Shown in pieces: positions 1 through 50,998 of a stretch of 50,998 bases of DNA; positions within the stretch are counted from its first letter, which is position 1; the number at the start of each line of letters is the position of its first letter. Origin of the DNA: Elusimicrobiaceae bacterium (GTDB lineage Bacteria; Elusimicrobiota; Elusimicrobia; Elusimicrobiales; Elusimicrobiaceae); the NCBI GenBank assembly GCA_017525025.1, contig JAFXUJ010000013.1, positions 1 through 50,998 of the forward strand, written 5' to 3'. The notes under the pieces were generated by a model. It was not told where the DNA came from. It saw nothing but the letters and a program-made list of their open reading frames with translations, and did no database searches. The translations under genes were made by a program, and so were the position numbers.

Positions 1-111
1 AGCAACCGCTCTTTCATACTGCGGCAACGCAATAGAAGCCAAGATGCCGATGATCAATACAACCACTAATAGTTCTATTAGTGTGAACCCCTTATTATAA
101 ATATTCTTCAT
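1..111 (-). CDS. Type IV pilin-like protein, N-terminal part only
   Basis: The gene starts with ATG at 111 on the minus strand and runs off the left edge, so only 37 codons are visible. They encode a short basic leader, then [18 protein letters not shown] and the continuation [11 protein letters not shown]. This is the prepilin peptidase cleavage and methylation motif, followed by the hydrophobic helix of type IV pilins and type II secretion pseudopilins; cleavage is expected between G and F. A GGAGG ribosome binding site lies just upstream of the ATG. Two complete genes of the same type occur at 2757 and 33526. Whether it is a major pilin or a minor pseudopilin cannot be told without the C-terminal domain. 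Confidence 0.9.
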
Positions 112-232
112 ATACGTTTCCTCCGTATTATAAAATAAACTTCCTAGTAAAATAGATATACTTCCCCTTATAGATAGTATAGTGAGAAACGCATTAAAAA
201 CAAGGTTTTTTTATTAAAAAATCTAAATTTGT

Positions 233-238
233 TACTAT
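233..238 (+). promoter_or_regulatory. -10 element of a probable leaderless promoter
   Basis: TACTAT ends exactly six bases before the ATG at 245, and no Shine-Dalgarno sequence precedes that start. This spacing would put transcription initiation at or next to the ATG. The -35 region is A/T-rich without a clear consensus. The same layout is seen at hydF and the CYTH gene. Confidence 0.4.
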
Positions 239-244
239 ATATGT

Positions 245-2518
245 ATGGCTAAAAAACGCACCCATATTCACCTCGTACCAAATGCCGTCACTTCCACCGC
301 AGCGGAAAGTTTTTTGCACCGCGCCTTGGTGCACGCAACGGGTGCACTTGGGTTACTGATCAGCATTTCATTTTTTACAGCCACCTATGATACGGCCCAG
401 GTAAAATTAACCCTGCTGCATATGGGCGGATTGTTATTGACCGCTTTATGGGCAGCGCTACAAATTGTACGAGGCAAGAGCCCTTTTACAAAACATAATT
501 TCCCTTTTTTATTGCCGTTATTTGCTTATTTAGGTTGGAATATAGTGTGTTATGTGTTTGCCCCTTATCACTTAAATGCCGCCGAAGAATTCTTCCGTTT
601 TATTTTGTACACAATCATCACACTTTTGGCTGCGACCGAATTTTCTTTGTCTGATATTAAAGCAATTACCAACTGGTTTTTAATAGCCGTGTGGATTTGC
701 TTTGCTTACGGAGCCGTGCAGATATTGGATAGATTCCTCCCGGGGGTTGATGTGTTACCTTGGCGGGGATTTTTCACGAAACGTATTTTTTCCACGCTGG
801 CAAACCCTAATTTCTTCGCCGATTTTATAGTTTTTTGCTCTTGTATTACGGCTGGAGCCTTTTTGGCAACTCGTAAAAAACCACTGTTATTACTCTTAGC
901 TCTGGGTGCCACCGCCCTCTTTTTTACGGAGAGCAAAGGTGCTTGGATGGCTTATGCGGCCGTGGCGGCTATTACCACTTGGGTGTACGCCAATTTCGGC
1001 GAGCCGGCCTTGCGTAAGTACCGTCTTAAAATCAACCTATTTGCCTTGCTCGTGGTATTAGGAACGGCTCTGTTAGTAGGCGTCTACACATCCAAACGAT
1101 TTCAGTCGGTCAGTTTCCGGGCACATACGTGGTTGGGTACTTTTGAAATGATAAAAGATGCTCCCATCATGGGGGTAGGAACCGGTAATTTTAAAACAAT
1201 TTACTCGGCCTACCGCCGCCCGCAAATATTCTATATTGAAAATTCACATAATACCGAAACCCAACACGCCGAAAACGAACTTTTAGAACAATGGGCCGTA
1301 TCCGGTACTGTCGGGTTAGCCATCTTCTTGTGGCTAACGGTATTCTTATTCACCTTGACGATTCGTACGTTATCCAAGGAGGATAACACAACCGAAAAAA
1401 AATTCTATCTGCTGGGCTACGGCGCAGGTTTTTTGGCTATTTGGATACATAGTTTAGTAGATATTAGCGTACGCTTTGCTTCCACCGGGTTTTTCTTTGC
1501 ACTATTTATGGGATGTATCATAGCCCTCTGCATGCCTACTCCGGCTCCGGAAGCCCCCGAATCTCCCCGGACTTCCCCCTCCTGGATATTAGCGGGATTA
1601 CGTTTTTTGCTGGCGGCGGGGCTGCTTGCGCTGGGGGTACAATTATTTTATTGGTTTTACGAGATTACTTCCGTAATAGACGTTCAAAGAGTGGATGAGA
1701 CCTCGCTCTTGGTGTTGGCTTGGATTGTATTTGCCGGCTCTATAACGGGTAGTGCCTATTTATTGTTGCGGGCCGCCTGGCTACTGCGTAATGCGGCCGC
1801 CCTGTGTGTACTGCTACTGCTGCTCCCACTGGAATTATTGGTGTACCGTCCATTTCAAGCCAACCACTATTACAGTTTAGGAATAACCTTTAGCCAAAAC
1901 GGTAACTTGGATGGTGCCTTAATTTACTTTACAAAGGCAATCCGTTTTTCACCTTTTGAAACGGAATACCACCAATTCCGCGCTAACTTATTGGCCACCG
2001 CGCTGGATTTAACCAAACGTTTTTCTCCCGCCCGAGGAGACACAACCTCTGCGTCGGATGATTATTCCCGTGCGTTGCAAGATTTTGCATTTGTGGAAAA
2101 ACACTCCCCCAACCCGCCGCTACTTTACCATAATAAAGGCCAACTCTATTACACAATGGCCCTTCGCCGAAACGAAGAAGCCCGCCGGGCCAGCGGTTCC
2201 GCGGAGTATGAATTTTTTTCTCAGGAAGCCTTGCGAAATATGGAACTGGCTAAAAAATCTTTGGAGCGTTCCCTGCTGGCAGACCCGGTAAATCCGGAAA
2301 CTTATTTCTACCTTATTCAAATTGCTCTTTTGGAAAATCAAGTGGATACCGCCCAACGGTGGATTGACCGCTTCCGCCAAGGCCCTGACGGGGTTACGGA
2401 GCCGAAATTTTTAAACCGTTACCAGCAATACCCCCAACTGCAGGCATTGCAAGCGCAAGTCAATGCCCGGCGTAATAACAGCTACGTGCAAAAATCCCGC
2501 TTTTTTGGTAGAATATAG
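245..2518 (+). CDS. O-antigen ligase / pilin-glycosylation-type membrane protein with C-terminal TPR region
   Basis: This 757-residue protein has about a dozen hydrophobic segments in its first 540 residues and a soluble C-terminal third. Around residues 310-365 a periplasmic loop has the Wzy_C pattern: GVGTGNF, then an ENSHN...HAENELLEQW...SGTVG stretch. That pattern is typical of O-antigen ligases (WaaL), Wzy polymerases and PglL/PilO O-oligosaccharyltransferases, which move lipid-linked glycans to lipid A or pilin. From about residue 555 the sequence has TPR-like helical repeats (YYSLGITFSQNGNLDGALIYF). Two pilin-like genes flank it, so glycosylation of a pilin is the best guess; lipopolysaccharide ligation is the alternative. 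No ribosome binding site precedes the ATG. tRNA-Thr follows 22 bases after the stop. Confidence 0.75.
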   Translation: MAKKRTHIHLVPNAVTSTAAESFLHRALVHATGALGLLISISFFTATYDTAQVKLTLLHMGGLLLTALWAALQIVRGKSPFTKHNFPFLLPLFAYLGWNIVCYVFAPYHLNAAEEFFRFILYTIITLLAATEFSLSDIKAITNWFLIAVWICFAYGAVQILDRFLPGVDVLPWRGFFTKRIFSTLANPNFFADFIVFCSCITAGAFLATRKKPLLLLLALGATALFFTESKGAWMAYAAVAAITTWVYANFGEPALRKYRLKINLFALLVVLGTALLVGVYTSKRFQSVSFRAHTWLGTFEMIKDAPIMGVGTGNFKTIYSAYRRPQIFYIENSHNTETQHAENELLEQWAVSGTVGLAIFLWLTVFLFTLTIRTLSKEDNTTEKKFYLLGYGAGFLAIWIHSLVDISVRFASTGFFFALFMGCIIALCMPTPAPEAPESPRTSPSWILAGLRFLLAAGLLALGVQLFYWFYEITSVIDVQRVDETSLLVLAWIVFAGSITGSAYLLLRAAWLLRNAAALCVLLLLLPLELLVYRPFQANHYYSLGITFSQNGNLDGALIYFTKAIRFSPFETEYHQFRANLLATALDLTKRFSPARGDTTSASDDYSRALQDFAFVEKHSPNPPLLYHNKGQLYYTMALRRNEEARRASGSAEYEFFSQEALRNMELAKKSLERSLLADPVNPETYFYLIQIALLENQVDTAQRWIDRFRQGPDGVTEPKFLNRYQQYPQLQALQAQVNARRNNSYVQKSRFFGRI

Positions 2519-2540
2519 GAGTAGCAAGAAACCGTTTTTT

Positions 2541-2613
2541 GCCAAGATAGCTCAGCTGGTAGAGCAATCGCTTCGTAAGCGATAGGTCCGGGGTTCGATC
2601 CCCCGTCTTGGCT
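2541..2613 (+). tRNA. tRNA-Thr (anticodon CGU)
   Basis: A full cloverleaf of 73 bases can be folded by eye. The acceptor stem is GCCAAGA/TCTTGGC, the D arm GCTC/GAGC, and the anticodon stem ATCGC/GCGAT with loop TTCGTAA. The T arm is CGGGG/CCCCG with TTCGATC. The anticodon CGT reads ACG (threonine). CCA is not encoded. A hairpin terminator follows at once. I see no copy of its 3' end at the far side of the phage module, so it is not an evident attachment site. Confidence 0.96.
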
Positions 2614-2620
2614 AAAATTT

Positions 2621-2646
2621 AAACCCCGCGAAAGCGGGGTTTTTTG
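2621..2646 (+). terminator. Intrinsic terminator after tRNA-Thr
   Basis: The stem AACCCCGC/GCGGGGTT with a GAAA loop is followed by a T-run. It ends the transcript that includes the tRNA and possibly the upstream glycosylation gene. Confidence 0.9.
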
Positions 2647-2710
2647 AATTTTAATGAAAAGATGTAAAATGACACTTTGTACTCCCCCCCCTTTATTTTT
2701 TTATTTTTTT

Positions 2711-2719
2711 TGCTATACT
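2711..2719 (+). promoter_or_regulatory. Extended -10 promoter of the pilin gene
   Basis: TGCTATACT (TGN plus TATACT) lies about 38 bases upstream of the pilin ATG, after a T-rich tract. No good -35 box is visible, which fits an extended -10 promoter. Confidence 0.5.
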
Positions 2720-2756
2720 ATTTATAGAAATTATTTTTAACAAAGGGAGAGTTACC

Positions 2757-3278
2757 ATGAAGGCAAATCAAGGTTTTACGCTTATTGAATTGTTAGTTGT
2801 TGTGCTCATTATCGGTATTTTGGCTGCTGTTGCATTGCCGCAATACTCTACGGCCGTTGAAAAATCTCGTGCTACGGAAGCTTTGGCATTGATGAGCGCC
2901 GTAGCGGATTCTGCCCAACGCTTCCGCTTACAACGGGACCGCTGGCCCAATGGAGGCGAATTTAACAGATTGGATATTGAAGTTCCCAGCCATGTTGAAG
3001 GCGGCCAAACGGTATTTGGCGGCAGAAGCTTTACGATTAGCATGGGGAACGACGGCGGAAGTACGTTTGTAGTAGCCGCTACCCGCAACTTACAAGCGGC
3101 GGACAGCAGATATGTGCTAAAAACACGCGTGACGGAAAATAACGACGGGACATTTACGGTTATCCGTTCCTGTGGCGTCAGCAATGACACCTCCGCCAAC
3201 AACGCTGCCCCGACCGTCGGTACCAACGCGGAAACTTTCTGCTCGGCGGTTACCAGCGGACACAACCAAGACTTTTAA
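2757..3278 (+). CDS. Type IV pilin-like protein
   Basis: This 173-residue prepilin has a short leader (MKANQ), then [18 protein letters not shown] with Glu at mature position 5, and LPQYSTAVEKSRATEAL leading into the globular head. A prepilin peptidase would cleave after the first Gly and methylate Phe1. The C-terminal half is Gly/Asn/Thr-rich and carries two cysteines (RSCGV and ETFCSA) that could form the disulfide-bounded D-region of a pilin. GGGAGA precedes the ATG. The gene stands alone between its own promoter and a bidirectional terminator, next to the glycosylation-type gene. It may be a fibre-forming pilin or a type II secretion pseudopilin. Confidence 0.9.
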   Translation: MKANQGFTLIELLVVVLIIGILAAVALPQYSTAVEKSRATEALALMSAVADSAQRFRLQRDRWPNGGEFNRLDIEVPSHVEGGQTVFGGRSFTISMGNDGGSTFVVAATRNLQAADSRYVLKTRVTENNDGTFTVIRSCGVSNDTSANNAAPTVGTNAETFCSAVTSGHNQDF

Positions 3279-3296
3279 TGTTATAGCGTTTGTTGA

Positions 3297-3328
3297 AAAA
3301 AACCCGGTCCTTAAGACCGGGTTTTTTT
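3297..3328. terminator. Bidirectional terminator between pilin and phage late operon
   Basis: The stem AACCCGGTC/GACCGGGTT has an A-run on the left and a T-run on the right. It can therefore stop both the rightward pilin transcript and the leftward phage transcript that ends at 3333. Confidence 0.9.
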
Positions 3329-3332
3329 AGGA

Positions 3333-3533
3333 TTATCGGGCTCGCTTACACGCTATTTCAAAACTCAGTATGGCCCGGGCATTGTGCGCATTTAGCATTT
3401 TGATTCCTTTGTCTGACCTGTCAAAACGAATTTGACACAAGGCCGCCTGACTTCTAATGTCCGGAGCGGTGCAACCGGCGATACACATCCCCCAAAGACA
3501 TCCTTTCAACACGCGTTTGAATAGTTCGTACAT
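3333..3533 (-). CDS. Probable outer-membrane spanin lipoprotein (Rz1-like)
   Basis: This 66-residue protein has an N-terminal hydrophobic signal and the lipobox-like stretch MCIAGC, so Cys21 is a candidate lipidated residue. It starts inside the preceding gene in another frame (overlap 3454-3533), with a strong GGAGG before the ATG. A small lipoprotein gene embedded in the end of a small membrane-anchored gene is the classic Rz/Rz1 layout. Such pairs fuse the inner and outer membranes at the end of lysis. The C-terminus is basic and not proline-rich as in lambda Rz1, so the call rests on arrangement and lipobox. Spanins imply a host with an outer membrane. Confidence 0.6.
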   Translation of the reverse strand: MYELFKRVLKGCLWGMCIAGCTAPDIRSQAALCQIRFDRSDKGIKMLNAHNARAILSFEIACKRAR

Positions 3534-3660
3534 AGCTAGCCTCCGCGGCCGATCTTTTTAACGCCTCCAAACGGGCGGCTTTCTGCCCGTTTTCCCGGGC
3601 CAAACAAATCACCACCGCCAGCAAGCAACAAACTAATATCCCCCCGCAGAATATCCACAT
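3454..3660 (-). CDS. Probable inner-membrane spanin (Rz-like)
   Basis: This 68-residue protein has one N-terminal transmembrane segment (about residues 2-20) followed by a charged, helical periplasmic tail rich in Ala, Glu and Arg. This matches the N-in/C-out form of Rz-type i-spanins, though it is shorter than most. Its ATG overlaps the stop of the holin gene (TAATG), with GGAG just upstream. Its distal third encodes the start of the lipoprotein gene in another frame. It probably pairs with that protein across the periplasm. Confidence 0.6.
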   Translation of the reverse strand: MWIFCGGILVCCLLAVVICLARENGQKAARLEALKRSAAEASYVRTIQTRVERMSLGDVYRRLHRSGH

Positions 3661-3851
3661 TACCGCTCCTTCGGGCTAGTAAAAGAGCCATCCGGGTTGC
3701 ATAAAGACAGGGCCGATAGTATAGTAATAATCCGTGCCCATATCCGATCGTCTTTAGGGGTAGGTGTCAACTTAATAATCAGGGAAGCTACCGTTACCAC
3801 TCCCCCGATAATTGCCAAAATATCTTTTCCGTGCGTTTGTATCCATTCCAT
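3660..3851 (-). CDS. Holin-like small membrane protein
   Basis: This 63-residue protein has two hydrophobic segments (about residues 10-27 and 40-52) separated by a short loop, TPTPKDDRIW, a motif I associate with small phage holins. The C-terminal tail is charged. AAGGAG precedes the ATG at a good distance. It sits in the lysis cluster directly before the spanin pair. A holin would make inner-membrane holes that release or trigger an endolysin; no endolysin gene is recognisable nearby. Confidence 0.6.
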   Translation of the reverse strand: MEWIQTHGKDILAIIGGVVTVASLIIKLTPTPKDDRIWARIITILSALSLCNPDGSFTSPKER

Positions 3852-3869
3852 CGTTATTTCTCCTTTGCA

Positions 3870-4061
3870 TCAATATTTCTTATCCTGTTCTTGCCGCCAC
3901 AGCTCTAACAGGTGTGTGCGCTCTTGCAAGTTATTGTACTTATCCTGTTTAATTTCCAAGCGTTTAATATCCCGGCGGATGGCTTTTAGTTCCGCCCAAA
4001 TTCCGCCCGCCATAAACACAACTATAATTATTTCTTTCCACGTAAATCCCAATTCTGTCAT
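3870..4061 (-). CDS. Small transmembrane coiled-coil protein of the lysis cluster
   Basis: This 63-residue protein has one transmembrane segment (about residues 9-24) followed by a charged helix with heptad-like spacing (AIRRDIKRLEIKQDKYNNLQ), likely a coiled coil facing the cytoplasm or periplasm. AGAGGT precedes the ATG. It lies between the tail fibre and the holin-like gene, with 9 and 18 bases to its neighbours, so it is co-transcribed. It could be a second holin or antiholin or a haemolysin-XhlA-like protein. The topology is clear; the function is not. Confidence 0.5.
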   Translation of the reverse strand: MTELGFTWKEIIIVVFMAGGIWAELKAIRRDIKRLEIKQDKYNNLQERTHLLELWRQEQDKKY

Positions 4062-4070
4062 ACCGTACCT

Positions 4071-5486
4071 CTATGCTACCGTTAAAGACCATCCTTTATT
4101 AAGCACAATGTCTTTGTCGGTTTGGGTTAAATCAGCTGTACCCGTACACCCGGCGACGCAACAGGTTTTTGTCGTTTCGGGAATTGCGGTAAACCACGGT
4201 ACCCCGTTTACATGAATGAAAGTATTATTCAAATCAATAGTGCCTCTAAAATATCGGGATGTATCCGTCGTAGGAGCCCCCAGAGCTGCCCACCCGGTTT
4301 GTGTTGGGTTTAGATCCAACGAGGATGGAGATGAAAAATCCCCCCCATTTCTGGCCCAAGAATACGTGTAGCTTGTACCGGTTCGCACAAACTTAATAAC
4401 AAAATTATCATGAGCCGACACATTGGAAGAAGAAATTATTTCCGGGAAAGAATTGTTTTTGAAGTTCCAGATTTTAATTGAATTTGAATGAATAAATAAA
4501 CTGAATATCCCCGGCACCTCAAACGCGCAACAATTCGTTCCCAAAGCTCCGACGTTAAAAGCAAACTGAAACTCCATATTCCCCAAAGGGATATATGGAT
4601 TTATTTTCAAATAGTCATTTGCGCTCAAACCACTTAAAATTCCCTCCGTAATCGTAGGAGCACCTTGCAAAGTGTATCCAATATTATAGGGCATGGAATC
4701 AAACAAATTAACAAGAGCCGCCCGGTTTAACGCCGAATAACTGACATCTATCTGCGGACTTGTGGAATGATTCAACGGGGCCTTATTGGAAACGAGCACG
4801 CTGGACAAATTAGCTAAATACTCACTCGTTCCGGAGGCAGTAAGTTTGGTAAGTCGGTGGTTGGAAGATAAATCCAAATTGAGTGCATGCAAATCCCCGG
4901 TTGCCGCCAGTAATTCTGCCGTATTAACAACGGTTTGCTCGTTAAAATCATGCAGGACGGCTTGTTGAATATACGGAGCAAACAAAGACAATTTCGTGTT
5001 ATTTATATTGATCTGCGATTGCAAAGAAGAGTCAGCCGTTTGTCGGGTGGTAACTTCGGTTTGCAAGGCCTCGCAGGTAGCGTACCGAGATCCGACTTGT
5101 AAAATAAAATCAACCGATTCGCCCTGCGAAGTAGCAACCTCAATGGTTTGGTGTTCTTCTTTAAACAATTCATTCGTGACCCAAAAACAAATATCATTAG
5201 CTACTGTTTTGATTTTCCCGTTAGAATCTATCAGTTGAAGAATCCCCTTATTTAAGCCCCAGGGCATAGCCGCTGTTTGCTCGCGGGTAAAATTAAGGGT
5301 AAATTGTCCCGCAGATAATGAAATATCCTCAAATACATATTCGCCTATTTTAAAGCGAGCTGTCATAGAAGATAAATCTATATCCGACGAGGTAATGGAA
5401 AAATTTAAAAAATTTTTACCGTTCCAATCCGTATCGTCTCCGCGAAAAATTTTAATAATAGGTTGATGTTGCGTTGAATCCGTCAT
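4071..5486 (-). CDS. Receptor-binding tail fibre with BppU-like N-terminus, LRR-like stretch and LamG-like domain
   Basis: This 471-residue protein is the last structural gene before lysis. Residues 9-105 look like the BppU_N beta domain that anchors fibres to the virion. Residues 140-165 are a short coiled coil (trimerisation). Residues 185-265 resemble the irregular leucine-rich pattern common in gut phage fibres (LSSNHRLTKL, SYSALNRAALVNLFDSMP). Residues 270-435 look like a LamG/concanavalin jelly roll that ends in a DLNNTFIHVNGVPWF-type strand. Residues 440-471 (CVAGCTGTADLT...KGWSLT) look like the end of the LRR motif, as if the sugar-binding domain had been inserted into it. It should decide host range. 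AGGAG precedes the ATG. Confidence 0.75.
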   Translation of the reverse strand: MTDSTQHQPIIKIFRGDDTDWNGKNFLNFSITSSDIDLSSMTARFKIGEYVFEDISLSAGQFTLNFTREQTAAMPWGLNKGILQLIDSNGKIKTVANDICFWVTNELFKEEHQTIEVATSQGESVDFILQVGSRYATCEALQTEVTTRQTADSSLQSQININNTKLSLFAPYIQQAVLHDFNEQTVVNTAELLAATGDLHALNLDLSSNHRLTKLTASGTSEYLANLSSVLVSNKAPLNHSTSPQIDVSYSALNRAALVNLFDSMPYNIGYTLQGAPTITEGILSGLSANDYLKINPYIPLGNMEFQFAFNVGALGTNCCAFEVPGIFSLFIHSNSIKIWNFKNNSFPEIISSSNVSAHDNFVIKFVRTGTSYTYSWARNGGDFSSPSSLDLNPTQTGWAALGAPTTDTSRYFRGTIDLNNTFIHVNGVPWFTAIPETTKTCCVAGCTGTADLTQTDKDIVLNKGWSLTVA

Positions 5487-5495
5487 AATAAGCTC

Positions 5496-6647
5496 CTAAC
5501 AAGTCAGTAAGGTTTTGATTTTCTTCCAAATTTTAATGCGGCCATCTTTGTCATCCGCACCGGTGAATACATCGTAAGCGGCTGTGTTAATCTCTTTGGC
5601 GGAAAATCCTTGTTGTTCCATCCAAGATTTGATACCGCGGTAAAGCCATTGGTCACCTGATAATTCATCCCCGCTTTGCTTGCGATGAGAAAGTGCTTGC
5701 AAACGGAAATAGTCCCGGGCTCCGCATAACCCCTGGCTAAAAGCCCGGGCCGGATGAGCCGCTTCAGCGTTGAAGTAATGCTCTATAAACCACTCTTTTT
5801 GACGTGGCGTAGCGGGTTGTTGGGCTTTGAGTATAACCTGACGGGCAAGCCTCACGTCTTCCGGGGACAGAGACGTTTGCATATTTAACAATTGATCAAG
5901 CGTGCTTTCGTCGGCCCTGGCCAATTGGGCAAATAGCACCGCTTTATCGGCTGCTTGTTTTTTGTTGTGCAAATCCGCCAAACGTGTAATTTCTTGTTGA
6001 ACAGATTGATGCAAATCTTCATCGGGCTCGTTAATCAGCAACAAGGCCACCGTCTTAGCATCTTGCTGCCCGGAAGCCGCTTCTTCTTGGGCCCGCTGCC
6101 ATATTCGCCGAGCTTCAAAACGGGCAAACGTACTGCGTATCTTTTCGCTATAATCCTGTTGTACCCCCTCCGGAAAAACTTCTTTCTGTTGGCTAAACAC
6201 TTGTTGGGCAGTGTTCCAATCGTCGTTAGAAAGAGAGCGCAAAATATTTTTTTCAATCATGTCGCGCTGCAGATTCTTCGCTACCGTTTCTGCCTGCTCA
6301 ACCGGAATACCCGCGGCTTTCATACGGTCTTTATACGCAGGAATTTGCAATTTTAAATAAGCCTGCAACGAGGGTGCATCCGCCACCGATTCCCCCACTT
6401 GCGTCATCCAAACAGCTTCTTGTTGCAACGATTGTGTTTGCATTTCTTTGCGTCTATTCACTTCTTCTTGCCGGGCGGTGTGGCGCAAGGCCGCATAATC
6501 CCACCCCGTCGGACTATCTTGCGCCGGATCCAGGTGTGCTAGCGCAAAACGATCTAAAAATTCATCTGTTACATAACCTTTTTTTGATACTTCTCTCCGC
6601 ACGGCTTCCGCGAGCTCCATACGGTCAGCCGGATCCGGAGCAGACAT
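5496..6647 (-). CDS. Internal virion protein, T7 gp15-like position
   Basis: This protein of 383 residues (from ATG 6647) is almost wholly alpha-helical by composition, rich in Gln, Ala and Glu, with no membrane segment. Position after the gp13- and gp14-like genes and before the tail fibre suggests the ejection (internal core) protein that leaves the virion with DNA; this is inference from synteny. The start is uncertain. ATG 6647 has only a weak AGG upstream. A second ATG at 6745 with an ideal AGGAG could be joined by a -1 shift at an A-run, giving a 416-residue product whose extra segment reads sensibly (ILPTESFSQQKNVN...). Confidence 0.65.
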   Translation of the reverse strand: MSAPDPADRMELAEAVRREVSKKGYVTDEFLDRFALAHLDPAQDSPTGWDYAALRHTARQEEVNRRKEMQTQSLQQEAVWMTQVGESVADAPSLQAYLKLQIPAYKDRMKAAGIPVEQAETVAKNLQRDMIEKNILRSLSNDDWNTAQQVFSQQKEVFPEGVQQDYSEKIRSTFARFEARRIWQRAQEEAASGQQDAKTVALLLINEPDEDLHQSVQQEITRLADLHNKKQAADKAVLFAQLARADESTLDQLLNMQTSLSPEDVRLARQVILKAQQPATPRQKEWFIEHYFNAEAAHPARAFSQGLCGARDYFRLQALSHRKQSGDELSGDQWLYRGIKSWMEQQGFSAKEINTAAYDVFTGADDKDGRIKIWKKIKTLLTC

Positions 6648-6680
6648 TTTAGCCTGTGCGGATGTATTTACATTTTTCTG

Positions 6681-6745
6681 CTGAGAGAAACTCTCAGTCG
6701 GCAGTATTTTTTTTGTTGTTGTTGATCATTCGGTACAATGGGCAT
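6681..6745 (-). other. Candidate programmed -1 frameshift signal and upstream short frame
   Basis: An ATG at 6745 with AGGAG upstream opens a frame beginning MPIVPNDQQQQKK that stops after 25 codons. At codons 11-13 the message reads CAA AAA AAA, containing the slippery heptamer A_AAA_AAA (6713-6707). Nine bases later there is a perfect hairpin, CTGAGAG-TTT-CTCTCAG (6697-6681). A -1 slip leads straight into the open frame of the 5496-6647 gene without a stop. A real indel or assembly error in the A8 run would look the same. Confidence 0.45.
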
Positions 6746-6753
6746 ATGAACTC

Positions 6754-7245
6754 CTAACGAGCGGAAAATAAATCCAACAGTGAAATTCCCAGTTTCCAAC
6801 CAAAATTACTTTTACCGGCGGAACGACGATACTGTTGAGCGGCTGTTTTTAACGTGCGAACTTGCTGCGCCGCGGATAAATTATTTTCATACACATCTGT
6901 TTGTAAATGCGCTTGAATCGCACTTTCATCCAACAAGGCTTGAAAACGATTATTTTTAAGCAAATGCTGGACCGTGTAAGAATCGCCGCGCAAGCCGGAT
7001 GCCGCCATAGCAGCTTGTTGTGAGGCAGCTTGTTGACGATATTTTTGATATACTTCATTTGCTTTTTCGTTAGCAGAACGCAGCAAATATTCATTTTGGT
7101 GCTGCGCCGATGAGGCCACGTAAGCCGCTTGCTGTTCTTTCTCGGCAGCCAAGCCCCGATAACGTATAGCGGCCGATTTTTCGGCTTCCAATTCCCGTAG
7201 CGAGGAAGCCATACCCCTTCCTAAAATTCCTACAACTCCTCCCAT
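6754..7245 (-). CDS. Internal virion protein, T7 gp14-like
   Basis: This 163-residue protein is dominated by long Ala/Gln-rich helices (residues 14-150), with the stretch MAASGLRGDSYTVQHLL in the middle. That is the pattern of gp14-like virion core proteins (internal virion protein B) of T7/BPP-1-type phages. These form part of the trans-envelope DNA ejection channel. A good TTAGGAGG site precedes the ATG, which lies inside the end of the upstream gp13-like gene (overlap 7230-7245). The family assignment is from recognition of the repeat-like AAQ pattern and synteny. Confidence 0.65.
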   Translation of the reverse strand: MGGVVGILGRGMASSLRELEAEKSAAIRYRGLAAEKEQQAAYVASSAQHQNEYLLRSANEKANEVYQKYRQQAASQQAAMAASGLRGDSYTVQHLLKNNRFQALLDESAIQAHLQTDVYENNLSAAQQVRTLKTAAQQYRRSAGKSNFGWKLGISLLDLFSAR

Positions 7246-7709
7246 ATATTCCTCCTAAATAAAAAATGTAAAAAATTAATTTGGCTATAAACGCTTACTT
7301 TTCCGTCAAAGCAAGCATTTAAATGCGTCAGTAAATGCAAAGCCGCCGGGTAGCGCACATCAACTTCGTTACTTAACACAGGATACCGAGCCAACCAACG
7401 GGCCAATTGTTGTTTGGCCAAACGGAAAAAAGAGAATTTGCTGAGTCCGATTTTTCTTCCGGTTAATAGCCAAACACGGGCTTGCAATCCCAATGCCACC
7501 GGGGCATAAATCCCGGCTAAGGCAACCACTTCTTTTCCCCGCAGCAAACAAACGCTTGATTGAGAATATGCAATAAATGCTTCTAATAATTGGGCTACAT
7601 GTTCCCGGGGATGGGACGCTAATAATTCTTGGCGATCTTCCGGACGTAATACCCGTGCCAAGGCGCATCCGTCCCCCGCGCGTGCGGCCCGAAGAATGGT
7701 CTCTTTCAT
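7230..7709 (-). CDS. Gp13-like phage protein (DUF2833 type)
   Basis: The protein has 159 residues from ATG 7709, ten bases after the stop of the nozzle gene. A longer frame starting at 7769 would overlap that gene by 50 bases and has no ribosome binding site. The pattern ILRAARAGDGCALARVLRPEDRQEL, followed by a GNAT-like fold with AGIY and RVWLLTG, matches the gp13/DUF2833 family of podoviruses. It is acetyltransferase-shaped but probably a virion assembly factor. It sits where gp13 is expected, before the gp14-like gene. Confidence 0.7.
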   Translation of the reverse strand: MKETILRAARAGDGCALARVLRPEDRQELLASHPREHVAQLLEAFIAYSQSSVCLLRGKEVVALAGIYAPVALGLQARVWLLTGRKIGLSKFSFFRLAKQQLARWLARYPVLSNEVDVRYPAALHLLTHLNACFDGKVSVYSQINFLHFLFRRNIWEEL

Positions 7710-7719
7710 ATCATCCGCT

Positions 7720-10329
7720 TTATACCACCCGACATAATACTGCAAGCAAGGTAAGAGGCCATGGCTCATTTTGTTCTAACAGGATAGAAGGAGCCAACTG
7801 ATGCGTTCCTGCCAACGGCAAAACACAACTTCGGGTTGTCAAGGCCGGCACTGCGGGATTTGTTTGTGAATCCGGCGGAGTAATTTTTTCCAACGGCTCG
7901 CCCTCCAACGCCACTTCCCCGCCATAACTGCTGGCTAATTGTAACGTTACCCCTACAATCCGTTTTTTTTGATCCACGTTAAGGCCGACGGGCAATTGCG
8001 ATACCGCCGGTAAAGTTTGCAGCTGCGCTTGATATAAAAGTCCTACATGCACGCATTTCATTGCCGTCGGAAGTGTAATTTTTCCGTTACTTACGCGCAT
8101 GCGTTCCAACGGTTTGCCGTCTGCCAATACGCCTACCCAGCATCCCTCCAAGTGGTCTAACCCACTCACTTCTTCAAACGCATCCGTTGATTTTTTAGAA
8201 ACGCTGGAATCCAAAAATATTTGTTCTTGGAGTTCCCGGCTGATTAAACGGGGCAACAATTTTTCAATCAAATATTTCCCGTTTCTCTCTACCGCAAACC
8301 AAATTTCGTCATATCCCCGGTTCGGAATTACACATACGCTGTGGAAATAGCCTTGTGTATCATGATGCGTCCAAGCACAAACATTTTGCTCGGGCACGTA
8401 CGTCAGGGCCGCCACGTGTCCGTTAGATAAAATGCACCATACCAAATTGTCCGGTTCTTGTTGGTAACATATTTCTCTAATTTCCTCGTTAGCAAATAAA
8501 TGCTTGGCACATAAAGTTAAATCTTCTCCCACGTAAGAAGCACTGTTATAATCGTAATGAAAATCCCGCAAAGCTCCCGCCCGGGCCTGCACATATAAGG
8601 TGCGATTTCCCACCAATACGGCCCCTACCCGGCTTGCCCCACGTTCCCCTTGTTGCTCTACTTGAATGTTATAAGGAGTGAGTGCCCCATTAGATGAAAT
8701 ACTCCACTCACTTCCGGCCGTAAATACCAGTAATTTCCCGGCCACAGACACCGTATGGATGGCATTTAACTTTTTACCGGACAAATTGATGCTGATAGCG
8801 TCCGAATCTTCCAAGACTGCCCGAGCATGGCCAAAATCATTATACGCCCCTATTTTAGAAAACCAAACGGCTTGCGGTTCGGCATAGGAACCGGCAAATC
8901 CCAAACGATCTTGATAAAAAAACACACAAGACGGATAGCCATTTTTTTCGCCAAAAGATCCTTCGGCCCAATCGGCTGTCCAGTCATCACTTCCGTAAGT
9001 ACGCTCTATTTCAATGCCGACCTGGCGCGCATTGAGAAAGCGGGAAACTACCGCTATTCCTTCCTGCATAAAACTAGCCGATGTTAATTCGTATCCGGCT
9101 TCCCCGGTAATTTGGCAACTGCGTAAACGTAGATAATAAATCCCCCCGGTATCTTCCAAATGCCCTATATCAGCTAAATTATCATCGTCCTCATCGCGGA
9201 CAAAATATTTGACGGCCTGCCACGAAGTGCCTAAATCTTCGGATTTTTCTAATACCAAGGTTCCCGTCCAGGTACCGCTGGTACGCAAACTCCAGTCCGA
9301 ACTTGATTTGATAACAGCCGAGGAGCTCTCATACCCCAAGGCCCCTTTTTGCCGTTGGCTGGGCACCGGGTGGCATACACTAAACCGCATGCCTACATGT
9401 TTAGGGGAGAATACATCAAAGTTACTCTCCAACGTATAAGTAATCTCCCCTTGCGCAATAGTTTCCCCTTCGTTTACCCCTCCGGATAGTTGCTGTTCTA
9501 TAATCAGACTGGGATCATGCACAAAACTATCACGGTAAACCAGCTGCAAGGTAGCTCCGTTCCAGTCTCCGCCGGTAGCTTGCGGAGAAGTTATTTTAAT
9601 CAGCCCTCCCAAATTAACCGCCTCCACGCCGGATGATCCATTTACTCGGTTAAATTCGGAAACAAGCAGCTCGGTATCCAAGCCGTATCCCCGGGCCGCA
9701 AAGAACAACTCTCCTTGAAAATACCCATATACAAAGTACCGATTGTCCACTATCGGCAAAAAAGTTAATTCAGCCGCTACTCCGGCCGTCTCCACGTCTT
9801 CCTGTAGCGAAGCAATCCTCATTTTTTTATCCGGTTCCGTATTGGATAACCGAAACGGTCCGTATTGAATGGGAAACACCTCTAAACGGAAATTTCCCTG
9901 TCCCAAATACACCAACCGCCGGGGAGGATATTGGGGGTGCGTTAAGAATAAAGTTTGGTCATATTGTGTATAACTGATAGACGATAAATCGGTTTCTTTA
10001 TAGGGGGTAGCCAGCTCAAACGGCTCATTAGTGGCCGTAAGCAATTGTCCGGCCGAAGTATACGCCCGCATATATTCATGCCCCAGTTCCAACACATAGG
10101 CTTCCTTATCACTTACGGCAAAGGGAATAAGCCGGCATGCCCGGCCGTTATATTTAGCCGTGCCCATATAAACCGTACCGGGGCGGTTAGAGGCCCCTCC
10201 TTGCGGATGTATGTAAAAGTTACGGGCCTTCTTCAGCCAAGACGAGTAAGCCGGGCTATCTACCCGGGTTTGCAAGGCCGGGCTTACTTCTCCCCCCGCA
10301 AAAGAGGGCTGTACATGATGTAAAAGCAT
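7720..10329 (-). CDS. Tail nozzle / tail tubular protein B-like
   Basis: This 869-residue protein begins with the characteristic FAGGEVSPALQTRVDSPAY and KARNFYIHPQGGASNRPGT motifs shared by nozzle proteins of short-tailed phages (T7 gp12 and P22 gp10-like families). These form the distal tail tube that opens for DNA ejection. The middle is beta-rich, with repeated W-rich strands and a beta-propeller-like composition. The start is fixed by TAAATG: its ATG abuts the stop of the adaptor gene, so the two are translationally coupled. The length is normal for the family. Confidence 0.85.
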   Translation of the reverse strand: MLLHHVQPSFAGGEVSPALQTRVDSPAYSSWLKKARNFYIHPQGGASNRPGTVYMGTAKYNGRACRLIPFAVSDKEAYVLELGHEYMRAYTSAGQLLTATNEPFELATPYKETDLSSISYTQYDQTLFLTHPQYPPRRLVYLGQGNFRLEVFPIQYGPFRLSNTEPDKKMRIASLQEDVETAGVAAELTFLPIVDNRYFVYGYFQGELFFAARGYGLDTELLVSEFNRVNGSSGVEAVNLGGLIKITSPQATGGDWNGATLQLVYRDSFVHDPSLIIEQQLSGGVNEGETIAQGEITYTLESNFDVFSPKHVGMRFSVCHPVPSQRQKGALGYESSSAVIKSSSDWSLRTSGTWTGTLVLEKSEDLGTSWQAVKYFVRDEDDDNLADIGHLEDTGGIYYLRLRSCQITGEAGYELTSASFMQEGIAVVSRFLNARQVGIEIERTYGSDDWTADWAEGSFGEKNGYPSCVFFYQDRLGFAGSYAEPQAVWFSKIGAYNDFGHARAVLEDSDAISINLSGKKLNAIHTVSVAGKLLVFTAGSEWSISSNGALTPYNIQVEQQGERGASRVGAVLVGNRTLYVQARAGALRDFHYDYNSASYVGEDLTLCAKHLFANEEIREICYQQEPDNLVWCILSNGHVAALTYVPEQNVCAWTHHDTQGYFHSVCVIPNRGYDEIWFAVERNGKYLIEKLLPRLISRELQEQIFLDSSVSKKSTDAFEEVSGLDHLEGCWVGVLADGKPLERMRVSNGKITLPTAMKCVHVGLLYQAQLQTLPAVSQLPVGLNVDQKKRIVGVTLQLASSYGGEVALEGEPLEKITPPDSQTNPAVPALTTRSCVLPLAGTHQLAPSILLEQNEPWPLTLLAVLCRVV

Positions 10330-10911
10330 TTAACGCACCTCCGTAAAAGCATCTTCAGTCGGCGTTTTTAAAAAACTCTCCGAAGCATTACTACGCCGCG
10401 CTTCTTCCAAACTGAGTGTATATTTTTGCAATAGTTGGGCTGCCAATTGTGTATCTGCCGTCAACGATACGGCCAAATCACACGCCAAAGCCAACGAAAA
10501 GCTTTTGATAAACGCGGGATCAAATAGATTTTCATCTGTAATGCGCCCCGTATATTCCACCCACCCGGGAGCTACCTGGACCAATAATACCCGGCTATGC
10601 AAATCGGGCCGGAAATTCTCTTGAAAGGCAATCCGGTGGTGGTTTTTATCAAATATGTTGCGGACAAATAGCGCATTTTCCGGATATTGGCATACAAAAT
10701 AGCCTTGTTCATCCGGCTCATTTTCCAGCCAAACCAGCGGCTCATGAACCCCGGCAAAAGCCCAATTATGTGTTCTTAAAACTTCATCCCGAACCGGAGC
10801 ATAAAATAATTTTAACCTTCTTGCTTTTTCGCTTTCTTGTTCCAAAGAAGAAATTGGAGACTGGCCCAATTGAGCTAACGCTAAGTTACAAATATTTATT
10901 TTTGTTATCAT
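10330..10911 (-). CDS. Head-tail adaptor / tail tubular protein A-like
   Basis: This 193-residue protein opens with INICNLALAQLGQSPISSLEQESEKARRL and continues with YAPVRDEVLRTHNWAFA, the signature of gp11-like tail tubular protein A/adaptor proteins of T7- and BPP-1-type phages. They sit as a ring between portal and nozzle. GGAG precedes the ATG. The gene is separated from the cement protein gene upstream by more than 500 bases of AT-rich DNA, unusual inside a late operon. It is directly followed by the nozzle gene. Confidence 0.85.
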   Translation of the reverse strand: MITKINICNLALAQLGQSPISSLEQESEKARRLKLFYAPVRDEVLRTHNWAFAGVHEPLVWLENEPDEQGYFVCQYPENALFVRNIFDKNHHRIAFQENFRPDLHSRVLLVQVAPGWVEYTGRITDENLFDPAFIKSFSLALACDLAVSLTADTQLAAQLLQKYTLSLEEARRSNASESFLKTPTEDAFTEVR

Positions 10912-11440
10912 TTTTTATACTCCATTTTAATTTATATTATTTTTTCATATATTTTTTATATATACAATTAAAATATTTTTAATATTAAATTTAATTTATA
11001 TTATTTTTTAAGTATTTTTATAAACATATTATATATTTGATTATATTTTTATATAAATTACAAAATTTAAAAAATATTTAAATTTTAAATATTTTTATTT
11101 TTTGATATAATTTTAAATAATAAAAATATTGGTTTAAATTTCAGGGAACATTAAGGAAATGAATGTTTTAAAAGGATGTATTTTATAATTATTTTTAATT
11201 ACTTTTATAATTTCCCCCTATTAAAACTTAATTAAAGAATTTTCTTGCCCTTTGGGCCCTTTGAACCGCTATTTTTACCTGTTTTTCCACCGATTTTGCG
11301 CAAAAAGGCCTCTAAATTAAGTTTTTACACCTTGTCATAGAGAGTTTTATTCCTATTCGCATTTTAAGCGGGCTGTTTTTATTATAAAGTGCTTAGTAGA
11401 GACCGGGCGGGGCTACGCCCGGTCTTTTTACGCATATGGA
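10912..11440. other. AT-rich non-coding island inside the late operon
   Basis: About 530 bases carry no credible gene. From 10912 to about 11240 the sequence is almost only A and T, far below the composition of its neighbours. From 11240 to 11400 it becomes more balanced. No RBS-led frame is seen. It could hold promoters for the tail genes, a bending or protein-binding region, or the scar of a lost gene. Confidence 0.6.
11400..11428 (+). terminator. Rightward-facing hairpin terminator
   Basis: GACCGGGCG/CGCCCGGTC is followed by TTTTT on the plus strand only. The late genes run leftward, so this would end a rightward transcript of the AT-rich island or block antisense reading into the cement gene. 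Confidence 0.65.
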
Positions 11441-11824
11441 TTAGTGCATGTCTAACCCATCAGTCAGGAAGCAGGAAACCTTTCCGGCCGTAGCCGTACC
11501 GGTTACGGTATATTTGACACGCAAATACCGTTTTACTCCGGCCGGCACCGCAACCGCCAAGATTTGTTTGCCGGCTGTTAAGTCAGCTGCCAAAAAAGAG
11601 GCCGAAGCTAACTCCGTAACCGTAGAAAAGTTAGAAGTATCCGACGTCTCAACCCCTACTTTCATGCCGGTAAGTCCGGCAAAGTTCACATCTACCCGAC
11701 ATACCGCGAACAAAGCCCCGGGTGCAAAATTCCCGGCGGCAGTTAAGTCCACGGTATTTGTGGACGCGGCCGTCGTAGTAACTGCTTGTTGTTCAGAAAA
11801 TACGCCATTTTGGTCCAATAACAT
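11441..11824 (-). CDS. Capsid cement/decoration protein, Bbp16-like
   Basis: This 127-residue beta-rich protein begins MLLDQNGVFSEQQAVTTTAAS followed by NTVDLTAAG. That opening is typical of the Bbp16 cement proteins that trimerise on the outside of BPP-1-type capsids. AGGAGG precedes the ATG. It follows the major capsid gene after nine bases, as in the reference gene order. Ala, Thr and Val dominate and no cysteine pair is conserved beyond two isolated Cys residues. Confidence 0.8.
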   Translation of the reverse strand: MLLDQNGVFSEQQAVTTTAASTNTVDLTAAGNFAPGALFAVCRVDVNFAGLTGMKVGVETSDTSNFSTVTELASASFLAADLTAGKQILAVAVPAGVKRYLRVKYTVTGTATAGKVSCFLTDGLDMH

Positions 11825-11833
11825 ATCTACCTC

Positions 11834-12811
11834 CTATGCCACAAGGGCTTCCGTATCGGTAATTGCATCGCAAATGTGTACCGGAATTTCGTTAAACGTC
11901 ATGAGCGGACGAGCCGTCAGTTGATCCGGTGTATATTGGACGTTACTGCGGCTGCTGGCCAATTTACGCAAAGCTGCCTTGACGGTACGGTTCATATACC
12001 ACACGGGTTTGCCCATAGACAAACTTTGGATACGTTCTTCCAAATCACACATTTTGTCAATCAAATTAGAAGGTACGTTGGTGGTATCAATGTTGCAGAT
12101 ACGTCCGGCAAAGCGCCAATCTTGTACGGCTAATCCTAATTTCCACTCAAAATATTCTTTATAAGCAGGATATTCGTTGCCACTGGCATCCACGTGATTT
12201 ACCAACCCATGGTCCACCCGTTGGATCCCGGCTTTGGACCCTTTGGGGAAGAAGGTAAATACTTTATCCGTATCCCATACCACTAAGTAGATGGATGAGT
12301 TTTTATTAGCAGTGCTACTGCCGCCGTCAATGACGTTGCGAGAGCTTTCCGCACCGGAAAGTTCGCAGTAACGAGCCGCCAAACCGGTAAAACGTTCCGG
12401 ATTGATTCCAACGTTTCCGTAGATCAAATTAGAAGCCATGGTATTGGACATACCGGCGATAATCGCGCGAGATTGTCCGGTACGTACAGCGTCTACGTGT
12501 CCGCCCTTTTCGGCGACTAATTTATCTACCACAGAATAAGCCGAGAGCGTCCCATAGGATTCTACCACTACTTTGGTAGTTGCTTTGGCCGGCTCAATGC
12601 CTTGGTAAGCACGGCGCCAGGTTCCTTCCGGGATTCCGGTACGTACGGCATATTCGTGGCCGCTATCCAAAGAGCTTTCGCATACCAAGGCGTCGCCAAT
12701 AATATCGTTAGATTGGCTGAGCACTTCGGCAATAGCCAGTTCTTGGCCTGACGGATCAAATTGTTTGGCATAATCCACCAAACTATATTGTTTATCAGCA
12801 ATAATTGCCAT
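11834..12811 (-). CDS. Major capsid protein
   Basis: This 325-residue protein is of the BPP-1 (Bbp17)-type HK97-fold capsid family. The N-terminus (YSLVDYAKQFDPSGQELAIAEVLSQSNDII), the TGIPEGTWRRAYQGI and the AIIAGMSNTMASNLIYGN stretches are recognisable. The C-terminal part GLAVQDWRFAGRICNIDTT is also typical. AAGGAG precedes the ATG. It lies between scaffold and cement genes. No delta-domain protease is fused to it. Confidence 0.88.
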   Translation of the reverse strand: MAIIADKQYSLVDYAKQFDPSGQELAIAEVLSQSNDIIGDALVCESSLDSGHEYAVRTGIPEGTWRRAYQGIEPAKATTKVVVESYGTLSAYSVVDKLVAEKGGHVDAVRTGQSRAIIAGMSNTMASNLIYGNVGINPERFTGLAARYCELSGAESSRNVIDGGSSTANKNSSIYLVVWDTDKVFTFFPKGSKAGIQRVDHGLVNHVDASGNEYPAYKEYFEWKLGLAVQDWRFAGRICNIDTTNVPSNLIDKMCDLEERIQSLSMGKPVWYMNRTVKAALRKLASSRSNVQYTPDQLTARPLMTFNEIPVHICDAITDTEALVA

Positions 12812-12823
12812 AGATTTTTCTCC

Positions 12824-13429
12824 TTAATTTCGTTTTCCGTACAAAGCTTCGGCAAAGGTTTTATCTTGCGGGGCGGAGGGAGTTCCGCCGGGGCAGATAT
12901 CTTCGCTGATGGTTCGACCGATTCCGCTAAGAGTACGTATCATAACGGGATGGTTTCCAAGCCCCGTTTCTTCCAACAAAGCGCGTAATTCCGGCCCGCC
13001 AAACGTGTTAGCGGCGCGTAGGGCGTACGTAATTTCTTGTTCCAGCCCCGCACCGTATAAAGCTTTCGTTTCGTTCGCCCAAGCAATAGACTGCCGATGT
13101 TTTTGGGCAGCTGCTTCCTCGGCTTTTCGTTTGGCACAGGCAGATTCAAAATCCACCAGTTTTTGTGCTTGCTGCTCCGATAATTTCAATTCTGCGGCTA
13201 AAGTTTTAAAATTATCCAAATCTTCAGACGCAAACGATACATCCGGCGCAAGTTGAATGTTGGAAAAGGACAACGAGTCCTGTTCTTCACCAGGCTGTTG
13301 GGCGGACAAATTCGCCGGGGAATTTTCTTCCTCTGCGTTTTGTGCTACGGTTTCTTCCGCCGCCCCAGCCGAAGCGGTTATGGTATCTTGTTTAGCTAAA
13401 TCGGTGGTTGTATTGGAAAGTTCAGACAT
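12824..13429 (-). CDS. Capsid scaffolding protein
   Basis: This 201-residue acidic protein has a disordered, Thr/Ala/Glu-rich N-terminal part and a helical middle (residues 75-125, LAAELKLSEQQAQKLVDFESACAKRKAEEA) likely to form a coiled coil. The C-terminus is basic (EALYGKRN), as expected for a scaffold tail that contacts the inner capsid surface. AGGAG precedes the ATG, and the start overlaps the stop of the Bbp19-like gene by eight bases. Position immediately before the capsid gene supports the role. Confidence 0.75.
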   Translation of the reverse strand: MSELSNTTTDLAKQDTITASAGAAEETVAQNAEEENSPANLSAQQPGEEQDSLSFSNIQLAPDVSFASEDLDNFKTLAAELKLSEQQAQKLVDFESACAKRKAEEAAAQKHRQSIAWANETKALYGAGLEQEITYALRAANTFGGPELRALLEETGLGNHPVMIRTLSGIGRTISEDICPGGTPSAPQDKTFAEALYGKRN

Positions 13430-13730
13430 GTGTCATCTCCTGAGTTAAACGGTCAATTTCTTTTTGTTCCGAACTAACTTCGGACAAATATTCCCCCCGC
13501 ATTTGTGCGTACATAGTGGGAGAAGCCTCTTCTATTTCGGCTAGCAAAAAAAGCCCGATGCTTTGCTGGCCGCAATGAAAGGCCGTAGCCGCGCTATCTC
13601 CGGGCACAAAAGAGTGCTGACGTACGCGGGTGGCTTGTAACAACCGCCACAACAAGCGGCGGCCGGAAGCCGTTTTCAATACAGCTAATAAATCACTGGT
13701 ATTACGTTTTTTTAATTGTTTTTCATTCAT
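13422..13730 (-). CDS. Bbp19-like phage protein
   Basis: This 102-residue protein contains TASGRRLLWRLLQATRV and AATAFHCGQQSIGLFLLAEIEEASPTMY, the pattern of the Bbp19 family found between portal and scaffold in BPP-1-type phages. Its function is unknown; virion incorporation is possible. The ATG lacks a clear ribosome binding site, but it overlaps the end of the small upstream frame by eight bases, so translation may be coupled. Confidence 0.75.
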   Translation of the reverse strand: MNEKQLKKRNTSDLLAVLKTASGRRLLWRLLQATRVRQHSFVPGDSAATAFHCGQQSIGLFLLAEIEEASPTMYAQMRGEYLSEVSSEQKEIDRLTQEMTHV

Positions 13731-13914
13731 AAAAGTAGGAAAGCCCGCCCGGACGGGCTTTGTAGTGCAGTATAGCAGCGTTCCCTAATTTTAGACGCCT
13801 GCTCATGCCCGCTTTTTCACTTCTTACTCCATTAGACATCCGCCGTTTTTCTACCGGGGAAAACGCCCGGATGTCCCGCGCCGAACCGCCCCGCTTATGT
13901 AGACGCGTTCGCAC
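13723..13914 (-). CDS. Small basic protein between portal and Bbp19-like gene (tentative)
   Basis: This frame of 63 residues, starting with GTG at 13914, has AAAGGGA nine bases upstream, just past the portal stop, and ends overlapping the next gene. It fills an otherwise empty 200-base gap in a tightly packed operon. The product is rich in Arg and Lys and ends ILHYKARPGGLSYFYE. The DNA also holds a strong hairpin (GACATCCG/CGGATGTC, 13833-13873) and one at 13740-13760 (AAGCCCG/CGGGCTT). I recognise no family. It may instead be a structured spacer. Confidence 0.45.
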   Translation of the reverse strand: MRTRLHKRGGSARDIRAFSPVEKRRMSNGVRSEKAGMSRRLKLGNAAILHYKARPGGLSYFYE

Positions 13915-13928
13915 GCGGATTTTTCCCT

Positions 13929-15527
13929 TTACTTTTCCGAAGTTCCGGGGGACTTGTCCGCCGCGAGGGAAGCGGCTTCTTGCACCTGCTGCGGGGAAGC
14001 CGGTTGAGGGCTCCGGCTTCCCATGGGGGCATTTGTTTCTTCTTCGCTTTTTAGCAAGGCGGGGGCTACCCCTAACGCTTTGAGCCCTTCTTCCAAAGCG
14101 CAGTCATAATCTACGCGGTTTAACAGTTCCGGACGAACCGTCGCCAACGAAGCCGCATAGTTGAGCCCTTGCATCAGCGAGGAAAGCCCCGCCGCCTTTT
14201 GCGCTTGTGCAATCATAGATACATACTCCACTTTCATGGGTAAGCCTTGAATGCTGGGCGGCGCGGGCGGAAGTAGCCCTTGACGTGCCAACAAATTAAA
14301 TGCGCGGTCAATTAACGGATCCAACAATTCATTTTTGAGACGTTCCAACACAGGCCCCAATACCAACATTTTTTCTTGGTGCCGTTCCGCCACTTCGGTA
14401 GCGGTCATCCCGGCATAACTTTGGGCTGTCAACGAAAGGAAAATATCGGCAAAGAATTGAGAACGAATGGTGCTGCGGACGGATTGGATAGAAGCTTCCA
14501 ACGATTGCAAATCCGGTTGGACTTGGTAAGCCGGCTTCACGGAGCCGTCCGACGTACCGTTGTAACGGGTAATGCCACCGGGGAGTAAATTAACTTCCCC
14601 CTGCACATTAGCGGAAACCATAACCGGAGGGTTGGTGCTTTTGTCCAAGGCTACAAGTTTTGTTTTTTGCATTTTCTGCAACATTTTCACGTCTCCCAGG
14701 CATTTCCAACCGGGGCCTTTACCGTAGACATCCGACGTGTTTTTTACTTCCCACCGGGCCGCTATTACCGGGAATTCCTGGTAACCGCTTTGGCGCAGCA
14801 CATGGCCCGATTCCAAAAAATACACACTGGCAAAAGGCATATGATGATTATCCTGCCAAAAAGAAAGGTACTGCTCGTTAGGAATAATCAAATGAAAAAC
14901 TTTATGCCATTGACGAGCCTGTTCTTCCGTCGGGCGGGAAGCAATCTGCGGAGGAAGGTGTTCTTTACCAAATGTTTCAACCAGTTGCTCTCCCGTCATA
15001 AAAAATTCCCGGCCGAAACGATTTATTCGCCCTTGAGCGTTACAGCCCAAGCAATATTCCCCTATGGTAAAAGGGCGGCAATAAATTCCTTTTTCGCGGT
15101 CTTCTTCCAGTAAAAACGCCGCGGTACCAAATACGGCAATTTCTTCATAAAAACCGTGTAACACACCGTACACATTGCTTTTAGCAAAAACCTCCTCCAA
15201 GCGTTTTTTAACGTCAAACACCCATTCTCGTGCGCCGGGCAATTCCATCAATTCTTCGGGAGCGAGAGACAAATCAAACCAACTTCGCGCCGGACTTGTT
15301 AGCCCCGACATCATCCCGGCGCAAAGCACTTCTACTGCCAGGCACGGGTCGGAATCCAGCAAGGTTTTATGGTCAATGCGGCGGCCTTGGTTAGGCGTTT
15401 GCCCGTCAAAGAAACCGCGGGTAGGGGCCAAATAAGCTCCCAATTCTTTCCAAACAGGCATCCAAGAAGCCCGTTCGTTTTTTAATGCATCATAAAGACG
15501 CATATAATCGTTTTTTATCTGTTTCAT
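13929..15527 (-). CDS. Portal (head-tail connector) protein
   Basis: This protein of 532 residues from ATG 15527 (MKQIKNDYMRLYDALKNERASW) belongs to the T7/BPP-1-type head-tail connector family. Supporting segments are ELGAYLAPTRGFF, GMMSGLTSPARSWFDL, YEEIAVFGTAAFLLEED, the central YGKGPGWKCLGDVKMLQKMQK and the C-terminal QSYAGMTATEVAERHQEKM. It forms the dodecameric ring through which DNA is packaged and leaves. The Shine-Dalgarno sequence is weak. A strong minus-strand promoter at 15913-15942 lies upstream across the small plus-strand gene. Confidence 0.9.
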   Translation of the reverse strand: MKQIKNDYMRLYDALKNERASWMPVWKELGAYLAPTRGFFDGQTPNQGRRIDHKTLLDSDPCLAVEVLCAGMMSGLTSPARSWFDLSLAPEELMELPGAREWVFDVKKRLEEVFAKSNVYGVLHGFYEEIAVFGTAAFLLEEDREKGIYCRPFTIGEYCLGCNAQGRINRFGREFFMTGEQLVETFGKEHLPPQIASRPTEEQARQWHKVFHLIIPNEQYLSFWQDNHHMPFASVYFLESGHVLRQSGYQEFPVIAARWEVKNTSDVYGKGPGWKCLGDVKMLQKMQKTKLVALDKSTNPPVMVSANVQGEVNLLPGGITRYNGTSDGSVKPAYQVQPDLQSLEASIQSVRSTIRSQFFADIFLSLTAQSYAGMTATEVAERHQEKMLVLGPVLERLKNELLDPLIDRAFNLLARQGLLPPAPPSIQGLPMKVEYVSMIAQAQKAAGLSSLMQGLNYAASLATVRPELLNRVDYDCALEEGLKALGVAPALLKSEEETNAPMGSRSPQPASPQQVQEAASLAADKSPGTSEK

Positions 15528-15595
15528 AAGGTATAAAAAGAAGCACAACGAAGCAAAATTTACTACTATGTAGAAAAGAAAGGAGGAACAAAACT

Positions 15596-15778
15596 ATGGC
15601 GGGACTAATACTGATCTTTATTTTTGTAATCTTGATGGCAATACCGGGGTTTTACATTATTACGCGCAAGCTGTTTCCTAAAAACAGTAAGCGTTCGGCC
15701 GTGTGGATATCTATTGTATTAACAGCCATTTTGGTAGCGCTCCTGGCATTAGGAACCTTGGGGAATCTGCCTGCATAA
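15596..15778 (+). CDS. Small two-helix membrane protein, oriented against the phage genes
   Basis: This 60-residue protein has two transmembrane segments (about residues 3-21 and 35-55) joined by a basic loop KLFPKNSKRSAVW. GGAGG precedes the ATG, and a hairpin terminator follows at 15811. It is thus a self-contained rightward unit inserted between the portal and the ChaN-like gene. This is the usual look of a phage moron expressed in the lysogen, for example an exclusion or membrane-stress protein. A holin is another option. The family is not recognised. Confidence 0.6.
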   Translation: MAGLILIFIFVILMAIPGFYIITRKLFPKNSKRSAVWISIVLTAILVALLALGTLGNLPA

Positions 15779-15810
15779 TTCCAATAATAAGAAAAGCGAT
15801 TTTACTAAAA

Positions 15811-15834
15811 AGCCGCCTGAAAGGGCGGTTTTTT
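15811..15834 (+). terminator. Terminator of the small membrane protein gene
   Basis: The stem CCGCC/GGCGG with a short loop is followed by TTTTTT, 33 bases after the stop at 15778. Confidence 0.8.
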
Positions 15835-15912
15835 GGGCGCAAAAAACCCGCTACTTAAAAAACAAACAACAAATTGTAGGAAAATAAAGGAAAGATTTAC
15901 TTCTATTTTTTA

Positions 15913-15942
15913 ATTATAGCATAAATAATGCTACTTTGTCAA
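15913..15942 (-). promoter_or_regulatory. Strong leftward sigma70-type promoter with internal palindrome
   Basis: On the minus strand TTGACA (15942-15937) and TATAAT (15918-15913) are 18 bases apart. The palindrome TAGCAT-N5-ATGCTA (15917-15933) fills the spacer and touches the -10. The 12-base core is shared with the promoter at 19038-19066. It would drive portal and downstream genes across the opposing small gene. Confidence 0.75.
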
Positions 15943-15986
15943 GTTCTTTACAACAAAATACACGTGCTTGATCAACAAAAACTATT

Positions 15987-17108
15987 TTATTCTTCGTGGA
16001 CAATAACGGTTAAATCATTGCCCAGGAGTTTATTATAGGAGCCGGGATCCTTCCAGGATTCCACCAGTTTAGCACTCGGAGAAGCATTAAATTGTTGGCG
16101 TGTGGCTTCATCAACGAGCATATTTGAAAACAATGGATTAGCAGCCGGCAAGGCATGGGGAATCGTCACTTGCACCACAAAGCTTTTTCCTTTAAGGAGG
16201 GATGGTAAAGAGGACTGATTATGATAGGCCATGTGAAACATGCCGCCATACACCACGATGAGGGCACCCGGATCATAAATTTGTAATGCCCGAATTTTGC
16301 GAGCAAACAAGCGGTTACGAAGAGCTATTCCTTCCCATGAAACGGCAAAATCACCTAACTGTTTCATCGTGGGAAGCTTTTGTTTCCGGGGGGTGCTAGC
16401 TAGAATAAGCGCAACATCATCTTCCAACCCGTACAACGGAATTTGTGCGTTCAAGGCGGCCTTTAGCACTTGAATAGTTTTGACAGGGGCAGTAACGTCG
16501 AGTCTATCGGCCAGTTCGTCTAACGTCAAAATTATATTTTCTTCCGCTGTCCATTCCTCTAACGTAGGAATTATTTCCGCCGCCAGATAAATGGTACGTC
16601 CCGGATAAATGGACGGCAGTTGACTCACCAGAGAAACAATCTCTTTTTGCACCCGCATTTCTTCGTGTGTTTCACCGATATAAAGAACATCTATATCTTG
16701 CGGCAAAAAATTAGCATACGGTACTTTTTTTGTAAAAACATGATTTTGTATTCGTGTAGAGATGTGTGAAAGATTCGTTTCAAAACGAACCGCATGTTTT
16801 GCAAAATCTTGTAAAGCCTGCAAGGCCCGGGCATCGTTCCGTTGAGCTAAGCGCGGATAAGCCGAATAATCTAAGGAGCTTCCCAAAAAACATTCCGGCA
16901 GGTAAGAAGCATAATGTTTAGGTTGCGGAGAAAGAAAACCGACTTTATAATTACCCAACGCGAGGGGCGTCTTTCGGTTTAAGGCTTGCACAAAGGGCCG
17001 ACTACGATATAGCGCTTCTGCCCCTTTATGAGAAAGCGGAATGATTTGCGCACAAACGCTACCCTCTACAAAAATCATGCTAAACAAAACAAAAAATATT
17101 TTCCGCAT
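15987..17108 (-). CDS. Secreted ChaN/EreA-like (Tiki superfamily) cargo protein
   Basis: This 373-residue protein has a signal peptide (MRKIFFVLFSMIFVEGSVCA, cut near residue 20). Residues 141-148 read VLYIGETH and residues 286-296 VYGGMFHMAYH. These are the paired GExH and G-x-x-H motifs of the ChaN/EreA/TraB fold, whose members bind haem or metal, hydrolyse esters or cleave peptides. AEII (177-180) and RNRLFARKI (264-272) fit the same fold. It lies between terminase and portal but plays no evident part in virion assembly, so it is probably a cargo (moron) gene acting in the periplasm or outside. A TTGCGT/TAATAT pair just upstream could be its own promoter. Substrate unknown. Confidence 0.6.
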   Translation of the reverse strand: MRKIFFVLFSMIFVEGSVCAQIIPLSHKGAEALYRSRPFVQALNRKTPLALGNYKVGFLSPQPKHYASYLPECFLGSSLDYSAYPRLAQRNDARALQALQDFAKHAVRFETNLSHISTRIQNHVFTKKVPYANFLPQDIDVLYIGETHEEMRVQKEIVSLVSQLPSIYPGRTIYLAAEIIPTLEEWTAEENIILTLDELADRLDVTAPVKTIQVLKAALNAQIPLYGLEDDVALILASTPRKQKLPTMKQLGDFAVSWEGIALRNRLFARKIRALQIYDPGALIVVYGGMFHMAYHNQSSLPSLLKGKSFVVQVTIPHALPAANPLFSNMLVDEATRQQFNASPSAKLVESWKDPGSYNKLLGNDLTVIVHEE

Positions 17109-17186
17109 ATATTAACTGTACTTCTTTTGACGCAAGCCCGCGAGGGCCTTTGGACCTATTTTTTGATAAAAAAAGGACCTAGCTGT

Positions 17187-18497
17187 TTATATCACTTCGT
17201 ACTCACTTTGAGCAAACTCGCTCATCTGTCCGGCACGCCGGACACGCACCGGTGCGGCAAACGTGAGGGCAAGCGCATCCGCCAAATCGGGGCTCTTACC
17301 GCTACGCGCCTTGAGTTTTTCCTTAGCTTCTAAACGCAAACGCCCGGAAGCATCATAATCGTACGTAGTTTGGCATAAATCCGCTTTCAACTCCGCTGAA
17401 GATGGCAGAGCTCCGCCTTCTTTAATCCAGGCCGCCATTTCCCCCCACATTTCAGCCCGTTTATTCACGTATTGTCCCGCGCGCAAGGGAGTCCCGCCAA
17501 ACGGCACTTCGGTTACACCAAAACCCAATTGACGCAAACGGTCTATAACCCCCGCCCCACAGCCGGCATCAATAAATACACCGTCAGGGTGGAAAACTTC
17601 TATTTGGTGAGCTACCTGTGCCGCCAGCGCCATGCTATCTATCCGCTGAAAAACCAACGGATTGAATGCCTGTTTGCCTTGACGGGGAAAAATCACACTT
17701 CGATCATCCCCGAAACGAGCCGGATCCACTCCTAAAATTTTAGGGGCGAACCTGATTTCCGTACTGGCATACCGGCGGCTTGCCGCGGCTAACACCTCAT
17801 CTATCGGTATCAAAATATTTTCGGCACTGGCGGTAAAATCACATAAATATTCTTGGCGAAAAATATTATCCGGGGTTTCGCGACGGATTTCTTCTAATTC
17901 TTCCGCAGAGATCACCCCGGATTCATCGGCCCGAAATAGGCCCGCCCACCACAGGTGAGGATCGGCTTGCGCCGCCCTTTGAGCGTGGTTAAATAATTCA
18001 TAAAAAGCGTTTTGTCCTTTAGGTGTCCCTATAAAGACCACCCACCCCTCGCGCGAGAGAAGCATTGGGCGGATAATTTCCGAAAATACGTCAGGTTTAA
18101 TTTGAGCATATTCATCCAGTACCACTCCGTCGGCGTAGGTTCCTCTCAACGCATCCGGGTTATCCGCACCGCTTACCCATACACGCGCTCCGCCGGGCAA
18201 TTTGATACACAATTCGGTTTCATTAATCACTATCCCCGGGATAGGTGCGGCATACCGTTTAAGATAATCCCATGCGATCCTTTTGGCTTGGTTTAAAAAA
18301 GGCGCGATATAAAAATACCGGGCATGTGCGCGCGTATTTTGAAGTGCTTTTTTAAGCAAGTGATTAACGGCACAAACCGTCTTGCCCAATTGCCGGTGCG
18401 TAACCAACACACAGAAACGATGTGTTTCCAACGCACGGTGAATTTGCACCTGGACGGGCCGCGGACGATAAGGAATAACTACCGAAACAGATTTCAC
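17187..18497 (-). CDS. Terminase large subunit
   Basis: This protein has 436 residues from the GTG at 18497, which has GGGAGG upstream and overlaps the small-subunit stop (TAGTG). The longer frame from 18518 adds seven residues with no ribosome binding site. The ATPase part has a Walker A-like THRQLGKT (about residues 28-35), a Walker B VVLDE with following YAQI, and a coupling motif FIGTPKGQNAFYELF. The nuclease part has GVDPARFGDDRSV, FIDAGCGAG and a late PDLADALALTF, giving the acidic metal-binding residues of the RNase H fold. It cuts concatemeric DNA and pumps it through the portal. Confidence 0.92.
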   Translation of the reverse strand: MKSVSVVIPYRPRPVQVQIHRALETHRFCVLVTHRQLGKTVCAVNHLLKKALQNTRAHARYFYIAPFLNQAKRIAWDYLKRYAAPIPGIVINETELCIKLPGGARVWVSGADNPDALRGTYADGVVLDEYAQIKPDVFSEIIRPMLLSREGWVVFIGTPKGQNAFYELFNHAQRAAQADPHLWWAGLFRADESGVISAEELEEIRRETPDNIFRQEYLCDFTASAENILIPIDEVLAAASRRYASTEIRFAPKILGVDPARFGDDRSVIFPRQGKQAFNPLVFQRIDSMALAAQVAHQIEVFHPDGVFIDAGCGAGVIDRLRQLGFGVTEVPFGGTPLRAGQYVNKRAEMWGEMAAWIKEGGALPSSAELKADLCQTTYDYDASGRLRLEAKEKLKARSGKSPDLADALALTFAAPVRVRRAGQMSEFAQSEYEVI

Positions 18498-18937
18498 TAT
18501 TCCTCCCAACGCACACAAATAGGCGGAGAAACGGCCAGATCTTCTTTACCGTCTTTCCAACCCAACAGATTTTTAGCCGTAAATACCGCAAATGAGGCAG
18601 AATAATTCCCGCGCAAACTGTTTTGAATCAAAATATTACTTTGCAAATCACGCGCTTTTTGAGCCGCCTCACGGAATGCGGCATGTTTGTTTTCCCACAT
18701 TTTGAGCACTTCGCAAGTAGTACCTATTTGTTTAGCAAATGCGGCAAACGTCGGCAGTTCAGCAGCGGTTTCCACCATGCTCACCGAGCCATCCCGTTTA
18801 GTCACTTCTGTAATATGGAAGGGCGGCACGTCAAAAAATGCCAACAACTTATCACAAAATTCCGGTTGGTAACGCAACGTTACCGCTTTAGAAGATTTAA
18901 TACAAGACAAGGAAGAATTTGTTTTTTTGCAAGGCAT
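18497..18937 (-). CDS. Terminase small subunit
   Basis: This protein has 146 residues from ATG 18937, which has GGAGAG upstream. An upstream extension to 19069 would add a hydrophobic, atypical N-terminus and cross the promoter. Residues 45-95 (LPTFAAFAKQIGTTCEVLKMWENKHAAFREAAQKARDLQ) form the helix-turn-helix that binds the packaging site. SILIQNSLRGNYSASFAVFTAKNLLGWKD is the conserved oligomerisation part of this terminase family. It is the first gene of the leftward late operon. Confidence 0.85.
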   Translation of the reverse strand: MPCKKTNSSLSCIKSSKAVTLRYQPEFCDKLLAFFDVPPFHITEVTKRDGSVSMVETAAELPTFAAFAKQIGTTCEVLKMWENKHAAFREAAQKARDLQSNILIQNSLRGNYSASFAVFTAKNLLGWKDGKEDLAVSPPICVRWEE

Positions 18938-19037
18938 AATCTCTCCAAAAGGCACCCTGGAAAAGTAGTTTTTCGGAAAGAAAAGGAAAAAGGAGATAAA
19001 AAAATACAAACCGCCTCTTTGCGCTTTGTATAAGTAT

Positions 19038-19066
19038 ATTTTAGCATAAATAAATATTTTTGTCAA
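19038..19066 (-). promoter_or_regulatory. Leftward promoter of the late operon
   Basis: On the minus strand TTGACA (19066-19061) and TAAAAT (19043-19038) are 17 bases apart. The -10 side shares TAGCATAAATAA (plus-strand reading) with the promoter at 15913-15942. It lies about 100 bases before the small terminase start. Confidence 0.75.
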
Positions 19067-19174
19067 CAAAATATGATTTATCTATCGATAAAGGAGGCAA
19101 TATCCAGCCATTTTTGATTCCTCCCCAGACTTGGTACGGACACAAAGGTTCTGCACCGGATTTTGGAGGCGCAA

Positions 19175-19267
19175 ATGAGCAGTTGTACAGGTAAATGGTT
19201 ATTTGCAAATACGGATCCAAACTATGACTATAAAGACGACCTTTCCACCCATAAACGCAAACGTTAA
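19175..19267 (+). CDS. Possible 30-residue protein (tentative)
   Basis: An ATG at 19175 is preceded by GGAGG at an ideal five-base distance. It opens a 30-codon frame beginning MSSCTGKWLFANTDPNYDY and ending in a basic THKRKR tail. No promoter is obvious and the family is unknown. Its location in the otherwise empty stretch between the late promoter and the regulator suggests a small early phage protein, but chance is not excluded. Confidence 0.3.
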   Translation: MSSCTGKWLFANTDPNYDYKDDLSTHKRKR

Positions 19268-19359
19268 GATAATCCGCACGATAAAAAATAAAATTTTCCA
19301 GTTTTAACCGCAAAAACATAGTACATTTTTTTACTTCTTACATTGCTTACTAAAATATA

Positions 19360-19640
19360 AAATAATTGGGAGCAAAGTTAACCCAAGCTCCAAAAGCCAT
19401 TTATAAATTAGGCCGGTCTGCCCGGCATATTAACTTTGCTAACCCAATTGACTTTTTATTTGCTACAATACAACTACATAGTTCCTGGCAGAATTATGAA
19501 GTTACGCATAACGGGGCACGCCCGCCGCGGGAGCGGCGGTAGTCATTCGGTTATGACTTCCTCCGTTTGAGATGTCCTGCTTGAGTAGGATATTTCAACT
19601 GCGTTGGTAAGATGAAAAACAGAAAGCCAACTGCTTTTCA
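19360..19640. other. Structured non-coding control region beside the phage regulator
   Basis: A long imperfect inverted repeat (19364-19381 with 19430-19449; core GCAAAGTTAA/TTAACTTTGC) encloses a GCCGG/CCGGC hairpin. Next come a rod-like hairpin at 19496-19560 (GAAGT/ACTTC, CATAAC/GTTATG, CCGCCGC/GCGGCGG) and a 10-pair hairpin at 19569-19596 with two G-U pairs if read on the plus strand. GCGTTGG/CCAACTGC pairs around 19601-19634. A minus-strand promoter at 19648-19677 would transcribe the region leftward. Candidate small RNA or operator complex; no protein-coding frame longer than 15 codons with a good start was found in it. Confidence 0.45.
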
Positions 19641-19677
19641 TATTGTTAGTATAGTAAGTATTGTTAGCGTTTGTCAA
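19641..19677 (-). promoter_or_regulatory. Divergent phage promoter with repeated operator-like sequence
   Basis: On the minus strand TTGACA (19677-19672) and TATACT (19653-19648) are 18 bases apart. On the plus strand TATTGTTAG occurs at 19641-19649 and 19659-19667, overlapping the promoter. The spacing of 18 suggests paired binding sites for the regulator encoded just to the right. Confidence 0.55.
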
Positions 19678-19717
19678 GTGCTTTTTAAAAAATTATTTTT
19701 TACTTATATTTACGAGT

Positions 19718-20347
19718 ATGAATAAATTTGAAAAACAGTTAGAAAAATGGAATAACGGCATTTTGCGTGGCGCGCAATCAAAGTTAGCAAAAAGGTTGCA
19801 CGTATCCACCGCCACCGTAGCATTGTGGGCTACGGGTCAACGTCATCCCTCCAAAGGATATGTGTCTAAAATGGCCCAGCTTTTCAAACTGGATGTGTAT
19901 GAAGTAACCCGTTTATTTGACCCACAAATTTCTTATCCAACCACTTCCGGAACTTCCCATCCGATAGAACTACATGATGCAAAAGGAGTTGAGAATCCCT
20001 ATTTCCCCTCTACTTGGCACTCGCACACTAACACCGTATCTTTACCGGTATTTACTCAGGTTCCGCCCTCTTTCCCTTATTACGCGACCACGGACGCCTT
20101 AGAATACTGGGTATTGCCGACCTCCGCTACGCAAGGCGCCCAATATTTATTTTTACTTCCGACGAAAGATGACCCGATCCAACTTCTCTTTATTAAACCC
20201 AGTAAAGCGTGGGTAAAAGGTCGGCCGATGCTTGCACGCAAAAAAAACACCTATCAACTCATTTCTGCTAAATGCACCAAACAAACATTCGCTGCGGATT
20301 TAGAACCGGTAGGTGTCATTGTCCGGCAGTTAATTAGGCCCCGTTAA
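19718..20347 (+). CDS. Phage CI-like transcriptional regulator with degenerate S24-like C-terminus
   Basis: This protein has 209 residues from ATG 19718 (MNKFEKQLEKW); the longer frame from 19661 runs through the control region. Residues 15-60 hold a helix-turn-helix (AQSKLAKRLHVSTATVALWATGQRHPSKGYVSKMAQLF). The C-terminal half starts VSLPVFTQVPPSFPYYATTDALEYWVLP, which resembles the start of LexA/CI S24 peptidase domains. The expected G-D-S-M catalytic serine stretch is absent. It faces away from the late operon with operator-like repeats between them, as a lysogeny repressor would. RecA-triggered self-cleavage looks unlikely. Confidence 0.65.
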   Translation: MNKFEKQLEKWNNGILRGAQSKLAKRLHVSTATVALWATGQRHPSKGYVSKMAQLFKLDVYEVTRLFDPQISYPTTSGTSHPIELHDAKGVENPYFPSTWHSHTNTVSLPVFTQVPPSFPYYATTDALEYWVLPTSATQGAQYLFLLPTKDDPIQLLFIKPSKAWVKGRPMLARKKNTYQLISAKCTKQTFAADLEPVGVIVRQLIRPR

Positions 20348-20353
20348 CCCCCC

Positions 20354-20381
20354 TTGATTTTAACGGTAAAAGCGCTATACT
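20354..20381 (+). promoter_or_regulatory. Sigma70-type promoter of the 20.4-20.8 kb RNA
   Basis: TTGATT (20354-20359) and TATACT (20376-20381) are spaced by 16 bases, six bases after the regulator stop. Transcription would start near 20388. Confidence 0.7.
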
Positions 20382-20387
20382 ATTAGT

Positions 20388-20770
20388 ATCCGGTTCGTTC
20401 AGAAAAGCCCCTTTTACTTGCGGGTGTGTTGTTTTGCAACATGTTTTCAGGAAAAAGGGAACTGTTTTGAAGGGAGAGAGAGCAGGCGCGAAGAGCGTAG
20501 TTCCGTCTCTGGCGAAACAGAAAATAAGAGTTCTTTGTGTTTCGTGCAATACAACAGGACGACGCGGATGCGAAGTCTTGTTCACGAGCCCTAAGCCTTT
20601 ATCTGAGGATAAAGGATTCCCTTAGGGATATGGGCAGGAGCAACACGTTTCAGGTTGTATGTGGCATAGCAAAGTTCTTAACTGAATGACAAACGGATAA
20701 GAAGAGAGTAAACATGAATCAGTTGACTCAATGAGTCCTCCGTGTGGGTAACGCGGAGGGCTCCTTTTTG
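20388..20770 (+). ncRNA. Unassigned structured RNA of about 380 nt
   Basis: The segment lies between a clear promoter and a clear terminator and shows many helices. They are CCCTTTT/AAAAGGG around 20409-20458, enclosing TGTTG/CAACA; CTGTTTTG/CGAAACAG (20462-20520); AACAGGAC/GTCTTGTT (20553-20582); and CCCTAAG/CTTAGGG with CCTTTATC/GATAAAGG (20589-20626). TTCTTA/TAAGAA (20676-20703) and GACTC/GAGTC near the end follow. The only notable frame (20434-20625) has no proper start context. I looked for tmRNA, RNase P, SRP and 6S signatures and found none that fit. It is host or phage derived; unknown. Confidence 0.6.
20734..20769 (+). terminator. Terminator of the structured RNA
   Basis: AGTCCTCCG pairs with CGGAGGGCT (one G-U pair) and is followed by CCTTTTT. 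Confidence 0.9.
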
Positions 20771-20773
20771 GGC

Positions 20774-20803
20774 TAAAAAAAGGCCCGGATGAAGCTCCGG
20801 GCC
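20774..20803 (-). terminator. Terminator of the MsbA-like gene
   Basis: On the minus strand the stem GGCCCGGA/TCCGGGCC is followed by a T-run. It lies 19 bases past the stop at 20822, back to back with the terminator of the opposing RNA. Confidence 0.9.
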
Positions 20804-20821
20804 ACACACAAAAACGATTTA

Positions 20822-22609
20822 CTAATTTTCTTTGGTTTTAAACTGTGCATGGTAAAGAGCCGCATAAGCTCCGTTACGAATCTGTAACAATTGCTCATGC
20901 GTTCCCTCTTCCACCACCTTTCCCTCGTTTAAAACAACTATTTTATCCGCATTTACCACCGTAGACAAACGGTGAGCAATTACGAATACCGTGCGGTCTT
21001 TCATTAAGTTATCCAACGCTTTTTGTACAATCGTTTCCGATTTGTTATCCAAAGCGCTGGTGGCTTCGTCCAAAATTACAATATCCGCTTTGCGAATAAA
21101 TGCACGCGCAATTGCTACCCGTTGGCGTTGCCCGCCCGATAATGTTACCCCGCGTTCCCCTATTACCGTATCCAACCCGTTTTTGAGGGAGGAAATAAAA
21201 TCTTCCAGGTGCGCATTTTTAACAGCATGCTGCAAATCTTCTTCCGTAGCACCCGGGCGCCCTATTAAAATATTTTCCCGCAAGGTACCCGAAAATAAAA
21301 AATTGTCCTGGAATACAACTGCCATCTTATCACGCAAGGAATGTAGTGAAAAATCCTTAATATCTTTTCCATCAATCGTAATCCGCCCTTTGGCCGCATC
21401 GTAAAAACGGCTTAACAAACTGACCACGGTAGATTTCCCGCCGCCGGAATTTCCAACCAAAGCGATTGTACTTCCCACCGGCACCGTTAAATTAATATCT
21501 TTCAGCACAAACACGTCCGGCTTATAAGAAAACCACACGTGTTCAAACCTGATTTCTTTTTTCACGCCGGGCAATTCCGTACACGCCGGTGCGTCGGCGA
21601 TGTCCGTTTTTAGATTAAAAATTTCAAAAATACGTTCTATAGCCAGGAACGATTTTTTAATTTCAATATACGTATCTCCCATGCTTTTAACCGGCGTATA
21701 CAGTAGTAACAAAGCAGTTACAAACGATGTAAAATTACCGCTGGTAATCGTTCCCTTAACAATCAGTGCACTACTCTGCCAAAATACAAGCGCGAGCCCC
21801 AACGAAACGATCAAGTGCATAACCGGGGACAGCCAACCTGTATGTTTTACAACGCCCATATTGAGGGAGAAAATTTGGTTCATTAACTCCGCAAAGCGGT
21901 CGCTTTGGTCGTTCTGCAAGTTATAGGCGGCAATGGTACGATTGCCGTTAAAAGCTTCGTTATACGCGCGCATGGCAACAGAACCCACCACCACGGAACT
22001 GCGCACCAATTCTTCCAATTTTCGGCGTACCACCGCAATAAGACCTCCCGCCAAGGCAAAAGCCCCTACCGCAGTTAACGTGAGTTGCCAAGAGTTATAA
22101 AGCAATACGCCAATCAACGCCACTGCCGAGAAAGAACGGGTAATCATCTTGCGCAAGTTATTAATAAGCCCGGTACTGGCGGTATCGGCATCACTGTTGT
22201 AGCGCATCATGATAAAGCCGGAATCGGTAGTATCAAAATAGCCCGGATGCATGGAGAGTAATTTTTTAAATAATTTTTTACGCAAGTCAATCGTAATTTT
22301 ACCCCCCACCCACGTATTGAGGTATTTCACCGCATACGTTAATGCACTTTGTACCGCCACAAATGCCACAATTAACACCGGAATCAGCGCCGCAAACTGT
22401 TTGTCTTTGGCAACCAACACGTCATCCGTATACGATTTCATAAATAACGCAATGGCAGAATCCAAGGCACCGGCGGGAATGGTCAGCAATACGCTCAAAC
22501 CAGCCCGAAACCAGTACGGTTTTACAAAAGGCCACATCTTTTTGTAATTCGCCACAATAGGGTTGGCTGCCAACACTTCCCCAAGCGGACGGGTGAGTAT
22601 ATTTTTCAT
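20822..22609 (-). CDS. msbA: ABC exporter, MsbA-like lipid flippase
   Basis: This 595-residue half-transporter has a six-helix transmembrane domain (about residues 25-330) and a nucleotide-binding domain. The latter has Walker A GNSGGGKST (about 380), Q-loop VFQDNFLFSGTLRENI, signature LSGGQRQR, Walker B IVILDEATSALD and the His-switch IAHRLST. Fused TMD-NBD exporters of this size with YFD/T-R-N-S-D motifs (GYFDTTDSGFIMMRYNSDAD) are typically MsbA, which flips lipid A-core across the inner membrane. A multidrug exporter of the same family cannot be excluded. GGAG lies ten bases before the ATG. It is monocistronic, with its own terminator. Confidence 0.8.
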   Translation of the reverse strand: MKNILTRPLGEVLAANPIVANYKKMWPFVKPYWFRAGLSVLLTIPAGALDSAIALFMKSYTDDVLVAKDKQFAALIPVLIVAFVAVQSALTYAVKYLNTWVGGKITIDLRKKLFKKLLSMHPGYFDTTDSGFIMMRYNSDADTASTGLINNLRKMITRSFSAVALIGVLLYNSWQLTLTAVGAFALAGGLIAVVRRKLEELVRSSVVVGSVAMRAYNEAFNGNRTIAAYNLQNDQSDRFAELMNQIFSLNMGVVKHTGWLSPVMHLIVSLGLALVFWQSSALIVKGTITSGNFTSFVTALLLLYTPVKSMGDTYIEIKKSFLAIERIFEIFNLKTDIADAPACTELPGVKKEIRFEHVWFSYKPDVFVLKDINLTVPVGSTIALVGNSGGGKSTVVSLLSRFYDAAKGRITIDGKDIKDFSLHSLRDKMAVVFQDNFLFSGTLRENILIGRPGATEEDLQHAVKNAHLEDFISSLKNGLDTVIGERGVTLSGGQRQRVAIARAFIRKADIVILDEATSALDNKSETIVQKALDNLMKDRTVFVIAHRLSTVVNADKIVVLNEGKVVEEGTHEQLLQIRNGAYAALYHAQFKTKEN

Positions 22610-22771
22610 GATAAAAAATCTCCAAATCTTTATTTCTTTTATTATAACAATTCACAACTTTCTTGTCTTAGCGCAAGGGGGTTGCAAAAAAGAATTTACT
22701 ATGCTAAACTAATCAAACAGCGTACGGCCCTGGCCGCACGCGCGATTTTTGGGAAAAGGAATTAGAAAGTT

Positions 22772-23149
22772 ATGCCAACTAAAAAGAATAACAAAGAAAC
22801 ACTTACTGCGACCGAACTAAAAGAAATCAAAAAACACCTATTGCAACTCAAAGAAGAAGCCATGGCCCGTTTAAAAGATAAAAAAACCATGGACATGCCC
22901 GAAGCCGAAGTGGGCGACCCGATTGATGATGCTTCACGTAGTATTGATAAAGAAATTTTATTTGAACTTTCCGGTAATGCACACAATACCATTGAACAAA
23001 TTGAAGCAGCCTTGTGCAAAATGGATAAAGGCATATACGGCCGTTGCGAATATTGCCGCCAACCGATTCCTAAAAAACGCATTAAAGCGTTGCCGTTTGC
23101 GCGCTACTGCGTAAACTGCCAACACTCCAACGAGCACCGGCACGATTAA
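22772..23149 (+). CDS. TraR/DksA-family zinc-finger protein
   Basis: This 125-residue protein has a helical N-terminal part (residues 10-90) and a C4 zinc finger near the end: GRCEYCRQPIPKKRIKALPFARYCVNC. DksA-type proteins insert into the RNA polymerase secondary channel and act with ppGpp in the stringent response. The acidic tip residues of DksA (DxxDxA) may correspond to GDPIDDASRS around residue 50. AAAGGAAT precedes the ATG. It has its own terminator. Many bacteria use such short forms as general regulators; the exact paralogue cannot be fixed. Confidence 0.85.
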   Translation: MPTKKNNKETLTATELKEIKKHLLQLKEEAMARLKDKKTMDMPEAEVGDPIDDASRSIDKEILFELSGNAHNTIEQIEAALCKMDKGIYGRCEYCRQPIPKKRIKALPFARYCVNCQHSNEHRHD

Positions 23150-23170
23150 CTTTTCCCTAACAAAGGCATA

Positions 23171-23200
23171 AAACACCCCGGTTAAAAAACCGGGGTGTTT
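23171..23200. terminator. Bidirectional terminator between dksA-like and RDD genes
   Basis: AAACACCCCGGTT pairs with AACCGGGGTGTTT around an AAAA loop; both genes converge on it. Confidence 0.85.
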
Positions 23201-23214
23201 GGAATTTAAGTATA

Positions 23215-24078
23215 TTAATCCGGTGAATACGCCACGCGGGTTTCTTTTTTATCTTTAGCTACCGCGCTAATCTTATAAGAATCTTTCGTTACGCCGATTC
23301 TAAACCCTCTGGGCGCCAAAATTTTTTGCGTATCGCGTTGAAATTGAACCGGATCGCCGGACAGTAACGACAAACGCAACAAATCATTCGTGTAGTAGCC
23401 ATAACGCGCCTTATGTACTTCTTCCAACGCTGCCACTTTACGTAAATGTTTGCGTGCGTGGCGGATATAATATTGATCCACCAGTGCACCTTTACCGAAA
23501 AACTGCACGTAAGCCGTCCAAGCAAAGGTAATCAGCAACAAACTACCCAAGGCACGTACCAAGGCGCGTTCGCCAAAGGTTTTTTCGCGTACTTGGACAA
23601 CCACACTCCCCCCCAAAATATCGTGAAGAGCCCGGTGTCGGTCATCAAAAAAAGCCATCAGGAAACCGCACATAAGCAAAAATCCGCTGAGGTAGTACCC
23701 TGCCGCACGTTTAAGTGCTTGCACAAACGAAAGCGGGCCGTCCAAATCTTTTTGCATGACGGCTAACCCCATCAGCGATTTACCCAAACTAACGCGATCC
23801 CCGCACGAGAAGATAGTTTCATACAGAATAAATAAACCGTTTACTAAAAGCATCCAGGCAAAATAATGCCACAACTCTGCCTCGTTACCAAGCATTTTAA
23901 AAACCAACCGGCCTACCAGCTGGCACGGAATAAAAACGACACCGTAATCAATTAAAAACGCTACAAATCGTTCCGATACGGCGGCATACACTACTTGCGG
24001 TTCTTTTTCTTGAGGCTGCGGCCCGGCAGCTACGGCTGGCTCGTTATCATCCATAATGTTGATGCGGTGTTCTGTCAT
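23215..24078 (-). CDS. RDD-family membrane protein with pilin-like C-terminal tail
   Basis: This protein has 287 residues from ATG 24078 (GAGGAG upstream); a longer frame to 24156 lacks a ribosome binding site. An acidic N-terminus is followed by the RDD domain (FVAFLIDYGVVFIPC, residues 42-160, with SLGKSLMGLAV and the late DDRHRALHDILGGSVVV). A further membrane segment lies near 180-197. After that comes a soluble tail (residues 215-287, HLRKVAALEEVHKARYGYYTNDLLRLSLLSG) resembling the globular start of type IV pilins. RDD proteins are thought to be transporters or stress-related. The fusion is unusual. A terminator separates it from the symporter gene. Confidence 0.75.
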   Translation of the reverse strand: MTEHRINIMDDNEPAVAAGPQPQEKEPQVVYAAVSERFVAFLIDYGVVFIPCQLVGRLVFKMLGNEAELWHYFAWMLLVNGLFILYETIFSCGDRVSLGKSLMGLAVMQKDLDGPLSFVQALKRAAGYYLSGFLLMCGFLMAFFDDRHRALHDILGGSVVVQVREKTFGERALVRALGSLLLITFAWTAYVQFFGKGALVDQYYIRHARKHLRKVAALEEVHKARYGYYTNDLLRLSLLSGDPVQFQRDTQKILAPRGFRIGVTKDSYKISAVAKDKKETRVAYSPD

Positions 24079-24129
24079 AAATTCTCCTCGCCCTTTTATT
24101 ATAACAAGTTTTAACGGGGAAAATGCAAC

Positions 24130-24160
24130 AAAAAAGCGGGTGGAGGATTCCCCCACCCGC
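24130..24160 (-). terminator. Terminator downstream of the symporter gene
   Basis: On the minus strand GCGGGTGG and CCACCCGC pair and are followed by TTTTTT, 18 bases after the symporter stop. Confidence 0.85.
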
Positions 24161-24177
24161 CGATTAAAACTTCTTCG

Positions 24178-25776
24178 CTAGGCCGCAATACCTAAGCGCG
24201 AGAATAACACATATATCCCAAACGCACACAACACCACAGCCACACTGATTACCACCGCTTTATTCCACGGAGTAGTATCCACCACGTGTAAATCTTTTGT
24301 ACCGTCATATTTATTTTGCGTAGGCCACACTTTGCCCGTTATATACATAAACCCAATGGATATCACAAACAAAATAGCCAATACATGCAAGAAATGCAAG
24401 TCGGTATGAATTACATTCAACTGCGTAAGCCCGTACCCCACCATAAAAAATACAAGCGTTACTTTGGCGGCCCAAGCAGGCGCTGTTTTGTTAAGCATAC
24501 CGAATACAATAAGGGTGAAAATCGGCACGTTGTAAAAACCGTTTACCATTTGTAAGTAGTTAAACAATCCCGAAGGCGCCATTGCAATCAGCGGCGCCAC
24601 ACACATAGAAAACACCGCCAGCACAATACCCACGTATTTGCCTTTTTTAACGAGTTCGCTATCGGTAGCGGTTGGTTTAATAAGCGGCTTATATACGTTA
24701 AGCATGAACAGGGTGGAAGTAGAATTGAGGGCCGCATTAAACGAACTTAAAATCGCCCCGAACAGTACCGCCGCAAAGAACCCAATTAAATAAAACGGCA
24801 ACACTTTATTAACGAGCATTGGGTACGCCATATCGCCCACTTTAAGCGGATTATCTTGGAAGATATGAAAAGCAATAATACCCGGCAAAATCAAGTATAG
24901 CGGCCCGATAAGCTTAAAGCACGCCGCCAGTAACAATCCTTTTTGCCCTTCTTTTAAATTTTTTGCCGCCAACACACGCTGGATAATGGTTTGGTTACAC
25001 CCCCAGTAAAACAAGTGAACCAAGAGCATTCCGGTAAACATGGTGGCAAACGGTACCGGGTCCAACGAAGAACCGATAGAATTAAATTTTTCCGGATGAG
25101 ATTTGACCACTTCGGTAAGCCCGGCCGCAATGTTACCGTCGCCTACGTATGCCAAAGCAAAGAGCGGCACCATAATCCCGCCGATAATCAACCCCACACC
25201 GTTAATTGTATCCGCAACGGCCATGATGCGCAGTCCGCCAAACACCGTATATAAACAACCCAAAATACCGATTGCCACCACTACAACAATAATAGCCATC
25301 ATCGGCGAGAGATGGAACGTACCCATGATATCAAAAATACCGCCCATGCCAATCGCACCGGAATATAAAACGGTCGGCAACAAAATCAGCACATACCCGG
25401 CTAAAAACAAGAAATTAACAAACTGTTTAGTAGTGGCGTCATACCGTTCGCCGATAAAGTCCGGGATGGTGGCGTAGCCCTTTTTCAAGTACCGCGGCAG
25501 GAAGAAAAACGCCACAATAATCAACGCTAACGAGGCGCCGATTTCCCACCCCATGCAGGACATATTAAACATATATCCCTGCCCGTTAAGGCCTACCATT
25601 TGTTCGGTAGATAAATTGGTAAGTAATAACGAAGCGGCAATTACCCAACCGGTAAGGCCGCGCCCTGCCAAGAAATACCCTTCCGAAGAAGAAGCATCCT
25701 TTTTACGCGTTAAGTAATAAGACAGCCCTAACACCAACGCCGTAAAACAAGCAAATGACGACATGGTTAATAGCAT
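24178..25776 (-). CDS. Sodium:solute symporter (SSS family), probably for sugar
   Basis: This 532-residue protein has about 14 hydrophobic segments. The N-terminal part EGYFLAGRGLTGWVIAASLLLTNLSTEQMVGLNGQGY is the SSS signature shared with sodium/glucose and sodium/galactose transporters such as vSGLT. FSMCVAPLIAMAPSGLFNYLQ and the FGAILSSFNAALNSTSTLF stretch (sodium-site helix) support this. GAGGAG precedes the ATG. The leader contains a CCCCG/CGGGG hairpin around 25802-25815. It is likely the main sugar entry for a glycolytic fermenter. The substrate is inferred. Confidence 0.88.
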   Translation of the reverse strand: MLLTMSSFACFTALVLGLSYYLTRKKDASSSEGYFLAGRGLTGWVIAASLLLTNLSTEQMVGLNGQGYMFNMSCMGWEIGASLALIIVAFFFLPRYLKKGYATIPDFIGERYDATTKQFVNFLFLAGYVLILLPTVLYSGAIGMGGIFDIMGTFHLSPMMAIIVVVVAIGILGCLYTVFGGLRIMAVADTINGVGLIIGGIMVPLFALAYVGDGNIAAGLTEVVKSHPEKFNSIGSSLDPVPFATMFTGMLLVHLFYWGCNQTIIQRVLAAKNLKEGQKGLLLAACFKLIGPLYLILPGIIAFHIFQDNPLKVGDMAYPMLVNKVLPFYLIGFFAAVLFGAILSSFNAALNSTSTLFMLNVYKPLIKPTATDSELVKKGKYVGIVLAVFSMCVAPLIAMAPSGLFNYLQMVNGFYNVPIFTLIVFGMLNKTAPAWAAKVTLVFFMVGYGLTQLNVIHTDLHFLHVLAILFVISIGFMYITGKVWPTQNKYDGTKDLHVVDTTPWNKAVVISVAVVLCAFGIYVLFSRLGIAA

Positions 25777-25945
25777 AATATTCTCCTCGTTGATTTATTT
25801 TCCCCGTCAGCGGGGCACGGCTACGTCTTTAAAATATACGGATACCTTCATATTAAATATAATGGGGCACTTAGTCAACCCAACTAATACAAAAATTTCC
25901 GTGATGAATTTTTTTATCCCTGCCAAAATGGTATCATATGTATAT

Positions 25946-27328
25946 ATGATTATTGATGACGAAAAACTGCAACGAACTTTGGAACAAGCCAAGTCTTATA
26001 CAGACACCGAAGTGACGGATATACTACAAAAAGCAAAACTTTTAAAAGGCATTTCGCTTAAAGAGGCGGCTATACTGCTTAACTTGAAGGACCACCACCT
26101 GTTAGACAGTCTCTACGACGCTGCCAAATTTGTCAAAGAATCTATTTACGGCAACCGCATTGTACTGTTTGCCCCGCTTTATATTTCCAATCTTTGCACC
26201 AACGAGTGCGTTTACTGTGCGTTTCGCCGCTCCAACACACACCTCAAGCGGCACGCCAGCACGCAAGACGAAATCAAACAAGAAGTTACCGCTCTTTTAC
26301 AACAAGGGCACAAGCGTATTTTAATGGTAGCGGGCGAAGCATACCCCGGCGGCGGATTACAATACGTATATGATAGCGTAAAAACCATTTATGACACGCG
26401 CTGGAACGGCCAGAATATTCGCCGCGTTAACGTAAATATTGCGCCGCTGACAAAGCCGGAATTTGAAGAACTTAAAAAATGTAACATCGGCACATATCAG
26501 TTATTTCAGGAAACGTATCACAAAGAAACGTACGAAAAATTGCATATTGCGGGTGCTAAGAAAGATTACCAATTCCGCCTAGACGCCATGGACCGCGCCT
26601 TAGAGGCCGGCATTAACGACGTGGGCATTGGGCCGCTTTTAGGCCTGTACGACCATAAATATGAAATTTTAGCCACGTTGGAACATTCGTGGTACTTGGA
26701 TAACAAATACGGCATTGGGCCGCACACGATATCCATTCCGCGCATAGAACCGGCGGAAGGAAGCGATTTCAGCCAGCACCCCAATGATGTGCTGTCCGAT
26801 GACGATTTTAAGAAATGTGTGGCGGTTTTGCGCTTAGCCGTGCCTTATACGGGGATCATTTTAAGCACGCGCGAAAGCCCCGCCATGCGCAATGCGTGTT
26901 TGGAGCTCGGCGTATCGCAAATTTCCGCGGCCTCACGCGTTAATCCCGGCGGATATTCTTACGATAAGGACAACGGCAGCCAATTTACATTAACAGACGA
27001 CCGCAGCCTTGCCGAGGTAATTGACGCCGTGGTAGATGCCAAACACATGCCGTCTTTCTGCACCGGGTGCTACCGCTTGGGGCGCGTAGGCAAAGATTTT
27101 ATGGATATGGCCAAACCGGGTTTAATTAAAACGCATTGTCTGCCCAACGCCATGTTCACATTCGCCGAGTATTTGGAGGACTTTGCACCGGCCCCGCTGA
27201 AAGCTAAAGGATACGCGCTTATCACCAGCACGGCTAAGGAAGCATTTGCGGCAGATTCCCCTATCCATAAACTGATTGAGGATAATTTAGCCAAGATTAA
27301 AGCCGGCAAGCGGGATTTGTATTTCTAG
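25946..27328 (+). CDS. hydG: [FeFe] hydrogenase maturase HydG (radical SAM tyrosine lyase)
   Basis: This protein has 460 residues from ATG 25946. The radical-SAM cluster motif CTNECVYC (Cys84, Cys88, Cys91) is followed by the typical FRRSN. The C-terminal auxiliary cluster motif is C372-T-G-C375-x22-C398. HydG splits tyrosine to make CO and cyanide ligands of the H-cluster. The frame is open further upstream to 25763, but that adds low-complexity residues. No Shine-Dalgarno sequence is visible, so a leaderless start is possible (TATCAT lies eight bases before the ATG). hydF is about 6.3 kb away; hydE and the hydrogenase itself are outside the window. Confidence 0.93.
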   Translation: MIIDDEKLQRTLEQAKSYTDTEVTDILQKAKLLKGISLKEAAILLNLKDHHLLDSLYDAAKFVKESIYGNRIVLFAPLYISNLCTNECVYCAFRRSNTHLKRHASTQDEIKQEVTALLQQGHKRILMVAGEAYPGGGLQYVYDSVKTIYDTRWNGQNIRRVNVNIAPLTKPEFEELKKCNIGTYQLFQETYHKETYEKLHIAGAKKDYQFRLDAMDRALEAGINDVGIGPLLGLYDHKYEILATLEHSWYLDNKYGIGPHTISIPRIEPAEGSDFSQHPNDVLSDDDFKKCVAVLRLAVPYTGIILSTRESPAMRNACLELGVSQISAASRVNPGGYSYDKDNGSQFTLTDDRSLAEVIDAVVDAKHMPSFCTGCYRLGRVGKDFMDMAKPGLIKTHCLPNAMFTFAEYLEDFAPAPLKAKGYALITSTAKEAFAADSPIHKLIEDNLAKIKAGKRDLYF

Positions 27329-27370
27329 GTAAAATCCTGAAACGAGTTCAGCATAATAACGCTATCACAA

Positions 27371-27398
27371 AAAAGGCCCGGGTTAATACCCGGGCCTT
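27371..27398 (-). terminator. Terminator of the outer-membrane protein gene
   Basis: GGCCCGGGT/ACCCGGGCC with a four-base loop is followed on the minus strand by TTTTTT. It may also slow the rightward hydG transcript. Confidence 0.85.
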
Positions 27399-27414
27399 AA
27401 AGTTCTAAGAAAAC

Positions 27415-28722
27415 TTAGAATTTAATCAACATACCCAGTTGGCCTTTGTAGTTTTCGGAACCAAAGGCATCTTTGTACGGCAAGCCAAAAGTGGCTTGTT
27501 CGGCATTACCATACTTGGCATAACCGACACCGGCAAACAATTCCACATTTTCATTGTGGGCATATTTGGCGGTCAAGTCAGCTTCGTAGGTAGTATGGTG
27601 TCCGTCGCGGCTTTGGAAAGAGAACCCATCCAAAGATACGGTCCATTTTTCAGCCGGTTTGAAGTCCAAACCAACATTGAACATGCGCAGACCATTGACA
27701 TCATACGTAAAGATACTATCCATCATACTTGAACTCAAGCGATGCCCCATGAGCAAGCCCGGAGCATAGTTACCCAACGAGATAAAAGGCATATTCCCAT
27801 CCGGATTCGTCTTGGAATACAAGAAGGTACCGCGAGCGGTTACGGCTTTGATATCAGCAGCGATATCGGCCTTTACCATGTACGGGACATCTTTGGGTTC
27901 TTTTACCAAGCGGTGCCCCATAAAGTTGCGGGCATATTCGGCACTGGCGCGGAAAGCATCCGTCGTCCAACCGAGTTTGGCACCATACACACCCATATGT
28001 CTGCTTTCGGGATCTGTCGGGGCAATGGTAGGCGGTACAGTAGAATAATCATACTGTCTCGCGTCAGCGATGTCATAACCATATACATTAGCGGTTAAAG
28101 CATCCGTAACGTTGAGTTTGAAATCAGCCCCATAGAGATCGGAACGAACTTCTCTATCAGGAGTCATAAGGGAGATCATGCCATTAGTAGCATCGCCAAT
28201 TTTACCGGCGACCAAGGTCAAGGTTTTAACATCATCCCCGTAGGTCGCTACTACCGCGTCTAAGGCAGAGGCATAACCCATACCTTCGGCGTTATAGTGG
28301 TTCGGCCCAAAGTAGATGATCGGGCTGCCGTCTTCTCCGTAGAATTGGCGGCCGACCGTTACGTCTAAATTGCAGAATAAATTGTGTAATACTACATTGG
28401 CATTGACCAATTTTACACCGTCCGCGTTGGAAAACCCTTGGTTGGTGTAGTTGTTATCGCCCCAATTGTAAGCATATTGGAACAATACGTTAGCGGTTAC
28501 GTCTTCCACTACGTCAAAAGACAAGCCGGCCAAAGCGCGGGTTTTGGCACCGCGGTTATACCAATTGTCGCCGGTGGGGCTCCGAGGATTGACGGCATTG
28601 GTTTTAACATCAGAGGCGATGGTTTGGATTTCGCCGGTGAGTTTTACATTCTTTAGTATGTCAGCGTTGGCAGCTACAGGCAAGAGCACAGCAGCTACTA
28701 ACAAGCTTAGTAGTTTTTTCAT
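27415..28722 (-). CDS. Outer-membrane beta-barrel protein (porin-like)
   Basis: This 435-residue protein from ATG 28722 has a clear signal peptide (MKKLLSLLVAAVLLPVAANA). The mature part alternates polar and hydrophobic residues with many aromatic strand ends (DVTANVLFQYAYNW, VELFAGVGYAKYG) and ends in Phe (GQLGMLIKF), the classic signal for barrel insertion. AGGAG lies ten bases before the ATG; a GTG six bases upstream is too close to it. It is likely a general or substrate-specific porin. I cannot name the family with certainty. Confidence 0.8.
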   Translation of the reverse strand: MKKLLSLLVAAVLLPVAANADILKNVKLTGEIQTIASDVKTNAVNPRSPTGDNWYNRGAKTRALAGLSFDVVEDVTANVLFQYAYNWGDNNYTNQGFSNADGVKLVNANVVLHNLFCNLDVTVGRQFYGEDGSPIIYFGPNHYNAEGMGYASALDAVVATYGDDVKTLTLVAGKIGDATNGMISLMTPDREVRSDLYGADFKLNVTDALTANVYGYDIADARQYDYSTVPPTIAPTDPESRHMGVYGAKLGWTTDAFRASAEYARNFMGHRLVKEPKDVPYMVKADIAADIKAVTARGTFLYSKTNPDGNMPFISLGNYAPGLLMGHRLSSSMMDSIFTYDVNGLRMFNVGLDFKPAEKWTVSLDGFSFQSRDGHHTTYEADLTAKYAHNENVELFAGVGYAKYGNAEQATFGLPYKDAFGSENYKGQLGMLIKF

Positions 28723-28881
28723 GTACACTTTTCTCCTATTTAATTTAAACTACTCCTACATCTTCTATTAAAACTATTTTAAAACCCATTTGCAAGCGTT
28801 TTTTAAAATTTTGCTTGACAGGAAAGTTGCAAAATTGTTATTTATTACATTTTTCGACAATTCAATTATTTTTGTTAGTAT

Positions 28882-28910
28882 AAAAAAACCGGGCGGTAAA
28901 GCCCGGTTTT
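28882..28910 (-). terminator. Terminator of the transketolase-PPC operon
   Basis: On the minus strand AACCGGGC/GCCCGGTT is followed by a long T-run, 19 bases past the stop at 28929. Confidence 0.9.
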
Positions 28911-28928
28911 GTATTCTTTGGGTGGAAA

Positions 28929-29357
28929 TTAACTCCACAAAGAGAGTTTTGTTACTTTATCGCTGCGGCGCACTTTCGGCTCGCCTACAATTTCTTGAAT
29001 ATAGGCTTCGCACACGTGGATTTTAGTGCCCGGCATCAAATGCCCGCCGGTTAAGTTATACTCCGCATCCGCCAACGTCACATGAGCATGGACCATGGGG
29101 CGATTATCCTGAATACTGACGTTTCCCGTTAAATTCAACAGTTCAAGCGGTTTATTGATAATTTTTTTATCGTATTTCTTTTTGGCTTGATCGTAGTAGC
29201 CCAGCGTGGCATTTGCCACACAACCCACTACACTTACAATACCGCATTTAACTTGGTTATCGTGACAAAAATCAATCAACGATTCCAACAAGTCTTTTCC
29301 CTTGGGGAGTTTAAATAAATACGTCCGCCCGGTTAAATAAGGTTTTTCTTCTGCCAT
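28929..29357 (-). CDS. PPC/DUF296-domain protein
   Basis: This 142-residue single-domain protein has the pattern YLFKLPKGKDLLESLIDFCHDNQVKCGIVSVVGCV and the metal-site-like MVHAHVTLADAEYNLTGGHLMPG. Both are characteristic of the PPC (plant and prokaryote conserved) domain. In plants the domain is joined to AT-hooks; bacterial stand-alone forms bind metal and form trimers, with unclear function. It starts 16 bases after the transketolase stop with GGAGG upstream, so the two form an operon. A link to sugar metabolism is only contextual. Confidence 0.8.
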   Translation of the reverse strand: MAEEKPYLTGRTYLFKLPKGKDLLESLIDFCHDNQVKCGIVSVVGCVANATLGYYDQAKKKYDKKIINKPLELLNLTGNVSIQDNRPMVHAHVTLADAEYNLTGGHLMPGTKIHVCEAYIQEIVGEPKVRRSDKVTKLSLWS

Positions 29358-29373
29358 TTTAATCCTCCAACGC

Positions 29374-31716
29374 TCAGCGCCAATGAGCTTTCTTCTGTTT
29401 TAAATTTTTTACGTATGTCTTTAAGGCGGCCAGTATATCCGCGGCGGATAAACCGGCTTCCTCATAGACTTTGTCTGCCTTGCCGCTTCCCAAAAAAGCT
29501 CCTTTCTTGTGCGGATAGAGCGAATGTTCCCGCCCGGCTTGACTCAGGAGCCACGCCTCAAGCGTAGGAAGCGTAAAATCGGTAATTCCCATGGCCGTTT
29601 GCCGCGACGACACAGGCAATAGTTTCTCTTGTTCCTTTTTATTAAGCGTTTCAAACAATTCGCGGCTGGTAATATAAATAATGTTTAAATTCAGTTTATT
29701 TTTGGCTAATTGCGGCAACACTTTTTCCGCCACGATTCTGCCCACCCCGGCCCCTTGCACGAGCACGGTGCCGTCCGCCTTACCTTTGGCGCGGTGCATA
29801 TAATAAATACCTTTTACCGCATTCTGCGCGCTATCCATTCCCAAAGTCTTTCTATCCAAAAACGCCGAAGACGGCCGCACCACAAATGGCGCGAATACCG
29901 CCGGGCGCAACGATAACGCTTTGGTAACAAGCGGCCAAATTTCATCCACTTCCATCGGCGTAACGGTAATGCACGCGCCCTTGGGGAAGTTATCCTGCAA
30001 CAATTGTAACGATTGCGGATCAGCATGTGTAGGCCCGTCCTCACCGGTAGGCAGGCTGGCGTGTCCGTTAAATAAAATTAAAGTGTTGGGATCCAAGCCC
30101 GCTTCACGCGCAGCTTGTACACCGATTGCGTGTAACCGTGCGGCCACGTGTTCAAACGCTACAAATGCCCCGTAAGAAGCACTTACCGCTACGTGTTTAC
30201 CAAAAGATGAAATGCCACTGCACACCGCTGCCATGCCGTCTTCACAAATGCCGCCCATGGCAACCCGGCGTGCCTGCGGATTGGTAACTGCGTTAAAACT
30301 ACCCGACGCAAACGGTTTGGCAATTCCCCCCGCCCCGGTAGAGCCGTACAAATCGGCCGAGCCAACCAGCACCGTGCCCTTGGTTTGTTTATTTAAATAG
30401 GCCAGCACATCACCCAATATACCACGGGTGGTATAAGATTTACCTACTTCAAATTTAAATTCCGCCGGTACTTGGGAAGGTTTAAATGTGTATAAGGTTT
30501 TGCTATTCCCTAAATCTTTACGTACCGTGCGTTTGGCTTTGCCAAGAGCCTGCGCCCGCGCGGTTAATTGTTTCGCCACAAATTTAGCCGTGGATTTTTC
30601 TTTTTCAAGTGCCTGACGAACGGTTAGCAAAGTGGCCCAAAAATATTTTTCAATATTGGCGGGCGTTTTTTCTCCCTCAAAATGTGGGAAAGTAACCCCA
30701 AAGGTTTTTTCAAATTCCGCAAGTGCTTTATAGAAGCCGTCGGAAGCAAACTTATGTCCGCTGCCGTGAGATGCTTTACCTTCTATACCGTACTTCCATC
30801 CTTTGACGGTGCGGTACACAATGGCCGTCGGCTGATGGTTGGCTTGCGCAACCGCCAAACGTTGGGCCGCGTGAATTTGGTTAAAATCGTGGCCGTTCGG
30901 AACGTAAATAACATTAAAATCGTGAATGCGGAAAAATTCGCACGGGTTCCATTGTACGTAATCTCCGGGGAGTTCTCCATCGGAAGTAACGCGTTCACTT
31001 TCAATAGAAGCTTCGTTCCAATCTATATGGAATACCACATTTTTAAGTTGCGCGGTAGCGGCCACCGCTGCGGCTTCACTCACGCGCCCGGCGGTAAGTC
31101 CGCCTTCGCCTTCTATAATATGTACCACGGGACATTTTTTACCATACGCGTCCGCCGCTGCAAGGGCTAATCCCACGGCAGAGCCATCTCCTACCCCGCT
31201 TGCTCCCGTACTGGTACGCACAAAAGGCACAAGTGGCTCCGGATGTCCGCCTAGCGGTTTAACCCGGAATTTGTTAAATAAAGGTGTATTTTGAACTGAA
31301 TTGTGGCGGAAACCCAGTAAATCTTCTAACCGCAGTTGACGCTCTTTTTTCGCCGGCAATAAAGCCGGGGCCGCAATACGCGCACATTCATTGCGCAAAG
31401 CCCACATGGCATATAACCCCAGGGCCTTATGCCCCGCCGCATAAGAAATGATATCGGCTTCGTCCCGGTTCGGATTTTTGAGCTCGTAAGCCGTTTCCTT
31501 ATATAATAAATGCTCCACAAACCGCCCGCAAGAAATACTGCCCCCCGGGTGCCCGGATGTAGGCACATAATTATACAGGATAGCCACCAGGGTACGGTAG
31601 GCTACGTCCAATTTGGTAAAAGAGTCCACTTCTTGCCGGGTTAACCGGATACCGGTTACATCCCGCACGTCTATAAATGCCGCTCTTTTTTTACCTAATT
31701 CAAATCGTTTACTCAT
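29374..31716 (-). CDS. tkt: Transketolase
   Basis: This 780-residue enzyme has all three transketolase domains. SGHPGGSISCGRFVEHLLY and AAGHKALGLYAMW lie in the N-terminal diphosphate domain. GEGGLTAGRVSEAAAVAATAQLKNVVFHIDWN is the thiamine-diphosphate motif (about residues 203-235). MGGICEDGMAAVCSGIS lies in the pyrimidine-binding domain, and a Rossmann-like C-terminal domain completes it. It is longer than E. coli TktA (663), with a divergent N-terminus and an insertion around residues 340-430. The motif usually starts GDG; here it is GEG. Conserved His residues of the sugar site are present (SGHPGG, ASHGSGH). It should move two-carbon units in the pentose phosphate pathway. Confidence 0.85.
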   Translation of the reverse strand: MSKRFELGKKRAAFIDVRDVTGIRLTRQEVDSFTKLDVAYRTLVAILYNYVPTSGHPGGSISCGRFVEHLLYKETAYELKNPNRDEADIISYAAGHKALGLYAMWALRNECARIAAPALLPAKKERQLRLEDLLGFRHNSVQNTPLFNKFRVKPLGGHPEPLVPFVRTSTGASGVGDGSAVGLALAAADAYGKKCPVVHIIEGEGGLTAGRVSEAAAVAATAQLKNVVFHIDWNEASIESERVTSDGELPGDYVQWNPCEFFRIHDFNVIYVPNGHDFNQIHAAQRLAVAQANHQPTAIVYRTVKGWKYGIEGKASHGSGHKFASDGFYKALAEFEKTFGVTFPHFEGEKTPANIEKYFWATLLTVRQALEKEKSTAKFVAKQLTARAQALGKAKRTVRKDLGNSKTLYTFKPSQVPAEFKFEVGKSYTTRGILGDVLAYLNKQTKGTVLVGSADLYGSTGAGGIAKPFASGSFNAVTNPQARRVAMGGICEDGMAAVCSGISSFGKHVAVSASYGAFVAFEHVAARLHAIGVQAAREAGLDPNTLILFNGHASLPTGEDGPTHADPQSLQLLQDNFPKGACITVTPMEVDEIWPLVTKALSLRPAVFAPFVVRPSSAFLDRKTLGMDSAQNAVKGIYYMHRAKGKADGTVLVQGAGVGRIVAEKVLPQLAKNKLNLNIIYITSRELFETLNKKEQEKLLPVSSRQTAMGITDFTLPTLEAWLLSQAGREHSLYPHKKGAFLGSGKADKVYEEAGLSAADILAALKTYVKNLKQKKAHWR

Positions 31717-31923
31717 TTATATAGCACCCCTGGCTATTTTAAGGTTCTAAGAAGAAAAACTCTCATTTTTTGCCCATTTTTCGGCTATTCAAGCAATTAC
31801 ATTATACTCACAAACCTTTTTTTTTGCAAGCAAAACCCCGCGGGAGGCAGTTTTACCCCCTCTTACGCAAGTAAACAAAAAATTGTAAAATATGAGTGAC
31901 TGAATTTATTTTAGGAGGAACTC

Positions 31924-32901
31924 ATGACCGTTTCTTATAAAGAGCTGGGTCTGGTAAACACCCGGCAGATGTTCAAAGATGCTATGGCCGGCGGATATGC
32001 CATCCCGGCTTATAACTTCAACAATATGGAACAATTGCAAGCTATCGTAACCGCTTGCGTACAAACCGGTTCCCCGGTAATCTTGCAGGTGTCCAAAGGT
32101 GCCCGCCAATATGCCAATTCCACGCTACTACGCTGGATGGCCCGCGGAGCTGTGGAAATGATGAATGAATTGGGCAAACCGGTACCGCTTTGCTTACACT
32201 TGGACCATGGCGACAGTTTTGAACTGTGCAAAGACTGCATTGACAATGGTTTCTCTTCCGTAATGATTGACGGATCTAGCTTACCGTATGAAGAAAACGT
32301 GGTCTTGACCAAAAAAGTAGTGGATTATGCCCACCAACATGATGTAACCGTAGAAGGCGAATTGGGCGTTTTGGCCGGTATTGAAGATGAAGTCTCTGCC
32401 GAACACCACACGTATACGGATCCTGCCCAAGTAGAAGATTTTGTAAAACGCACGGGCGTGGACTCTTTGGCTATTTCCATTGGTACTTCTCACGGTGCAT
32501 ACAAATTTAAAGTAAAACCGGGTGAAAAATTGCCGGAACTTCGTTTTGATATTTTGGAAGAAGTTTCCAAACGCTTGCCCGGCTTCCCGATTGTACTGCA
32601 CGGTTCTTCCTCCGTACCGCAATGGGCTGTTGAACAAATCAACAAATACGGCGGCAAATTGGATAACACCGCCGGTATTCCGGAAGAACAATTGCGCAAA
32701 GCCGCCAAAATGGCCGTGTGCAAAATCAATGTGGATAGTGATGGCCGCCTCGTGATGACCGCCACCATCCGCAAAATCTTTGCTGAAAAGCCGGCTGAAT
32801 TTGACCCGCGCAAATACCTCGGCCCGGCCCGTGAAGCCTTGATTAAAATGTATGCCGAAAAGAACGAAAATGTATTCGGTTCCGCCGGCAGAATTAAATA
32901 A
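31924..32901 (+). CDS. fba: Class II fructose-1,6-bisphosphate aldolase
   Basis: This 325-residue enzyme has the class II signatures YAIPAYNFNNMEQLQA, HLDHGDSFELCKDCIDNGFSSVMIDGS (first zinc ligand His and catalytic Asp), EGELGVLAGIEDEV, ISIGTSHGAYKF and VLHGSSSVPQW (zinc ligand His). It catalyses cleavage of fructose 1,6-bisphosphate to the two triose phosphates in glycolysis. GGAGG precedes the ATG. It stands divergent from transketolase, with about 200 bases of shared control region. A terminator follows. Confidence 0.95.
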   Translation: MTVSYKELGLVNTRQMFKDAMAGGYAIPAYNFNNMEQLQAIVTACVQTGSPVILQVSKGARQYANSTLLRWMARGAVEMMNELGKPVPLCLHLDHGDSFELCKDCIDNGFSSVMIDGSSLPYEENVVLTKKVVDYAHQHDVTVEGELGVLAGIEDEVSAEHHTYTDPAQVEDFVKRTGVDSLAISIGTSHGAYKFKVKPGEKLPELRFDILEEVSKRLPGFPIVLHGSSSVPQWAVEQINKYGGKLDNTAGIPEEQLRKAAKMAVCKINVDSDGRLVMTATIRKIFAEKPAEFDPRKYLGPAREALIKMYAEKNENVFGSAGRIK

Positions 32902-32920
32902 GGTTATAACCTAATAAAAA

Positions 32921-32947
32921 AACCCCGCGTTTACCGCGGGGTTTTTT
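32921..32947. terminator. Bidirectional terminator between fba and a pilin gene
   Basis: AACCCCGCG/CGCGGGGTT has an A-run on the left and a T-run on the right. Confidence 0.9.
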
Positions 32948-32965
32948 AAATCTTTAAAAACCAGG

Positions 32966-33526
32966 CTATCCGTTATAAGTTGGCAGAGTAATTCCAAACT
33001 CTTGGCATTGTGATACAACCTCCGCTTTTGCCGGATAATTATTTTCTCTTAGCCATTGGCACACCGGTTGCGTGAGATACTTAGATATATCCACATACCA
33101 AGGCCCTCGTGAACTATCCAACTTAAAATTGAAGGCCGGCGCCCTACCGTTGCTACTAACATGCCACGTTCCTAAAAGCCATGTTTCCATCATGCAAGAC
33201 TGGCTGGAACAATTGGTAGACACATAAAAATGTTCTGTTCTACAATTACGCGCCTGACTGCAATCCCCGGGCACGACAATATTCCCGGAAGTCTCTGTTC
33301 CGGTGAGCCATACTGTTTCCGATGGGAATCCGCCATTTTCAAGCAAACATAAAGACACATTCTTTTTGCTCGCATCCAACATCCCTTGGAACTCAGCCAT
33401 TCGGGCTTTGAATACAGCTTTTTGATATTGGGGTAGTGCGATGCTAGCCAAAATACCAATAATCAACACAACTACCAACAATTCTATCAGGGTAAAACCG
33501 CGTTTACGACTTTGTTTACTTTCCAT
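32966..33526 (-). CDS. Type IV pilin-like protein
   Basis: This 186-residue prepilin has leader MESKQSRKR then [18 protein letters not shown] and SIALPQYQKAVFKARMAEF. The head contains eight Cys residues (for example SLCLLENGG, DCSQARNC, NCSSQSC, PVCQW, SQCQEF), far more than the pilin at 2757, suggesting a disulfide-stabilised minor pilin or pseudopilin. AGAGGT precedes the ATG. It is convergent with fba and monocistronic. The first 25 mature residues are nearly identical to the other two pilins of the window. Confidence 0.9.
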   Translation of the reverse strand: MESKQSRKRGFTLIELLVVVLIIGILASIALPQYQKAVFKARMAEFQGMLDASKKNVSLCLLENGGFPSETVWLTGTETSGNIVVPGDCSQARNCRTEHFYVSTNCSSQSCMMETWLLGTWHVSSNGRAPAFNFKLDSSRGPWYVDISKYLTQPVCQWLRENNYPAKAEVVSQCQEFGITLPTYNG

Positions 33527-33638
33527 AAATACCTCTTATACAAAAAAAATTACAAGGTCAGTTTATCAAAAAAAATAAAATAAAACAATCACAAATCAAA
33601 AATTTGTGCTTGTATAAATTAGCGTCCAATTATAAGTA

Positions 33639-34805
33639 TTATTTCTTAAACAGTTCCGTAGCCCTGTCAAAAATGCCGTTACAATAGGCAATCGTCAGAC
33701 CGTAGTTGGAAACCGCCACCCCCTTTTCCTTTAACACTTCCAAGCGGCGCAAAATCTGCGTGCGGGTAACCATGCACCCCCCGCATTGAATAGCAAGTTT
33801 ATACTTCTCCACGTCGGCGGGAAGGGCATCCAAATTGGCAACGACGTCAAACTTCAGTTTTTTACCTGTAAATTTTTGCAACCAGTTGGGTATTTTTACG
33901 CGCCCGATATCGTCGCACTTATTAACGCTGTGCGAGCATGACTCCATAATGAGCACCTTGTCCCCGTTCTCCAATTTACTAATGGTGCGTGTACCCTTTA
34001 AATACGCTTCAAAATCACCTTTTAAACGGGAAAATAAAATACTGAAACTGGTCAGCGGAATTTCCGCCGGAACCACAGAGCTGACATACCCGAACACTTG
34101 GGAATCCGTTACCACTAATTTCGGCTTATGGGTTTGCAAATATTCACGCAGTTCCGTATCTTTTAGGCACACCGCCACCGCACCGATATCCAATAAATTG
34201 CGTATCGTTTGTACTTGCGGCAAAATCAATCTACCCTCAGGCGCAGAGGCATCCACCGGAATCACCAAAGCCACTTCTTCCCCCGCACGGACGTAATCGT
34301 CCAAAATTACATTCGGTGAATAGGAGCTTTTGGGCAAATGCTCTTTAATTTTACCGAGGAGTTGCTCCACATTGGGCTCTTTACACGAAAATTTAACTAC
34401 GTCCGCCCCGCGAATTTCCACATTCATCGGGCGCAAGTCCATTTTGTTATGCACCCAAAAAAACGGAATTTTACGTGCAACGCACGATTCCATTAAACTT
34501 TGGTCATAGTGGTTAAATTCACCCGCAAATACCAAAATAGCCAAATCTACTTGGTCCATAGCGTCTCCGGTGCGCACCACGCGCTTACTGCCCAGAGCTG
34601 ACGTATCATCCAGACCGGGCGTATCTACTATGACCACCGGCCCGATACCCAAAATTTCAATTACTTTGCGTACGGGATCCGTGGTAGTGCCGGGCGTTTC
34701 CGACACAACGGCAATATCTTGCCCGGTTAACGCATTGGCGATAGAACTTTTTCCCACGTTCATTCGCCCGAAAATACCGATATGCGGTTTATTAAGCTGT
34801 ACCAT
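33639..34805 (-). CDS. hydF: [FeFe] hydrogenase maturation GTPase HydF
   Basis: This 388-residue protein has a GTPase domain (Walker A GRMNVGKSS at 13-21, PGTTTDP, VDTPG, NKMD), a dimerisation domain and a C-terminal iron-sulfur domain. The cluster ligands read C290-S-H292, then C341-G-G-C344. The residue before C341 is Gln, where many HydF proteins have His, so a Cys-ligated variant is likely. HydF is the scaffold on which the 2Fe subcluster is built before transfer to the hydrogenase. No ribosome binding site precedes the ATG; TATAAT ends six bases upstream, so the mRNA may be leaderless. Confidence 0.92.
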   Translation of the reverse strand: MVQLNKPHIGIFGRMNVGKSSIANALTGQDIAVVSETPGTTTDPVRKVIEILGIGPVVIVDTPGLDDTSALGSKRVVRTGDAMDQVDLAILVFAGEFNHYDQSLMESCVARKIPFFWVHNKMDLRPMNVEIRGADVVKFSCKEPNVEQLLGKIKEHLPKSSYSPNVILDDYVRAGEEVALVIPVDASAPEGRLILPQVQTIRNLLDIGAVAVCLKDTELREYLQTHKPKLVVTDSQVFGYVSSVVPAEIPLTSFSILFSRLKGDFEAYLKGTRTISKLENGDKVLIMESCSHSVNKCDDIGRVKIPNWLQKFTGKKLKFDVVANLDALPADVEKYKLAIQCGGCMVTRTQILRRLEVLKEKGVAVSNYGLTIAYCNGIFDRATELFKK

Positions 34806-34811
34806 ACGGAA

Positions 34812-34817
34812 ATTATA
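34812..34817 (-). promoter_or_regulatory. -10 element of a probable leaderless hydF promoter
   Basis: On the minus strand TATAAT lies six bases before the ATG, with no Shine-Dalgarno sequence between them. No convincing -35 box is seen. Confidence 0.5.
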
Positions 34818-34898
34818 GCAAAACTGCTCTTCTCGTGTACCCTTAAAAACGACTTCTTCAAATAAGGTATAATAAGGATAATAGTTTTTGGGGGAATT

Positions 34899-35909
34899 AT
34901 GAACAAATTTGATACATATTTAAAAGAGCGTGCGAAATTCGTAGAAAAAAACTTGGCAAAATATATTGCCCGGATTTCCAATTCGCCTAAAATTTTGACG
35001 GATGCCATGAATTATTCCTTGCAGGCAGGAGGCAAACGCGTCCGCCCGATTTTACTCATGGCCACCGCCGAAGCGTTTGGTAAAAAAGCGCAAGATGTTT
35101 TGCCGGCTGCCTGTGCGGTAGAAATGCTCCACACCTATTCTCTAATCCATGATGATTTGCCTTGCATGGATAACGACGATTTGCGCCGCGGTAAACCTAC
35201 CAACCATAAGGTTTTCGGCGAAGATTTGGCCTTGCTTGCCGGGGACGCTTTATTAACTTATGTATTTGAAGTATTTGCCCAAAACGGTAAAGTAAAAACC
35301 ATCGGGGCCGAGAATACCTTAAATGCACTCTTAAATTTTGCCCGTTGTGCCGGAGCGGCCGGTATGGTCGGCGGGCAAACCGCTGACGTATATGCCGAAG
35401 GCATGGGCACGCATGACGCGCATAGTTTTCGTGCCGACAAACTGCGCAAGGCCTCTAAACCGCTGGCCAAAAAGACCTTACACTACTTTATGTTACCCAC
35501 CAACGTTAAAGAAACCACGCCGGAAACCATTTTAAATTACATTCACGCCAACAAAACGGGAGCCCTCATCCGCGGCAGCGTGGAATCGGGCGCGTTACTG
35601 GCGGGTGTTAAAGGAGCCGATCTCAAAAAAATTCAAACGTATGCAAACTGTATCGGCTTGGTGTTTCAAATCGTAGACGATATCTTAGATGTTACCGCCT
35701 CGGCCAAGCAATTGGGAAAATCAAACAGCGATGCCCAAAACGGCAAATTAACCTTTGTAAACCTTTATGGATTAGAAGGCAGCCGCAAACATGCCCAACT
35801 GCTTATTGCCAAAGCACAAAAAGCCTTAGACGGGCTTAAAACGGCCCGCAAGAAAAACCTTTGGCCTCTCTATGAAATGGCCGAATTTTTCAAAACCAGA
35901 ACGTACTAA
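34899..35909 (+). CDS. Polyprenyl (farnesyl/geranylgeranyl) diphosphate synthase
   Basis: This 336-residue trans-isoprenyl synthase contains QAGGKRVRPILLM, the first aspartate-rich motif HDDLPCMDNDDLRRGKPTNHK, the GGQTADV region and the second motif FQIVDDILDVT. These bind the allylic and isopentenyl diphosphates through magnesium. The residues before the first motif (HTYSLIHDD) fit short-chain IspA-type enzymes. It starts an operon with dxs, which supplies its precursors. GGGGG precedes the ATG, and TATAAT at 34868 is the probable -10. Confidence 0.9.
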   Translation: MNKFDTYLKERAKFVEKNLAKYIARISNSPKILTDAMNYSLQAGGKRVRPILLMATAEAFGKKAQDVLPAACAVEMLHTYSLIHDDLPCMDNDDLRRGKPTNHKVFGEDLALLAGDALLTYVFEVFAQNGKVKTIGAENTLNALLNFARCAGAAGMVGGQTADVYAEGMGTHDAHSFRADKLRKASKPLAKKTLHYFMLPTNVKETTPETILNYIHANKTGALIRGSVESGALLAGVKGADLKKIQTYANCIGLVFQIVDDILDVTASAKQLGKSNSDAQNGKLTFVNLYGLEGSRKHAQLLIAKAQKALDGLKTARKKNLWPLYEMAEFFKTRTY

Positions 35910-35921
35910 ACAGGAGACTGC

Positions 35922-37778
35922 ATGAAAGTTCTTCCCAGTATTCATAGTCCCAAAGACTTGCGCCTTATTAAAAAAGAATTACTGCCGGATTTGTGCCAAG
36001 AACTGCGCGAAAAAATCATCCAAACGGCTAGCCATAACGGCGGCCACTTGGGCTCCAGCTTGGGTGCGGTAGAAATTATTACCGCTCTACACTACGTTTT
36101 TAATACGCCGGAAGATAAAATTGTGTTTGATACCGGGCATCAAGCTTATGCCCATAAACTCCTCACCGGACGCCAAAAAGAATTTGAAAAGATCCGCACG
36201 AAAGGCGGTATCAGCGGATTTCCTAAACGCTACGAAAGCGAATACGATGCTTTTGGGGTAGGCCACGCGTCTACGGCCATTTCTGCCGCGTTAGGAATGG
36301 CTATCGCGCGCGACCAAAAAAAAGACGGCTCCAAAGTAATTGCCGTGGTCGGGGACGGATGCATGACGGGCGGTATGGCCTATGAAGCGATGCAAAATGC
36401 CGGGTTATTGCGTTCGGATTTGCTCGTGATTTTAAATGATAACCAAATGTTCATTTCCCAGCGCGTCGGGGCTTTGGGTAAAGCACTTACCAAATTATTA
36501 ACCACCAAATACGTTCAACTGGCCGAAGAAAAAGCCACCAATTTTTTAAAACGTTTTGATGAGGTAGGCAACAATGCGGCCAAACTGGCTAAGCGTGCCC
36601 GTTCTATTTTATTCCCTGGTACGTTATTTGAAGAAATGGGCTTTCGTTATTTCGGCCCCGTCAACGGCAACGATATTAACGCCATGATTGAAGTATTGGA
36701 AAATGTCAAAAATGTAAAAGGCCCCGTGATGCTCCACGTAGTAACCAAAAAAGGAAAAGGTTACAAGCCCGCCGAAGAAGCTCCCACCAAATTCCACGGG
36801 ATCGGCATTTTTGATGTGGAAACGGGCGATACGTTAGGCAAATCTAATTGTATTTCGTTCACAAAGGCCTTTTCCAAAGCACTTTTGAAATTGGCCGAAC
36901 AAGATGATAAAATCAATGCTATTACCGCAGCCATGCCCGAAGGAACCGGGTTAGACGCCTTCCGCGATAAATATCCCACCCGTTATTTTGACGTAGGGAT
37001 TGCCGAAGAACACGCCGCTACGTTTGCCGCCGGGCTTGCGGCTAACGGTTTAAAACCCATTGTGGCTTTGTATTCCACATTTGCCCAACGTTGTTTTGAT
37101 CAAATTTTGCACGATATTGCCCTGCAAAATCTACCCGTCGTTTTTGCTTTAGACCGCGCCGGCGTGGTAGGAGAGGACGGGCCCACCCACCACGGCGTAT
37201 TTGATTTAAGCTTCTTGCGGGAAATCCCCAATCTGGTTGTAGCGGCTCCGGCCGATGAAAACGAACTGCAACACATGCTTAAAACGGCTTTTGCGGCAAA
37301 GGCCCCCTTTGTGCTGCGCTATCCGCGCGGAGTCGGTTTTAACGTAAAAACAGACGCGGAGCCGGAAGTTCTGCCTCTTGGTAAAGGACACTGGGTTAAA
37401 AAAGGCAAAGACGTAACGATATTAGCCATTGGCAACCGGGTGCACCCCGCCCAAGAAGCTGCCAAATTATTACGTGAAAAAGGAGTGGACGCTGGCGTTG
37501 TTAACATGCGTTTTGTACAACCGCTTGATACCGCCCTTATTAAGGAAGCACTCAAACACTCTCCCCGTTTAGTAACGGTGGAAGATAATATATTGGCCGG
37601 CGGGTTCGGCTCGGCCGTAGCTGAATTTTTAATGGATACCCAAGAAGATGCCAAACTTTTGCGCATAGGATATCCGGGAGAATTTGTGGAGCATGCCAAA
37701 TCCTCCCAGCTGTACCGTGCCTTTGATTTAGATGCAGACGGTATAGCCAAAAAAATTTTAAATTGGATAGGGAAGTGA
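35922..37778 (+). CDS. dxs: 1-deoxy-D-xylulose-5-phosphate synthase
   Basis: This 618-residue enzyme is of normal length. It shows the DXS start (GGHLGSSLGAVEIITALHYVF), DTGHQAYAHKLLTGR, the thiamine motif VVGDGCMTGGMAYEAMQNAG...NDNQM, and DVGIAEEHAATFAAGLA with the catalytic Glu. DRAGVVGEDGPTHHGVFDLSF is also present. It condenses pyruvate and glyceraldehyde 3-phosphate at the entry of the MEP isoprenoid pathway. Spacing of 12 bases to the upstream prenyl synthase and AGGAGA before the ATG show co-transcription. Confidence 0.96.
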   Translation: MKVLPSIHSPKDLRLIKKELLPDLCQELREKIIQTASHNGGHLGSSLGAVEIITALHYVFNTPEDKIVFDTGHQAYAHKLLTGRQKEFEKIRTKGGISGFPKRYESEYDAFGVGHASTAISAALGMAIARDQKKDGSKVIAVVGDGCMTGGMAYEAMQNAGLLRSDLLVILNDNQMFISQRVGALGKALTKLLTTKYVQLAEEKATNFLKRFDEVGNNAAKLAKRARSILFPGTLFEEMGFRYFGPVNGNDINAMIEVLENVKNVKGPVMLHVVTKKGKGYKPAEEAPTKFHGIGIFDVETGDTLGKSNCISFTKAFSKALLKLAEQDDKINAITAAMPEGTGLDAFRDKYPTRYFDVGIAEEHAATFAAGLAANGLKPIVALYSTFAQRCFDQILHDIALQNLPVVFALDRAGVVGEDGPTHHGVFDLSFLREIPNLVVAAPADENELQHMLKTAFAAKAPFVLRYPRGVGFNVKTDAEPEVLPLGKGHWVKKGKDVTILAIGNRVHPAQEAAKLLREKGVDAGVVNMRFVQPLDTALIKEALKHSPRLVTVEDNILAGGFGSAVAEFLMDTQEDAKLLRIGYPGEFVEHAKSSQLYRAFDLDADGIAKKILNWIGK

Positions 37779-37784
37779 AAAATT

Positions 37785-38594
37785 ATGAACGAAGATATCA
37801 AAAAAATAGAACATGAATCCTCTTACATCAAAGCATATGAAGACGTACAACTTTTAAAACACGACGTCATGCGTCCGATCCGCATGGAGTTAGAAGTGTT
37901 GAAACCGGAATTGTATCTCCAATACTTCAACATTAAAGAAACGATTGTTTGCTTCGGCAGTGCACGCGTGCGCGAAGAAAAGGTAGCCAAAGAACAAGTA
38001 GAAGCCGCCGAAAAAGCCCTTGCCAAAAACCCACAAGACAAACAACTGCAAAACAAAGTTAAAGAAGCCAAAGGGTTGCTTGGCTTGTCTAAATATTATG
38101 ATGAAGCGCGCAAATTCGCCAAATTAGTTGTTAAACATGCCGGCAAACGCTTTGCCGTAGTTACCGGCGGCGGGCCGGGACTCATGGAAGCTGCCAACCG
38201 CGGCGCGTTTGAAAACGGAGGCACCAGCATTGGGCTGAACATCACGCTACCGCACGAACAATGTCCCAACGATTATATTTCCCCAAACTTGGCGTTTCTG
38301 TTCCATTATTTTGCCATCCGCAAATTACATTTTGTCATGCGTGCAGAAGCCTTCGTCGTCTTTCCGGGAGGATTTGGTACTTTTGATGAATTGTTTGAAA
38401 TCTTAACGCTTATCCAAACCGGCAAAAAAACCCGCATCCCCGTAGTACTGGTGGGAAAAGAGTTTTGGAATAAGGTAATCAATGTAGAAGCTTTGGCTGC
38501 CTACGGAGTAATCGCGCATGATGACATCTGCCCGATTGTAGATACCGCTGAAGAAGCTTGGAAAATTATTGCCGATTGCCACAAAATCAAATAA
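37785..38594 (+). CDS. LOG-family protein (cytokinin phosphoribohydrolase-like)
   Basis: This 269-residue protein has TGGGPGLMEAANRGA and FPGGFGTFDELFEILTLIQTGK, the two nucleotide-binding motifs of the LOG/TIGR00730 family. These are often labelled lysine decarboxylase but act as nucleotide 5'-monophosphate phosphoribohydrolases. The N-terminus carries an extra helical region (residues 1-100, with EEKVAKEQVEAAEKALAKN). It follows dxs after six bases and closes that operon before a terminator. Its substrate in this organism is unknown. Confidence 0.88.
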   Translation: MNEDIKKIEHESSYIKAYEDVQLLKHDVMRPIRMELEVLKPELYLQYFNIKETIVCFGSARVREEKVAKEQVEAAEKALAKNPQDKQLQNKVKEAKGLLGLSKYYDEARKFAKLVVKHAGKRFAVVTGGGPGLMEAANRGAFENGGTSIGLNITLPHEQCPNDYISPNLAFLFHYFAIRKLHFVMRAEAFVVFPGGFGTFDELFEILTLIQTGKKTRIPVVLVGKEFWNKVINVEALAAYGVIAHDDICPIVDTAEEAWKIIADCHKIK

Positions 38595-38606
38595 TACCTT
38601 CTAACA

Positions 38607-38640
38607 AAAAACCGCCCGTCTTGATGACGGGCGGTTTTTG
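38607..38640 (+). terminator. Terminator of the prenyl synthase-dxs-LOG operon
   Basis: AAAACCGCCCGTC/GACGGGCGGTTTTT hairpin with T-run. It also faces the convergent histone-like gene. Confidence 0.9.
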
Positions 38641-38654
38641 TTTCCGGTACTAAA

Positions 38655-38864
38655 TTATTTCTTTTTAGCTACTTTTTTTGCCGGTTTTTTGGTTACTTTT
38701 TTTGCCGGTTTTTTAGCTACTTTTTTGGTCGTCTTTTTTACAGCAGCTTTTTTAACAGCTACTTTTTTGCAAGCCTTTTTGCAAGTTTTTTTGCAGGCTT
38801 TTTTAGCCGGTTTTTTAGCGGCTACTTTTTTGGTTACTTTTTTCACGGTTTTTTTAACAGCCAT
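38655..38864 (-). CDS. Histone H1-like lysine-rich DNA-binding protein with cysteines
   Basis: This protein has 69 residues from ATG 38864 with AGGAG upstream; the frame could extend to 38915 but without support. It consists of repeats such as KKPAKKVTKK, KKVAVKKAAVKK and ACKKTCKKACKK. Nearly half the residues are Lys and the rest mainly Ala, Val, Thr and Pro, as in eukaryotic H1 tails and bacterial Hc1-like proteins. It should coat or compact DNA without a fold. Three Cys residues spaced by four are unusual for such tails. The DNA is internally repetitive, so copy number may vary between strains. Confidence 0.85.
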   Translation of the reverse strand: MAVKKTVKKVTKKVAAKKPAKKACKKTCKKACKKVAVKKAAVKKTTKKVAKKPAKKVTKKPAKKVAKKK

Positions 38865-38974
38865 TTTAATTCTCCTAAGACAACTAGTTTTAACCTCATA
38901 AAAATAATAGCACAAATCTAAAAAAAAATCAATACTTTTTCTCTTCTTAAAATTTTTATGCGAAAAAAATCAAG

Positions 38975-39418
38975 TCATTTTTTATCGTCAGAAAATTTAT
39001 TTTCTGTTTTTCTCTTCTGAGATTTCCGCATTTTCATCATTAGTTCATAAATCCCGCTTCGGCCGCAAAGAGCTGTAAAAATAAATTTATTTTGCGTTCT
39101 TTTATATACTAATATCACTGCAAAAATAAAAACAAGTGCTTGCAACACATGCATTTCTTGTGCGTAAAATCCGCTCCATGCGGCACTTGCGAGGGCATAC
39201 AAAATCAGCAAGATATAGCCCATGTTACACACATAAAAAAATTGCAAAACGCTTTTTACGGTGTCTATTTTCCCGATGCGTATGGCAAGTGGAAGCAGGG
39301 CACTTTTTCCGAGCGCGAACAGCCCCCCCAATATCAAACCTTGCCCGTAATCTCCTATCAAAATATGCCCGGCACCGGGGGCCATTAAACTAAAAAACAC
39401 AGATAAAAGAAGTATCAT
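38975..39418 (-). CDS. Small integral membrane protein
   Basis: This protein has 147 residues from ATG 39418 (GGGAGG upstream; the start overlaps the CYTH stop as ATGA). Four hydrophobic segments lie at about 2-16, 25-45, 60-80 and 95-112, with a basic cytoplasmic tail ending KSQKRKTENKFSDDKK. The PGAGHILIGDYGQGLILGGLF stretch resembles TM2/DUF-type small membrane proteins with a PG-GH-G-G motif. Function unknown. It is translationally coupled to the CYTH-domain gene. Confidence 0.7.
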   Translation of the reverse strand: MILLLSVFFSLMAPGAGHILIGDYGQGLILGGLFALGKSALLPLAIRIGKIDTVKSVLQFFYVCNMGYILLILYALASAAWSGFYAQEMHVLQALVFIFAVILVYKRTQNKFIFTALCGRSGIYELMMKMRKSQKRKTENKFSDDKK

Positions 39419-40041
39419 TTTTCCTCCCACAATTTCCACAAAGCTACCGCTGTTTGAACTTTTGAAACCCGCGCAGGTTTTAATCCGCTCATCCGGGTTA
39501 ATTCTCCCGCCAGCTTATCCAACTTACTTGCTTCCCCTCGTTTTAATTCCAACTCAATTTCTTTAAAAAGCAGTTGGCGCCCGTGAACCAGCAATTTACA
39601 CGTATCCAAAGCGAGCTCAGCTTGTAGCCCTTTACCTTGAAGAAGTTGTATGTTCCGGTGATTGGTAAGCTTAAAAATCGGATGAAGCTGTGCCACTTGT
39701 AACCCACACCAAATTTTTTTCTTTTGTAAAGCCACCAATGCACCGCGAATATTTTTTACCCCGGTCAAATTACACGTTTCTTCCCGCCGGACAGCTTTGC
39801 CGCCGATCACTTCCGTTCGGGTTTTAAAAGTTGCTTGCCAATGTTTCCCGGTTTGCCGTATGCGCATGGCAATTTTTTGTTTTTCAAAATCATGTTGCGG
39901 CGTATCCACATACACATCACAAATATAAATCTTCTGCTTTGTTTTTATGCAAACGTCTATCTGCTTAACAGCCTTTTCCATGCGGGCAAATGCACGCGGC
40001 TCATTGGCATCCCATTTAAATTCTATCTCTGTATTCTTCAT
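39415..40041 (-). CDS. CYTH-domain protein (triphosphate tunnel type)
   Basis: This 208-residue protein starts with TEIEFKW, the ExExK motif that binds triphosphate and metal in CYTH enzymes (adenylate cyclase class IV, thiamine triphosphatase, inorganic triphosphatase). Further charged strand residues follow (MRIRQTG, QATFKTRTE, VRREETC, AELALDTC, FKEIELELKRG), giving the Arg/Lys/Glu lining of the tunnel. The real substrate is unknown. No ribosome binding site is seen; TAAACT ends six bases before the ATG, as for hydF, so a leaderless transcript is likely. Confidence 0.82.
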   Translation of the reverse strand: MKNTEIEFKWDANEPRAFARMEKAVKQIDVCIKTKQKIYICDVYVDTPQHDFEKQKIAMRIRQTGKHWQATFKTRTEVIGGKAVRREETCNLTGVKNIRGALVALQKKKIWCGLQVAQLHPIFKLTNHRNIQLLQGKGLQAELALDTCKLLVHGRQLLFKEIELELKRGEASKLDKLAGELTRMSGLKPARVSKVQTAVALWKLWEEK

Positions 40042-40047
40042 AAAACT

Positions 40048-40053
40048 AGTTTA
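40048..40053 (-). promoter_or_regulatory. -10 element of a probable leaderless CYTH-gene promoter
   Basis: On the minus strand TAAACT is followed by six bases and the ATG. The divergent thioesterase gene has its own TATAAT nearby (about 40061) and a proper AGGAGG. Confidence 0.4.
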
Positions 40054-40084
40054 GCAAAAAAGTATAATAGTTTTAGGAGGATTT

Positions 40085-40606
40085 ATGAAAAAATTGCGCC
40101 AACCGACTTCCTTAAATTGTTTTGCATGCGGCAAAAACAACCCTTTCGGCTTACATTTGGAATGGTTTAATGACGATGAAAAACAACAAGTAGAAACCAC
40201 TTTTACATTGGGAGATAACTATTGTTCCTATCCGGGAACGGTTCACGGAGGCATTGTTGCCACCATTTTAGACGAAACATCCGGACGGGCGGTTTTACTT
40301 AACAATCGTTTTAATAACTTAATGGTTACGCTCAAAATGGAAGTTACTTACAAGAAAAACACTCCGACCAACACCCCCCTACGTGCCGTAGGCAGAATTG
40401 TTAAAGGCGGAAATTCTCGCGCCCAAGTGGAAGGTGAGATTATCTTACCGGATGGAACGGTATCGGCTAAATGCACCAGCATTTTATTTAAACTTCCGCA
40501 AGCCGTCCAGGATAAGTGGGGATCGGAAGCCGAGGAATGGGCACGTACCACTCCTGTCGTTTCGGAAACTTGTACTGGCCACGCTAAAAATAAGACGGAG
40601 AAGTAA
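40085..40606 (+). CDS. PaaI/YbgC-type hotdog thioesterase
   Basis: This 173-residue protein has CFACGKNNPFGLHLEWF near the N-terminus and the hotdog catalytic stretch VHGGIVATILDETSGRAV, followed by TLKMEVTYKKNTP. This layout is typical of small acyl-CoA thioesterases of the PaaI (4HBT) family; the Asp/Glu after HGG is the usual catalytic acid. Its acyl-CoA substrate is unknown. AGGAGG precedes the ATG. Confidence 0.85.
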   Translation: MKKLRQPTSLNCFACGKNNPFGLHLEWFNDDEKQQVETTFTLGDNYCSYPGTVHGGIVATILDETSGRAVLLNNRFNNLMVTLKMEVTYKKNTPTNTPLRAVGRIVKGGNSRAQVEGEIILPDGTVSAKCTSILFKLPQAVQDKWGSEAEEWARTTPVVSETCTGHAKNKTEK

Positions 40607-40615
40607 AAGCATACC

Positions 40616-40645
40616 TTGTTTATAACTCATAGAATTTGCTATAAT
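40616..40645 (+). promoter_or_regulatory. Promoter of tRNA-Val
   Basis: TTGTTT (40616-40621) and a perfect TATAAT (40640-40645) are 18 bases apart, 15 bases before the tRNA. Confidence 0.75.
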
Positions 40646-40660
40646 AAAGTATCGCTTTAC

Positions 40661-40733
40661 GGATCGGTAGCTTAGTTGGTAGAGCGCCTGCTTTACACGC
40701 AGGAGGTCAGGGGTTCGAGTCCCTTCCGGTCCA
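40661..40733 (+). tRNA. tRNA-Val (anticodon UAC)
   Basis: This is a 73-base cloverleaf. The acceptor stem is GGATCGG/CCGGTCC with one G-U pair, and the anticodon stem CCTGC/GCAGG with loop TTTACAC. The T arm is AGGGG/CCCTT with TTCGAGT. The anticodon TAC reads GTA (valine). CCA is not encoded. Fragments resembling its 3' end recur at about 40944, 42140, 42375 and 42539, which marks it as the likely integration site of the adjoining island. Confidence 0.96.
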
Positions 40734-40975
40734 AATTGATTTTCCCCGTCGACAAGATGGGGATTTTTTTGTGTTTGTTTGTGTCTTTTTCCGACGAGGA
40801 AAGTTCTGATTTTTTATCGTCCTCCGTCTTAGAGTGCTTTATCCTTTGCCTAAAATACGGATAATTCGGCCCCAATTCTCTAACGGCAAAAATCGCAAGA
40901 TCCACTTTTTGAGATTTACTTTTTCTTTATGAACACAAGGAAGGTCACAGGTTCAAGTCCTGCCTGAGTCTTTAA
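40711..40975 (+). repeat. Direct repeat, copy A (tRNA 3' end plus terminator region)
   Basis: The copy runs from the T arm of tRNA-Val through a terminator and about 200 non-coding bases to a second T-arm-like sequence (AGGTCACAGGTTCAAGTCC, about 40944). It is closely similar to 42140-42413 over its whole length, including an identical CTTAGAGTGCTTTATCC. The two copies bracket the Fic gene. Short frames inside it are tRNA shadows. Confidence 0.8.
40744..40770 (+). terminator. Terminator of tRNA-Val
   Basis: CCCCGTC/GATGGGG (one G-U pair, loop GACAA) is followed by seven Ts. An equal hairpin lies in repeat copy B at 42176-42192. Confidence 0.85.
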
Positions 40976-41862
40976 TACTTAATCTTAAAATAATCCAACA
41001 CGGCTTTCATTTGGTCTTGGGCTGCCAAACAAGTATCCGTTAAACGTTCATGATTTTTCGGCCACTCATTCAGTCCTTTGTAATAAAAAATCTTTATCTT
41101 GTCCGTAATGATAAACGGAACGATATTATTACGCAGACATTCTTTAAAGAGTATCAGCCGCCCGATACGTCCGTTTCCGTCTTGGAACGGGTGGATGGCT
41201 TCAAACTGGTAATGAAAATCTAATAATTCCTCAAACGTGTGTTTGTTTTTGCGGTTATACTTGTTCAGCAGGGTTTTCATTTTAGCCGATACCTGTTCCG
41301 GGCTGGTCGTAGCGTGCCCACCCACTTCATTAGGTTTGCGCTTATAATCCCCTACGGCAAACCACGCCTTGCGACTATCCGAAGTCCCGTTTTTAAGTAC
41401 CCCATGTAATTCTTTTAGGAAATGTTCGCTGGGTTTATAGTTGGCATTTTCAATAATCATATCAATACATTTAAAGTGGTTAGCGGTTTCTACAATATCA
41501 TCCACCTTTATGGTATTATCTTCCACACCAATCGTGTTTGTTTCAAAAATATAGCGGGTTTGGTCATGGGTGAGTTGGCTACCTTCTATATGGTTGGAAT
41601 TATAAGTAAGGTCAATTTGTATCTTATGATAAATACTGCCATGTTGTTTGGAAGATTGCTCGGCTTTTAATATATTAAGTAAGGCATTAGCGTGCTTGCT
41701 TTGCTTGGGCTTGCGATCAGGTTTAGAGGCATCTGCCGGAATATTCCATGTCTTGCCGGTTAAAAAAGCCCCCGCAATACGGCCATGTGCACAATAATTA
41801 CGCACGCTCCGCTCCGAAATTTTCCACTTTTTAGCCGCTTGTGCTGCCGAGATATATTCCAT
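40972..41862 (-). CDS. Fic-family protein with N-terminal helix-turn-helix
   Basis: This protein of 296 residues has a winged/MerR-like helix-turn-helix (residues 4-42, SAAQAAKKWKISERSVRNYCAHGRIAGA). A linker precedes the inhibitory helix motif SxxxEG (S89-E93-G94), and the Fic core has HPFQDGNGR at 224-232. Fic enzymes move AMP or another nucleotide group from ATP to a target hydroxyl; the inhibitory Glu keeps them off until released. The order HTH-inhibitory motif-Fic suggests a self-regulating class II protein. AGGAGG precedes the ATG, and the promoter has an internal operator-like sequence. It sits between two direct repeats, as mobile cargo. Its target is unknown. Confidence 0.9.
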   Translation of the reverse strand: MEYISAAQAAKKWKISERSVRNYCAHGRIAGAFLTGKTWNIPADASKPDRKPKQSKHANALLNILKAEQSSKQHGSIYHKIQIDLTYNSNHIEGSQLTHDQTRYIFETNTIGVEDNTIKVDDIVETANHFKCIDMIIENANYKPSEHFLKELHGVLKNGTSDSRKAWFAVGDYKRKPNEVGGHATTSPEQVSAKMKTLLNKYNRKNKHTFEELLDFHYQFEAIHPFQDGNGRIGRLILFKECLRNNIVPFIITDKIKIFYYKGLNEWPKNHERLTDTCLAAQDQMKAVLDYFKIKY

Positions 41863-41882
41863 AAACGCCTCCTGTTACTACT

Positions 41883-41911
41883 AGTATAACTGATTATCGG
41901 CAATAAATCAA
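41883..41911 (-). promoter_or_regulatory. Fic-gene promoter with operator-like sequence in the spacer
   Basis: On the minus strand TTGATT (41911-41906) and TATACT (41888-41883) are 17 bases apart. The spacer contains TTGCCGATAA (41903-41894), repeated at 41941-41950 and within 42477-42492. Self-regulation by the N-terminal helix-turn-helix is an inference. Confidence 0.65.
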
Positions 41912-41940
41912 GTATTATATTATAAATAAATTATTATATT

Positions 41941-41950
41941 TTGCCGATAA
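41941..41950 (+). repeat. TTGCCGATAA site, second copy (inverted relative to the Fic promoter copy)
   Basis: It forms a perfect 10-base inverted repeat with 41894-41903, with 37 bases between them that are almost only A and T. This is an operator-like arrangement upstream of the Fic promoter. Confidence 0.6.
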
Positions 41951-42139
41951 CGGAAAAAGTTGCTCCACATTTAATCTTAACATGGCAACAATTTATCTTC
42001 GGGATATTGAAAAATTATTCTTCACATTTGTCTCTGTGGTTTTTTCTGCGGGTACTTATACCTGCCCGGCTCTATAAAGCCCACGTTAGGCGAATTTGCC
42101 CCCACAACATCCCTCACACGAGAGAAAAATCCAGAAGGT

Positions 42140-42413
42140 CACAGGTTCAAGTCTCGCGCGGACCAAATTTGTTTTCCCCGTCGACAAGATGGGGATTTTT
42201 TTGTGTTTAATTGTACCTTTTACCGACGAGAAAAGTTGTAATTTTTTATCTTTCACCGTCTTAGAGTGCTTTATCCCTTGCCCAAAATACGGATAATTCG
42301 GCCCCAGTTCTCTAACGGCGAAAATCGCAAGATCCACTTTTTGGAATTTACTTTTTTCTTTACCAAAACGCGGAAGGTCACAAGTTCAAGTCCTGCTTGG
42401 CCTTTAATTGAGT
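42140..42413 (+). repeat. Direct repeat, copy B (tRNA-fragment plus terminator region)
   Basis: It starts with a T-arm-like sequence (AGGTTCAAGTCTCG, GCGGACCA end) and continues with the CCCCGTC/GATGGGG hairpin and about 200 bases closely similar to copy A. It ends with another T-arm-like sequence at about 42375 (AGGTCACAAGTTCAAGTCC). The surrounding 41863-42592 contains no gene that I can support. Confidence 0.8.
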
Positions 42414-42476
42414 TTATATCCATATTAATTTAGCGGCAAATAATATTGAATTATTTTGAAAATAAATACATATAAA

Positions 42477-42492
42477 TTGCCGATAACGGCAA
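42477..42492. repeat. Palindromic operator-like site TTGCCGATAACGGCAA
   Basis: This is the third occurrence of TTGCCGATAA, here extended to a near-perfect palindrome. It is preceded by an AT-rich stretch resembling that of the Fic promoter, so it may be a decayed promoter copy of a lost cassette. Confidence 0.55.
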
Positions 42493-42538
42493 AAAAACAT
42501 CGCTCTACCATCTAAAAAAGCAATGCATTGTCTCTGTC

Positions 42539-42571
42539 GGGAGGTCAGGAGTTCGAGTCCTTTCCGGTATA
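42539..42571 (+). repeat. tRNA-Val 3'-end-like fragment beside the recombinase gene (candidate att site)
   Basis: The stretch matches the last part of tRNA-Val at about 28 of 32 positions, including GGAGGTCAGG, GTTCGAGTCC and TTCCGGT. No acceptor 5' half or anticodon stem precedes it, so it is not a functional tRNA. It lies 21 bases from the end of the serine recombinase gene, as an attachment-site product would. Confidence 0.6.
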
Positions 42572-42592
42572 ATATATTTTTTACTTTCGAAC

Positions 42593-44224
42593 CTATGACC
42601 TTTCTCCCCCATTCCATACTTTTTCTTGCTTCTCAAAATCCACCCGGCCTTCTGCCAAATTCATAAGTTCACGCAAGGTTAAACTCGCCGGATTCTTGTA
42701 TTCCAAAATATCCGCTACAATGTGCGGGGATAAATAACATAAATTAACATACCGTGTAATCGTGCGTTTCGTCATGTGCACTTCTTTTTCCAAAACTCTC
42801 ATTCCCACGCCGCGTTCGCTTATCTTTTTAAGTTGCCAACCCCGCGCCAATGCACGCACTAAACTTTCATTGAGTTGTCGTACCGTCAATATATTTCTTG
42901 CGGTACCGTTTCGCAATTTTACAGAGGAGACATTGGCAACCATAAATTTCCCACGCACATACAAATTATCTTCCATTCTAGACAGGGAGAAGGGTTTTCG
43001 CTCTAATTTTTCCGTTATTTTTGGGCAATTAATTAAATCGGCTTTTATTTGTTTTTCATCTAAAAGAATCGTCAAATAATGCGCTTTCTCTACTGTTTGG
43101 CATGTAGCCTTAACAACCCAGGATCGCATTTGTTTGTCTGTTATGCCGATTCTGTCGGCTAGAGGCTCTAATTCCTCAAAATTGGTCTGTCGAAGCACAT
43201 CAAGAACAAAATTATCTAGTTGTTCCACAGGTAAATAATGCCCGCCTACACCGTTGTAGTAATATAATATTTTTCTCCTGTGGCTTTTTGAGGAAGTAAA
43301 CCGGAATTTTTTCCCCTTATCATCATATAACTTACCCGCCAAAAACGTTTTATGGAACTTATAGTGACAAAACGCATTGGGATCATGAAAACGTCGCCGG
43401 ATTACCTGCTGTACCTGTTCCCACAACTCACGTGTAATAATGGGTTTATGCACCCCGTTATAAATTTTATTTTGCCTGTAATGTGTGATTTTTCCGAGGT
43501 AAACGGGATTTGTCAGCATACGCTGCACAGTGTTTTTCCTAAACGGTTCGCCACCACGTGTACGCTGGCTGTGTTTGGTAACCCATTTCTTGGTATGTAT
43601 CCCTTGTTTGTTTAACCATTCTGCCACTCCAAGCATATTCTGCATTTCAAGGTATTTTTGAAAGATTTGCCGCACGATTTCTGCTTCCGACTCATTCACT
43701 ACAAGATGCCTGTCGTTAAGGTCATATCCCAAGGGCAAGTTACCACCCATCCACAGCCCCTTGGCCTTACTGGCGGCTATTTTATCGCGCACACGCTCGG
43801 CAGATACTTCCCTTTCAAACTGGGCAAAAGATAAGAGCATATTGAGGGTTAATTTACCCATGGAATTGCTCGTGTCAAATGATTGTGTAATAGACACAAA
43901 GTTGCACTCGTACTTAGCAAACTCCTGCATCATTTTATGGAAGTCAAAAATAGAACGCGAAAGTCGGTCCACTTTATAGACGACAACCACCTGTATATTC
44001 CGGGCGCGAATTTCTTCCAAAAGGGCCTGCAAGCCGGGGCGCTCCATCGTGCCACCACTAATCCCGCCGTCCTCAAAGGTTTTATAATACTCCCACCCAT
44101 TAAACGCTTGTGAAAGGATATAGGCCTTACATGCCTCTTCTTGGTTTTGCAGAGAGTTAAACTCCATTTCCAGCCCGCGCTCCGTCGATTTTCGGGTGTA
44201 TATAGCACAATTAATCTTTGGCAT
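42593..44224 (-). CDS. Large serine recombinase
   Basis: This 543-residue protein has the resolvase catalytic domain (residues 3-150: CAIYTRKSTERG with the nucleophilic Ser, then VVYKVDRLSRS and NMLLSFAQFEREVSAERVRDKI). A recombinase domain follows (LPLGYDLND, GIHTKKW, NTVQRMLTNPVYLGKI) and then a zinc-ribbon region that has lost most cysteines. The C-terminal part is long and helical (VRALARGWQLKKISERGVGMRVLEKEVHMTKRTITRYVNL), with a helix-turn-helix. It catalyses integration and excision of the element. It ends an operon with DUF2924 and DUF5681-like genes, its start overlapping the preceding gene by 14 bases. Confidence 0.93.
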   Translation of the reverse strand: MPKINCAIYTRKSTERGLEMEFNSLQNQEEACKAYILSQAFNGWEYYKTFEDGGISGGTMERPGLQALLEEIRARNIQVVVVYKVDRLSRSIFDFHKMMQEFAKYECNFVSITQSFDTSNSMGKLTLNMLLSFAQFEREVSAERVRDKIAASKAKGLWMGGNLPLGYDLNDRHLVVNESEAEIVRQIFQKYLEMQNMLGVAEWLNKQGIHTKKWVTKHSQRTRGGEPFRKNTVQRMLTNPVYLGKITHYRQNKIYNGVHKPIITRELWEQVQQVIRRRFHDPNAFCHYKFHKTFLAGKLYDDKGKKFRFTSSKSHRRKILYYYNGVGGHYLPVEQLDNFVLDVLRQTNFEELEPLADRIGITDKQMRSWVVKATCQTVEKAHYLTILLDEKQIKADLINCPKITEKLERKPFSLSRMEDNLYVRGKFMVANVSSVKLRNGTARNILTVRQLNESLVRALARGWQLKKISERGVGMRVLEKEVHMTKRTITRYVNLCYLSPHIVADILEYKNPASLTLRELMNLAEGRVDFEKQEKVWNGGERS

Positions 44225-44660
44225 ACTTTTTACCTGTTAATCCAAAAAATTTGGGTCCGCTCACGTGGGCGCGTACGATTCTTTCCGCCACAGCGGTTAA
44301 GTTGGGATAGATTTCCCCTTCGTATTCATACTTGTTCTCGCTTTTGACGGTTACCTGATAGGTCCGTCCTTTGTAGATTTTCGTGAGTATCGTTCCTATG
44401 GCCAGAGCATATCGCTTTTTATGAGCGTGCTCGATATATTTCTCAGGGTCTGAGGCATATCTGTCAAGCCGCGTGATATATTTCTCCGGCAACCTACAAC
44501 GCCCTAATTCGCATTGGATAGCGTACCACAAGGGTCGCAATTTGGCCTTACGACCTTTTACAGGGTATGTGTAAAAAGATTCCCAATAAAACTGAAGTTT
44601 TTTATTGGGCATATCCCGCAATTCTTCAAAACTTTTGGGCAAGTAACACTTTCTTCTCAT
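44211..44660 (-). CDS. DUF2924-domain protein (second copy in operon)
   Basis: This 149-residue protein has a helical N-terminal half (SFEELRDMPNKKLQFYWESFY, LRPLWYAIQCELGR). The C-terminal pattern GTILTKIYKGRTYQVTVKSENKYEYEGEIYPNLTAVAERIVRAHVSGPKFFGL is the DUF2924 signature. The family is usually found next to recombinases of phages and mobile islands, and its role is unknown; a recombination directionality factor is conceivable. Overlaps of 4 and 14 bases with neighbours show coupled translation. Confidence 0.85.
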   Translation of the reverse strand: MRRKCYLPKSFEELRDMPNKKLQFYWESFYTYPVKGRKAKLRPLWYAIQCELGRCRLPEKYITRLDRYASDPEKYIEHAHKKRYALAIGTILTKIYKGRTYQVTVKSENKYEYEGEIYPNLTAVAERIVRAHVSGPKFFGLTGKKYAKD

Positions 44661-44860
44661 GACAAGATATCCTTAATCTGACGGATTTTCTCTACCGAAC
44701 GGCTTTGGTTACAATAGGCCTTGGCTAAAATTTCCAAAAATTTAGCAATTATTAAAAGAATTTCCCGTTCAGGTAAATTTTGTGGGGGCCGCCCATGAGG
44801 ATTACCTGAGCGCCCCTTTACAAATCGCCCCGATACTGGTGGCAGATGGCGCGGTGTCAT
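44657..44860 (-). CDS. DUF5681-like small protein
   Basis: This 67-residue protein has GRFVKGRSGNPHGRPPQNLP near its start, the signature of the DUF5681 family common in phages and mobile islands, followed by a helical tail. Its start and stop overlap both neighbours as ATGA, inside the DUF2924-recombinase operon. Function unknown; the basic GNPxGRP stretch suggests nucleic-acid contact. Confidence 0.75.
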   Translation of the reverse strand: MTPRHLPPVSGRFVKGRSGNPHGRPPQNLPEREILLIIAKFLEILAKAYCNQSRSVEKIRQIKDILS

Positions 44861-45165
44861 TTGGCAAGTCCAAAGAACACGTAACCGCTGATTTGGCGTT
44901 TAACAATCGTCATCGCCACGCGCGAAATGCTTTTGAATACTTTTCCTTCATATTCAAAGCCGTTTTCTAATACCTTTACTTCTATGGTTTTGCCTCGGTA
45001 GGTTTTAGTGAGGATGCTTCCCGGCGCGGGCAAGCGGTTATCGCGCACCCGAACAGGCAGGTTTTCAACCATACTTTCTGCTTGCGTGATAGGACTAGCT
45101 ACCCGCAAAACAGCGGGTTGTGTGGGTTTAGTTTTTGCTACTGATTTTTTGGTGTTTTTCTTCAT
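44857..45165 (-). CDS. DUF2924-domain protein (first copy in operon)
   Basis: This 102-residue protein has a basic, Thr/Pro-rich N-terminal tail (KKNTKKSVAKTKPTQP). GSILTKTYRGKTIEVKVLENGFEYEGKVFKSISRVAMTIVKRQISGYVFFGL is the DUF2924 pattern. AAGGGGATAAG precedes the ATG. It is the first gene of the recombinase operon. TTGACT followed by the near-palindrome TATCGCCCGATA lies about 60 bases upstream (45210-45230 region). That element resembles the Fic promoter spacer. Confidence 0.82.
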   Translation of the reverse strand: MKKNTKKSVAKTKPTQPAVLRVASPITQAESMVENLPVRVRDNRLPAPGSILTKTYRGKTIEVKVLENGFEYEGKVFKSISRVAMTIVKRQISGYVFFGLAK

Positions 45166-45313
45166 AACTTATCCCCTTAAGTAGGCATTTTTACTTCGTA
45201 CTACATTCACGCTTACTATCGGGCGATAAGTCAAGTGTATTTGGGGAAATTTTTGTAGTTTTATTGTCAATATTTTGGCAATGCGTCTGACAAAAAGCTC
45301 TATCTTTTCGACT

Positions 45314-47044
45314 CTACGCATGAATTTGTGCGATCTTTAATGAAACAGAATCGAATTTTTTCATGTCTTTAATTATATTTAGAGTTGAGTATTTAGCAAT
45401 ATTAGAACGAAATCGATTGGGTTCTTTTGCCAAAATACGACTTCCTGTCTTATCATAAAAAGCAAAAACAAGATTGATGTTTTTTGTAAATAAATCTAAA
45501 AATGCTTTTTCTGAAAGAGAAGTAAGATTATTGTCGATAAGCATCTTATATACTTCTGATAAGTATTGTACATTGTTTTTTTGCGCATTAACAATCAGCT
45601 TGGCAGAAATATATACCTGGGATGCCAAAGAACGAATTTCATTACCAAATCCTTGTTTAATAAAATACAAATAAAGATCTTTATCATTCCAATGCATCAT
45701 ATCGCATAGCTCAATATTTTTGACAGAATGAGGATGCAGTACGATGGTATTATTCCTGTCCGCATGCGTTTGAATAAAGGCACTTTCATCTTTTGCCTGC
45801 CCCCAATCATGTAAAAAAGAACCATCAGTATTGTTATATTTAGGCAAGGAAGTTTTTAATTTTTGGTCTAGATCTTCTAAAAAAGATTTTTCTAAACGGT
45901 ACCAAGTTCCATTTAGAAGAAAAAATTTTTGTTCATTAATCGGCTGTTCGTCAAAAAGATGTTTTTTAATAGAGTCACTAGTTAATCTCTTCCCTTCTTC
46001 ATCAAATGTGCTTAATTTTGAATGTTCAATAATGCTACCTAATTCTTTCGCGGTTGGATGCCAATTAGGTTTTCCTTCTTTTAATTTGTCAAAGAGATCT
46101 TCCATTCTAATTAAAATCTCTTCACCTTGTAAATTAACTTCACCGGTAATTTGAAAATGATGAGACATGAAATATTGATCATATTCTTTATGACACAGAT
46201 CGCACTTATATGCATTCGGTTCTTTATTAAAGAGTTTCAACAACGAATTATAACACTGATAGTTAAGCTTATCTATGAGGGCTTGATCATGTCTTCTATT
46301 TAACGCTTTAACAGCATTTAAAGGGAATTTGGGTTGAGTATCTGCCCATTCACACCCATCTAACACGCTTTCAATATCTTTAGCTTGAATAGCCGAATTA
46401 ATTTTAAATGAATCTTTAACTAAACAGTGTTTAATACGCTTTTTCGCATTTTCATTAAACAAGATGCCGAAGTGAGATAAAACAGGCTCATCAAGCGATA
46501 CCATCAGTTCTTGGAAAATTTTCCCAAAATCATCTAACATTTCTTCTAACGTGTGAAAATCCCGGTAAACAGATGTTTCTCCTTGTTTAGCCCCTACTAA
46601 GCTTTGTGATTTTGTGGTTTTACATGATAAGTCTTCGGGTTTCTGTAAATGAGATAAGATATCTATCCCAAAGTTATCTTCAATATAATTTGAAATTAAA
46701 TGATAGCCTAACGGACCAAAAGGAATTACATATATATTATGGCTAGTTCTGTGTTCTAACCCTAGCATGATAGAATGAGTCCGGATTTTTGGTAAATCTA
46801 TTTGTGTAGTTAATATTTCGTTTAAAAAAGGTGCCCATTTGTTCGGCATATAGCTTGTTACCAAAAGAGCTTTGGTAATGTAATTTGTGAAATTGCTCTC
46901 CTTAACATTGTATTCTTTATAATCATATTTAGAATTCGCTTCGATAGCAGTAAATAACGTTGATAACTTGTCTGTAGAATTATTGAATATTTCATCACTA
47001 GTATTGATTTTATATATTGAAATTTGACGCTTGTCTTCGCTCAT
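45314..47044 (-). CDS. DUF6119-like (TIGR04141) sporadically distributed protein
   Basis: This 576-residue soluble protein shows features I associate with DUF6119: a start ISIYKIN, a segment APFLNEIL, and FGPLGYHLISNYIEDNFGIDIL. A KSQSLVGAKQGETSVYRDF stretch and FFLLNGTWYRLEKSFLEDLDQKL follow later. Residues about 280-297 hold CDLCHKEYDQYFMSHH, a possible zinc site not typical for the family. GGAG precedes the ATG. The family occurs sporadically in accessory islands and has been suspected of defence roles; this is not proven. The gene has lower G+C than the chromosome genes, and its neighbour is the recombinase operon. Confidence 0.55.
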   Translation of the reverse strand: MSEDKRQISIYKINTSDEIFNNSTDKLSTLFTAIEANSKYDYKEYNVKESNFTNYITKALLVTSYMPNKWAPFLNEILTTQIDLPKIRTHSIMLGLEHRTSHNIYVIPFGPLGYHLISNYIEDNFGIDILSHLQKPEDLSCKTTKSQSLVGAKQGETSVYRDFHTLEEMLDDFGKIFQELMVSLDEPVLSHFGILFNENAKKRIKHCLVKDSFKINSAIQAKDIESVLDGCEWADTQPKFPLNAVKALNRRHDQALIDKLNYQCYNSLLKLFNKEPNAYKCDLCHKEYDQYFMSHHFQITGEVNLQGEEILIRMEDLFDKLKEGKPNWHPTAKELGSIIEHSKLSTFDEEGKRLTSDSIKKHLFDEQPINEQKFFLLNGTWYRLEKSFLEDLDQKLKTSLPKYNNTDGSFLHDWGQAKDESAFIQTHADRNNTIVLHPHSVKNIELCDMMHWNDKDLYLYFIKQGFGNEIRSLASQVYISAKLIVNAQKNNVQYLSEVYKMLIDNNLTSLSEKAFLDLFTKNINLVFAFYDKTGSRILAKEPNRFRSNIAKYSTLNIIKDMKKFDSVSLKIAQIHA

Positions 47045-47430
47045 ACATTCTCCATTAATAGCAAATTATAATTAATGCTTAATATATATTTTATATTATA
47101 ACTTATCACACGTACGAATCTTTTGGTTACTTAACGATGTCAATTAACTTGGAAAATTCGTGACACAGTAATAAACTAGTAAATGAGCTAAAGAGCGGTG
47201 TAAAACCCCCTGCAATTTTATAGGACTTTTTCGTTGGATTGGAGTTCGACTACTCACTATATACAAACTAAATATCCGTCGATGCGTAATGTAGGGTCGG
47301 TATGCTCCCACACAAAAATACGCCCCTTGTTTGCTTTGCAAAGGACGTATTTCCCAATAAATATACTATTTATAACGCAGTTTGTCATTGTGTAAGCCAC
47401 TGCTCGCTTTGTATATAGTACGTCTACAGT
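47045..47430. other. Non-coding interval with a 12-base inverted repeat
   Basis: No supported gene is present. ACTATATACAAA (47256-47267) and TTTGTATATAGT (47408-47419) are perfect inverted copies 140 bases apart. Between them lies an imperfect hairpin at 47318-47350 with ATACG/CGTAT ends. It could be a miniature inverted-repeat element, a small RNA gene or a long regulatory stem. Confidence 0.45.
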
Positions 47431-48603
47431 TTAATATCCCACAGCTTTTATAGCATATTCCGCTTGCGCGTGAGTAAATCCATTATATAGCAATTGTTCT
47501 AACAACTCGTTTCTTGAAAAAGCACCCGAACGTAAATAATCTTTGGCTTTCCTCGCGGCTTGTTCATTCCAATTGGCCCCTGTGGTGTTTACACCATATT
47601 CAGCTTGTGCACGAGTGAATCCGTTGTATAATAACTGCTCTAGTAGTTCATTTCTTGCAAATGCGCTCGAACGCAAATAATCTTTGGCTTTCCCCGCTGC
47701 CTGTTCGTTCCAGTCGGCCCCACAATTATCGACTCCATACTGGGCCTCTATACTTGAATATCCATTATATTCAAGCTGTTCTTTTAAGCTTTTAGCAGAA
47801 AACCCCCCACTACGCAGATAATCCTTTGCTTTCCTTAACGCATTGTCTTCACCCATTGTAGGTTTATGTCCAAGAGAATATATGATTTCGATTTTCTCCC
47901 CTTGTTCAACTATATTCGTACCAGCTTTTATACTTTGGCTTATAATTTTGCCTTTACCAACAGAATTTGAATAATCTGAATTTACGTATATGGTGATTTT
48001 ATGATCTTCTCCCCATTTTTTGATCTCGGTTGAAGACATGGAAGTAAAATCGGGAACTGTTACAGAAACGGTAACAACACAAGCGGCCTCTTTGTTATCT
48101 CTAGATCTAGCTATAATTTTTGTACTACCATAGTTTTTCGCAACGATTTTTCCCTCCGCAGAAATGGCAGCTACGGACAAATTATCACTTTCCCACGTGT
48201 AAGCTGCGTCTTCCGGATTAATTGTAACACTTAATATCTGCTCTTCGTTTAAAGAAAGATTTAATGCAGGTTTATCTATAACTATACTCTTGGTAGGAGT
48301 ATATACAACAATATCTTTAGTTGCTTTTATATCTTCGTCGATTTTCGCTGTTACAGTTGCCTTGCCTTGACTAACTCCGATAATAATCCCATCATCGACT
48401 TTAACAATTGCTTCATTGCTTGATTTCCATTTGATGTCGCTAATTTTTGCTTTCGTTGGATTCTTAACTATGGTCAAAACGGCACTTCCGTCAACTGGTA
48501 TTTCCGAGCTTCCATCGATAGAAATACTTTTTAATTTAGCATCGCAACCAACCATTATAAATACAACTGCCATCATCAGAAAAAATCTACATGTTCTTTG
48601 CAT
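47431..48603 (-). CDS. Lipoprotein with Ig-like (BIG2), PASTA-like and three Ltp repeats
   Basis: This 390-residue protein has a lipoprotein signal ending MVGC (Cys20). Residues 25-100 and 105-180 are two BIG2-type Ig domains (SSNEAIVKVDDGIIIGVSQG, WESDNLSVAAISAEGKIVA). Residues 183-245 are PASTA-like (VPDFTSMS...GKGKIISQSIKAGTNIVEQG). From about 255 come three repeats of some 46 residues with the core KAKDYLRSxAFxRNELLEQL and YNGFTxAQAEYGV. These belong to the Ltp host-cell-surface lipoprotein family, whose founder in a Streptococcus prophage blocks DNA injection by related phages. GGAGAGG precedes the ATG. Exclusion function here is an inference; anchoring could be to the outer membrane. 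Confidence 0.8.
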   Translation of the reverse strand: MQRTCRFFLMMAVVFIMVGCDAKLKSISIDGSSEIPVDGSAVLTIVKNPTKAKISDIKWKSSNEAIVKVDDGIIIGVSQGKATVTAKIDEDIKATKDIVVYTPTKSIVIDKPALNLSLNEEQILSVTINPEDAAYTWESDNLSVAAISAEGKIVAKNYGSTKIIARSRDNKEAACVVTVSVTVPDFTSMSSTEIKKWGEDHKITIYVNSDYSNSVGKGKIISQSIKAGTNIVEQGEKIEIIYSLGHKPTMGEDNALRKAKDYLRSGGFSAKSLKEQLEYNGYSSIEAQYGVDNCGADWNEQAAGKAKDYLRSSAFARNELLEQLLYNGFTRAQAEYGVNTTGANWNEQAARKAKDYLRSGAFSRNELLEQLLYNGFTHAQAEYAIKAVGY

Positions 48604-48642
48604 CTTTCACCTCTCCCATGAGCGACATTTAACTCTTAGAAT

Positions 48643-48939
48643 TCAATTATTTTTTTCTCCTTCAGACTCTTGAAGCAATTTTTGCCCAACGGGACTGTCT
48701 AAAGGTATCATGCTGTTCTCCAACTCGCAAGAAGGGCATACCACTGCCCTCGGGGCAACTAGTCTATATAGAGAGTAAAATAGCGCAAATATGAGCACTA
48801 AAACTCCAAGAGGCGGTAAAATGAGCAGAACGAGGCCCAAAATCCACAAAGAAAACTCCATACTCAAAGTCCCGCGCACTTTCGATTTTCCTTTGCCCAC
48901 GCGTCCACAATTCTTACAAATCTTTTCTTTTTCAAACAT
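48643..48939 (-). CDS. Zinc-ribbon membrane protein, LITAF-like arrangement
   Basis: This 98-residue protein has a first cysteine pair (CKNCG) near residue 8 and a hydrophobic hairpin (about residues 30-62). A second pair follows (VCPSCELEN), then a short tail. A split zinc ribbon interrupted by a membrane hairpin is the layout of LITAF-type proteins, which lie on the inner face of membranes. GGAGG precedes the ATG. It stands upstream of the Ltp lipoprotein gene in the same direction, 40 bases away, and may share its transcript. Confidence 0.55.
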   Translation of the reverse strand: MFEKEKICKNCGRVGKGKSKVRGTLSMEFSLWILGLVLLILPPLGVLVLIFALFYSLYRLVAPRAVVCPSCELENSMIPLDSPVGQKLLQESEGEKNN

Positions 48940-49020
48940 ACCTTCCTCCTTTAGGATATTGTAACACTTTGAAGTTTCTTATGTATGGCAAACTGCTCCT
49001 AAGTAGAAACTACCCTAATT

Positions 49021-49962
49021 TTAATTTTCTCGTAAAATAGTACATGTAATTAGTGCAGAATCTATTGTTATTCCTTTCTTCGTAGCTTGCGGGAAGAAAT
49101 AATAGGGCTCTAATAGAGATTTCAATTCTTCATCACTAATTTTAACTACTTCAAAGGCATATACTTCTTTGTCTTCGCCGAACAGCGTTGTATATTGTTT
49201 TTTCCCAATAAGTTTTACCCACATATTCTGAACACCTCTTCCACTCATCTCTCCAAATACATCATCTACATGTAAGGGAAGATTTGTTTTGAGAAAAATG
49301 ACTTCACTTTGACTATAGGCATAAGTTAATAAAAAACCACCCTGTACGCGTTGAAACACTCGTAGTCCGCTCAAATCATAGAGCGTTCCATTTTCTATTT
49401 TAGGACCGATTTGCCCTACCATATATGCCGCTAATTCAGAAATTCCAATATGCCCCACACCTCTCAAATTATAACCTGTTCTCGTTCGAAATTCTTCTGC
49501 CTCTTTATTGCGCATAACATAATATATATTTTTCCCCAACGCTTGAAGTTTTTGTATTCTCTCTTTCAAATTATCAATTTCTTGGCGATCAGAAAAACTA
49601 CAGGTCAAAGTGGAATAGCACCGCTGTTGCATCCGTTCAAGATTACTATTTAAGCGGGTATAATAAGAACTAATTTCAAGGGAAATAGCATATGCTGTAC
49701 GTATGTCATTTTCGTCCACGGAAGAAGATAATACACACCTGTTTTCCCTCCCAACTGTAGTTTTGGCGCGCTGTAGGAATTCGGAATATTGATCTCCCTG
49801 CATACTATCATAAACATCCTTAAACTTCCATTCTTCACTGCTCGCCATTAATTTTTTGTAAAACTGTTGGTCAATCCCTTTATTTTCTTCATTTTTCTCT
49901 TGGATTAAAGCGCAAGCCCCCAAAAATGTTATCACACACAAAATATAAATCAATTTTTTCAT
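49021..49962 (-). CDS. Lipoprotein of unknown function
   Basis: This 313-residue protein has a signal ending LGAC (lipidated Cys17). A helical region follows around residues 90-160 (coiled-coil-like, LERMQQRCYSTLTCSFSDRQEIDNLKERIQKLQALG). A mixed C-terminal domain ends with the hydrophobic GITIDSALITCTILREN. GGAGG precedes the ATG. I recognise no family. It lies between two other envelope genes of the island and a structured intergenic region. Confidence 0.7.
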   Translation of the reverse strand: MKKLIYILCVITFLGACALIQEKNEENKGIDQQFYKKLMASSEEWKFKDVYDSMQGDQYSEFLQRAKTTVGRENRCVLSSSVDENDIRTAYAISLEISSYYTRLNSNLERMQQRCYSTLTCSFSDRQEIDNLKERIQKLQALGKNIYYVMRNKEAEEFRTRTGYNLRGVGHIGISELAAYMVGQIGPKIENGTLYDLSGLRVFQRVQGGFLLTYAYSQSEVIFLKTNLPLHVDDVFGEMSGRGVQNMWVKLIGKKQYTTLFGEDKEVYAFEVVKISDEELKSLLEPYYFFPQATKKGITIDSALITCTILREN

Positions 49963-49974
49963 AACTCCTCCTGT

Positions 49975-50325
49975 CTTCTTTTTATTTCAAATTTTACCAA
50001 TAAAAAGCGGCGACATCGTTAAAAGCTGTTATCAGTGACCTTTAACAAATAATCGCCGCCTACCCAATCTCCGCAAAGAGAAATGGGTAAGATAGGCGAC
50101 TATCTGCTGACTGATAACATGCGCTAGAAAGATTTTACTCCTTCCGTTGCTTGATGTGAGCTTGCCTCACATTTCAACAAATAATCTTCAAAGCAAATTG
50201 TGTGTACTACGTTATTATGTGTTTGTCTCACTCCTTACAGTAATCTATTTTCATTGTAGCATATCTACTCCTAGAAACGTGCTACTATCTTCTCTCTCAT
50301 TCACGAGAAACAACTCAAGTTTATG
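49975..50325. other. Structured intergenic region with alternative pairings
   Basis: No gene is supported in these 350 bases. GCGGCGA (50007-50013) can pair with TCGCCGC (50053-50059). Alternatively TCGCC of that stretch can pair with GGCGA (50095-50099), around TACCCA/TGGGTA (50061-50066, 50084-50089) and CTC/GAG. GTTATCAGT (50028-50036) pairs with ACTGATAAC (50110-50118). A further hairpin TGTGAG/CTCACA lies near 50155-50171, and AACAAATAATC occurs twice (about 50044 and 50178). Confidence 0.5.
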
Positions 50326-50998
50326 TTACTTAGTTGTCCAGTATTTTACCAACTCTTTGATTGTTTTAATGGCGTCTTCTTCACTAATACCTAGTTCATC
50401 AATGTATTTTTCACATTGTGCGGCACTCGGCAACATTTGTGCGGTTTCGTACATATTCTTAAAATGCTCAAAACTCTCATTTAAACTTTCTATTTCACTC
50501 GAGAAATGTGTTTTCTTGAGCGCTTCGGTTAACATATCGCCACGCTTAAACTCCCATTCCACCGTGGCATACTCGCTTCGCTCTGTCATAAAGTCCATAT
50601 ACTCTTTGAATTGCCGCACAAACCCAATACGTACTAACTCTATTACTTTTTGGATTTGTTCGTACTCTTCGTCTGTAATTCGCGCTATGGGGCGGTTTGC
50701 GGCTAATGTTTGATAGAGCGTTGCCTTTTGTTCCTCGGCAAGATTGGAAGTAGCATCATCTACCCCTTGCCAATAAGCATATTCTTGGGATATTTCTTCC
50801 CAAAGGTTTTCCAAAATGGCAAGGCAAGTGTAGGCGCACAGCAAATCAGACAAAATGAGCGCGCCGCCAAATGCTTTCCGGCTACCTATCTGCTTAAACA
50901 TGGCGTTTAAGTTGAGGTCGCACTTCATCGGGTCACACGGTTTGGCGGACGATATAATTTTGTTGTGGTACAAGAAATTATCTATCATCTCTTCCGTC
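50326..50998 (-). CDS. Unrecognised protein, cut by the window edge
   Basis: The visible frame gives 220 residues from an internal ATG at 50988 and stays open to the edge. The residues before it (TEE) and the lack of a spaced ribosome binding site suggest an internal part of a longer protein. It is soluble and helical, with acidic stretches (EEYEQIQKVIELVRIGFVRQFKEYMDFM). One paired-Cys stretch (CDPMKC) is present. No family is recognised. A role cannot be given. Confidence 0.6.
   Translation of the reverse strand, partial: TEEMIDNFLYHNKIISSAKPCDPMKCDLNLNAMFKQIGSRKAFGGALILSDLLCAYTCLAILENLWEEISQEYAYWQGVDDATSNLAEEQKATLYQTLAANRPIARITDEEYEQIQKVIELVRIGFVRQFKEYMDFMTERSEYATVEWEFKRGDMLTEALKKTHFSSEIESLNESFEHFKNMYETAQMLPSAAQCEKYIDELGISEEDAIKTIKELVKYWTTK

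Follow-up and report, generated by a model that had tools for sequence, protein, structure and literature searches.

A genus-wide structured RNA gene with a terminal mini-ORF beside a CI/LexA-like repressor gene in Elusimicrobiaceae

The window (the whole stretch of DNA analysed, 50,998 nt from an Elusimicrobiaceae bacterium) contains a discrete RNA gene of about 382 nt (20388..20769, + strand), made up of a promoter, a folded RNA of about 330 nt and a terminator, and present as one copy per genome across the genus. It lies directly downstream of an HTH repressor gene (19718..20347, + strand), and a podovirus-type structural cluster (4071..19319, - strand) runs divergently from that gene. The RNA promoter (20354..20389, + strand) is of the sigma-70 type: TTGATT, starting at 20354, is separated by 16 nt from TATACT, which ends at 20381, and the element runs into the palindrome ATACTATTAGTAT (20377-20389). 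TTGA-N17-TATACT was found again in nearly all relatives' RNA promoters; TATACT is followed by NNNNNTA in 56-57 of 59 of them, and they extend as TATACTnnnnnTA, often in the palindromic form ATACTnnnAGTAT. At the 3' end, an intrinsic terminator (20733..20769, + strand) consists of a 13-bp stem (20733-20763) with a loop of 5, followed by CTTTTT, and is kept in all clades. The promoter, strong terminator and transcript of about 380 nt that the original prediction had read from this sequence alone were all recovered by the promoter, fold and terminator evidence, with the qualification that the limits of the RNA are inferred: its 5' end was deduced from the -10 box and is unmapped.

The original prediction left the RNA unassigned, suggested that it is neither tmRNA nor RNase P RNA, and named a search with covariance models as a check. 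In that search, Rfam 15 models gave only chance-level scores at the locus (best ≤19 bits), and the only Rfam matches in the window were two tRNAs. No match at the locus was obtained for tmRNA (RF00023; tRNA-like acceptor domain, tag ORF without its own AUG) or for RNase P RNA (RF00010, conserved core), and both genes are sited elsewhere in the genome, at C2:29952 (tmRNA, 129.5 bits) and C2:143169 (RNase P RNA, 206 bits). Nor did 6S, SRP, GOLLD, ROOL, OLE, pRNA or any other Rfam 15 family exceed its gathering threshold there.

The predicted fold has an energy of -146.1 kcal/mol (z = -6.9; 0 of 100 shuffles equally stable), and z ranged from -2.9 to -8.7 in twelve relatives spanning all clades. 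The fold and per-clade covariation define a closed domain (20389..20698, + strand), held by an outer helix in which the 5' end of the RNA (20389-20395) pairs with 20692-20698, and about 30 nt of open RNA lie between this domain and the terminator. The outer helix encloses a junction that contains two CAGAAAA strands (20400-20406 and 20518-20524, + strand). Clades A and B share a plan consisting of the outer helix, helices branching from the CAGAAAA junction, a pentaloop hairpin, a boxA-like element and a long arm. The pairs of the consensus fold covary beyond shuffles (0/500) in each of clades A, B, C, F and G. A covariance model, R1, was built from the best conserved domain (20518..20684, + strand) and scores 161.8 bits at the window locus; 25 of its 37 pairs show compensatory changes on both sides, and standard pairs fill 93.7% of cells, compared with 80.4% after shuffling and 41-46% with slid partners. 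The shuffle control ignores kinship, whereas the slid-partner control corrects for relatedness. Primary sequence changes fast while the fold is retained.

The stability of the fold and the covariation in all five clades bear out the prediction of a structured RNA, and the conservation and covarying pairs by which it was to be judged were both found in related genomes. Its further statement, that there is no convincing protein frame, holds for long frames, none of which persists, but not for a short conserved frame at the terminator (20714-20734). A protein-coding gene was rejected: among the seven closest homologs, 40 of the 53 gaps in the alignment have lengths not divisible by 3, which breaks the frame, and no long frame is kept. 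With no Rfam match and with conservation and covariation found, the proposal of a large structured RNA of no assigned class, encoded by phage or host, is supported. Overlooked in it were, most strikingly, the terminal mini-ORF, and also the GNRNA and boxA-like motifs, the pairing with the repressor gene across the genus and the vertical descent of a genus-wide phage block. The locus belongs to a family of free-standing structured RNA genes found across the genus, each with its own promoter and terminator and situated just 3' of a CI/LexA-like repressor gene that is part of a vertically inherited module of phage origin, and the family is almost certainly previously undescribed.

A DNA search of 101 relatives returned homologs from this genus, and every one of the stronger matches lay directly 3' of one HTH gene. 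Same-genus records are mostly of rumen and gut origin. The repressor gene is present in 62-63 of the roughly 65 genomes sampled from the genus and the RNA in almost all repressor loci retrieved, so that the phage regulator first noticed beside the RNA proves to be its 5' neighbour in nearly all of the ~65 species. R1 matches 53 of 66 genus genomes and links divergent clades at the expected position; clade F members that it did not detect were located by position. R1 had no match in ~275 genomes sampled from the rest of the phylum, and blastn against phages disclosed no viral carrier of the RNA. An IMG/VR pattern match (L171) was discarded as a chance match inside a coding gene, and matches in other phyla (Tenacibaculum, Pedobacter and others) were taken as chance 20-mer matches; of a few that were checked, none was linked to the phage proteins. 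Repressor paralogs (L116-L135) have no downstream RNA bearing the motifs, and related prophages with a repressor paralog (L129/L184) have no RNA of this family.

Just 3' of the outer helix lies the mini-ORF ATGAATCAGTTGACTCAATGA (MNQLTQ; 20714..20734, + strand), whose stop overlaps the base of the terminator. In 57 of the 58 RNA copies of the repressor-linked set, an ATG is followed by 4-5 codons and then by a stop placed at the foot of the terminator stem, as counted by a search demanding both start and stop, with exceptions inspected by hand: all 56 trimmed homologs have the frame, a 57th (L107) was recognised by eye, and the sole exception (L071, genome G030) has lost its 3' end and belongs to a genome without a terminase match. 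Among the 56 homologs the frame has 5 codons in 26 and 6 codons in 30, and it stops with TGA in 23, TAG in 23 and TAA in 10. TGG never occupies the stop position (0/56), although about 9.4 cases would be expected were the last two bases independent. The homologs encode 35 different peptides with no common residue after Met. Shine-Dalgarno-like stretches are clear in clade F (GGGGAAGGAA) and weaker in clades A-E (AAGAGAG).

From these comparisons of sequence we infer that frame length and stop position are under selection and that the peptide sequence largely is not. Because there are many peptides, two lengths and all three stops, ribosome occupancy, and not the peptide, is inferred to be what is selected. 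Frames of 2-8 codons allow repeated translation without ribosome dissociation; on the mccA frame, a bound ribosome is reported to bring about termination and to leave the message ribosome-bound (PMC6495379). We think it probable that the mini-ORF is translated or ribosome-occupied, with no expression or translation data as yet. A formyl-peptide of 5-6 residues could instead be the product, acting as a ligand (of the neighbouring repressor, for instance) or as a signal, with the RNA serving as its structured mRNA. The frame is nearly always retained, it adjoins a regulator, and in one clade a number of the codon changes leave the residue unaltered or replace it conservatively. Nevertheless, so varied a set of peptides, sharing nothing past Met, is poorly suited to a product, coding a peptide needs no 330-nt covarying domain, and the repressor model is like LexA/CI and not like a peptide-binding TPR fold; we regard this reading as improbable. 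A microcin C-type precursor (seven codons ending in Asn, with MccB downstream) was rejected separately: the frames have 5-6 codons and a varied last residue, and no MccB was noted among the flanking ORFs.

A short ORF beside a terminator also recalls leader-peptide attenuators, which would make the RNA a cis-acting leader of a downstream gene. We reject this disfavoured and scarcely credible reading because there is no fixed downstream gene: an ABC transporter gene on the opposite strand follows in the window, and elsewhere DksA or YggS, each with its own promoter.

Within the closed domain, a hairpin with a GAAGA (GNRNA) pentaloop (20485..20500, loop 20490-20494, + strand) has a stem that covaries between species, and GAAGA or a single-base variant (GGAGA, GCAGA, GAAGC) occurs in nearly all homologs outside clade G. 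Located 3' of this hairpin, again outside clade G, is a boxA-like GYUCYUUG (GUUCUUUG in the window, 20530..20537, + strand; UGCUCUUUGA, UGUUCUUUGA and UGUUCCUUGA in relatives), part of which is paired in the predicted fold. Clade G (~9 species) keeps the mini-ORF without an evident Shine-Dalgarno stretch, GAAGA loop or boxA-like motif. The clade F motifs resemble the rRNA boxA of Bacillus. GYUCYUUG(A) differs at one base from the boxA consensus of gammaproteobacteria, GYTCTTTAANA (PMC5725501), and clade F UGCUCUUUGA and UGUUCUUUGA are one base from it over the first eight positions; the organism's own rRNA leader is unavailable, the 16S gene being missing from the assembly. In rrn leaders boxB precedes boxA (PMC10250234), and the hairpin-then-boxA order seen here is theirs and not that of lambda nut. 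A lambdoid nut site, which needs boxA upstream of boxB and a cognate N protein, was rejected on this reversed order, with no N-like protein noted among the genes. Whether the boxA-like element is functional remains doubtful: it is a resemblance only, from which NusB-S10 binding and Rho resistance might tentatively be inferred.

The repressor combines an N-terminal HTH domain (PF01381) with a C-terminal LexA/CI-like domain, for which the AlphaFold model shows similarity to LexA and lambda CI. Divergent from it is the phage-operon promoter, TTGACA-N18-TATACT (19640..19677, - strand), where the 9-mers CTAACAATA-CTTACTATA-CTAACAATA cover the spacer and -10 box and are nearly invariant in seven species. 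These repeats are likely to be the repressor's operators. They include TATACTAACAATAT, which resembles the palindrome of the RNA promoter, and joint control of the RNA and the phage operon by the repressor is plausible but unproven. The operon has a long leader (19319-19640, - strand) that may encode a 14-codon leader peptide (MTTAAPAAGVPRYA), preceded by a strong Shine-Dalgarno sequence and overlapping a GC-rich hairpin.

The adjacent CI-like repressor and the similar promoter elements would also suit an antisense or base-pairing sRNA acting on the phage operon or on the repressor, as other phage immunity RNAs do. Across seven species, though, we found no consistent complementarity to the phage-operon leader; the best pairings are GC-rich, differ between species and are near shuffled levels in most. 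The sequence, moreover, drifts quickly under a constant fold, and the RNA persists in a genome without phage genes (G060). Such a role therefore seems unlikely to us.

The structural cluster encodes small and large terminase, portal, major capsid GP7, tail tube, nozzle and internal virion proteins, and is related to Bordetella BPP-1-type modules. Its capsid gene is found in 62 of 66 genus genomes (related loci L040-L053 and L174-L183), nearly always as one main copy with 83-98% identity, and the capsid protein was absent from 83 other genomes of the order. Capsid identity follows host-gene identity (Spearman 0.66, n = 53), and protein distances correlate with those of neighbouring host genes (Mantel r 0.74 for capsid against DksA). 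The presence of the capsid gene in 62 of 66 species and its tracking of host relatedness argue for a gene transfer agent (GTA)-like element and not an ordinary prophage; the membership criterion of a capsid cluster inherited vertically across a clade is met in the genus. The cluster is thus probably a domesticated, GTA-like podovirus module, with particle function and DNA packaging or transfer being inferences. A literature search found no GTA described in Elusimicrobiota, and nothing comparable to this RNA is known to us from GTAs described so far.

Several further features of this module were observed. Second, diverged phage clusters with capsids 64-72% identical occur at L184 (G049:C2) and L185 (G007:C9); the former has a repressor paralog close by and no RNA of this family. 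Within the window's cluster lies a weakly ChaN-like gene (15987-17108, - strand; PF04187, below cut-off), an unexplained cargo present in two or three copies in some relatives. On the opposite strand inside the cluster, a conserved 60-aa membrane-like ORF (15596-15778, + strand) is found in nearly all relatives, including G060, which has no cluster.

The RNA's coupling to the phage module is strong but not absolute, as exceptions show. G060 has an intact clade G RNA and no repressor, capsid or terminase match; G040 has repressor, capsid and terminase and lacks the RNA beside the repressor; the RNA is also kept in G055, which has no capsid gene, and in G012, where there is no capsid match and the terminase is split. 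The G060 copy (L172, 3855-4005, - strand) carries an intact mini-ORF, MEKAIS, and a similar promoter despite the absence of a detected repressor. Two readings turn on these cases. A role in the particle, either in packaging or as a structural component, drawn by analogy with phi29 pRNA, would account for the RNA's association across the genus with a cluster that encodes portal and terminase, but the RNA is retained where capsid or terminase is lost or broken (G055, G012, G060), RNA and terminase are often unlinked, and the Rfam pRNA family is not matched, which leaves it very improbable. The RNA might alternatively be a host noncoding RNA unrelated to phage, the module having arrived next to an older repressor-RNA pair. 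The cluster adjoins the repressor and RNA in many species and lies elsewhere in others, where the unmoved pair keeps the same host neighbours, and G060 has the RNA alone, as G055 has it without a capsid gene. Against this, RNA, repressor and capsid cluster are all confined to the genus, and the repressor paralog near the second phage cluster (L184) suggests that the repressor is phage-derived; we see a pure host origin as rather unlikely.

We propose, tentatively and with some reserve in the absence of expression or translation data, an explanation that joins a ribosome slot, Nus loading, repressor co-control and a trans-acting RNA; support for the first three inferred steps falls in that order. 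The 30-odd nt from the outer helix to the terminator, containing a start site and a frame of 5-6 codons, would form a slot for one ribosome, which would translate the mini-ORF over and over without leaving, shield the 3' end of the RNA and help termination, as for the seven-codon mccA message. The GNRNA hairpin and boxA-like element would recruit NusB-S10 and the Nus factors associated with it to the RNA during its synthesis, guarding this long untranslated RNA from Rho and assisting its folding, as in pre-rRNA. Since the two promoters have similar sequences, the repressor would govern the RNA as well as the phage operon, the RNA being produced once the repressor lets go. The ribosome-bound RNA might then work in trans during the switch to particle production, its likeliest target being translation or Nus/rRNA-transcription capacity, a specific role that we consider speculative and for which the case is weak. 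Speculative, too, is a class of stand-alone RNA resembling a miniature pre-rRNA, in which boxA-captured Nus factors and one ribosome parked on a dedicated slot of 5-6 codons would redirect transcription and translation to the domesticated phage (GTA).

Large structured RNAs are rare in bacteria, and most new finds among them lead to unexpected biology. Here the comparative support is unusually strong and the 3' architecture of fold, mini-ORF and terminator precise, and the RNA's genomic linkage to a repressor and a capsid module is fixed, these being maintained across a whole genus. If real, the ribosome slot would be a general way to build a stable, ribosome-carrying noncoding RNA. The locus also directs notice to what is probably a gene transfer agent of podovirus-like type in Elusimicrobiota.

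Parallels with known systems are partial. GOLLD, ROOL and OLE are likewise large structured bacterial RNAs, and GOLLD and ROOL are often phage-linked (PMC12286853), whereas the present RNA is smaller, is limited to a single genus, has a terminal mini-ORF and matches no Rfam family. The microcin C mccA mRNA (7 codons) likewise has a tiny ORF immediately 5' of an intrinsic terminator; its ORF, however, encodes a fixed heptapeptide that MccB modifies, and the message continues into an operon, whereas the variable peptide here follows a 330-nt structured domain and no operon comes after it. The lambdoid nut site shares a GAAGA pentaloop hairpin near a boxA-like motif and an adjacent CI-like repressor, but here the hairpin comes before boxA, the stem is different and no antiterminated genes lie downstream. 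With the boxB-boxA-boxC leader of rRNA the present RNA shares a hairpin followed by a boxA-like motif (here GYUCYUUG) in a long untranslated RNA with paired ends (PMC10250234, PMC5725501); in our case no rRNA follows, the RNA stops about 200 nt later and there are no Nus-binding data. Lastly, as with RcGTA and the podovirus-like FpGTA of Faecalibacterium (PMC12946183), the capsid module that accompanies this RNA is genus-wide and vertically inherited.
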